This document shows positions 1 to 64,000 of a stretch of 64,000 nt of DNA, piece after piece. The stretch covers positions 19,267,862 to 19,331,861 of the forward strand of contig OY997650.1 in NCBI GenBank assembly GCA_963921795.1. The letters run 5' to 3'. The position numbers were made by a program, and so were the translations under genes. The DNA comes from Nannobrachium achirus. Lineage: Eukaryota; Chordata; Actinopteri; Myctophiformes; Myctophidae. The notes below the pieces were generated by a model. It searched no databases and was not told the DNA's origin. It worked only from the letters and a program-made list of their open reading frames with translations. Positions within the stretch are counted from its first letter, which is position 1; every line of letters begins with the position of its first letter.

Positions 1-2629
1 GATGACGGTCTCATATAGGCTACCTGTTCATATTCTTTTTATGTTTTAAGCTATTTAAGTGATTAGTATGTTTTTTATGGGACAAGATGATGAAGTTGTC
101 AACCTTTCAAACCATTCCTTTTAAGGCTAATAGTTTGGATTGTAGCCCACTGCAGATTAATATAACAGTTTTATCTTTTGACAATCAACAGTTTCCTTAA
201 GGACCACAGGAATAGTTGTTCTGTTATGGGCGGTGTTTTGTTAATACCAGTGATATTACAACTGAGTTTTATCCGTTGTTTATCAGCCGTTGTTTATATT
301 TATCAGCCAAAATCAATGCCTAACCGGGGAGCATTAATGTGCTCTGCAAAAAGATCCCCAGTAGTATCTGAGAAGACTTAACTTTCAAGGAGGATGTAAC
401 AAATGCATGTCTACCAGTCTAATATCTTGTTCCAGAATCAGAAACTGAAGATTACAGTCCAGACATATGTTTCAGTGATATGTAATTCTCAACAGCTGTT
501 GTCCAGCGGACTGAAGCCAGCCCACTCTCTCTCCAAGTCTGCAAAATGAATTTGAAGATAATCATCACCGCACAGACTGTGCTGAGCTGGCTGAATGTCA
601 TCAAAAGGGGGGACACTGAGAATACACACTCTCTTACAGCAAACCTAAAGCCATTAAGAAATCTAATCAACAACTACTACTAAAGGTAGGCAAAGATTTT
701 AAATATTATAACTAAAGATTAGTTAAATAGATGAATAATATAGGAGACGTGCCCTACCTTCCTCCATCTGTGACAGTAAAAATTAAATTATCAACTTAAA
801 GATAGGGCAATAGATACGGGATAACTTCAGATATTTACATATACTACATAATGTCTAGACAACGATATCAGTTGCTTTTCATATAACCTGACCGCCGGCA
901 CTGACCCAACTTGTGGAAAAGTATAATAACATAAAGCATTTTCCCCACAAAAGTTGGAGAAACACTTGAAGGGCATACGTGCAATGTTCAGACACAATTC
1001 AGCTATTCACTAGACTAGACAGCTGTGGGTAAAGTTTAAAAGTCACAGAAACAACTCTCAACAAATAGGCCTACAGGATCTTTCTGGGAACTATAGTTAA
1101 AAATAGGAAATTGTTTCTAGAGCAAGGTTATTTTGACCAAAATAGCATCTAGACTCATTACAAACTATTATAAAAGAACCGCAGTGTGGAAATTTGTGTC
1201 CCCACTCCCCACATCAGAAAAGTGTTTTGTATGGTGTCATATACAGCTCACTGCCACTTAAATAAAAACAATGCACAAAGTATTACAGTATTTTATGGTC
1301 GGAAGTCAGTGCAGTCTGTAGACATTAAATAAATGCTCCCACTCCAACACATTTTGGAGAAAACACCTGATTTGTATTCATAAAAAGTTCTATTTATTTC
1401 AAAGTTCTTCTGTATTTGACTAACAGATTGTTTCTATGGGTAAACGCATGCTGAAAACACATGAATAATACATTTCTTACAATAATTGCTCAGCATCAAT
1501 GGCAGACACTGGTGAGTAGAACAAAGGTGAAGATTTCCACTCATTTAGGTTCCAGAGACCCCCCCCCCTCCCTCCCTCAAAAAAGAAAAAAACTAGCATA
1601 AAGAAACACAAAATGAGTTAGTTAGGCCAGTCCCGCTTTATAGGATTATAGTGTAGAGTCAAATCCACAAGAATCCAATGTGGCTTTTGGATAATCCCGT
1701 CAGAACAGGCAACTGTGCAACGCTACTACAGAACACCCAAGCCTGTTACCATTGATGAGACCCTATTGAAGGAAAGGATGAGATTTGACAGAAGAACAGA
1801 GGAGAAGCGCAATCCCTATTAAACAAAACGTCACATTCATTTCTACATGACTAAACAACTCTGTCAACAGCATGTGACATACGGTAGCACCACATGCCTT
1901 GTTTAAACAAAAAAGGATTATGAACTATTTACACAGATACAAAACTAGGTTGTTGTATTTTTTTCTTTTTTTGCCATATTGGAAAAATATATATTAATGA
2001 GCATACAGGCTACTCTTCCAGAGAACCTGAACCCATTAGGAAAGAAATATCACATTTAAAAACCCAATATATGTAAGCCTGTGCCTGTTCAAGTGGCCAT
2101 GAATATGCATACAAAAGTTCTATGCATGTCCGTGAGGTGAGGCTGAGGTAAAATGAAGCTCTGCTCCCAGTTACAGTCATCAATAATTGATGAGGGATAT
2201 TTTTCATATCTTCCTCCATCAATATGTTAATTAACCTAAAAGTCTGATTGTGACATTTTCCCTGATTAATGTAAAGCATGTGCTGCTTTGCTAAGTTAGT
2301 AGAGTGATAGGACCTGCACAGCTAGATCCATTTTTACATTCTAAGAAAGTAAAAATAGATTCGTATGGACCCTTGCAGGTTCCATTTTTACTCTGTCAGA
2401 GTTCAATGAATGGCTAGGATTGTACTGTGTGGTAGCTGGTATGTTTGAAATATGAATTGTTGGCATATTAATATTATGTTATTGTGAGTGATTCAGAACC
2501 ATAACTGCATGGACCATCCTGAACGGTAAAATCCTCAGTGATCATTTATCCATTTGTAACAATGAGAGTGTAAATGTTAAATTGACACTGATGACTTTAC
2601 TGCGTGTGACAGACACATTACAGTGCATA
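1..2629. other. pcbp4 3' UTR and downstream flank, no gene seen
   Basis: AT-rich sequence with no coding exon I can support. The part next to 2630 should be pcbp4 3' UTR. The rest is intergenic, with short homopolymers (for example C/T-rich at 1559-1577). Confidence 0.5.
1393..1398 (-). promoter_or_regulatory. Candidate polyadenylation signal of pcbp4
   Basis: AATAAA on the minus strand (tttatt on plus), about 1.2 kb past the pcbp4 stop codon. It is a canonical hexamer in the right orientation, but transcript data are not available and other sites could be used. Confidence 0.35.
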
Positions 2630-12737
<10,108 letters not shown>

Positions 12738-12768
12738 GGTCAGTGTATTCCAAGCTTCAAAGTAAACT

Positions 12769-14314
12769 CTGTGGACAGACAATAATGGTTGTGGAGAACC
12801 TCCAGAGTGTAAAGGAAATGTTTGGATATTTCAGGCTGTGTGGTAATCTTTCACCTCTAAAATGAAAATGAATGACTACTTAGAGCATTGCCATCCAAGT
12901 AGTCATTCATTAAAGAAAACAAGTATTCATTTGGATATAATTTACAAAATTAATGCAGGAACGAATTACTCATTTCAGGATAAGCATTAAACCAGCAGCA
13001 AGTGCCCTTGTCTTTTACTTTGACCACATTTTAAACATGTGGTAGAAACCTATGATGCAGTTGCTTGAGTCGACATGAATGTATTCAAAATAAATCCCTT
13101 TACTTATTCATCCTTTCAGAGTAAAGCTCACACGCTGTATGCTAATACTGGCATTCCACTTTCTGCGACCATGTCTGTGACCGTGGTCAAGATAAGCCTA
13201 TCCTTAGGTGTGAGGACTGTGCCATTGGTTTTTAGCTAAATACAACTTGTGTGACTGCCGTTTATTAGATGAGTCACAAAACAGGAGCCATTTTGTTTTC
13301 TACGGGGGCTGAAGATCAAGTGACATCTGTGTGACCGTCTCCCAAAGGAGCTTCTTAATCTCACACTGAGAGGATACAATGTCCCACTGTTCACATGTCG
13401 AATGCATCATATTTGCAGAGCCATGAAGGAATGTCTCTATATGCTGGCAACAGAGTTGCAGCACCGTAGCATTACATTTAAGGAGGACAGTGGTCCTGCA
13501 GGACCAGGAAGTGGACTTGTATTCATTACTACACGAACCCTAGCGTCCCTTTTCTGGGCATGCCATAATGGGCAAACATTCTGCAACAATACTAAGGAGA
13601 TCTTTAAAAGGTTAAAAGTGGATGATCAATAAATGGATCCAAGCTGTTCCACAAATAAGTCGCTTTCCCACAACTTTGATTCTGGCTCGGCTGAATCAGC
13701 TTGCCTGAATCAGCTCGCCTTTCTTCATTTTCCACTGCAGAATGTACCACCTCAATGTTGCTGGCTGTCATAGCGGCATCATAGCTAAAGCTTATGTTGT
13801 CTGGAAACTATCTACTTCATCTGTACAGTCCAACAAAGACACCTTTTGTAAATGATTGCATCAACTAGCTGGAAACCTTGATGGAAGTGATAGCAAAAAA
13901 GTGCAAGGTAGCAAACAGGCTTTTTTGTTATTCTTTGTTTTTTTTAACTGGTCACAGGTAGTGGTACTGTGCAAAGATTTATTTTAGACATGTGGATGGA
14001 GTATGTATAGGTACTGTAAGAATCGTTGCCACCAGCCAAATATTGCAATGCTACAAACAAATTTCCTGGAACCATGGAGATGTACAGTTAGAGTATAGAC
14101 TACATACAACAAAAGTTAACAAGAGTTAAACTAATACTGGGGTTTTTACTGGGGATTTCATTGATGAATCTCATTAGATACTCACACAAATCAGTGAATA
14201 ATGAGTTCTTTGCCGCCATTCCACACCTAAGAAAAGATGAAAATCACACCCGTGTGAACTGAGCGGTGGTTGTGGAGGCTGTGGGGGGGGGGACTTGCTG
14301 ACCCACCCTTCCCC

Positions 14315-14362
<48 letters not shown>

Positions 14363-17176
14363 TGTGTGTGAGAACAACAGCGCCCCTCCCTTAACATGTG
14401 TGGTCAGAAAAGGTACTGCAGGCTTGAGGCTACATACAGACACGCACACACACACGCACGCATACACACACGGCCACGTATAGGAGACGGTGTGACCACC
14501 GCTCAAAAATGGGTTGATACAAGCATGGGCAATGGGATTAAGGTTCAAAATCAGATATTATTATAATGAGAATCATTATCTGTGCAATGCAGGTATCTTA
14601 AATAAATTGCTTTAGTGAGCAAATTGTGAGTGGCGATTTAACTATTCTTAAAATAATGTAGGCCTACTAGGCCTAAATGGGCCTAAAATAAGACCCTGGA
14701 TTTCTAGGTTTACTGAAAAACCATCTCCTTGTACAGTACCATTGTCAATATCCCCAGATAGAAGTAAACATTAATCTACACAATAATGCTGTGTTATTTT
14801 TCTTATTTATGTGTGTAATTGTATAGTTACAGTGTGCATCAAACAAAAACGGCAACATCACCGTCTAATCCTATAGGCCAGGATTTATTTTAGCTAACGC
14901 TAACACCCTTTTGACCCATTTCTGTCACCTCTAACATGTCAGCGTGCACTGAAGACTTTAGAACAAAACACTACAAACCACAAAGAACACATGATATTAA
15001 GACAATGTAACTCAACTCCCAACACACCGACTCTGTCAGAAACGTGCAGCAAATAAATAGAGCATTAATTGTTTATCAACACGTGTTTTTAGTTTTCTTT
15101 TTTTCAATTTTAGTTTTTTTGCGGGTTATATGAAAGTGGATTATTGTTAGGGCTTTTTTGTTCTAATAAATCTAATCACTTTGTAAAACAAACAATCAAA
15201 GAAATGCTGAATCATTTGAAGATAACAGGGTGGGATTACATCCTCCATAATGCCACTAATTCGTAAAACAAAGGACTTAAGATACTGTAGCAGCCGGTAT
15301 GATTTCCACAAATGCAATGTTAGGTATATCCTTTTTTAATATCACATACGGTATAGTATTCTATGATTGATATTGCTCCCTGGATAGCTACATAAATGTT
15401 ATATCTGTTAAATCTGCAATTCATAAATCTGTGTGAATAAAAATGTTAATACAATATAACTAACACAATTGCAGGGTTGGAGGTGAATTCTCTGCATGCT
15501 CATATCCTGTGGTCGGGTACGTCCACTACTGATTGACAAATTTGAAGAGAAATATCTCGCCTTCCGAACTAGTAAACTCTGTTATGGCTCAACAGTAGCA
15601 ATGTCAGCAGACAGTGGGACAAAGTTACCGATTGCTGCTTTAAGTTTTATTTCTGAGCTTGCACATATCAAGCTACACATGGGGCCTACCAGGCCATTGC
15701 ATTCCATCCAAAAGACAGAAATCGTAAAGATAAAGGATTTGACTAATGGGGCAAATAATCTGTCTCAAATCAAATTTACAGTAGTCAATGTATTTGACAC
15801 AAAAAACACCTGTCTTTAACCTAGGGCCTATTTGTGTAAAACATTTCTGAGAGCAATGATCAACAGATAAATCTACAGAAAAGCAAAGACTTTACAGCTT
15901 ACTTCACAAAGATTACATTGTCTAGATAAAAGCCAATTACTGTAAAATAATTCTGAATTTTAAGCATGTAAAGTAACTAAAACTCAATCCTATTCCAGCC
16001 TGCAGTATTGTTGCAAGAAGAAATCCTAGCAGTTAAGAGCCTGTGTGTGACTGAAGGGCCTGTAATGCGACAACAATGAGTTGTATAAAGTACTGACCTT
16101 CTATTTGATTATGCTGGTTGCGCTTCTTTACTCGTGGTATCTTCTGAATGAATGCCCGTTCAGTTTGGAGGTTGTGTATATGTTTGTCCCCTTTGTTGTC
16201 GGCTATTGGGCAGAGAGTGGACAGATGGCTCCCTGTGCCCTCAGACCGGCTGGAGTGAGGCTGGCTTTGCTATTAGTCCCTCAGCTTAGCCCAAGATAAG
16301 CCCCTACGCAGGGCAAGGGAACCCACATCTCTTGCCTAATTCTCCCTGTCAGTGTTATTGGCGTTCCTCTGAAGACAGACCCGCTTGCTGAAGAGGCCTG
16401 AGGGTAAGTCAACGTGGATCTTCGGCGGGACGCTGTCCAAATCAGAGAGGGCATGCTACAGTCGAAGACAGATATGGCCAAACGGGGAGGTCTACCCTTC
16501 TGCAGAAACCGAAAACAAATGCAGGGACATTGCTTGGTGGGGGGGAAAAAATAGAAGCGTTGTTAACTGATGTGGCCTTGTGACTAATGTCTGTGCTTGA
16601 CTGCTGCACTGATCATTAGATTCTCAGAGAGCGCTTCCTGCTTCCACGGGGCCAGATTTTCTCTAAAAATAAATCCCTCTGTATGAAGTCGGTGCTTTGT
16701 ACAAGACAGTCGTGGCACATAAACACCCGACTAATTGAGGAGCAGGGAGGGCAATGACATATTTGAGGTGTTTAGTTTTGTTAAGTACAATGTCTTCATG
16801 GGGTGCTTCGAACCCCGTTCCCTCCACCAGCCCTTCCCCCACCCCACACCAAGCCCTTGTGTCCCAGTAATGAGGCCATAGTGGATACAATACAACCCTT
16901 CTGCAGAGAAAAGGGCATTCAGTTGAGCTTCAAAATCGCAAAGGAAATGAATCAGCGAAGCATAAGTGGCATATTTAATTACTTTTCACTGCATTGCACG
17001 AAGACAATGATGGCTGCTGTGAGCCTCATGGCAGACTCCCTCAGACTAAGTGCTCTGGCCTTCCTTCCTACATCTAATACAACAGACTGCAGACATTAGG
17101 CTCATGTCGAAACTGTAACTACTGAGAGTTACACTTATAATATATATACAATTGTGAAGTGGGTGGGTGATGTGAT
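12769..17176. other. Gene-poor region upstream of pcbp4
   Basis: No coding exon I can defend. It contains a (TG)n tract at 14318-14370 and AT-rich unique sequence. It may hold 5' non-coding exons and the promoter of pcbp4, because the first coding exon begins at an apparent 3' splice site, but none can be identified from sequence alone. Confidence 0.4.
14318..14370 (+). repeat. (TG)n microsatellite
   Basis: About 25 TG units preceded by G/C homopolymers. Confidence 0.9.
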
Positions 17177-18657
17177 CCTTTTTTAGATTTTCTTGAGTCT
17201 CACCCCCCAATTATGTTCCAATGTACAAAAAACTGCTTTGGTTAGAATTTGGTTGAATTTCAAGCATATTTAGAGGTAGCTCAATCAAGTCAAAGATTGT
17301 ACATTTTATTGGTCAAAATCAAAATCAATTGCACTGCAGGCACATTTAAGTTATACATTACACATTATTCTTATACTAAGCACAGAAATTATATTTTTTA
17401 AGCTTACAAATCTAAACACAAATCTAATTACATGTTTGTCATATGTCAAACCAGAATTAATGTATTGTAGGAAATAGCAAAGCAAAGAATGACAAATTGC
17501 TATTTTTCATTTTACGTGCACAATGACATGTCTCTATTGCACACTCTTCAATCATACTCACAACACACAACAAGCACACAGCCCCACTTCCTTGTTTACC
17601 CCCAAAACCCCTGAAAGTCACTGCAGTATAGTAATTCAGTAGTTACTGATCAATTAAAGTTTGTTTACGGCTATCGGGATACTTCGTTGCTGGAATATTC
17701 ATCAATAAATGCTGAGGTGTCTAAAGCTGCTTCTCAAAAGTTTTCCAATCACTTATGGTATTTGGCCCCAGAGATCGTTTGCATTGTTTGACAGTCAAGT
17801 GAGCGCACAAACGAAGAGGCTGATGGTGAGAGCCATGAAAGATGGCAATGAAGATGATGAACAGGGGCATATGAAGAGAATTACTGTTGACCTTGGAACA
17901 ATTGCAAGGAAGAACATGGAAGATTTTGTGTCTCCCAAATCCAAGGTGCTTTTCAAAATGATAGATCTCCCAGATGACTTCCTTGACGTTGATCCCAATG
18001 AGTGGGAGCCCAGGGTGGACTACCAAGAAGCTCTGGCTGTAGTGAAGGCGATGAATGTTGTCAATGATCATGCAGAGTGTGGGGTTGCCCTAATACAAGA
18101 ATATTGTGGTCTCATTACTAAAGATGAGTCCCAACTCCAATTCCTGCTGCAAATTGTGCAGAACCATCGGCACAAGTATCCCGATAGCCGTAAACAAACT
18201 TTAATTGATCAGTAACTACTGAATTACTATACTGCAGTGACTTTCAGGGATTTTGGGGGTAAACAAGGAAGTGGGGCTGTTTGCTTGTTGAGTGTTGTGA
18301 GTATGATTGAAGAGTGTGTGCACGTTATATGAAAAATAGCAATTTGTCATTCTTTGCTTTGCTATTTCCTACAATACATTAATTCTGGTTTGACATATGA
18401 CAAACATGTAATTAGATTTGTGTTTAGATTTGTAAGCTTAAAAAATATAATTTCTGTGCTTAGTATAAGAATAATGTGTAATGTATAACTTAAATGTGCC
18501 TGCAGTGCAATTCGATTTTGACCAATAAAATGTACAATCTTTGACTTGATTGAGCTACCTCTAAATATGCTTGAAATTCAACCAAATTTTAACCAAAGCA
18601 GTTTGTTGTACATTGGAACATAATTGGGGGGTGAGACTCAAGAAAATCTAAAAAAGG
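17177..18657. mobile_element. Foldback (long inverted repeat) element carrying an ORF
   Basis: The left arm 17177-17684 (508 bp) and right arm 18174-18657 (484 bp) are inverted copies differing by a few substitutions and small indels: a 6-bp AAAATC duplication near 17320 and about 20 bp near 17520. The outer termini read CCTTTTTTAGATTTTC and its complement. The flanks differ (tgatgtgat against taatttaag), so no target duplication is visible. The central ~490 bp is not inverted and holds most of the ORF at 17709-18215. A foldback or composite element derived from a DNA transposon is the simplest reading. The family is unknown to me. Confidence 0.8.
17709..18215 (+). CDS. 168-codon ORF inside the foldback element, likely transposon-protein C-terminal fragment
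   Basis: Uninterrupted ORF from ATG at 17709 to TAA at 18213-18215. The stop and roughly the last 13 codons lie inside the right inverted arm. The product is acidic in the middle (MKDGNEDDEQGHMKR). It then contains a block DFVSPKSKVLFKMIDLP, followed by NVVNDHAECGVALIQEY and a KYPDSRKQTLI tail. From memory, 'VVNDxAERGvxLiqxf ... rxKfPdxxK' is a C-terminal signature of repeat-associated ORFs in fish and invertebrates. Here the usual R of AERG is C. I cannot name the transposon superfamily. No intron signal or host promoter is evident. It is probably a truncated transposase-type protein, and whether it is expressed is unknown. Confidence 0.5.
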   Translation: MLRCLKLLLKSFPITYGIWPQRSFALFDSQVSAQTKRLMVRAMKDGNEDDEQGHMKRITVDLGTIARKNMEDFVSPKSKVLFKMIDLPDDFLDVDPNEWEPRVDYQEALAVVKAMNVVNDHAECGVALIQEYCGLITKDESQLQFLLQIVQNHRHKYPDSRKQTLIDQ

Positions 18658-18905
18658 TAATTTAAGATCCACCCTAGGGGTGGGGTTGGGTGTGGGTTTT
18701 CTTACTTTTAAATGAATTATTACACAGACAGTACTATAAGTGCACCTTCAACATTGCCAGTATTATTGTTAAAATGCAATATACCAGTTTTGCTTAACTG
18801 GCGTATTGCATTTTAGCAAGATAACATCATTACTCCATGTCACATAGCTAAATTATTTCTATTGAGTATTTTAGAAGTGTCACTTCTGGCATTGCGTGCA
18901 AAAGC

Positions 18906-18915
18906 CTGTGTGTGT

Positions 18916-19009
<94 letters not shown>
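18906..19009 (+). repeat. (GT)n microsatellite
   Basis: About 50 GT units with one TC interruption near the start. Confidence 0.95.
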
Positions 19010-19011
<2 letters not shown>

Positions 19012-19395
19012 TATTGTGAAGATCTCACCCACATTGTTATCTTGCCTTCTTTGTCTATGTGTTTTCCCTCGTGTGGGACATGGGGGGGCAGGAGACTCTC
19101 GGACACCTATATGAAACCAGCCAACGTCAAAGTTAGATGGAGGCCTTAGAAAGGCCAGAGTAGAACATAGCTGTCCTCTCACTCTCTCCTGGATTACTGT
19201 ACGTGTTTTGGTTAATTGTGGGGTTTATTAAACCCTCAAGACTTGGTAAGTATAATGTTCCGACACAGAATTTGGATGCTGGGGTTCAAGTGGTTAAGGT
19301 TTTAGAATTCAAAACCACCCCTACGCCACCTTTTTCACCCATCACAATGAACATGCATGCATTCACCCCTGATCCAACTGACTGACAGACAGACA

Positions 19396-19429
19396 CACAC
19401 GCATGCACGCTTGAGTGCGTGCGTGCAAA

Positions 19430-19504
<75 letters not shown>
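19396..19504 (+). repeat. Compound (ACGC)n-(AC)n microsatellite
   Basis: ACGC tetranucleotide units run into pure AC at about 19472. This alternating purine-pyrimidine tract has Z-DNA potential. Confidence 0.95.
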
Positions 19505-19507
<3 letters not shown>

Positions 19508-20398
19508 TTTGCTTATGGTTGCTCATCAAATCTGATGATGACGTTCACTTATATCTTCCGAAATAGTATCAAATCCTGGAATAAATTACTTACCAAAACA
19601 TTTCTTCACCAATGTGTTTGTAAAGGTGTCTTGTAACACATCTCACAAAGAGTGAAATTCAGTTTCCCTAGGAGAATCCCTTACAGCTGCTGAAAGTTGG
19701 GGCCCCATTAAATTAACTATACAGGATAAAACACACCAAAATATGTGTGTGGGGTCAAACAAAGGTTTTTTCATGATTCCGAATCCATTGGAAGCATTTG
19801 TTTTTGACGAAAAACATTCCTTGGGCAAAAATTGCCCCACAAAACTATGGTTTAGGGATGAGTCATCACTTTTCACAGTTTTGTGGGAGCCGCCCTTACT
19901 CCAAGGAATGTTATAGTATATGGGGTGGCAGTGGCAACGGCAACCGTGAGTGTGTTCCTCCTGAGTCTCCTCTCCTGAATCCTGGCTGTCTTTTGCTCCT
20001 CCAGCATGCGGGTACCATCCATGCAGCTGATGCCAGGTGTTAAGGTCAGCAGCATGCAGCAACATCCTCCAGGGCCTCAGGATCTGATTTTACACTTCCA
20101 TAATGCGGTCTTCAGCTGGTCTTTGTAGCGCTTCTTCTGTCCTCCAGCTAAGCCTTGCCCATGATGTAGTTGGCGGTATAACATATGTGAGGCAGGCAGT
20201 TGGAGGGCATCCTTACTAATGGACCATGTCCAGTAGTAAGGATGGTGCTGGGAGATCGTATAGCCTCAATACTCCTGCAATTGTTCTTTGAGAGAATTTC
20301 AGAATGAGGCACACAATCACGCCAGGTCATTCCCAGGATGCGCTGAAGCAGCGTATGTGGAACTGCTCTAGGGCCTTGATGTTACCCAGGCTTCTCTC

Positions 20399-20590
<192 letters not shown>

Positions 20591-20784
20591 TAAAAACATG
20601 GCACTTCAAAAAGGTTGCTGACCCCTGGTCTACACAATCAGGTCAAATCTTGAAAGATGCCTGCATTATGATGATTGAAGCAGTCACACCTGGACTGAAC
20701 CAAACTAACTGAAGTCACTGAAGTGTGACTACACCATCAGTCCCCCACACACATATTCAGGTTACTGTCCTGTCTCTCCTTTGG

Positions 20785-21216
20785 TTCTCAACTTTTTCAG
20801 GCTGTTACCCCCAAAATAACCATATTTTAACTGGGGACCCTTCCACCCTGACAAGCACTTAGTTGATGCATTACATTTTGTATAGCATGCATGGTTCTAT
20901 TGTGAAAAAACAGATCTACATACTCACAACGCCTCGCGTTGCGAGATCGGCAATTTTCACAATTTCTGCCTCTAATATATGACAATTTGGCCAATGTTCA
21001 ATTTGTCATTTTAGAGGTATTAAAAAGTCCTTAAATTGTCACTTTGGAAATGGGCAGATAACCTCTATAGGCTACACTTAAACTTTATGTTGGTTTGTTT
21101 ACTGATGAGAGAGAAAACAAAATGTTGCGCATTAAGTTAATCATCTAGGGACCCCCCCAAAATAATGTGTGGACCCCCCTGGGATTCCGACCCACAGGTT
21201 GAGAACCACTGCTTTA
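20785..21216. mobile_element. hAT-type MITE with internal hairpin
   Basis: The left end is GGTTCTCAACTTTTTCAGG and the right end GGTTGAGAACCACTG, matching the teleost/vertebrate 'CAGTGGTTCTCAACC' hAT termini. 'ACCCCCAAAATAA' blocks lie inside each end. A short palindrome (20909-20963) is nested within it. Confidence 0.65.
20909..20963. repeat. Short hairpin family, copy 2
   Basis: ATTGTGAAAA...CAGATCT...CAACGC pairs imperfectly with GCGTTGCGAGATCGG...TTTTCACAAT. Confidence 0.6.
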
Positions 21217-21692
21217 GAGCGTCAGTCTGCAGACCATGTCAATGGGTTTCAGGGGTGAAAGTGAGATTTTGAGATTTTGGTTAAAAACAAGTGTTAAAAA
21301 GTGCTACATTTTGTTTTTTCATGGGTCTGACTCATCTCTCCAGCTCTTTATTTTGTATTTGCAGGCCTACCATTTATCCAATCAGGAGAGTGAACTCATA
21401 TACAGCAGGATACAGCCATCAAGTTGAATTGGAAGTGACAAGATACAATTGGAACTGGAACACTATAAATTTGAAGCTGATGAATGAATGATATTTGTGG
21501 AGTTCGTTGTCCTGATTGGATACAATTGTATAGACCAATTAACTGAAAATGTATTTTCTGTTTGTGTTTACCGAAAATCGGTAGAGGTGCAGAGAGACCT
21601 CTACTGAACAATGATCAGAATATAAGAAAATCTTTCTTTTCTTCTTTTAACATTAATCCTTACCATAACCTCATGAAACCATGAAACTTCTG

Positions 21693-21732
21693 CACACACG
21701 CACGCACGCACACACACACACGCACGCACGCA

Positions 21733-21782
<50 letters not shown>
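21693..21782 (+). repeat. Compound (CACG)n/(CA)n microsatellite
   Basis: CACG and CA units alternate, then run into pure CA. Confidence 0.95.
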
Positions 21783-21785
<3 letters not shown>

Positions 21786-22343
21786 CGTGTGAATGTTTGA
21801 CATGTTGGGTTGCCTACTGTGTCGTCGACTCGATCGTATCTGTCTGTGAACTGTCTGGGAAGGCGAGGACCTTGATCTTACCTGCGTGCTGCATGTAGCC
21901 TATGTTCCAAAAGGGTAAACGATTACAAACACGCACAGAGAGTGTTGAGACATGTAACCGAAGTCTGCTCTGCTTTGTGTTTTTTGACCGTTTAATGCAT
22001 GTATACAACCTAACCTACCTAACCATTAGCCTACAAGCCTTAACATTTCATCAGCATTGGTAGTTTTATGTTTCATTTGCAGTGCCAGTTTAATAATCTG
22101 TCGCATGACTGACAAGTTTATGCTTCCTGTTTATTTACAGAGGAATGCAGGCAGGGTTAATCATTTCGTCACGAACTCGTGAAGACCCAGAGAGACAGCG
22201 GGTGAAAGGGTCGATTTGGTATAATGAACTTAACCATTTCAATGAGTAGACCGTCTCTTTAAAAGCGATTTAACGTCCAAATACTTCTTCGGGCGTTTCT
22301 TTCTTCGGCTCTGCTTTGCGATCAATGCACAACAAGGTCAGAA

Positions 22344-24768
22344 ATGGATTTTCAACAACTGTGCACTTTCGAAAGTTTCCAGAAAGTTTGGAGTCATTAT
22401 GGCTACTCGAAAAAATTACAAGACGTGATTGAACAGGAATTCACAAGGATAAAAGGTAGTAAAACACAATGTGGAACGTGAGGCGAATGGTAGTTAGCTT
22501 AGGATTGTTGCACTGTCGCTGTGTGATCACTGACATGGCCGTGCTGTTTATTTTGAACAGGAATAACCTATCTGGACCATGCAGCTGCCACTCTCTATCC
22601 AGAGTCATTAGTGAGAGATTTCTGCCTGGACATTTCAAGCAACGTGTATGGTGAGAAAAGTAGGCATGGCCTAATCGAGACCCAATGGATATACTGTACC
22701 TCAAATTAATCTGTTATTACTATGCTATATTTCTGTCATGGCACAAAAAAGATAAATGGTTGAGTAGGCTATATTATGTGTTTTCCCCCATCCAGGTTAC
22801 TATACCGGTATATAGGCCTACTGTATTTTCATATTATTATCACATATAGGCTACTATTTATTTACGTGCAGCACATTATAACTTGATAATTGACTTACAT
22901 TAACATTATAATAACATGAACATATAAGTGATAATTGTTTTAACTTGAAACATTGTTAGAACAGGATATGGTAAAAAGTTATCAGGTTATAAATAACACA
23001 AAATGTTTCACTTTATAACAAGATAGGCCTATTATTAATGGTATTCTTACAACAAGATGAGTGTATGTCAAAATAACATGAAAATATCTTGTTATAACAT
23101 GAAAAACATCTCATTATAAGTTAACACAAACAACCCTTAATAAGATATTTTTGGATCTGATTTTCTTCCTGCCGTGGCAGTATTACTATAATTGTATAAT
23201 TTTAAAGGTTATTTATTTATAACTATGTATTTGACTGTTTTAAAACAACAATATTATTTTAGTAATATCATTCTGCAAGCTAAAAAACATTTGAGTGTGT
23301 TACTGTTGTAACTTGGTATTTCAAAACAGGCAACCCCCATAGCCATAACCCCAGCAGCAAACTGACACATGACACTGTGGAACATGTGAGATACAGGTAA
23401 AGCCAACTAGAGGCAAGCAGCCGTCGTTGTCTTTCCATTGTTACAGCTATTAATGGTTAAGTGAAATTATAGTTAGAGCGAGGAAACTTAAAAAGCTTCA
23501 ACATCTTTCAGGGTGTTGCAGCATTTCAACACCACCCCTGAGGAATACTCCGTCATTTTCATCCCAGGCTGTACAGCGGCTCTCAAATTAGTGGCCGAGA
23601 GCTTTCCCTGGAGACCGCGGACTGCGATTGAGGCTGGGAGTCTCTTCAGCTACACCACTGACAACCACACCTCAGTTGTTGGCATCCGAGGGCTGACGTC
23701 TGGCCAGGGAGTTGTTACCCTCCCGGTCCCACCGCAGGAAGTGGAGAGCAGGGCTAAGGATGAGCCTCTGGGTGAAGACAATGGTTGCCAGACGCCACAC
23801 CTGTTCTGTTACCCGGCTCAGAGCAATTTCTCTGGCAGAAAGTATCCCCTGAGCCATGTTGGAGGCATCCAGGCGAGACGCCTCTACCCGGCATGTGACC
23901 ACCAGGGCCGCTGGTTTGTGCTGCTCGACGCCGCCGCTCATGTCGCCGGCTCCCCTCTAGACCTCCAGAAGTGCCGTGCCGATTTTATTCCTATCTCCTT
24001 CTACAAGATGTTTGGTTTCCCCACAGGGCTAGGGGCCCTCCTCGTCCGTAACGACGCGGCGGCCTTGCTGAAGAAGACTTATTTTGGTGGGGGTTCAGCG
24101 GCGGCATACCTCGCCGGGGAAGATTATTATGTGCCTACAGCAAGCATTTCTGACAGGTGAAATATTATACAAGCACAGAGTAGAAACATCTGAAATCCTA
24201 AGGGAATTAAATCATTCAAAAGATGCCAGTGATAAGATCATAATTTATTCATTGCTCTTGTATGCTTTTGTAATATCACACTGTACGTCTTTTCCCTTGA
24301 TAAAGATTTGAGGACGGCACCATATCTTTCTTGGACATCATTGCTCTAAATCATGGGTTTGAAGCACTGAACAGGCTCACAGGTATTGTGATAATTGATG
24401 GTTTGAAATGGAACAAAGGAAAGCCATAATATTACTGCTGTCATAATAATCTGAATCAAGGATACACGTACGACAACCCTTCCTTTATCCCCCTTCTGCT
24501 TCAGGGGGCATGGCCAACATCCAGTTGCACACGTTTGGCTTAGCGCGCTACACATACATGCTGCTGTCATGTCTTTGCCATAGCAACGGGCAGCCAGTGG
24601 CTCAGATATACACTGAAGGCGAGTTTGAGAGTCCAAGCACACAGGGTGCGATCCTTAACTTCAATCTGATGGATTGTCATGGACAAGTGATTGGATACTC
24701 TCAGGTGCATACAGCGAATGGGCTTCATTTCTGTGTCAAAACAAAGTAATTACTCAATTCGTGTGCAC

Positions 24769-24810
<42 letters not shown>

Positions 24811-27800
24811 CTTTTGCCACAGCTCAATTATTCTGTTCCTTCTCAGGTAGACAAGCTGGCTAGTCTTTACAACATTCACATACGCACAGGTTGTTTCTGC
24901 AACACTGGTGCCTGCCAATTCTTTCTTTGCACCACCAATGCTGAGGTGAAGAGAAATCTGCAGGTGAGCAGCAAATCAGAAGACAAGTATACAGTATTCT
25001 TATTCTAAGCAAAATAAATGGCATTTCTGGCAAGAGTATAACATATTTTTCTGTTTGAGGCCGGCCATGTGTGTGGGGACAGCATTGACATTGTGGATGG
25101 CCAACCGACAGGATCTGTGCGTGTGTCCTTTGGCTACATGTCGACCTTTGAAGACTGTCAAAACCTCCTCAACTTTGTTGTTGACTGCTTTGTAGAGAAA
25201 CCTGTGCAAGTCAACCAAGTCAGACTGGAGAGACTAAGAACAGCTGCAACATCCTCAAGTCATGGTCCCCCAATCCAAGGCACTAGAGGCAAAACCGAGC
25301 ATGTAGAAGAGAACTACAACCCCATAGAACCATTGTTGAACTTAAATGGAGACAGAGTGGTCGCAACAAATGCAAACAAACAAGCAGGGACATACACTCT
25401 CGCAAACATCTACATTTACCCCATCAAATCATGTGGAGCATTTGAGGTATGGCCATCACTCTCCCTCTCTCTCTCTCTCAATCCTAAATCCCAAACAGAT
25501 TACAGTACTTTTAAGACTGACTAATCTTTATGTGTCCGTCAAAGCAATGTGAATCTCTCCATTTAGCTCCCTCTTTCTTTTTCTCTCTTTTGTCCTGTTC
25601 TCCTCTTTCTCTCGCTCAAACACACACTTATTCTTGCAGGTCAGTGACTGGCCACTGGGTCCTTTGGGCCTGCTGTATGACAGAGGTTGGATGGTGGTGA
25701 ATGGGAACGGTGTATTCCTGAGCCAGAAGAGGGAACCACGCTTGTGCCTTATTCACCCACAGGTCCACCTGCCCTCAAAGAAACTGCTTCTACAGGCCTC
25801 AGGTAGGAAGATGTATGAATATTTTATCCCAAGTCAATTAATATTCAGTGCCTTTCTGCGCAAGCATTTTCTGCCTCAAATGAGCTTTAATAGAGGGATT
25901 TTCTCCTCTCTGTCTGTAGGGATGGATACCATTTCGGTTCCCCTGGAAAACGATTCTCAACTGCACACAAGCCAAAGGCTGTGTCAAAGTAAGGTTTGTG
26001 GGGCCAGGTGAGTTAGCATTTAAAGGAAAACACTTAAAACACTTTTTTACCTTATCTGACACCATCACAAATGTGCCATAACTTGTTTTACGTAAACACA
26101 AATGACAGAGAGCAATTTTATAATTGTTGATCAAAGATATTTTGAACCATTAACCTAAACCCAATATGTACCCAACCGTAAATTCTGTAAACTGTTACTC
26201 GCCTGGATATACAGTATGGAGATAAGGTTAATACTATAGGTGAAGCTTCTTTTAATCTGGAAAGTGGCTCCATCCTGTAACATAATTTTACCTCACGCTC
26301 TCAAAAGCAAACGCAGCACAAGAAACAATGTTAATCTTTTCTGACAGAAACCTGTGTATGGCAAATCAAGTGGAGAAAAAAAAAGTTTCTTCCTTGTTTC
26401 TAAGATTAGATGTAGCAGAGAATAGTGAACCAAGAAAGATGTATCAAAAGCAATAGATTTCCCTGGGGCCTCCGTAAGTACAATCCTCCTCTTCCCTAGG
26501 GTGCAGACTGTCGACTGCGGGGATGAAGCCGCTTCATGGCTTTCAGAGTTTCTTGGACAGGCCTGCCGCCTCATAAGACAATGTTCTGATTATACCCGAG
26601 ATATGAAAAAGAACACTGGTAGAGGTATGTAAAGCCGATTTGACCCCTTATGCCTCCTTCTTGTTTCTTTACCAAGCACGTCTTTGATGTATGGTAACTG
26701 TCTAGCAGGGAAATAGGAGTATTTGATGTATTGTCTGGATACTGTAGCTTTGCACCCCTTATTGACTTTTTGTAATGTCTGCAATCTGCACAGCAAACTC
26801 CTGGACCTGCATAGGTCAATTTCTACACATGGGGTTAAATTAACAGGAATTTGCAATGCGATCATTTCAGCTGGTCTTACGCTTGTTGTAAGTTACCATG
26901 GACAAGAGCCCTGCGGCTGAATACTTAGAATACAAATGTACAGTTCAGATTTTCCCAATTAGTGTTTTGTTGAGAGAGCTGCAATTGAAAATTGAATTTA
27001 ATGAGAACAACATTTATTGAATCAATACACGGACGTTTGGTGATGTTTCCACCCAATGTATTACAGTAGAGTCTCCGTTATTCAAACTCCTCTGGGATGG
27101 AGGTCAATCGAGGAATACATAAAAATACCCATGTAATATGTGGTGTAAAGAGGGAAAGCACTCCAGGCCCCACGACTCATTAAGGGCCCTGTGAACGTGA
27201 GGGCTGTTTTGTTTTATTTCTCACCCTTTCTTTTTTCAACAATGAATGTACCAACACCAATTGTACCATAGATCTTCTTTTTTTTTAAGATTTGTTTTTG
27301 GGCTTTTATTGGATAGGACAGTAGACTGACAGTAAATGGGGGGAGAGACGGGGAGTGACATGCGGCAAAGGTCGTCCGGATCGGGAATCGAACCGGCGAC
27401 GCCGCCAGGCATCAATGCCTATGTGGCAATGCCTATGTGGTATGCGCCTGGACCAGTAGGCCAGCGGGCGCCCCTGTACCATATGTCTTCAAAGTTATAC
27501 AACATCCAGCCAAAAAGGTTGTATAATTTGATTTAAGTGTATCCTGGCATCGGTCTACTCAAATTATGCACAGCTGCGTCTGTCCCTACCTCGCCTGTAC
27601 CTCTATCTTTGAATAGGCCTACTTTGTCTTTTAATGTTTAGAGTTTAAATGTCACGGTCACAGACTTTTGTCATTGTTTGTCTAGAATGATCCATATTTC
27701 TTTGTATATCCCCTGGCCCTGGTCTAGTTGTCATGGTTCTATGTTGTCTACCCAGCTGTATCTCATGTGTAATCAGTCCTCTTGTAATGTCTTGTTCCCC

Positions 27801-30684
27801 AGTCAGTCCTTGTCAAGTCATTGTTTGGTGTCACTGCATTTGTGGTTTCTGTTCTGGTCACCTTTTGTCTATTAAAACACCCAACCAAGGGTTTTTGATC
27901 ACTATACCTGCCTGGTTGTCCTGCTTTTGGGTCCTCACTACACCAGCATGTGACATTAAAGCGAAATAGAAATGTGTGTTTTATGTCTTCACATCTATCG
28001 CTGAACTTGTAGTGTTGGTAATGGCTTAACTACAAACATTCTGCATCTGTTGAGGCCTTAGAGAGAGTCAGGTGGCAGCTCTGCATGCTGCTTTGCTCTC
28101 CTGGGTATTTTATGTCCTTGTAAAAAAGGCATTGTTCTGGGTCACAGAGAGCATGACCAGTCGCTGTCCATTGGTGTTGGTGCTGAAGCTTTCGGCAACT
28201 GGTGCACTTAGAACGATGTGTGCTGTCCTTGTTTCTTTTTTTTTTAAGATTTATTTTTGGTCTTTCATGCCTTTATTGAGAGGACAGTAGACTGACATGA
28301 AATGGGGAGAGAGATGGGGAGTGACGCGCAGCAAAGGTCGTCAGGAAAGGGATTCAAACCGGCTAGCCGCTACACACTGTCAGGCCAGCTTTGCAGCCTA
28401 GGGTGCCTGGACCCCTGCGCTGGTGGCCCCGGCCCTGCCCTTGGCATTTGCATTGTACAAGCTTGTCTTGTGGCTTGTTTGCTCGGCTCAATGAGTGAAA
28501 ATTTGTGTTTATGAAAATTATAAATTGATTTTTCAGAAGGTCCCCTCAAGAGTGCCCTGTCCCCCCCCCCCCCCCAATGCATTGAATTGCATTATCTGTA
28601 ATCTCTCTGGGACAGTTCTCTCACTGAGCCTTCTGTCAACCTTTTCTGTTTTTTGTTTTGTTTTTCATTTCTCTTCCATTAGGTAGCCTCTGAGAACTTC
28701 ATTCTGGGTTATTCTCCCCCTTCTGTGGCCTTTTCTGCATGAACATTGTCCTATTATTATATATAATCCCCTACAGAGTAAAGTTTGTGTCCCGCCTGGC
28801 TCAATACCTTTCATTTGGGTTGTCTGTTACTGTTTAAGCCCAAGTTTGTTTTGGTGTTTTCAACACCCTCTGGTGGACAAATGTGTGGACAACTGGACAT
28901 AGAAACAAACTAGTATTTGGTATTGAACTTGTAGAACTTGTTAGATTTACGTAATTTTGTATTGTTCTCGTGCTATATCAAAGCAGCAAAAGGTGTATTA
29001 AATGGCTGTAGATATCTAGGATGTTTTTGTTTTTCTTACACTACTGAATGTGCCAGGCAGGGCTTGCATCCACGTGATGATTACCTTATCTTTTTCAGGC
29101 GCCAACTCTGCTGCCCTCTCTTTGGTGAATGAAGCTCAATACCTTATGATCAACCGAGCCAGTGTGGACCTCATTCAGAAGCATATGAACAGCAGGTACA
29201 TTGTTGTATATCTGTTCCGCTTGTGAAGAATATGAGGATGATTTGACACATTAGACTAAACAGTGAATAGATACATGTGACACAGCCAGATCAGATGGCA
29301 ACATGAACTTTTTTTTCTGTGCTATTAAACAGACAAGTGCTTTCTGCAGACCATCAGGATTTTGACGTACAGAACCTTACAAGTCGTTTCCGGGCTAATT
29401 TAGTCATTACTGGAGCGGAGCCTTTTGAAGAAGATAATTGGTCACACTTGATTATCGGCAAGACTCGATTCCTGGTGAGTGACACATAATACAGTATATA
29501 CACAGCACAATCTTAATCTTAATAAACTGGTATATTTATACAGTGTCAGAGTTGTGGGTTTTGCTGTGTATTATAAAGGATTGAATGTCTTGTATCCTGT
29601 GTGACTTCCAGGTTGCAGGTCAGTGTACAAGGTGTCAAATGATTGGTGTTGACCAGGAAACAGGGGCAAAGGCCAAGGAACCTCTACTGTCTCTCTCTTC
29701 ATATCGCAACGGGAAGGTTAGTCAATGAAATGTTGCTACAAAGTGCTTATTGTGAACGTAGGTCGTTACTTAGTATGATTGCGACCAAATCCTGTCTGTC
29801 ACTCAAAATCACTCATTAATTGTCACTCTTTTTTGGGGAGTGTGTCGATATTGCGACATAGCATTTGTTCGACGTCCCATTAGTTTGACGCTGGTGAATG
29901 CAAACCTGCCGACGCCCTAACCTCAGTAAAACTATGCCTGAACCTAACCCTAACCCTTAGTCGAACTAATGACACATAGAAATATCGAGATTTACCCCTT
30001 CTTTGTCACTGAAAATCACTCCTTATTTTGTCACTCTTCTTTGTCTCTTCTTTATCACTGAAAATCACTCATTAATTTGTCACTCTTCTGACATCACAAT
30101 GACATCACAATATAGCTGACCTGTTCTGTTATGACACCTCATCTCAGCAGAAGGATATAGGAAATAGCCCCTAAATGGAGATATAGCCATATATGGAGAT
30201 CCCTGATGTCATCAATTGCATCCAAGCTCGGCAGAAGGATATAGGATATAGCCCCATATATGGAAATCCCTGATGTCATCAATATCATCCCAGCTCACCA
30301 GAAGGATATAGCTGACCTGTTCTGACATCACAATGATAAGATGCTATATCCCATTGATGGCCATATTGTGTCAATCTCATGTGGTCTATGACATCAAACA
30401 TCTATGTCAGACGTCAGTCTGACATGGACACATTTTGTACAACTTTAACAACCAACCCAAGTCAAAGTTGATCCAATGCCAAAGCGCCAGCACTCGCCCA
30501 GCGGTCTGCACGCGCCCATGTGTGCGTCTTACTGGTACTGTATATAGAAACAGAAATCAGTTAACCCATTTATTATTATAATTTTTAGGTGACCTTTGGT
30601 GTGTACCTGACCCATCAGCTTCAAGAGGACACAGCCAGTACCCTCTCTGTTGGTTCTGTACTACTACCAGATGTTTCTCTGTGA
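22344..30684 (+). CDS. mocos: Molybdenum cofactor sulfurase, 15 exons
   Basis: Cytosolic PLP enzyme that transfers sulfur from cysteine to the molybdenum cofactor, activating aldehyde oxidase and xanthine dehydrogenase. Exons: 22344-22455, 22561-22650, 23330-23396, 23512-24156, 24306-24382, 24505-24704, 24847-24963, 25060-25446, 25640-25802, 25920-26007, 26500-26624, 29099-29195, 29333-29474, 29612-29716, 30589-30684. All junctions are GT/AG and in phase, giving about 836 aa (human 888). The N-terminal NifS-like domain (to ~450) shows ITYLDHAAATLYPES and the PLP lysine in SFYKMFGFPTGLGALLVRN (K255). RTGCFCNTGACQ (C413, C415, C420) is the cluster containing the persulfide cysteine of plant ABA3. 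A linker leads to the MOSC domain from about TLANIYIYPIKSCGAFE onward. The start codon is the first ATG and gives MDFQQLCTFESF. The 2.5-kb intron 11 holds two SINEs, and intron 14 holds tandem repeats. AATAAA lies 74 bases after the stop. Confidence 0.95.
24771..24806 (+). repeat. (CTG)n trinucleotide repeat in mocos intron 6
   Basis: Twelve CTG/GCT units in a 142-bp intron, about 40 bases before the exon-7 acceptor. Confidence 0.9.
27274..27475 (-). repeat. tRNA-derived SINE, family A copy 2
   Basis: Minus-strand copy: the poly(A) end appears as a T run at 27282, and the B-box complement GGGAATCGAACCGGC is at about 27380. Same body as 6529-6700. It lies in mocos intron 11. Confidence 0.65.
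28233..28435 (-). repeat. tRNA-derived SINE, family A copy 3
   Basis: Minus-strand copy with a T run at about 28236 and the B-box complement GGATTCAAACCGGC. It is 0.8 kb from copy 2 in the same intron and in the same orientation. Confidence 0.65.
29817..30400. repeat. Tandem and degenerate repeats in mocos intron 14
   Basis: CACTCATTAATTTGTCACTC units occur around 29810 and 30065. They are followed by three copies of a ~90-bp unit containing AGAAGGATATAG and CCCTGATGTCATCAAT (30155-30320). A CCTAACCCTAACCC stretch lies at 29945-29960. Confidence 0.7.
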
Positions 30685-30757
30685 GCTAATTTGAGCCATG
30701 TTTGTCAATTATTTATAATAATCTATATTCTACAAGATTGTAATGTATTTTAATTTA

Positions 30758-30763
30758 AATAAA
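30758..30763 (+). promoter_or_regulatory. Polyadenylation signal of mocos
   Basis: Canonical AATAAA 74 bases after the mocos stop codon. Confidence 0.7.
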
Positions 30764-32211
30764 TACTGTGTAGAACATTTATTTACATGAATACGCACTG
30801 AATATATGACGCACTGGTATATTTACTTACATGCACATATAGGTCGTTTGCCTCATCATTAAATTAGCTTGACATTTTTCACTGTGCTTTGTTTCCTCTA
30901 GGTCTAGGAGGAAGGGGATTTGTTGTACAGTACCTGGGTGGGGTGCACATTGGAGATAAATATGAAAACAAAATATGACACTTAACTGCAAAATACACTT
31001 TAGAACATATTGACATCTATTTATTCATAAGTAATGTTTATTTGACCCACTACGTAGAGAGGGCCTGGATATGAGCTTCAGTGACAATGTTTGCAGCCTG
31101 GCTGAGAGCAATTAATTTGATAGTATTTGGTTTATCTTTTAAGAAGAGCTCTGTCATAGAGGAATTTGCCCAGAGGTGGCCTATTGATGTTCTCACAGTC
31201 TGTCTTTGCCTACATAGAAACAATAACAAACAGTGGGGTGTAGTAAATTGGGGAAAAAAATAAAAATGCTTGCTTTGTCTCATTTGTGGTGCAGGCAATT
31301 GCCTGAAAATCCAACAAAAAAGTAAATTCCCACACACACTTACTCTTCATTGATTTATTTAGGAAAAGGGTAGAGCTGTCCCAATTCATCTTATTGGGCC
31401 AGCAGTTAACCCATTAACCTGTTGGCCCATATCATGAAACACATTACACACAGAGTGTGGGACATTAATCAGGGTTCCTCATTCATCTTTTTACAGAACA
31501 GATCTATTAATTGTAAGTTTAACTTATAATCTGTAAAGCTACAGTCAGCAAATGCTGCTTGTAGGACAGTCATTTTTGCAGTACAGAATTATCAGGCTAC
31601 TGCAGATGTTTTGTGTGGACAGGGTCTTGATATTTCCTATAATGATTGCATCATCCTCCTTGGCCGCTTGGGGTCCCAGCACGTGAAAGGAACCCATGAT
31701 GTCTAAGTTGATTGATACATTATTTCCACAGGAATAAAACTGACATGGGTCTTTTCCAGAAGTGCCCTGTATACAAAATAAATTAAGTAATATAGAACAT
31801 ACCGTATACAAATTGTTACATTGCCGAAAGATAACCAGATGAGCTACTGTAATGTAGAGATGTGTTTGGATAGATATTGTTGATGATTTGCAATTAAAGC
31901 TCTACACAAATAGAATGCCATGTTGTTTCTCTGTTCAAGGGATGGCTACCTGGTATTTTGTTTTGTTTTCCCAGACAGCCATCCAAAACATTAGGTAACT
32001 GTCCTGAACCAGGATCAGATCACCTTCTATCTAGTCTATTCCGCCTGGCCTCTGCCTCTCATCTCTCACCCTCTCCTCATCATGGGTGATGTTAGAGTAT
32101 CCAGGTCATTATAGAGGTGCTGGCTGTGCAGTGTGCATCACCTGCATCTCTAATGGTCTACAAGCATTTGTAGTCACACAATGCTTAGACCTTTTCTTGA
32201 ATTAAATCGGT

Positions 32212-32245
<34 letters not shown>

Positions 32246-32355
32246 GAATTTATTAGAAGTTTGCAATAGAAAAAAGTACAGTTTCATGACAACAAATACA
32301 ACTGGTACAAGGTCAACTAAAAGGAGATCCTAGAAAGCCGAGGCTTATTTCCACA
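32212..32355 (-). repeat. LINE-like 3' end with (ATTG)n tail
   Basis: Minus-strand copy of a family also at 34135-34280, 36237-36342 and 44565-44695. The shared core includes AAGTTTGCAATAG(A/G)AAAA and GGTCAACTAAAAGGAGATC, and the tail is a tetranucleotide repeat. Confidence 0.6.
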
Positions 32356-33205
32356 GGAACCACACTTTAAGTATCTCATATAACATTGAAAGACAGACGG
32401 ATAGAACATAGTATACTTTATCTAGGATAATATCAGTTTCAAAAGCATAACATCAAATACAAAGGCAAAAATTGAATAGGCTATGGTTGGTTCTATTACT
32501 TTAAAAGTATTAGAGAAACGTGGAAAAAAAGCAAAATGTTGAAAGATGTTGCAGCACATCAACCTGCAGATAGACTGCTGTCTCAAAACTATGGTGCAAC
32601 AGAATCCACATAGGCCCTTGGCTATTGCCTCAGCCAAGGCAGCCAGGACTACACTAATGTTCCTATGCAAAGTGATGACTGTTAAGACAACCAGTGCATG
32701 TGCTGGCAAACGTCTGACATGGTCTACTCTATGGGGTGCAGCTGAGCTGGTGGAGGCCGTAGTGTACTGGCTGGCACCTTATCTGCCCCTCACCAGCACA
32801 TTAAGAAACCTGGGTAGATACAGAGAGACCCCCCCCCCCCCCCCCCCCACGTCAAATGACCCTCACGCTGGAACATCTGCCTCAGCATCCAGCAGGGAAC
32901 TCGCTGTGTCTCTCAGCATACCCAGGACTTACCAAGACATAAGAAACACATAGGCTACTTCCACAGATTACACCCAAAGAGAGTTTGAAAACATGACCAA
33001 TGACAAAAAAACTTCCATACTTGCTGGGAGAAGAATAAATACAGCAAATGTGCAAACACAGCAGACAGTTGTCACAACACAACTACTGTGACAAGAGTTA
33101 TCATATATATACAACCATACCACCTAACGACTTCACTGTGGGTTTTACTGCACTGTACAGGACCTCAGACATAGGCCTACTGTAGCCTACATATGAACGG
33201 AGCTG

Positions 33206-33389
33206 CTATAGGGTGTGCCAAATGTAGTTCTAAGGGCGGCCATTTCTTGGGAAAACACAGCCTTACACAGGTGTTCTGATTAGACTATAGCATTAGTTCT
33301 ATGCAATCTAACAATTGAAACACCTGTGTTTTGACCCAAGAAATGGCCGCTAAGGACTACAATGACGTAGCCGCTGGCACACACTATAG
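33206..33389. mobile_element. 184-bp hairpin MITE
   Basis: Termini are CTATAGGGTGTGCCA at left and TGGCACACACTATAG at right. CCATTTCTTGGG / CCCAAGAAATGG and ACACAGGTGTTC / GAAACACCTGTGT are matched inside. Arms are about 80 bp with a short loop. Confidence 0.8.
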
Positions 33390-34134
33390 ACACATTGAAA
33401 AACTGCTTTTTGTACAGTTTAAATAGTTTGTACACAGTACACTATTTAAAAAGTAAACTGCTGCAATTTGTCACAGACAAAACCTTGAAAGATTGCTGAT
33501 ATTTCTTTCAAAAAGCTTTATACCAAGCTACCCTCACTATTTGAAACCTTTTCAACAGCCAGTTTTTCCGTTGTGACATATAGGCCTAGCTCTGTTTACA
33601 CAATGTTGTACCCCCATCAACTGTATCTGTTTGTTCTTAAATTGTTTTTCACTCTTGCTTTGGCTATGTAAACTTTTTTTTAATCATGCCAATAAAGCTT
33701 GTTGTGGAAATTGAACATTTCCTCAGTGAGAGAATGAAGAGTTAGACACTGATATGTCTATAACAGATTTATTCAATACAACAGATGACAATAATAATAA
33801 TATGACAATGATTCCTATGTAATATAAAAATAGAAAGAAGAGAGGAGAAAGGAAAAAGAGATGAAAGAAGGAAAGGTGGACAGGTTCCAGTTGTCTCGAA
33901 GGGCAACGGGAGTCTGACCCCGATCTGGATGTTGAGGCAGCTTAAATACAGATTCTGCAAGGATACATATTGTTAAGATAATTCTGAGGACTGACATTGC
34001 CCGTCTGACCAAAAGATGTGTATATACTGTTTGTTTAGACTTACTGTTTTCTTTTTTAGTTTTTCTTTACATATCTACTGCATAGTACTGTGTTCTATTT
34101 GTCTGTCATTCAATGTTATATGAGATACTTTAAT

Positions 34135-34280
34135 GGTTTCCAGTGGAAATAAGCTTAGTCTTTTCATGGATCTCCTTTTAGTAGACCTTGTACCAGTGAA
34201 CTGTACCGTCATGAAACTGTACCTTTTCCTATGCAAACTTCTAATAAAGTCTTCAATCAATCAATCAATCAATCAATCAA
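34135..34280 (+). repeat. LINE-like 3' end with (TCAA)n tail
   Basis: GGATCTCCTTTTAGTAGACC ... CCTATGCAAACTTCTAATAA, followed by TCAATCAATCAA. Plus-strand copy of the family at 32212-32355. Confidence 0.65.
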
Positions 34281-35511
34281 TTCTCTTAACACTTGAGTAT
34301 GGAAGGTCACTTCTGCCTGACTATGAAATGTGCTGCTCAATGCTCAGCCACTGAGAGCGGCGACACTACCCCCCTGACCAACCACTGCATGAACATGTGT
34401 TTCATTCTTATCGACTGAGAATGGAAGGCCCAATTCTCCTTGCGTTCATAACACCTTAACCTGTCGTCTTGCTGTCTGGGTCTGCCGCTTGCCTACAGGG
34501 GAATAGTTAGTGAACTTGACCTTGTATGAGCCTGCTGCTGCATAACTACGTGTACACAGTACACTGAGGCCTAAACTCATAAGACATATTATCATACTCA
34601 TTTACTTCCCTTGCTTACATATTACATTCATAACATCAGCATACAGTCATATGAATATTAAATATAAGTCTATAATCTATCTATCAATAATCGATAACTC
34701 AATAATCGATAGATCAATAGCCTGAAAGGGAATATAAATTGTATTTCCATTACAAAGCTGCTATGAATTGAAATGTTGACTTTGTGTTGGGTGCAGGAAT
34801 TAAAACCCCAGGCCAGGTGGGTTCTATGGTATTCTGGGGTGTGCCAATACGTTGAGGACTTACTGCATGCCTTAGGGTTGGTCAGCAGCAGGGTGTTGGT
34901 GTATTTCATTATTGTGTCGTTAATTGTGCCATTTTGCTGTTAATGGTAGGTGTATAGATGTTTGTGAGATTAATGTGTGGTATAGCCTATGCTATGCTGT
35001 TATAGATCCTGTTTTGTCATGCCATTAAATAAATAACTGCTGTGGGCCTATAGCTATATTGGCCTATGTGAGCTAGTGGAGCCACTTTTATTTGCAGTGC
35101 TACCTGCAATCAAACGATCAAGAAATTGCCATGTCTTTTCCTTGAGCAGTAAAAGTCAAATCGTTTTGGGATTAGTTTTGTATTTGTTTATTTCCCATTT
35201 CGTTCTTAAGGTCGCGTTATCAGTCACTAGACTCACTACAATATTTTTTGCCTACTAACAGTTAGGCTACCCCTAGGCCACCTTAACAAGCTTCGTTCCT
35301 CCCACTCTTTCCTCATTATCATTTCTCAGATCAAAGTTTGATCAAACTGTACTTTAACCTCTTGGAATGGTCGCGTTTATTTTTATGCTAGCCTGAAACC
35401 TTTATGTTTTACAACTAGTCGAACTTTCAAATTAATATTGCTTCCAGTTCCAGGCAGTTTATTTTCACGAAGACAGAGAAGAAGAAGTGGTTGCACGAAT
35501 AGACTGACAAA

Positions 35512-35662
35512 ATGAGGAAAAGGGTCGATAAAGCGAGTACAGCCGCGACTGCTACCCACCTGCAGGGCGCAGCCAGAGAGTTAACGGAGGAGAAACGGTT
35601 ACCGTGAGTGGTGCTGAACACGCACGCAAAGTCTCTGAAAAAGTGTTGAGTCGAGTCAAGGC

Positions 35663-35729
<67 letters not shown>

Positions 35730-38700
35730 AATAGCTTTTTGGCATGAATGTAACAATTACAGTATTGCCAGCATCAAATGCAGTCCTTCTAGTCTTTCTC
35801 AAAGGAGTTGGCCATATAGCCAGTGGTGTAATTTAAGTAACTAAGTACATTTACTCAAGTACTGTACTTAAGTACAATTTTGTGGTATGTTTTACTTTAC
35901 TGGAGCATTTCCGGTTTTCAGTACTTTTACTTCTAATCCACTACATCTCAGAGGCAAATATTGTACTTTTACTCCACTACAATTATTTGAAAACTTTAGC
36001 TACTAGTTACTTTGCAGGTATAAAGTATAATATTATAAATCATACCGGTAGGCCACTTTAGCCCTATTTTATACCTAGGCTATTTGAAAATAGCAGATCT
36101 ACAACATGATGCGATGCATTGTGAGCTTGTAGATCTGCTATTTTCAAACATTTTGTACTTTTACTAAGTACTTTTTGATGCCAATACTTTTAGACTTTTA
36201 TATGAGATACACACATGTTATAAGCCAAAAAGCTTAAAAGGATCTCCTTTTAGTTGACCTTCTACCAGTGAACAACTGTAGCCTACTGTCATGAAACTGC
36301 ACCTTTTCCTATGCAAACTTCTAAGTCATCAATCAATCAATTCATGTAGGCTACATTTTGAATTCTAGACTTGTGTATTTCTACATTGCAGTATTGGTAC
36401 TTTTACTTAAAGGACATTGAGTACTTTTTCCACCGCTAAAAGGTCCTGGGTTCGATTCCCGCCGGGGACTCTGTGGGTGCTGGGGTGCTCGCCTCCGTGT
36501 CATCAGTGCCCATACCCTAGGTGGTGTTGGCAAAAGGGCCTTCTGTGTGGAGTTTGCATGTACTCCCCAGTCCCCGTGTCTCCTAGGGTAGGTAGGTACC
36601 CTCACAAAAAACATGCAGTAGACCTAATCCTGGTCTCTACTGCATCCCCCTGGCCAGCCGGGGGGCGCCTGATGAAGGGGAAAGGAACTGGTTGGAAATA
36701 ACGTGTTCCTTCCACGTGCTATGTCCAACCGGGGAAACTCCCCCTGTCAGGTGAAAAGAAGCGACTTGGACTCCTCATGCCTAAAAGGAAGCATGAAGTC
36801 AGTCCGTTGTCTCCCCAGGTTGGCAGAGGGAGTGTAGTGCCCATGATGGCATTAGATAATTGACACTGGGTGAAAAATGGGTTACAAAATCGTGGGATAA
36901 AGATTTAGAGAGGAAAAAAAAAAAAAACGTAACAAAAAATGCAAACAGAATCCTTCTCTCTGGTTTCAGATCCCCGTGGAGACGTTGGCTCAAAAGAGGC
37001 TTATTGGCATTCTGTGCCATTTTCACCATTGCAATACAGTACATGTTACCTGACTTAACACCGCGTGTTGTATATTCTTATGGAAGTGAGTTAATTTCCT
37101 GTCCACTTCATATCAACTCTATCTTAAAGTGATTTAAAAATAATGTCAAACATCCTCCTCCTCCTCCAGTAAGACTCCCATTCTTTGTTGACCTCAAGCA
37201 ACCTGCTGATCTCTTGCTTAATCACACTGTCAACATGTACCTTACACCAGAGGAAGGGATGTCTCTTGGTGTATGGTGAGTATAAACCTTACCTAATACT
37301 GTATTTTCTGTCTTAATCAGACTATCATAATGGTAGCAACTTAATGCATTTAGGCCTGTAGACATGGTCAAGATAATCTGCTGCATCATTATGGAGAAGA
37401 AGTTAAGAAAGGAGATTTATGTGACTTTGAACGTGGCGTGGTTATTTCAGAAACTGCTGATCCTCTGGGATTTTCAGAAGATTGCAAAGACTGGTGCTAA
37501 AAAGCAACTGGTTCGAGCTGACAGAAAGGCAACAGTAACGCAAATAAACACTTGTATTGTTACAAACGAGGTATGCAGGAGAGCATCTCTGAAGGCACAG
37601 CAGATCGACCACATCGGTACCATTCCTGTCAGCTGTGAATAGGGAAATGACACAGGGAAATGGATAATAGCAGTTTGGAAAAATGTGCCTGGTCTGATGC
37701 ATTTTCTGTAAACCCTACAGATGGTTGTGTGTTAAAGTCCCAGTAGATCAGCAGTTTCTGAAATACTTTGGCACCAACAACCATTCAATGTTCAAAGTTA
37801 CTTAAATCACCTTTCTTACCCATTCATTTGAACGGCACAGGCCTAAATGAACTGAGTTGCTGCCATATGATATGCCCGATTAGAAATTTGTGTTAACATG
37901 CAGCTGGAGGTGTGTCTAAAGGTTAAGTGGTCAATCTGTAAATGCGTGAGGAAGAACACTTTTTGGTGAATCAATTTGAACTTCTTGTGGGGCTGTTTTG
38001 TATTCTTCAAGGCATACTGTTCCTGAAAGTCAGTGGAAAGAGGCACAAGGGAAGGACCTGGCATGGTACCAGAATTCTTTGGGAAATGGAGCTCCAGTTG
38101 TCATATATCTTCATGGCAATGGAGGAACAAGGTATGAAGAATAATACTATATGGTGGCTGACATATAAAAAATAAAGAAAGAAAAGAAAAATCTCAGATA
38201 GTAAAGGTACATTCTATTATTATTATAATTTGTTATTATCGTCATAGGTCTTCTTAATGACTCGTGCCTTCTATTCAAACAGGGCAGCTTCTCATCGTGT
38301 TGGAGTGGCAAATGTGAGTGACAATGACATATGATATGTAGGTCTTGAATGTCTGAAGATAAAATAGATCTTAGTAGACATTGTTGTAATAATAAATTAA
38401 GCATCAAAATGTGTCAACAGCTACTGAGTGCACTTGGTTACCACGCTTTGGTTCTGGACTACAGAGGTAGGTAACTGAGATTGTTATAACATGCAAAAGT
38501 ACTGCTGCACCTGTGAAGCACAATGTTTTATGGAGCAGAGATCAGTCTAAAATTTCCTCTGACTGACTGCCACCTTGTGGTCAGTGCGTATTGTTCATGT
38601 TAAACTTGAAATCTTCCAGGATTTGCAGATTCCACTGGGAAGCCTACTGAAACTGGCATGACCACTGATGCCCTCTATCTGTACCAGTGGGTTAAAGCAC

Positions 38701-39178
38701 GTTGTGGAAACAGTCTTGTAGTCATTTGGGGACAATCTATTGGCACTGGGTAAGTAAAAGGCAATGAATTGTTAAGTGGCGGCTTAACCACTTATTGTGC
38801 TTACTTAAAAGGACCATATCACTGTCAATACATTATTGTCTGTTCACAGCTTTTTATGGCATGTTTGTTCGCATTTTGTTTCATTGTGCAGTTGAGTTGA
38901 ATTTTGTTAATCTTTTCTCCAGGGACTATTTTCGGCAAGACATTTGTTATCTATTCATGCTTAAAAATACATTAGTAATGTAACTTTGACTAATAAACAT
39001 AAGGGCGCAATAAACTTCATAGTGTTGAATTACCTATCCTAAGCTCATTTATGCTAGTGTCTGTATATGTTAATTTTCATACTGAAATGAATGGAATCCA
39101 TATGGCCCCTTCTAAAATTAAACATTAGTTGGCAGTAATGTCTATTATAGTGAGTTGTATTGCTTGTATCTCTTTCTC

Positions 39179-39219
<41 letters not shown>

Positions 39220-40026
39220 TACTTGGCACAGTCAAGGCAGATGACTGTGTCAAACCTCCTGCCTTTTGAAACCATTGAAAATGCATAAAGGAAAGTCCAA
39301 TTTCCAGGCTAAGCTGTAATAGTGTTTGACTTCATATCTCTGCAGAGTGGCTACCAACACTGCAGTTAAATTGTTAGAGCAAGGTAGGCTTTGCTACTAA
39401 AGAAATGTGAATGAATAAGCCTATATAGAGCTTTACAAATTATTATTACCATGATAATCTTTCTCACATTGTTAGACAAAATTAAGACAATTTTCACTCT
39501 TTTATTATAGGCAAGGTTGTTGATGGTGTTATCCTTGAGGCTGCATTCACAAATTCTCAACTGGTGATGTCACCTGATGATTCCATTAGCTGGGTACTGT
39601 ACATTTCTCTAGATATATTATATATCCTCTTTTAGATGTTTTGATGATGCATGTCCTGTGTTGATTCATAATACCTACATGTTTTACTTTATTTAATGTT
39701 AAGGTTTTTAAGAATATACCAAGCTTTGGGTTCTTGAACACGTTGGCAGACAACAGTGTCTTCCCTAGTGATGACAAGTAAGTATAGCAGACATCCTTAG
39801 TGATGCGCTACAATTAATTGTCCAATTAGCAATTAGCCTAAACTAATAATTTTTCTAATTCTACAGTTTGAGGAAAATGAGAAGCTCTATACTATTCCTT
39901 TATTCAGAGGATGACATCATAGTTCCTACTCACATGTCTCAACAGGTTAGAATTTCAGACTCTTGAACAATTGTTTCTGTTTCTGTCTTCCATTTATATA
40001 TACAGTATATATAGAGTGTGTCTCTC

Positions 40027-40087
<61 letters not shown>

Positions 40088-40437
40088 CGTGCGTGCGTAT
40101 GCATATACCTACAATACCTAAATTGTCTTTCTTGAGAATATTTTTTCACATGTCAGGTTAACTTCACTGGTTTTCCCTCTTAGTTGTATCAAATAGCGCT
40201 GAGTGTGCAGAATCCAGACCGAGTCAAGATAGTGTCATTCAGCGGCTCTCATGGTTATAAGCACAATGGCTTATATAAAGACCCTCAGACACCTGGCATC
40301 ATAAAGTATGGAAACATTTCTCAATCAACTTTTTGTTTGAGCTGTTATCTGGAAATCAGTTGCTGTTAAACATTGCTACAGTTAACAACCAAAATGTATG
40401 TTGTCTGCTCAACAGGATGTTCATGCAGTCATTGTAA
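35512..40437 (+). CDS. abhd12b: ABHD12-family serine hydrolase, best match abhd12b, 13 exons
   Basis: Alpha/beta-hydrolase of the ABHD12/ABHD12B group (lysophospholipase/monoacylglycerol-lipase type for ABHD12; the substrate of ABHD12B is poorly known). Exons: 35512-35603, 36970-37085, 37170-37275, 38012-38131, 38283-38313, 38421-38466, 38620-38749, 39346-39383, 39511-39593, 39704-39777, 39867-39945, 40184-40305, 40416-40437. All are in phase, giving about 352 aa (human ABHD12B about 362). There is one N-terminal membrane segment ([18 protein letters not shown]). The motif [19 protein letters not shown] favours ABHD12B over ABHD12. The oxyanion-hole region is [10 protein letters not shown]. 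The nucleophile elbow is GQSIG (S210) where the family usually has GHSLG. The acid is in SEDDIIVP (D294/D295), and H332 aligns with the ABHD12 catalytic His. Exon 1 is separated by a 1.4-kb intron with a (CT)n tract and MITE/SINE insertions. The last exon codes only for MFMQSL. Confidence 0.82.
35671..35723 (+). repeat. (CT)n microsatellite in abhd12b intron 1
   Basis: About 26 CT units. Confidence 0.95.
36082..36148. repeat. Short hairpin family, copy 3
   Basis: TTTGAAAATAGCAGATCTAC pairs with GTAGATCTGCTATTTTCAAA. The loop is GATGCGATGCAT-like. Confidence 0.75.
36237..36342 (+). repeat. LINE-like 3' end with ATCAATCAAT tail
   Basis: Same core as 34135-34280 (GGATCTCCTTTTAGTTGACC ... CCTATGCAAACTTCTAAG), nested inside the MITE at 35822-36440. 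Confidence 0.6.
36437..36850 (+). repeat. tRNA-derived SINE with V-SINE-like core
   Basis: The B-box GGGTTCGATTCCC at about 36448 is followed by GTGTGGAGTTTGCATGTACT, the conserved central block of many teleost SINEs, and a long GC-rich 3' part. It lies in abhd12b intron 1, about 120 bp before exon 2. Confidence 0.65.
39178..39216 (+). repeat. (CT)n microsatellite in abhd12b intron 7
   Basis: CT units with a few G interruptions. Confidence 0.9.
40030..40098 (+). repeat. (GT)n-(GCGT)n microsatellite in abhd12b intron 11
   Basis: About 25 GT units followed by four GCGT units. Confidence 0.95.
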
Positions 40438-40715
40438 AATAATAGATGCTTCAAGACATCTCCGTCTCCACTGCAGGACCCCCAATGATTCATCTTTAAA
40501 TTCAAATTTAATTTCCCTTTTTCTTTGTTTTCAAATGTTTCATCCTGAATAACTAACTGTAAGATGATTTGATTTTATTGTGCTAACAATTGTATTTTAT
40601 TATACAATTGTTAGTTTGAAGAACTTGTAATGAATGAACAGTAATAACATTTTAGCCATTTTAGAAATAGTGTATTGATATAAACAAGATTGAGATATTC
40701 AGTAAAGTTCTGTAA

Positions 40716-40880
40716 AAGGCTTAAGCCTCTATCAGAGTCCAGGGTGAAGAGCTATTCACTTCACCGCGGTGTAGTTTTCTAGCTATCACCTAAAAATACA
40801 TAAAGCCTAGGTGATAGCTAGGAAACTACAACGCAGTGAAGTGAACAGCTCTTCACCCTGGACTCTGATAGAGGCTTTAG
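40716..40880. mobile_element. 165-bp hairpin MITE downstream of abhd12b
   Basis: Arms of about 75 bp (40716-40792 and 40803-40880) are nearly perfect inverted copies, for example GAGTCCAGGGTGAAGAGCT / AGCTCTTCACCCTGGACTC. The loop is about 10 bp, and no coding potential is seen. Confidence 0.85.
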
Positions 40881-40928
40881 GCAGTGTTATCTGACCCCTG
40901 GTGGACACTTTTGTACATTGTAAGTACA

Positions 40929-41213
40929 TCTATACTATAATTTTGCGAATGTCTCAGTGAGTGTCTGAGTGAGTGTCTGAGTGAGTGTCTGAGTGTCTGT
41001 CACAGCGTTTCTCCTCAGTGGCTGGAGCAATTGATCTGAAATCGCATCACCATAAGCATATGAACACACCTGACATAACTGTGAAGCCCGTTTGTCACTT
41101 TCACAAATCGTATGCTGTATATTAGCATTTTTATGGTGTATCTACTATCTATTCTGCATCTAGCATGAGGCACATCTATTCTGCATCTAGCTTGAGGCAA
41201 AGTGTTTAACCAG

Positions 41214-41271
<58 letters not shown>

Positions 41272-41490
41272 GCAGGCGGGTGTGTGTGCAGGCGGGTGGG
41301 CTGGGGGGGGGGGACAGTATCTCTGTAGCCATTAAACGAAACGGGTTTCTTACATTGATGCTCCTACATCATGCAAGCACCAGTTAAAGTTACTTTCCAT
41401 CCCTCATATACTGTGTGCACAGTGCACATCCCATAACCCACACACTGCACATCATTTTGGAGCTCATATCTTTGAACGGGTAAGGGCTAG
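40929..41490 (+). mobile_element. Helitron-like non-autonomous element, copy 1
   Basis: Starts TCTATACTATAATTTTGCG directly after an A and ends GGGTAAGGGCTAG directly before a T. That fits the Helitron pattern (5' TC, 3' CTAG, insertion between A and T, no target duplication). It contains TGAGTGTCTGAG tandem units near the 5' end and an internal (GT)n tract at 41217-41269. A subterminal hairpin is not clear. A second copy in reverse orientation lies at 51584-52174. Confidence 0.72.
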
Positions 41491-41786
41491 TTCAATGTAA
41501 TTACATGAGTATGTGTGCTTCATGTCTGGTAATAAAAGAAAGAGAGAAAAAATAAATAAACAGCTGAAAACCTTCATGTTCTGTTGAACATGAAATATGT
41601 TTAATTGTACAGTGTTTCTCCTATTTGTCCCCACTGGACACACATTGACATTTTTGAGCGGTGGTCACACCGTCTCCATAGTGTGACCGTGTGTATCCGT
41701 CCGTGTGTGTCTGTCTGTATGTAGCCTGAGCCAGGCCTGCAATACAGTTGAGTGACCAGAGAGGTCCTGTTGCGCAGCCTTCAAAT

Positions 41787-41832
<46 letters not shown>

Positions 41833-43380
41833 CTGTCCTAATGAATGTAACATTTGTAATGACCAAAAAAAGAAAGGAATGTATTCTGTCACTAGTACCT
41901 TATTAATACACCTTCAAATCTACATGACAATGTAATAAACAATATCCTACATTGACACTTTGCAAAAAGAAAAATACATCCATCTTCCTTATCAGGTCAA
42001 CTTGATGTAATGTTGAATAAAGTTAATTGAAGATAGCTGAGGCCTATTTTGGTGCAATATGTTGTTAGATCAGGGGAGGAATTTCATGGAGGCCATGAAG
42101 GCCATGGCCGCCGTTGCCCCTCAAGTTTGGCCTAAGTTGTGCCCCTCAAAACAATGGCATGACCTTAGGCCACAGTGGCCTAACTACCACTTTCTCCTCT
42201 ATCTCTTTCTTGTCAATATTATGTAGACAGTAGACATTCTTGTCATGCACCGGTGACTCTTTCTTGTCATGTAGACACCAGTCTCTTTTGTTGAGATTCT
42301 GAAATATTAACTCCCCAGAGGCCCCATCTTTAGACTAATCCAGTGACTTTGATTGGTGCAGGGCTCGGGCTGAGCATGGATTAGATTTATTTATCTATTT
42401 CACTGCAGATTAGGTTATCATCCCTAACCGTTAAATTCAACAAATTCTTTCAATGGACCAAAATCTTGATGACCTTCCTGGCATTTGGCGAAATGACAAA
42501 ATTCCAGGCCTGGGTTAGATGATCTAATTATCTATATTATTGCATCTGTAACTGAGTGTACAAATGTTAAACAATGGTGGAAAGTGCACAATACTCAACT
42601 ATAGCAGTATCCTACAATTTTGAGGTACTTTTGCTTTACTTTTAGTGTTTCCATTCTAGGCAAATTTGTACTTTTGACTCCAATACAATTATTTGACAGC
42701 TTTAGTTACAAGTTACTTTGCAAATTTAGATTATTACAAAAATATACATTATCTATACATTAATCTGCAGCAGCAGTAGGCTACATAGTTAGAAGCAGTA
42801 CTATCTTCACCAGAGTAGCAACATAACAAAACAAAACATCAATGCATTACTAATTCCAATCCAATAATATGATTGACATTCTGCCAAACCTTTTTTTGGT
42901 AGCCTACTGTGGCTGCGAGTATAATATTTTGATGCTAATACTTTTGCAATTTTATTTGAATACATCTTTTACTTGTAACAGTGTATTTCTTCTACATAGT
43001 AATTGCTTCAAATAAATATTTTCCACAAGTTTATATGTTTTTTTACAGTCTATATAACGGCTAGGCTATTCTGCTTTGGGAATTGGGAGTTTCTGGGGCA
43101 AAGTGCTATTTGTAACTCCAAGAATGAACCAAATGTAACCAAACAGACAAGACACATACACTGCCAGAGTTATGACCCAATTAATTATTTTGTATGCTGT
43201 ACTTTTTTTCTGGGTGCCATCTGCCATCATTGGCAAGGCTCATCATTCTCACTTCACAAGATGATCAAGTTTCCATCAAAGCCAAAGGTGAGAGACGCAG
43301 CTCTATCAGCTCTATCCTGGCAGTGGTGGATGACGTGGCTGAAGGTTGCGGATGGCTCGATGTGAAACAAACAGATGTGA
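41491..43380. other. Intergenic region upstream of tm9sf3
   Basis: AT-rich, with a CA repeat and a partial MITE copy at about 42570-42990. No exon recognised. The base composition changes sharply to CpG-rich at about 43270, marking the tm9sf3 promoter. Confidence 0.45.
41788..41830 (+). repeat. (AC)n microsatellite
   Basis: About 21 AC units. Confidence 0.95.
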
Positions 43381-43399
43381 CTTTACTCACCGCTCCGCT

Positions 43400-43641
43400 C
43401 AGCGCTGCGGCGTCCGATTGGAGGAGGTCGACCACGTGACGCGACGGCACCAATCGGACGCGAACGCGACGAGTCTGTCGCCAAAGCTTCCTCCTCTTGC
43501 TCTACGTACGCCATATGCGTATGAGAGCGGAGCATCCCCCTAAAAAACTGCCTCTGTCATACAACCAGGAAGAAGGTGGGATAGTAGCCCCGCAAAGCTA
43601 ACATCCACCGTATACTGTAGTATACTTCCCCCGCAAAAACA
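43400..43641 (+). promoter_or_regulatory. CpG-rich tm9sf3 promoter with CCAAT/E-box/CCAAT palindrome
   Basis: The CpG-dense block ends at the tm9sf3 start codon. Inside it, CGTCCGATTGG (43411-43421) and CCAATCGGACG (43450-43460) are perfect inverted copies, and the E-box CACGTG (43433-43438) sits exactly at the centre of symmetry. CCAAT boxes bind NF-Y and CACGTG binds USF/MITF-TFEB-type factors. No TATA box is seen. The transcription start is not determined. Confidence 0.6.
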
Positions 43642-46600
43642 ATGAGGTCGACCCGGTGGAAGGTTGCGGTGGCGGCCGCGACTCTTCTGGCGATAGCGGG
43701 CTCGTTGTTACCTGTCGACGCCGACGAACACGAACACACGGTAAGACGAGGAGCAGCGCCTTTTGAGGCCGATTGAGAACGGGGAAGCCTTGGCCGTGTG
43801 TTGCTGCTGCTGCTGATAATGGACGGTTGTCTTGTGCCCGTTGTGGGAGTGGGACGTGTTGTTGGGATGAGTTGTAAGAAAAAAAAGGAGCTGCAACACG
43901 GCGACAGTGACCTGGTGACATGATGTCACCTTTATCCGGCTTTGAATAATGGCGTTTAGCTGGTGCTAGTTTATAAACATTGACTTAGAAATTAGCAGAC
44001 TGGCTACTACACTACATACGGCCCTACTACTGTACGCTACAGCGTCTGGCTAACGTTAGCTCGCTTGTGCTAGCCCGAAACTGAACTGTGTATCCTTTTA
44101 AACAACCGCAGGCGAGGTGCTGCTGTTGCGTCTCACTGCATTCACTAACTGCAGAATGTCATCGATATGAACTACTTTATTAGCTGTTTTATGCCGTAGT
44201 GTAGCCAAAAGGAACGAGTTATTGTTCAGCAATGTGCGCTGTTGTCCGGCTCTGATGCCGGGTGTTCAGGGCCGCTTACTGGTTGTTCCTGGTCTACTCT
44301 GTACTGTACAGTCAATGTGATCTGGTCTTGTCTTTCATCTCCTCTTTAATGGGAGCAACGCCTCACCCAGTACAACCAATGCAGCCAGATAGATTGAAGC
44401 AATGTCGAATTGTTGACCAACAACGGACTTGTCAACTTCTGATGCGTGACGCGCATTGTGGTGGTGGAGGGGTTTGGATGGATGTGTACTGTACAGTACT
44501 TCTGTACTGTCTCACTTGTCCCGTTTAGTCTGAGTGCACTGCAAATGATAAATAAGTGCACTAATTGATTTGTTGATTTAATGCTTTATTAGAAGTTTGC
44601 ATAGGAAAAGGTACAGGACAGTACAATTCAGTGATACAATGTCAACTAAAAGGAATAAGAAGACCACAAGAAAGCTGTTAGGCTTGTTTGAATTGGGGTC
44701 CCTTTGAACTCAATTCATAAAATGTTCCACGTGCATGCATTATTTTAATGTATAGTTGACTGACTCGCATTAACATCCCGTTAAGCTCTTATTGGAACTG
44801 TGTTGTAAACTAGCTGGCGACTGTAGATTGTGGCTGTGATGATCTGGTTGTCAATATGTATGTAGTAGAACTAGAACCCAGGCAGGAAGACTTGCAAAAC
44901 AGGCGCAGCAATGCTTGAACTTTACCACCGTGATTTCCGCTTCCTTTGCAGTACGTAGACAAAGAGGAGGTGGTGTTATGGATGAATACCGTGGGGCCTT
45001 ACCACAACCGACAGGAGACGTACAAGTATTTCTCTTTGCCCTTCTGTGTGGGCAGCAAGAAGACCATCAGTCACTACCATGAAACTCTCGGCGAGGCGCT
45101 GCAGGGGGTGGAGTTGGAATTCAGTGGCCTAGACATCAAGTTCAAAGGTATTATTAAACTTGACACATTAACTCATTAGATTGAGTTGATCAGTTTTGAG
45201 CAACTGGGAGAATTCAGTTCAGTCAGTGTTGATTATTCATTATGGATTGCAGTTCTAAGCTAATATACAAGTTTCTCACTTTGGCATTTGAATGAACTAA
45301 TAGTTGCTGTTATGTTATTTTGTCCCTTGCAGATGAAGTGATGCAAACAACATACTGTGAAATTGAGCTTGACAAAGCCAAACGGGATGCTTTTGTCTAT
45401 GCTATAAAGAACCATTACTGGTACCAAATGTACATCGACGACCTACCTATCTGGGGTGAGTGATGCTCAGTATTTCCACCAGGGATATTTTTTATTTCTT
45501 GATGATTTTGATCTTACAGAGACAGTCGTGTTTCCCCAAAACATATTCATATAAAAGTATGGATCCTAAAATATTGGTCCTGCAGTATTATCATACTTTG
45601 TTTAGGGGGGATTAGTAGTAACACTGGAAAATATTCAGGAACTGATAAATGTTATCATTGTCAACTCAGTTGTCGTGGAATTCTCGATCAATCAATCGAT
45701 TGACAGTTCAGCCAAGCTGCACAGGGCTCAGACCATACATAGTTAGCTGATACAAGGACAAGCTGAACCATAACAAGATGGGCTGTACCAAAACAATAGC
45801 CATCAGGCCTAGTGGAGACATCTAAGCTCTTACAATATCATAATGTATTATATAAGAACTATAAGTGATGGTAAAATATAAAATATAAGCAACCATAATA
45901 ACAATATAGTATAATGAATAATTCTTCTGCACTGAGCTCAATGACGAGACATACTACAGTATGTTGTAATTCATGCATTGCAATAGTATGGCTGAGAAAG
46001 TATCAGCATGTGTCTTCTCTCTGCAGGTGATTACAAAGAGTTTATGACTCATTATCTGTTGGACAGGCCATTTGAATTAATGCTAGTGAGGATTTAGCCA
46101 GTGGAATTGACATGGAATGACTCCATTACCGTTTGGAAGACTAGTACATTACTGTAGTTGACCACTACTAATGATGATGTCACCATGGATTGGACTATTA
46201 ATTTTTTGTATCCTGGAGGGCTGTTTGTTATCTGAAAAGGAAACATTGTAAGCTAGTTATTATACAATACGCTTTTAGTGTGGTACCTAACAGGCTTCTT
46301 GGCAACCGGTACAGTTGGACCACTCCTAGAGCTGTGTGAGCATAGCAGCTGTGTAACCTGAGGATATTGTGGACAATGGGTGGGGCCTGAGCCCTAAGAC
46401 ACACTGTACAATTGAATATGTCATCGTAGTTCATTAAGTATAATATAGACTTTGACCTCAGATCCGGTTCCTTGGGTAAATTCCAGCGCTTTACCAAATA
46501 CCTTTGAGTCTGTACTCATCCAGTCTGAGAGGGAGGGAAACTGAAAGCATATTCAGTTTGACATAAACAACTGTATCTGTGTTATTGCATGTTTATCCCA

Positions 46601-49600
46601 CTGACTACAAGTCATGTATACTTTACATTACTGGCAACAATTTCCAAGTTATACCATTGTTTTAGAAATGTTTGCATGCCAGAGATTATTTTTAGATACG
46701 CATAAGACCCGTGTTTCATAGCCTAGGTCTGCTGAACAATTAAAAACATCTACAGCACCTAAAAACTTGTAAAACAAGTGCTACAAGGCATGTTTTATTA
46801 CTTTAGTATTATAATTAGGTTGCGTATCTGCCATGATGCACAACACTGATAACATGCATCTGAATTGACCAGGTATCGTGGGCGAGGCAGATGAAAATGG
46901 TGAGGATCACTACCTGTGGACCTACAAAAAACTGGAGATTGGTTTCAATGGCAACAGGATTGTTGACGTGAACTTGACAAGCGAAGGCAAAGTGAAGCTT
47001 GTCCCAAACACAAGAATTGGAATGTCCTACTCGGTGAGTATTGAACTTCCAACTGGGTGGCCAGCTATGCTGTTATGTTTACAATATGTATCATACTATC
47101 TCAGTCAATAAAGTGGAATGTCACAGGGTTTAAAACATACACTTTGACAGCCTGCCAAAATAGCTGTTGGTGGATTAGCCGGAAACTTCAGGAATATACC
47201 TTATGATCTGAGACGGCATTCATTTTACAAGACAATCATAGAGATACAACAACATGTAATTATTTTCAAGTCTATGTTTACTCACGCACGAAAAGTTCCA
47301 GCGGAAGTTGCAGCTCTGCATTGGCCTTAAGTGGGGATTTTAGCTGCTGCGCGTCTTCCCTCCGAGCGCTGCGCGTGCACGATCCGTGCGCGTCGATGTA
47401 AGCGCATGTATCTTCTCCGTATGTACAATCCATTTCAACGTTGTTCTGAACGATTTCACCCGGGACGGCGGCTAGGCTAAAGCTAACGTTTACACTGTAA
47501 GTGAATCTGAAGAATCCTATCCTGCCTTGAAAAGCGATCAAAATCACTTCCTGATCAAGAGCCGAGGCAATGATCCTTTTGGATAAGCCGAAGAAGAGAC
47601 GCAGAAGGGATACAGATCTTTTTTTTTTATCATTATCATTTATTTCGTTTTTAATCACAAATTGCGTTAAATTACATCGCGGCTACGAGCCCCAATTAAA
47701 GAATTGCGTAGTAGTGAGATTGCAATAGAAAGTGGCTGAGAAGGAGTTAACCATTCATGTCCTGTGGGTTAGCAACAAATGTGCTCTTGAGGAAAACATT
47801 TTAGAAACCCTGACCTATGAATGCATTACATGCCAGTATAATCACACCTTTCTCATCACAGGTTAAGTGGAAGAAGTCTGATGTGAAGTTTGAAGACAGA
47901 TTTGACAAGTACCTCGATCCATCATTTTTCCAGCATAGAGTAAGTTGATTGTGACACGTGGCTTTTGTCTCCTCTTTCAGCCACTGTGGAAGGCCAATAA
48001 AGGGCTCATTCCTATTCTGGATAATGAAACAGTCAAAATTACTTTTTGATTTTACAATTAAAATGTCCATATTTTACCCAACTTCTCAGCTCGCTAAGCT
48101 GAACACGTTCATATGGCATGTTGTTCAAACCACTGAAATATATAATTTCTTGCTGAAATATTTAAACAAATTTCAAATTGGTTTAAAAGCTAAGATACAG
48201 TACAATAACAGCAGTTACCACACCTTTTCAGGTGGGTTAGTTGTTAGATGCATGCCATTCCACAAGTTGGTACATAATTAATGTTAAATATAATCTTTTT
48301 TTACTATTTAATTTGAACATAAGAATATGCAGAAAAAGTTATGATACTTCAAATTGAAAGTTGAATTAACTGTGCTTAATGATTCAGATCAGTTAAATAA
48401 TGAACTCAATATGCGTCATTGTCAACATGCTGCACTCGTTAGTCTTTAGGTCCATTACTGATTAGTCATTGCTTTTTTTTTCTTTTTTTGCAGATTCATT
48501 GGTTCTCCATCTTCAATTCCTTCATGATGGTTATTTTCTTGGTGGGTCTGGTGTCCATGATTCTGATGAGAACACTAAGGAAGGACTATGCCAGATATAG
48601 CAAAGAAGAGGAAATGGATGACATGGTAAAGTTTTATTATTATATATATATATGTATATATTAAGTGAGCTGTTTTCATAACCCGCTTGAGATTCTTCTT
48701 TTTCTATCACCTGTCTTTCTCTCATTTCTGGGATTTGCTATTTCATGTGACAAGAAAACTGCTCCCCTGGCTTACTGCACAATTTTAATTATCTGTCACC
48801 ATTCCCTATTAAAGTCCAATAACATATCTTTATTTGATTGCATCACTCGGGTGCCATGATTCTAATGAACGCATCACACTTTTGTGTATGTCCCATATGA
48901 CCCGGGCTGTGCACTTTGCAGTGGCAATTTGATCAGACCAACGGCTTCTGAGTACCGAAAAGATGCTAATGTCTCTCTGTATGCGGGGGAAGCACCAAAT
49001 CTCTGTGGTTGGGGTGTGTGGCACTGGTTTCCCTGATTTGCCAACCCAGCCCGCCAACATCTCTGATTACCTGAGCTTTGCGCCTATGTTTCGCCAATAT
49101 AAGTTGCAGAGTGCACAATGGAACAAATAGTATGAGATCTGTGCTCATGGGTTAAGGAAGCCGCAGGGAATAAAGGCGGCGGCACAAAGCAAAATTCATG
49201 CGTGTGGAGCTGACAATGTGTACCAGAAGTACTTCAGATGCACAACTGGTGGGGTGTGTATTCATGACTTCCCGACTTGTATGGTCCCTGCCCTGAGTAG
49301 GCAAAAGTCTAGTAATGAATCATTTCACATTGGTTTTGAGAGTGTGCGTCCCTCTCAGCTTGTGTCTCCCCTTTTATCACTACAGGATCGGGACCTGGGT
49401 GATGAGTACGGTTGGAAGCAGGTACATGGAGATGTGTTCCGACCTTCCAGCCATCCAATGATCTTCTCTTCGCTCATTGGTTCTGGGTGCCAGATCTTCT
49501 CTGTATCTCTCATTGTCATCATTGTTGCCATGATTGAGGATCTGTACACAGAGTGAGTATTTGATATAAGGGCACTAGATATAAGAACTAGTGCACTCAT

Positions 49601-51841
49601 CAAAAAGATTCTCAAGGTGTATTTTTGGAAAGTTTTTATTATATTTTATAATGTCAGGTTTTATTTTATTGTATTAAAAAAGCTTTGGGGCTGAGCAGGT
49701 GAAACCAACAGTATAATTGTGCAGTGCGTTTTGTGGCTGAGGGAGTGAAACTATTGTGCAGTCAGTGAGTTTTGGGGCTGACCCTGCGCACTCACACAAA
49801 AAGCGACCAGCAGTCATTAATTTCCCATGGCTGCACTGTGTGACTTGGAGAAACAAGACATTTGACGACAATGTTCCAGCCACAATTACAAATTTGAAAA
49901 CAATTTAATGTAAATGAGCAGTGACTAGATTTGAGTGATCCAAACTAGAGCACTGGCCAATCAGATGGCAGACGTGTTTGTAAAGTTTATTTTATTTATT
50001 CATACAGTGAACTGGAGCAGAATATAGATCGATGCAAGCTCGTGATATGGACTGTCTCTGATAGCTCTCGATTTGATTTACAGAATTTTAAACTGTAGCT
50101 GTTGTAAATGTGAAATGAAACGATATTGATTAAATACAAGGTCCATCACTGTAAAAAGTTATGAGAAGTTGTTTTTGGTTGTAGTGAATTATAGATTGTT
50201 TACAGAAAAACTGCCATTGCACATTCAGAATCACCAGAGACCTGGAGCTCACAGTGGAGTAGATCACAATTGTATTTTTTAATGTTACAGTTAGATTGGG
50301 TAACTCAGTTAGATCGTGGTAAGAGCACTCGTTTTGTCGTTCACCACACACCCTTAACACCACCTGGATCAATTCACTTTGATAGTCTCTTATCAGCGCA
50401 CCTGTGTAATTCTGCGTATTCACCATGAGATGGCGACAACAGCCATTCACTTGTGTAGTCGCTGACGTCACTTGTTTGCGACCCCTCTTTCTTTGTTTAT
50501 CTACTAGCCTAGCTCAGCTGTGTTTAGCCATTAGCTTACTATGCCTAACTCTAACCCTAACCCTAACCTTAACCTCAGTAAAACTATGCCTAACCCTAAC
50601 CTCCGTGGGGTGAGGCGCTATCATTCCTGCCGACGCTACGTTGTCGTTGTTGTGGATCAAAGCGACCGCTTGTTCCGCGCCGCACGACGAGCGCTCCGGT
50701 TCTCGATCGAACTGTTTCTCGATCTAGCGGTAACATATATACACTATATATATATATATATATAGCCTGCTTTGACAGCGTGGTATAGTAAAATAATAAC
50801 ACACCTCCATACTGCATGCTTAATGGGAAATTTCAGTTCTGTTTCTTTTCTTGCCTAAAATGTTTTCAGAAACAAAATGTGGTTATTCAAAATAAGTTGA
50901 ATATAGATTGCTTCCACACAACCTAATCTACACTCCACTTACGCAAAAATAAAGCTGTAGTGTTGGCAAGGAATCCATGCCCTTGTGTTGCTTTTGGTGT
51001 GAGTGCTGTTTTCTAGGCTTTGGCAACAGCGACTTGGTGACCCACAATAATATTTATTTTGGTATGAATGCAGGATGAGAGTGAAATGCAGGGTGCAATG
51101 GGGTCTGGGGCTGGTGTTAGAGAGTGTGATTTATGGGGGTTTAATTTTACTGATACAGTATATATTCTTTCTCTGTAGGAGAGGATCCATGCTCAGTACC
51201 GCCATTTTTGTGTATGCTGCAACTTCGCCTGTTAACGGCTACTTTGGAGGTAGCTTGTACGCGAAACAAGGAGGTACGGTTATGGCCTTAATGCATTCAC
51301 TAAATCTCTTAGGCAGGACGTTGTTGTAAAATCCATTTGCCTATACTCTCTTAGTAAAAATGTGGTTGTCTTTCCTTTTGATAACGCAGGCAGAAGATGG
51401 ATTAAGCAAATGTTCATTGGGGCCTTCCTGATCCCGGCCATGGTGTGTGGGACTGCCTTCTTCATCAACTTCATTGCTATCTACTACCATGCCTCAAGAG
51501 CCATCCCATTCGGCACTATGGTAAGTATTACACAGCATACTTTAACTATGTGTTCTGAAAAGCCATCTGTCAGTTTATCTAAACTAGCCCTTACCCGTTC
51601 AAAGATATGAGCTCCAAAATGATGTGCAGTGTGTGGGTTATGGGATGTGCACTGTGCATACAGTATATGAGGGATGGAAAGTAACTTTAACTGGTGCTTG
51701 CATGATAATATGTAGGAGCATCAATGTAAGAAATACCCGTTTCGTTTAATGGCTACCCCCCCCCCCCCCCCCCCCCCCAGCCCGCCCTCCCACCCGCCCA
51801 CCCGCCTGCGCACACACCCGCCTGCGCACACACCCGCCTGC

Positions 51842-51897
<56 letters not shown>

Positions 51898-54800
51898 AGA
51901 GCTGGTTAAACATGTTGCCTCATGCTAGATGCAGAATAGATGCGCCTCATGCTAGATGCAGAATAGATAGTAGATACACCATAAAAATGCTAATATACAG
52001 CATACGATTTGTGAAAGTGACAAACGGCCTTCACAGTTATGTCAGGTGTGTTCATATGCTGATGGTGATGCGATTTCAGATCAATTGCTCCAGCCACCGA
52101 GGAGAAACGCTGTTTCAGACAGACAGACAGACAGTCACTCACTCAGACAGACATTCGCAAAATTATAGTATAGATAATAGAACTTCACCAGTGTCACAGT
52201 AATATATTATATAATGTATGATATTGCATGTTTTTCATAACTGGGAGCTAAACCAAATTCCAATCTTCCAATGTAATCAGTTAGAATAATAGGCGATTTG
52301 GTTGTGTTTGAGTATCATTTACCGTTAAAGAAATACTACCACACTACGCCAGACCAGGTAACACAGTACCAAGTAATATCATTACCATGCCAAAGAAATT
52401 CGAAAATTATGTATTGGGCACCTTGGTGGCTTAACCTGAAATACGGGTGTTTGTTTCCATTTACATGTACAGTTTGTGTTAAGTGGTGGCTTAACCTGAA
52501 ATACAAGCAATATAATGTCTTGATTATAGGTGTTTGTTTCCATTTACATGTACAGTTTGTGTTAAGTGGTGTTATGTGTAAAAGTGCTATAGATTTGGAA
52601 ACGCCATGGATTCCCACCATAACCTTTGTTTTTGTTCTAATATGTGAGAGATGTAGATCAATTTACACATATTGTACTGCAGATTGATATCAGGGACCAA
52701 GAGGTGCAAAGCAAAAAATGGGGTTTCATATTGGTATCAAATGTAAATCTTAAGTATGTAAAACTCTGTTAATGTTAATAAGTATTATGGTGTCTTCTAA
52801 CAGGTCGCCGTTTGCTGTATTTGTTTCTTTGTCATTCTGCCTCTAAATCTGGTGGGTACCATTTTGGGGAGAAATCTGTCTGGCCAACCAAACTTTCCCT
52901 GCCGGGTTAATGCTGTGCCACGGCCAATCCCTGAGAAGAAATGGTATGTGTGACATAAGAATAATATAATTGTATTTAATGTCATCATTAACAGACTAAA
53001 GTATAGGAACTAGTCTTTGTGACATTTCTTTGCACACAGACACATCAATAATGTATCTTTTATAGTACATAATAAGGCTGGGACTTTAACTGATTAATTG
53101 CGATTCATTAATTACAGAAAATTTACGTGATTAAAAAAAATTAACACATTTTAATCACACTTAGTTTTTGCACCACAGAACCTTCAGTTTCGGGCATACT
53201 GATCATATAGCGATGCAACCAACCAAGAAGAAAAAGGGAGAAGTAGCCGATCAGAGCGCTTTGCTTGGCCCAGTGGATGCGAAATTTAGATTTAAAAAAC
53301 TCCCTTGTTGATTCACTCGTACAACAAAATGTGTTTTACTTGAAAAAAATGCTTCTCAGGTCAAATATCGATGTGCGATTAATTGAGATTAATTAATCAC
53401 AGAGCCTGTAATTAATTAGATAAAAACTTTTAATCGCATCCCAGCCCTAGTACATAAATATGCTTCCTGAAACAGGACTTCACTTACTGCACTTACATTC
53501 TATGTATAGTTATCATACATTTACTTAATTTCTGACTTAATCATACATATGAAAAAATTGCACTTGCTATTTGAGTTACAAATGAATTATGATTGCTGGT
53601 CATTAAAGGAATTTAATTTACGTTCTTGAAATAGAGCATCTTAATTTCTATGGTAGAATTCTGACAAGGAGTAGCTCTGATGTCCGCAGGGTTCTAGAGA
53701 CTGGAGAATGCAAAGATTTGCATGGAGAAATTATAAATCACACGCTAATAAATGGTGATATTGGAGAGCAGACCTCCATACTGAGCTAAGGATTCACTGT
53801 GGCCAATGCCTGAGAAGAAATGAGACCGTAGGCAGTAGGCACTTTCAGAACTTGATTGAATTGAATCTATTTTCTCAGTTTTCCACTCAAAACACAATGG
53901 GGAGTGTGTCTCTAGTAAATGGTGGAATGTGGTGTGTACCGGTTAGATATGGCTGTCAGTAGAAAAGCATGCACATTTCTAGCGGGATATTGCTGACGCG
54001 GGTGACGAGCCCACGTCAGGATCGCAACATCCACGCCAACTCTTTCGTCTTAGCATTTGATGAAGATTTTGTTAGCGAAAACTGAGAGAAAACGCTACAG
54101 TGGGTAGTTGATGAAGGCAGAATGTATATTACTGCCCTCAAACTAGAGGCCATAGAGTCATGTATGGATGTTATACTGATGCAAACTTTATGTTCTAGGT
54201 TCATGGAGCCAGCTGTCATTGTCTGCCTTGGAGGGATCCTTCCATTCGGGTCCATTTTCATTGAAATGTAAGTACATTTCCTGGCATGGTAGATGAATCA
54301 CAACAGGCGATACAATGCTAAGACTTGTTTTTTCTCCACTGGTGTCTTTCAGGTACTTCATCTTTACATCTTTTTGGGCCTATAAAATTTACTACGTCTA
54401 CGGCTTCATGATGCTAGTCTTGGTTATCCTTTGCATTGTGACTGTGTGTGTCACCATCGTATGTACATACTTCCTGCTCAACGCCGAGGACTACAGATGG
54501 TAAGTAATACCAAAGATGTTTTTTATATACCAAGATGCCTCACCACTAGTACAAAACGGTCCGCAAATTGTCTCCTAAAGGGCTGTGGTCAGCCAAAGTG
54601 ACTACAGTTTATCTCGATTGATCTTGTTAACCTCCCGCCCTCGGATCACTGTTACTAGATCTCATGAGAATGTGTTGCAGACACAGGCGGGTCTTCATCA
54701 AAGGCTAATTCCTCCTAATTTGTCTGTCTGAAAAATATAAATGTAATGTCGGAATGTTCAGAGGTCAGCCAAATAAAGATGTATTTTGTACCTACCTACT

Positions 54801-56653
54801 AAGGTGTGCAAGCTCTATCCTTTTGTGAACTGAAGCCTCTTTATCCCAGCAACCACCAGTCGATGTACATTACCTTAGTTCCCTTTCAATGTCAGAATGT
54901 TCGGAACATAATGTGACTTCTGAAGAATGGGTCCACGTCCATCAAGTATTTACATAAGTGCCTATGGTGCAAAATAATCATTCATAATCTGTGCTCATTG
55001 TCACTTCTCCATTGGAATAAGAGACTCCAAACCTACTTCTTGTCTCCTAAAGGGACAGCCCAAATATGAAGGGCATTCTTTTCTTTTTTTTTTACTCTCT
55101 AATTGTTTCCACCCAGCGTCAACAACGGAAACTGGGAAATTGTCCTCAGTCTCTAGTTTAGCGAAGCATTTAGAGACTGACTTGTGAGTCTAGATTGATG
55201 TATGTGCCTATTACATCATGTACTGAATGGAGCTGCAATAGAATTGAGTTGGCAGCAGAGTAGAAGTACTCAAGACTTAACACACAAAAAATAGGATAGA
55301 CAAAAAAAATAACTTTACTAAAATAGGATAGACATAAAAAAAAAACTACAAAACTCAGACTGGGGCATGAATACAGAGATGTTAGAAATATTGGCTTTGG
55401 TACCAATCCAGAAAATATACTACTGCTTATACAACACATACAGTACAGGTATGGCCTTGCTGTCCAATCAATAGTTCACTGTGAGTGCAGTTTGTGTCAC
55501 ACAAATCACAATGCAGTCTTTAGTGGTGGCCTCTAGTAGAGGCTGGCTGCTTGTGTGCCTTGTTGAAGATGCTTAACTGTAAATGCTCGAACTTGACGTT
55601 TTTCTGTTTTTCTTTTGTGCCAGGCAATGGACAAGCTTCCTCTCTGCTGCGTCTACTGCCGTTTATGTCTACATGTACTCCTTTTATTACTACTTCTTCA
55701 AAACCAAGTGAGTTTCAGATGTCATTCATGTTTGATTTTCGAGTAGTCAGAGGTCATACAAAATGAAGAGATCATACACAAAGACTGACTCGTTTCGTTC
55801 CGCTCTGTTTAAGGATGTATGGGCTGTTCCAGACTTCCTTCTACTTTGGCTACATGGCCGTGTTCAGTACTTCCCTGGGAATCATGTGTGGTGAGTTGTG
55901 CATCATTAACCACCTCAACACTGGCATTCCATTTTTGGGCATGTTATTACATGTACGTTTTTTTTTTATAAATTAGCAAAAATGCAACCGCATACCATCA
56001 GCTTTTGGCAATGACCAGAGCACCTTTTCTGGTTGAACTGGGCGCTTTTTTAAAGTTGAAGAAAGGTGATAATGACATGGACTTATTTTTATCACTCTCC
56101 AATCATGACTGTACACAAATACAGCCGCTCATTGTCCGAGCTGATGGTCTCGCTATGTTCCGGCCCGCTATTAGTAGCCACACACACAGGGCTACCACCA
56201 CCAGCATCACTCCTCAATTTCTGCCTAACAACAGTCTATTATACCCATTATTTACCTATTATAATTACATCATATCGCTATATAGACAAATATTGTGTTT
56301 TCATAGAGGTTGGCCTGTTAATATATTGCAATTAACACACATTGTAGTCCAGCAGTGTGGGCACCAGGCGACACAAAGCAAATAGCTGTTGCTGGGCAGC
56401 AGTGCTGTCCAAATGGTTATTAAGGTCTTATTAAAAAATCAACTGTTAACTGGCCTTTTAACAAACTAGTTTATTACAAGAATACTCATTGCCCAGTGAT
56501 TGAGTTGAAGAGTAGTGTACTGCAGTACAAAATACACAGTTATTGATCCACTGAAAAGAAACTTGACAATTCTATTGTCTTATAGGTGCTGTTGGATACG
56601 TGGGAACAAGTGCCTTTGTGAGGAAGATCTACACAAATGTGAAAATCGACTGA
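43642..56653 (+). CDS. tm9sf3: Transmembrane 9 superfamily member 3, 15 exons
   Basis: Nonaspanin of the Golgi/endosomal membranes. Exons: 43642-43740, 44952-45147, 45333-45455, 46873-47033, 47862-47939, 48494-48625, 49386-49552, 51179-51273, 51390-51520, 52804-52943, 54199-54267, 54353-54499, 55624-55707, 55814-55890, 56586-56653. All are in phase, giving about 588 aa (human about 589), and nearly identical to vertebrate TM9SF3. A signal peptide ([19 protein letters not shown]) precedes a lumenal domain ([20 protein letters not shown] ...). Membrane helices begin at [19 protein letters not shown]. Later helices carry [34 protein letters not shown]-type and [18 protein letters not shown] sequences. 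The protein ends KIYTNVKID, a C-terminal KXD/E-type COPI/Golgi retention signal. A possible alternative terminal exon lies at 46027-46097. Helitron copy 2 is in intron 9. Confidence 0.97.
44565..44695 (-). repeat. LINE-like 3' end, minus-strand copy
   Basis: AAGTTTGCATAGGAAAAGGTAC ... TGTCAACTAAAAGGA core shared with 32212, 34135 and 36237; degenerate ATTG tail. It lies in tm9sf3 intron 1. Confidence 0.55.
46027..46097 (+). other. Candidate alternative terminal exon of tm9sf3
   Basis: In intron 3, a strong 3' splice site (TGTCTTCTCTCTGCAG) is followed by sequence that joins in the phase left by exon 3. It would code [23 protein letters not shown] and then TAG at 46095-46097. The product would keep the signal peptide and about 140 lumenal residues and lack all membrane helices. 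There is no homology evidence, so this could be chance. Confidence 0.2.
47278..47660. repeat. CpG-rich island-like block in tm9sf3 intron 4
   Basis: An isolated stretch much richer in CG than the surrounding intron (for example GCGCTGCGCGTGCACG), with a 126-codon open frame on the minus strand that I do not recognise. It is probably an old transposon insertion. Confidence 0.35.
50541..50606 (+). repeat. Degenerate interstitial telomere-like repeat
   Basis: CTAACCCTAACCCTAACC-type units (complement of TTAGGG), then CTCAGTAAAACTATGCCTAA and more CTAACC. The same non-telomeric phrase occurs with CCCTAACCC at 29925-29960, so this is a dispersed repeat carrying telomere-like units. Confidence 0.6.
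50741..50762 (+). repeat. (TA)n microsatellite in tm9sf3 intron 7
   Basis: Eleven TA units. Confidence 0.85.
51584..52174 (-). mobile_element. Helitron-like non-autonomous element, copy 2
   Basis: Read on the minus strand it begins TCTATACTATAATTTTGCG after an A and ends GGGTAAGGGCTAG before a T, with the same interior as 40929-41490. That interior includes a (CA)n tract at 51846-51892, a poly-C tract at 51757-51778 and duplicated TGCCTCATGCTAGATGCAG-type units. It lies in tm9sf3 intron 9, starting 63 bases after the exon-9 donor. Confidence 0.72.
52426..52570 (+). repeat. Imperfect tandem duplication in tm9sf3 intron 9
   Basis: Two copies of GGTGGCTTAACCTGAAATAC followed by GTGTTTGTTTCCATTTACATG. 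The second copy has about 26 extra bases between the two blocks. Confidence 0.85.
53074..53450. mobile_element. hAT-like MITE with 8-bp target duplication
   Basis: Termini are AAGGCTGGGACTTTAAC at left and GCATCCCAGCCCTAG at right. Flanking octamers are TACATAAT (53066-53073) and TACATAAA (53451-53458), 7 of 8 identical, which fits hAT insertion. The interior is rich in GATTAATT motifs. It lies in tm9sf3 intron 10. Confidence 0.8.
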
Positions 56654-57383
56654 GTGCAAGTGACATCACAGGGACATCCATGGATCGACCCAAGCGCGTC
56701 CTAATAAGAGGCGACGGGCACAAGTCATTTTTTTCCTTCACCTTTTGCAAAAGAGATTGTGGAATCTCACTTTGTACAATGTAGTTTTCCATTTTTCTGA
56801 ATGAGTCTGAACGCCGCAACACACAAGTGAACAAGAGCAAATCTGCGGGAAAAGATATCAAACATTTGTTCTGTTTTTATCAATTGCTTTCAGAACAAAT
56901 GTTGGTGGAGCAAATGTTAAAAAGGATAACATGGCTTCTGTTTTCAAACCAGTCCCACCTGAGATCTAGACCTAGATCTTTACTGATGGAATAGTCTCGC
57001 TCTCTTCAGTGAAGAGGCCTAAGTGTATTGAAAGCCTTTGTTCTATTGTATTAGAATATTGGAGAGTTGGGTTTGTGTCTGTGCTCTGACTTGATTCCTT
57101 GATTCTATTTTGTATTAGTCATTCTAAATATCGTTACTATTGTATTTTGGTCTCCGTATAACTTTACAACAAGTGACATCTTCAGAGTACAGTAGGTTGT
57201 TGAAATTTACTTCAGCTACAGTGACGGATTGTACACGTTCTCGAGTATCTCTCGAGCCCTCACCCCGCCATTTTGACAAATTTAATTCCTTGCTACAGTA
57301 GAAATCCATCCACAATCCAAATATTTTAGTACTACTGTACATATGGAAAAAGAGGGACTGATCAATGGTTGAGGTACAGTATA

Positions 57384-57389
57384 AATAAA
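57384..57389 (+). promoter_or_regulatory. Proximal polyadenylation signal of tm9sf3
   Basis: AATAAA, 731 bases after the stop codon. Confidence 0.45.
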
Positions 57390-58275
57390 AAGTTTGTTTT
57401 AAAAATGGATGTTTAATGTGATCCCATATCCCTGTTTAGTCTTATGTTTTCTTAATGTTTGGGTTTGAATGAAGTCTACTTGTAAAGATAATATATGGAT
57501 AGGGGGGAAAGTGTATATAACCTTAAAAATGTACCTTTAGATGTAGATCCCAAATGTATTTTCGTTGTACAGATTTACTACAGGGTGTTTTTTTAAATGA
57601 ATCATAAGTTCTAAACAAAAACTATATTTAGTTTTTCTCTTTTGTTGTCGGTGCTTGGGGTGGGGCTGGTGGCGCTGTTACATCTTGCCTGAAATTGCAT
57701 GAAGTTTTCACTAAACCATCTGCTCATCAGATTTCCTTTTGTTCTGCGCTATCTGTTTACTTTAGCGTTGCCCCCATTGTAAGCATCTCTTGAGTCTGTC
57801 TCAAAAGTATAAAGGTATATTTCGGTGACATGTAGAGAAAGCTGTTCTGGAAATGAGCGGTTGTTCACGGTCACTTCTGTTATTTTGACACCATTTATTT
57901 AAAGCTTTAAAAGGCTCTCCATATTCTGGTAAGCCATTTTCCTCATGTATTTTCTTTGCCCAACCTGAAACATCATCGTGAATGTCAGAAGGAACGAGGC
58001 AATAGCTTTGTTTCTGCAAACATACTGTACAAAGTGAAATTTATGTACACTTAACTAGATGTTTTCATAACCACACAGTGCTGCAGAGTATTTCAAATGC
58101 TTTTCGCCCATTTTGTGTAAATACAGTATGTACCTTACATGTATGAGAAGTGGCAATGCCTTGTTTTTCTAATTTGAATTCTCCCCACTGAAGTTGATTT
58201 TGGCACCTCATGTGTACCAATAATGTCTGATTAGACATTTGAACCTGCATATTAACTTGCTGTAAAAAGAAACAA

Positions 58276-58281
58276 AATAAA
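58276..58281 (+). promoter_or_regulatory. Distal polyadenylation signal of tm9sf3
   Basis: AATAAA about 1.6 kb after the stop codon. The intervening 56654-58275 is AT-rich with no gene and reads as 3' UTR. Confidence 0.5.
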
Positions 58282-58485
58282 CATGTTTATGTACAGGGGT
58301 TATGTAAATGTGATTTTACTATTAAAGTAGAAAAGAAAATGCTTAATATCACTTTACGAGGTTGATTTAATATGAAGATTTCAATATATAACCAAAGGTT
58401 ATGCATGGATTTCAGCTAAATCCCATAATGTTGCCGTCAAAATGGTAATGCTTTAACTACTGTACATACTGTAAATGGTAAATGT

Positions 58486-58688
58486 ATGTAGCGCCTTTAT
58501 CCAAGGCGCTTTACCGAGATTGTGCGTTCACACACACATTCATACATTGATGGCAGAGGAAACCATGCAAGGCACCAACCTGCTCACCGGGAGGCTCAAG
58601 GACAACAACTCTGGAGGAGCCCGGGATTCAACTGGGAACCCTCCGTGTTCTAATGACGGTTCTCTACCCCTGAGCCACTGCCGCCCCA
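58486..58688 (-). repeat. tRNA-derived SINE between convergent genes
   Basis: GTAGCGCCTTTATCCAAGGC ... GATTCAACTGGGAACCCTCC ... GAGCCACTGCCGCCCC: the B-box complement and the GGGGCGGCAG head place the SINE on the minus strand. It lies between the tm9sf3 and prdx3 3' ends. Confidence 0.65.
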
Positions 58689-58815
58689 ACTGTATATCTA
58701 ATGTACTGATAATTCTGTTTTTTTTTTTTTGTTTTTTTTTTTCAATTGTGCAAAAAGTAACTGGCAAGATATGAACTCAAAATACAGCAAAAGATCTCTA
58801 TTTATATAGAATATA

Positions 58816-58821
58816 TTTATT
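58816..58821 (-). promoter_or_regulatory. Polyadenylation signal of prdx3
   Basis: AATAAA on the minus strand, about 285 bases beyond the prdx3 stop codon. Confidence 0.55.
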
Positions 58822-59103
58822 AAAGATGTATACTGAATATGAACAGAAGCAACTTTGTAAACTATTTAAAAGGGAATACCAATGCAAACAAAAATAATTT
58901 ACCAGATAGAAGCAAAACTAGTCATCTTTGCAAACGCTAAATTGAACAAACAAAAGCAGTAGCAGGTATTCTACCTAGCTGTGTAGGTATTGTAACTTTT
59001 CAACTGATACAAGAGCAACCCAGGCATTCCCCTTTAAAACAGCACATTCATTTTTTTTCCTTTTTAGCAAGAGCTGTGAATGAATTGGTGTCTTCTGTCT
59101 TCA

Positions 59104-62100
59104 TTAATTGACGGTTTCAAAATACTCCTTTGAACCTTCAGGGGTTGGCTTGATCTAAAAAGAATATATATATATTGGTGGAATGTACATTTAATACAAT
59201 GTGCAAGCGAATTAATTCATATTTGCTTTCAACACATGAGATTATGTTTTTTTAATTGCAGTCTTCATAGTAAGCAATATAGTGTTTGTCAACAGATGTA
59301 ACTCACCGTAGGAGAGTCTGGGGTCCAGCTAGCTGGGCACACTTCCCCATGCGCCTCCACAAACTGGAACGCCTTTACTAGACGAAGGGTTTCCTCCACA
59401 CAGCGACCTACTGGCAGGTCATTCACGCTCATGTGCCTAACCACACCTTGTGGATCGATGATAAACAGCCCTCTGAGAGAATTAAATGGAATGAAATGTT
59501 TAGTATATGTAATAGGGCATTCACCGAATATTCAAATATCAAAGTCACTATTCGACGTTGTTTACCAAAGTTGAATATTCGCTTTTTTTTTCTCTCTTTA
59601 AAAAATATATAGTTTATAAAGCTTGGCTAGATAGGAAGTCATAAGGATGAGTTGTCAATGCCCCTGGTGGATGAATTTGTTAATGCTCTATACCAGGGGT
59701 TCTCAAACCTTTTTAGGTCGTGACCCCCAAAATAAACATATTTGAACTGGAAAACCCCAGCCTGACAAGCACTTGGAACAATTCCAAGTATTACATTTAA
59801 TGTGACTCGGTTTCGCAGATAAATGTTGTGAAAATAGCAGATCGACATGCTCACAACGCCTCGCGTAGATCTGCTATTTTCACAATGTTCGCATCTTGCT
59901 TACTTAATATTTGACAGTTTGGCCAGTCCTGTCGAATATTCGACTATTCGAATACTTTGCGGTCGAATAATTCGAATACTAAAAATCACTATTCGTGAAT
60001 GCCCTAGTATGTAATATAACTGGGCTTCAAAGCAAAGCTAAACGTTTGACATTTCTCAGGGGTAAAGCATGTTTCTTCTCCAGGCAACATGAAAAACAAA
60101 CATACTGTACCTCAGTGCAATGCCCGGACCTTCCAGAAGAACCCCGTAGTCTTTAGAAACCTGCTTTGTTAGGTCAGCAAGCAGGGGAATGTGGATGTGG
60201 CCCAAGCCTCCAGCCTAACAGGACAGACATCATTATGAGTTTAAAAAGTAGTTATGACAACCAACCAACCATAAAGGGAGGTCTTGGATTCAGCATGTCA
60301 TTATAAGCTAACATTTTCAAAACAAAGCAGATGTACAAGCTCACAACGATGTGAGGCACAGTGAGCTTGTCGATCAGCTATTTTTGAAAACGGTTTAATA
60401 GAGCTTAAGTGGCTAAGACCATTATTTAGTACAAGAATGAGTTTATAGCTTAATTGTGTAATTTTAAGTGAAGAAGTGTACCTTGCGTGGTGTATTAACC
60501 CATGCCAGGTGGGTAAAGTGAGAGTCCACAGACGCACCCACCACTTCACAATTGATGTCATGAAACTCACTGGCCTTGTCACTGAATGAGATGATCTCCG
60601 TTGGGCACACAAATGTGCTATAAAAAAGGACAAATTGAGCCAGTCACACAATGATAGACCATAGGAGCAATGTGCTAAAATGCAACAAAATGATCAAAAC
60701 AAACAAGATGCAAAACAAAGTAACATAAGCATTTAGTAAGGTAAGATGGAAAAAGGCTAAATTAGAGAAGTGATTGGTAATGCATCCAAAGCACAATGGT
60801 GTTACAGTTTAAGTGTTTGAGAATGAAGAGAATTCCTCACAAATCCAGTGGGTAGAAGAAAAGGACCAGATATTTGCCCTTAAAGTCATCCAGGCTCATC
60901 TCCTTGAACTCTCCATTGTGGACAGCAGTAGCTTTAAAATAAGGTGCAGGCTGAGTGACAGCTGGGGCAAATCTGACAGCACCTGGAAGAGTCAATTATA
61001 ACTTATATTAATACATATTATGGTAATTTAAAAAAACATGCATTAGATATTTTGTTTGCCCTGGCCTGGAGTATCGCTGGTGAAATGTAGACACACTTGT
61101 AGAATCTAAACTTGATGAATAGATCTTTGACATACAATACTGGGAGACAGATATGATATTTGACATACATTACAATATATACTGGGTGGGTCAGAAGTGA
61201 ATATGTGTATCATTAATAATACAGTGTACTTGTTGTCAGACTAGGCGAATCACAGTACATAGTGGTTGTCAAACTTGGGTGGATATCCTATGTTCTTTGT
61301 CATGATATCATCATACAATACATTTAGTGGTTGACTTGTCATCATACAGTTAGCCTACATAGTGGTTCACAGTAGATGAATATGATATTTGTGTTCATAC
61401 AGTGCAGAGGTTGACAGGTGAATATGATCTTTGTATTCATTCATACAGTACATAGTGGTTGACAGACTACTGTAAGTGAATATGTTTTTGTATTCTACAG
61501 TACAGTGGTTGACACTGACAGAAGTATATGATCTTTGTCATCACACAGTCCATAGTGGTTGACCGTTGACAGAAGTGACTATTATCTTTGTATTCATACA
61601 GTGCAGTAATTGACAGAAGTTAATGCAGTACATACTGGTTGACAGACAGGCCCTGTTCACTGAGGCTACATGGGGACAAAGTGATGCAACCTTCAGTCCT
61701 CCTGCTGCAACTCTTGCCTAAGAAATAATAATAGTTAGAATTGAATAATATCAATCCAAAACTTATTCGTGTAATTATATTATATATGTCAAGATAGTAA
61801 GGGATTACACACGACGACAACAGCAATACAAGTGTAGGCTACTTTAGACGTATATTCAAACGTTAATGTATTACTCCAACCGACGCACGAGGGCGTCGCT
61901 TGCCAAACAGAATTGATAACGCAATAATGAGATTCACGCGCTGCACTTGTTGTCAACTCAACTGAAGAGACAACAAGACTTCAGTGACGCATGCATGAAC
62001 AACATGTATTTATTATTACTTTGTCCCGTTTATCAGCGCTGCTTTTTACATCCCCACGTCAAACACAATAAACACACTAAAGACAGTAAGTTCATTGTCA

Positions 62101-62141
62101 CTTACAGAGGTCCTGAGCAGTCTTCCAACGGAGGCTGCCAT
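59104..62141 (-). CDS. prdx3: Mitochondrial thioredoxin-dependent peroxiredoxin 3, 7 exons
   Basis: Typical 2-Cys peroxiredoxin reducing H2O2 in mitochondria using thioredoxin 2. Exons in gene order: 62141-62106, 61717-61636, 60982-60841, 60617-60482, 60214-60111, 59472-59307, 59154-59104. All are in phase, giving about 238 aa (human 256). [19 protein letters not shown]...LSTS is an arginine-rich, acid-poor mitochondrial targeting sequence. The mature part begins near [15 protein letters not shown]. The peroxidatic cysteine is in FYPLDFTFVCPTE (C91) and the resolving cysteine in HGEVCPASW (C212). AGGLGHI (~133-139) and KEYFETVN at the C-terminus are the GGLG and YF features of hyperoxidation-sensitive eukaryotic Prx. 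VGRCVEET has an extra Cys (C191) where VGRSVEET is usual. It is divergent from sfxn4 and convergent with tm9sf3. The donor of exon 2 (61635-61634) lies inside a minisatellite unit. Confidence 0.96.
59513..60006. mobile_element. hAT-like element in prdx3 intron 5, with nested MITE
   Basis: Left terminus TAGGGCATTCACCGAATA and right terminus TATTCGTGAATGCCCTA are near-perfect inverted repeats. Flanks ATATGTAA (59505-59512) and GTATGTAA (60007-60014) form a 7/8 target duplication. The interior repeats TTCGAATA motifs. A second hAT-type sequence starting CAGGGGTTCTCAAACC (~59694) and containing a hairpin at 59826-59885 is inserted inside it. Confidence 0.78.
59826..59885. repeat. Short hairpin family, copy 4
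   Basis: TTGTGAAAATAGCAGATCG pairs with TAGATCTGCTATTTTCACAA. The centre CTCACAACGCCTCGCG has lost part of its right arm. Confidence 0.7.
60312..60391. repeat. Short hairpin family, copy 5
   Basis: TTTTCAAAACAAAGCAGATG and ACAAGCTCAC pair with GTGAGCTTGT and CGATCAGCTATTTTTGAAAA. In prdx3 intron 4. Confidence 0.7.
61190..61655. repeat. Degenerate minisatellite overlapping prdx3 exon 2 donor
   Basis: Nine to ten diverged units of 30-60 bp sharing CATACAGTACATAGTGGTTG and ATATGATCTTTGTATTC. The last unit (cagtacatactggttgaca, ~61626-61644) overlaps the 3' end of prdx3 exon 2 and its 5' splice site. Confidence 0.75.
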
Positions 62142-62758
62142 GTTGGATTATGTGACGGACAGCAGCAGCGAGTGACGTAGATTCATTCTTTGTTGCACGA
62201 CGGTGCGCGTCGCAAAACTGTATCTTGCTAAATAGTCTATTCTCTACCCATTCTATTCTTTATACGAGAGTGGATTCTGCCAATGCATTTCAATGGGAAT
62301 GGAGGGGAATCAATCAGGGGATTTTGGGGGAAATCCTCAAATGACAGAAAACCGCTCCATTCCCATCGAAATGCATTGGCAGAATCCACTCTCATTGATA
62401 GAAAGTAGAATATTAGTTTGGTGTGACCAACTGACCGTGCCCTAAGATTATTTCTATATTGCAGTATTGATACTTTTACTTTACTTTACTTAAAGGCCTA
62501 CTGTCATTTTAAAACATTTTAGTACTTTTTCCACCACCACTTCTGCTGTCACTGGATACAATTTGAATTTGACGTTGCGCATCTTTTACAAGCACAATGG
62601 CACAAGCTGTAAACCACGCCCACAATGGCCATGTGTTTAATTCATTGCGGAAGTGAAAGAATATGACATGACCTCAAAAACTTGATAAATAATTGCTCCT
62701 TTAATATTCTCTTGCACTTTATTTTGCCGTAGTTCATCGTTTGTAACACATAAAACCA
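62142..62758. promoter_or_regulatory. Bidirectional promoter region of prdx3 and sfxn4
   Basis: 617 bp separate the two start codons, which face away from each other. The prdx3-proximal part has CpG sites (GTGACGTAG, GCACGACGGTGCGCGTCGC). A hairpin insertion occupies 62266-62393, and a MITE fragment (TACTTTTACTTTACT...TTTTCCACCACC) lies at 62455-62540. No TATA box is evident. Confidence 0.55.
62266..62393. mobile_element. 128-bp hairpin element in the prdx3/sfxn4 intergenic region
   Basis: Arms GAGAGTGGATTCTGCCAATG ... GGGAATGGAG and CTCCATTCCC ... CATTGGCAGAATCCACTCTC are inverted copies of about 39 bp with one mismatch; the spacer is about 50 bp. Confidence 0.8.
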
Positions 62759-64000
62759 ATGGATCCTAATTTATTGCACTGGAAAAATGAGGGAAAGGTA
62801 ACGTTGCTGCGCATTTAATTGTGCATGAAGCATTGTTTATGTCAGTGATAGTGATATGTCATCCCATTGATATGGTTGAGGAAATAATAATATACTAAAA
62901 TGCACTTTCTCTTAAATGCAGTCATTCTTCAGTCGGCTACGAATCTGGCTTAATCTTCTGGATCCTAGTTGTTTGTTCTCCTCCGATGTGAGTAGCTCCT
63001 GTATAATGATAAATAACAACAATATGTGATGAATGAATCTTTGAACACAAACTATGTTTCTTCTCTTCAGGCTGAAATACAGAATGCACGTGCTGTCTTC
63101 ATAAGTGGAGAAAAACACAGAGAAAGGGTAAGCCTAAAGAAAAATGAAAGGAATAGCTTACAGTTGTTTTCTATGATGTCTGTCCTGATGAATAAACTAA
63201 AACCAGTTATGTCTCCACTTCCAGGATAAACATGCATGGACCCTTTCTATGGTAAGTAGGGGCCTAACGTATTATTATTATTTTTACAGCAATTCTGCCC
63301 ATGAAGACACTGTCAAAAATGTAGATACATTTTAGATTTATAAAATAATTTAAACTGTATAAAACATTGTCTCTTATTCTCTTCACAGTCCTCTGTACAT
63401 GCTGATTCTGGTGCTGTGCTGCCTATAGCTTTCCGTCCTCCAGGTGCAGTTTGTTTTAGTTTAGTTTTTATGTCATGCAGAGCAATGTTATGTACATCCA
63501 GGGATGTGCTGGGCCCCTGATTCAGCCCGGAAAAAAAGAGTTGGAGAGGCCCTCATTGCGCGCTATAGAGAGAGATCTCTTTATAGCGCTGCTGCTACTC
63601 AAAGATTTGCCATTTCAGATTGTGACAAGTGACAAGCCAGTGGGCCAATTATTGCACATGAGTTATATTTCGTCGATGTCGGGTGGGAACCTTGTATGTC
63701 CAAAACCGTTTGTTTTGTATTTATCATTTAAAAAATGATTTAAACTAGTGAAAACAGCCGATCTACAAGCACAAGCACAACGCCTCGCAGTGCGAGGTGT
63801 TGTGTGCTTGTAGATCGGCAATTGTGTGCTTGTAGATCGGCCGCCCAGCCACCAAAATGGAACGAAGGCCGACATTTTATTTTTAATCTTTTCCTATTGG
63901 CCGGCCTGAATCGGCCAGGAATGAACCGGCCGTTCGGGAGTTGTCCCGCTTTTCCCAATGGCCAGCACGTCCCTGTGTACATAATATTGCACCTTGTATT
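62759..64000 (+). CDS. sfxn4: Sideroflexin 4, N-terminal exons (gene continues past window)
   Basis: Mitochondrial inner-membrane protein of the sideroflexin family; human SFXN4 is needed for complex I assembly and iron handling. Exons seen: 62759-62797, 62922-62987, 63071-63127, 63225-63251, 63389-63443. All are in phase, coding MDPNLLHWKNEGK, SFFSRLRIWLNLLDPSC..., AEIQNARAVFISGEKHRER, DKHAWTLSM and SSVHADSGAVLPIAFRPP. The patterns 'SF..R...W..LLDP', 'IxxaR', 'AW..sl..VH.DSG..lP..FRP' match the SFXN family N-terminus, and the weak conservation plus position next to prdx3 point to SFXN4. Membrane-spanning exons are not in the window. 63444-64000 is intron and includes a hairpin (63749-63823). 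Confidence 0.85.
63749..63823. repeat. Short hairpin family, copy 6
   Basis: GCCGATCTACAAGCACA ... AACGCCTCGCA pairs with TGCGAGGTGTT ... TGTGCTTGTAGATCGGC. The right arm segment is followed by a direct duplication of TTGTGTGCTTGTAGATCGGC. Confidence 0.75.

What the first reader, a model, noticed from the sequence alone, without database searches (positions are those of the whole stretch)
17177..18657. 1.5-kb foldback element with ~0.5-kb inverted arms around an intact ORF
Long inverted arms, a non-inverted ~490-bp core and an undamaged 168-codon ORF whose stop lies inside one arm do not fit a simple MITE. The inner arm edge duplicates the 3' end of the coding sequence in inverted form, as if the 3' part of a transposon had been inverted and joined upstream. 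The transcript would form a very long hairpin, a possible siRNA source, unless transcription is limited to the ORF. The arms differ by only a few changes, so the element is fairly young or kept alike by conversion.
Basis: partly seen in the sequence, partly recalled or inferred. Interest (0 to 1): 0.72.

Follow-up and report, generated by a model that had tools for sequence, protein, structure and literature searches.

The report
Palindromic transposon made of two 3'-ends
This is a worn copy of a many-copy jumping-gene family in which two copies of one end of a DNA transposon, each carrying the tail of its transposase gene, are joined back to back; it shows how a transposon can turn into a self-folding, defective and very successful version of itself.

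Summary
The inverted arms are real: 17177-17684 against 18174-18657, 508/484 nt, 8 mismatches, gaps of 5 and 19 nt. It is mobile DNA. The 1.66-Gb genome holds 528 matches to the family's terminal tip against 0 for the control. Of 40 loci examined, 34 have both tips and 30 of those have identical 8-bp target duplications. Mapped on the one near-full-length relative found (L049, 3,165 bp, 129-bp inverted ends), 30 of 31 complete elements are two 3' ends joined in inverted orientation, each holding C-terminal codons of an unclassified transposase gene. That relative's 5' region was found once. The window copy descends from a ~2.1-kb palindrome by a ~0.6-kb central deletion found nowhere else and has a damaged left tip. 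Its ORF is not intact: a 5-nt deletion puts the first ~23 residues out of frame. Substitution patterns suggest that palindromes arose at least twice from a transposase gene still under selection. Best reading: non-autonomous foldback derivative mobilised in trans. Hairpin-RNA silencing is possible but untested. New variant of a known kind.

The parts
17177..17684 (-). Left arm: inverted copy of the transposon's 3' end (3' UTR plus last transposase codons); maps to parent positions 3146-2664
   Evidence: closest to the short arm of L009 (98.6%)
17685..18173 (+). Non-inverted core: C-terminal transposase coding sequence, continuous with the right arm
18174..18657 (+). Right arm as paired with the left arm: last transposase codons, stop codon, 3' UTR
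18658..18676 (+). True right terminal tip (complement of the family tip TAGGGTGGATCTTAAATTA), unpaired here because the left tip is damaged
   Evidence: sequence against the family tip; alignment to L009 ends at 18676
17168..17176 (+). Damaged left tip (about 10 nt shorter than, and unlike, the family tip)
   Evidence: limits tentative
17160..17167 (.). Possible left target-site duplication (7 of 8 bases equal to 18677-18684); G/T-rich, so weak
   Evidence: read by eye; other copies have 8-bp TSDs
18677..18684 (.). Possible right target-site duplication
   Evidence: read by eye
17684..18215 (+). Degenerate transposase C-terminal coding fragment, broken by one frameshift
   Evidence: 17787-18212 aligns with the L049 C-terminal ORF and L051
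17709..18215 (+). The reported 168-codon ORF; first ~23 residues out of frame
17777..17785 (+). Site of the 5-nt deletion that shifts the frame
17684..17685 (.). Junction of the ~618-bp central deletion relative to the L009-type palindrome; one match in the genome
18524..18529 (+). AATAAA in the 3' UTR, mirrored at 17305-17310 on the minus strand

Best explanation
It is an inactive copy of a non-autonomous foldback family of a cut-and-paste DNA transposon. Shown: the copies read are palindromes in which two copies of the 3' end of one transposon (C-terminal transposase codons, 3' UTR, terminal inverted repeat) face outward on either side of a short centre, and they carry 8-bp target duplications, so they moved as units. 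The window copy later lost ~618 bp from its centre, took a 5-nt frameshift deletion and lost its left tip. Inferred: a fold-back or hairpin-primed repair event at an end inside the transposase gene created an inverted dimer of the 3' end. The dimer has a transposon end on both sides, so transposase supplied by a rare complete element moved and multiplied it. This probably happened at least twice, in lineages A and B. The truncated reading frame is a passenger. The confidence below is for the non-autonomous foldback reading; I put the two-origins step alone at about 0.7.
For: Many copies: 308 candidates, the 40 best scored; 528 tip matches against 0 control. Mobility: 30 of 34 tip-paired loci have exact 8-bp TSDs, consensus near RTGYRCAY, though 4 are ATATATAT and one GTGTGTGT inside simple repeats. 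Architecture: 30 of 31 elements with a TSD match of at least 7/8 have a longest inverted self-match of 217 nt or more, and the palindromic copies map to parent ~1.94-3.165 kb in both orientations. Parent: L049 4742-7906, 129-bp TIR at 98%, ORFs of 364 and 379 aa. Parent 5' region found once: N-terminal ORF (1 family match plus 2 distant ones, 19 of 19 candidates scored) and 5' noncoding (1 match, 1 of 1 candidates). Recurrent origin: A-B consensus dN 0.037, dS 0.151; distinct within-subfamily variants 23 synonymous / 94 nonsynonymous against 10/10 between subfamilies, Fisher p = 0.008. Fold-back signature: mini-hairpins with 0-7 nt loops at the centres of four classes, at different parental points.
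Against: The window copy's own left tip and TSD are damaged (7 of 8 at best). The tree cannot be rooted, so it does not by itself show two origins, and the parent lies between A and B. Different centres could be later trimming of one palindrome, and 18 of 31 elements show no mini-hairpin at the centre (no chance control was run for the hairpins). L049 is itself frame-broken and has no visible TSD, so no active transposase source of this family is shown. The search tool skips very common words, so 'found once' is a search result, not proof of rarity.
Confidence: 0.86

Rival explanations
1. A local inverted duplication at this locus (break-induced fold-back) that never transposed.
For: The window copy has no perfect TSD, and its central junction is unique in the genome search.
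Against: Hundreds of tip matches elsewhere and 30 loci with exact TSDs; the window's left arm and its core plus right arm match an L009-type element at 98.6% and 98.9%.
Confidence: 0.02
2. A mobile silencer: read-through transcripts of the palindromes form long hairpin RNA, give small RNAs against the transposase gene and shut the parent down, as proposed for Mu killer of maize.
For: Arms are inverted copies of transposase coding sequence plus TIR; AATAAA lies in the distal arm in either direction (window copy); the only near-full-length copy found is broken. The Mu killer abstract describes the same layout.
Against: No RNA data. The palindromes lack the parent's 5' end and probably its promoter. 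Loss of full-length copies is the usual fate of DNA transposons even without silencing (general knowledge).
Confidence: 0.12
3. The truncated C-terminal transposase reading frame is retained because it makes a repressor protein.
For: 23 of 28 B arms and 21 of 33 A arms are open over 117 codons.
Against: Distinct variants within subfamilies are mostly nonsynonymous (23 syn / 94 nonsyn), as expected without selection; B frames are open because the copies are young (B arms of different copies differ by a median of 0.6%).
Confidence: 0.04
4. A single palindromic founder gave all copies, and the different centres are later deletions in an unstable palindrome.
For: The innermost parental points reached by the arms lie mostly within 1.94-2.35 kb; palindrome centres are deletion-prone (general knowledge), and the window shows such a deletion.
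Against: Purifying selection on A-B divergence implies that the lineages split while coding for a working transposase.
Confidence: 0.25

Closest known systems
Galileo 2TIR / long-TIR copies (P superfamily, Drosophila mojavensis; PMC3573991, abstract and sections 7 and 10 read)
   Same: Non-autonomous copies of 1.7-2.2 kb average length that are almost all inverted repeat; TIRs extended by recruiting internal sequence in inverted orientation; outnumber near-complete copies; several subfamilies.
   Different: Galileo recruits F1/F2 sequence next to the TIR, and its longest-TIR copies lack the transposase ORF; here the arms contain transposase coding sequence and 30 of 31 complete elements read are 3'-3' forms. 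The transposase here has no Pfam match.
Mu killer of maize (PMC3440606, abstract and outline seen)
   Same: Partial inverted duplication of a transposase gene with two copies of one terminal repeat region.
   Different: Mu killer is described as a dominant silencing locus; here there are hundreds of dispersed tip matches and 30 loci with exact TSDs, and silencing is untested.
hAT superfamily (features recalled)
   Same: 8-bp TSD with T at position 2 and A at position 7 favoured; tip TAGGG; CRHH, RWMAK and AER motifs resemble the order of hAT catalytic motifs.
   Different: No hAT model of Pfam matches at E up to 10.
MITEs
   Same: Non-autonomous, high-copy, TIR and TSD.
   Different: About 2.1 kb, mostly palindrome, with transposase coding sequence in the arms.

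Membership tests
Foldback elements (structural class) | Long inverted repeats make up most of the element | tested here: met
   30 of 31 complete elements have a longest inverted self-match of 217 nt or more, 24 of 31 between 831 and 1067 nt
Foldback elements (structural class) | Arms built of internal tandem repeats, as in Drosophila FB (recalled) | tested here: not met
   one search shows only two 24-nt two-copy families (71% alike) touching the element; one search lists no tandem array at 17177-18676
Cut-and-paste DNA transposon | Terminal inverted repeats and fixed-length target-site duplications | tested here: met
   30 of 34 tip-paired loci with exact 8-bp TSD; for the window copy itself only 7 of 8, by eye
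hAT superfamily | 8-bp TSD of form nTnnnnAn (recalled) | tested here: met
   T at position 2 in 37 of 60, A at position 7 in 37 of 60 (both strands counted, so one figure; 5 of the 30 TSDs are simple repeats that favour T/A there)
hAT superfamily | Recognisable hAT transposase domain | tested here: not met
   no Pfam family at E<=10 for the N- and C-terminal ORFs of L049; only a sub-threshold DUF4820 for the 807-aa relative
P superfamily / Galileo | P-type transposase with THAP domain | tested here: not met
   no such Pfam match
MITE | Short (usually under 600 bp, as stated in PMC3573991 section 10) and without coding sequence | tested here: not met
   31 complete elements of 1,076-2,833 bp with transposase codons
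Mu killer-like silencer | Inverted duplication of transposase gene with terminal repeats | tested here: met
Mu killer-like silencer | Hairpin RNA, small RNAs and loss of transposase expression | not testable with these tools
   no RNA data available

The most novel reading that the evidence does not exclude
A DNA transposon that repeatedly folds back its own 3' half into mobile inverted dimers which spread as transposable hairpin loci, supply silencing RNA against the transposase gene, and so drive the complete element to near-extinction while they multiply: a mobile, self-made counterpart of Mu killer in an animal.
Probability: 0.12. Interest if true: 0.78.

Novelty: new variant of a known kind. 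Interest (0 to 1): 0.47.

Why it matters
Where foldback elements come from is still argued from scattered examples. Here one genome holds a near-full parent, two subfamilies of derivatives, several central junctions (some with hairpin signatures), and a substitution test separating evolution in the transposase gene from evolution in the palindromes. That makes recurrent formation of double-3'-ended elements testable. The transposase also belongs to a group without a Pfam model, with an uninterrupted 807-codon relative in the same genome.

Tried and rejected
Rejected: intact gene (frameshift); local duplication (dispersed TSD-flanked copies); general homogenising conversion of the arms; simple MITE; membership of hAT or P (no Pfam match).

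Led nowhere: PDB sequence searches of the ORFs gave nothing credible. tblastn against phages found nothing. A viral-contig scan matched 14 stretches by pattern, none a relative. The AlphaFold model of window 17787-18212 alone reached mean pLDDT 41.5, so no fold search was made. Rfam and tRNA scans of the window found nothing. Nine paper searches (one search was for the motif DTTASNTG) listed no paper that I recognised as describing this family; papers beyond PMC3573991 and PMC3440606 were seen only as search listings.

Not obtained: genome-wide counts of the individual junction classes and of the unrearranged centre (genome search did not complete; DNA queries on the parent's middle also did not complete). 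An earlier count said 26 of 31 pairs lie at 1.98-2.17 kb; recounted it is 25 of 31. Scripts stopped with errors; one search gave nothing, and one search gave only consensus distances, which I do not rely on.

Full report
OBSERVATION. The inverted arms are present at 17177-17684 and 18174-18657, with 8 mismatches in 484 aligned pairs and gaps of 5 and 19 nt in which the left arm is longer. The 168-codon frame 17709-18215 exists. Upstream of its ATG, the frame starting at 17684 reads SLLEYSSINAEVSKAASQKFSNHLWYLAPEIV. After a 5-nt deletion at about 17777-17785, seen by comparison with L009, it continues into the C-terminal part of the reported ORF. The first ~23 residues of the ORF are therefore out of frame, and the coding sequence runs up to the arm junction. 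The ORF is a damaged C-terminal fragment, not an intact gene.

MOBILE FAMILY. The window lies in a genome of 1.66 Gb in 564 contigs. A DNA search with the element gave 308 candidate places, of which the 40 best were scored. I fetched 40 loci, L009-L048, from that list, including the window's own; two of them (L015, L020) contain runs of N. With the tip TAGGGTGGATCTTAAAT (up to 4 mismatches), 34 of 40 loci have both ends; 30 of the 34 are flanked by identical 8-bp duplications, one by 7 of 8 (L031), and three by 5, 2 and 0 of 8 (L023, L046, L014). Four of the 30 are ATATATAT and one is GTGTGTGT in simple repeats, so they are weak evidence individually. The symmetrised target consensus is close to RTGYRCAY. 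Genome-wide, a 33-base tip pattern matches 528 times (262 forward, 266 reverse) against 0 for the reversed control. The listing stopped at 100 places, all exact matches on contigs C1-C5. Among these 100, 31 convergent pairs occur, 25 of them 1,981-2,168 bp long; 38 tips were unpaired, perhaps because their partners are mutated and so not listed. I had read 5 of these 31 pairs in full.

PARENT. L041/L049 contains the C-terminal region attached to a longer frame. L049 has inverted ends 4743-4871 / 7777-7905, 129 nt, 98%, enclosing 3,165 bp with ORFs of 364 aa (5252-6343) and 379 aa (6307-7443) in different frames. It is frame-broken and I saw no matching TSD. Its N-terminal ORF finds itself plus two distant relatives at 25-26% (19 of 19 candidates scored). 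One relative, L051, has an uninterrupted 807-codon frame that aligns with the window fragment, including an invariant NVVND.AE.GV block. The 5' noncoding part of L049 (4875-5251) finds only itself, 1 of 1 candidates. The tool warns that no match does not prove rarity.

ARCHITECTURE. I mapped the 31 elements with a TSD match of at least 7/8, plus the window, onto L049. The palindromic copies consist of two copies of the parent's 3' part (up to ~1.94-3.165 kb) in opposite orientation, joined at centres that differ between classes. 30 of 31 have a longest inverted self-match of 217 nt or more; the exception, L038, is a 1,076-bp copy with a 40-bp inverted end. At the meeting point of the arms, 12 of 31 elements have a mini-hairpin with an 11-21 nt stem and a 0-7 nt loop: seven L009-type copies (L011 with a 7-nt loop, the others 5), three L028-type copies, L026 and L040; L036 has a variant. 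The other 18 show none there, and no chance control was run. The window element maps as parent 3146-2664 followed by 2169-3165. Against L009 its left arm is 98.6% and its core plus right arm 98.9% identical, with 618 bp of the L009 centre missing. A 30-base pattern over that junction (up to 2 mismatches) occurs once in the genome, here. The window's right tip is complete to 18676 but the left tip is not; a 7-of-8 duplication (17160-17167 / 18677-18684) is possible but lies in G/T-rich sequence.

ORIGIN. The arms fall into subfamily A (37 arms, which includes the window) and a younger subfamily B (31 arms, among them the arm of the parent-type copy L041). Between-copy arm divergence is a median of 2.9% in A and 0.6% in B, and within-copy 2.6% and 0.4%. 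The arms of one copy are mostly not each other's nearest relatives: 3 of 32 in A, 3 of 24 in B. In the tree of 68 arms several A groups contain same-position arms of different copies, whereas the two arms of L035 and of L037 (both B) pair within the copy. So most copies multiplied as units from masters whose arms already differed. For the coding test I used 33 A and 28 B arms of the 68, leaving out L039, L041 and L043-L047. Consensus A against consensus B over 117 codons: dN 0.037, dS 0.151. Pooled arm-against-consensus rates give nonsynonymous/synonymous 0.87 in A and 2.58 in B, the latter from only 3 synonymous and 29 nonsynonymous changes. Distinct variants inside the subfamilies are 22 synonymous / 71 nonsynonymous in A and 1/23 in B. 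Against 10/10 between subfamilies, Fisher p is 0.027 (A only) or 0.008 (A plus B); B against the parent is 6/5, p = 0.017. The simplest reading is that A and B diverged while the sequence encoded a working transposase and each later produced palindromes. The tree alone cannot decide this, because the parent attaches between A and B and there is no outgroup.

MECHANISM. Shown: inverted dimers of the 3' end, TSDs, many copies, and one broken near-full copy found in this assembly. Inferred: a DNA end inside the transposase gene folded back on itself (mini-hairpin centres) or repair switched template, copying the 3' half in inverted orientation out to the terminus. Two 3' termini then served as a transposable unit for transposase made elsewhere. 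The PMC3573991 authors propose a related route for Galileo, repair of one TIR using the other as template with the tract running into internal sequence (sections 7 and 10 read). Mu killer is described as a partial inverted duplication of a transposase gene with two copies of one terminal region, proposed to make a hairpin RNA by read-through (abstract). The same layout here makes silencing RNA conceivable, and AATAAA in each arm of the window copy would end a read-through transcript inside the far arm, but there is no RNA evidence.

CLASSIFICATION. No Pfam family matches the transposase pieces at E up to 10; the 807-aa relative has only a sub-threshold DUF4820 hit. The 8-bp TSD with T at position 2 and A at position 7, the TAGGG tip and the order of CRHH, RWMAK and AER motifs recall hAT, but the hAT features are recalled and membership is not claimed. 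The host was not identified.

VERDICT. A real and well-explained mobile element: a new family and variant of foldback/long-TIR derivatives, with unusually clear evidence for its origin. It is not a categorically new system.

Noticed in passing
L051:1414-3834 (+); L052:180-1502 and 1390-2388 (-): A related transposase family in the same genome; L051 has an uninterrupted 807-codon frame, no accepted Pfam domain, 25-31% identical to the parent's parts.
   Followed up: partly
window 40928-41492 and 51582-52175: A second inverted repeat pair, 87% identical over 606 nt, 10 kb apart, next to CA repeats.
   Followed up: no
window 32216-32413 / 34086-34281, 34168-34265 / 36240-36341, 34173-34269 / 44564-44654: Dispersed short repeats about 82-85% alike in both orientations.
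   Followed up: no
L012 (element 12-694) and L019 (element 12-677): Two different insertions of 683 and 666 bp, both at the same TTAA inside the terminal tip of palindromic copies, starting TTAACTC and ending TGAG before TTAA: look like nested TTAA-specific elements.
   Followed up: partly
L036 spacer: About 0.7 kb inserted in the palindrome centre, ending in ATT repeats; looks like a LINE 3' end by eye.
   Followed up: no
window 23492-24157 (+): Exon with aminotransferase class V domain (PF00266, E 2.9e-17), resembling molybdenum cofactor sulfurase by eye.
   Followed up: partly
L016 and L018 against L009, L010, L011 and L013, centre: The loop of the central mini-hairpin appears flipped between copies, as if the arms had recombined (by eye).
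   Followed up: no
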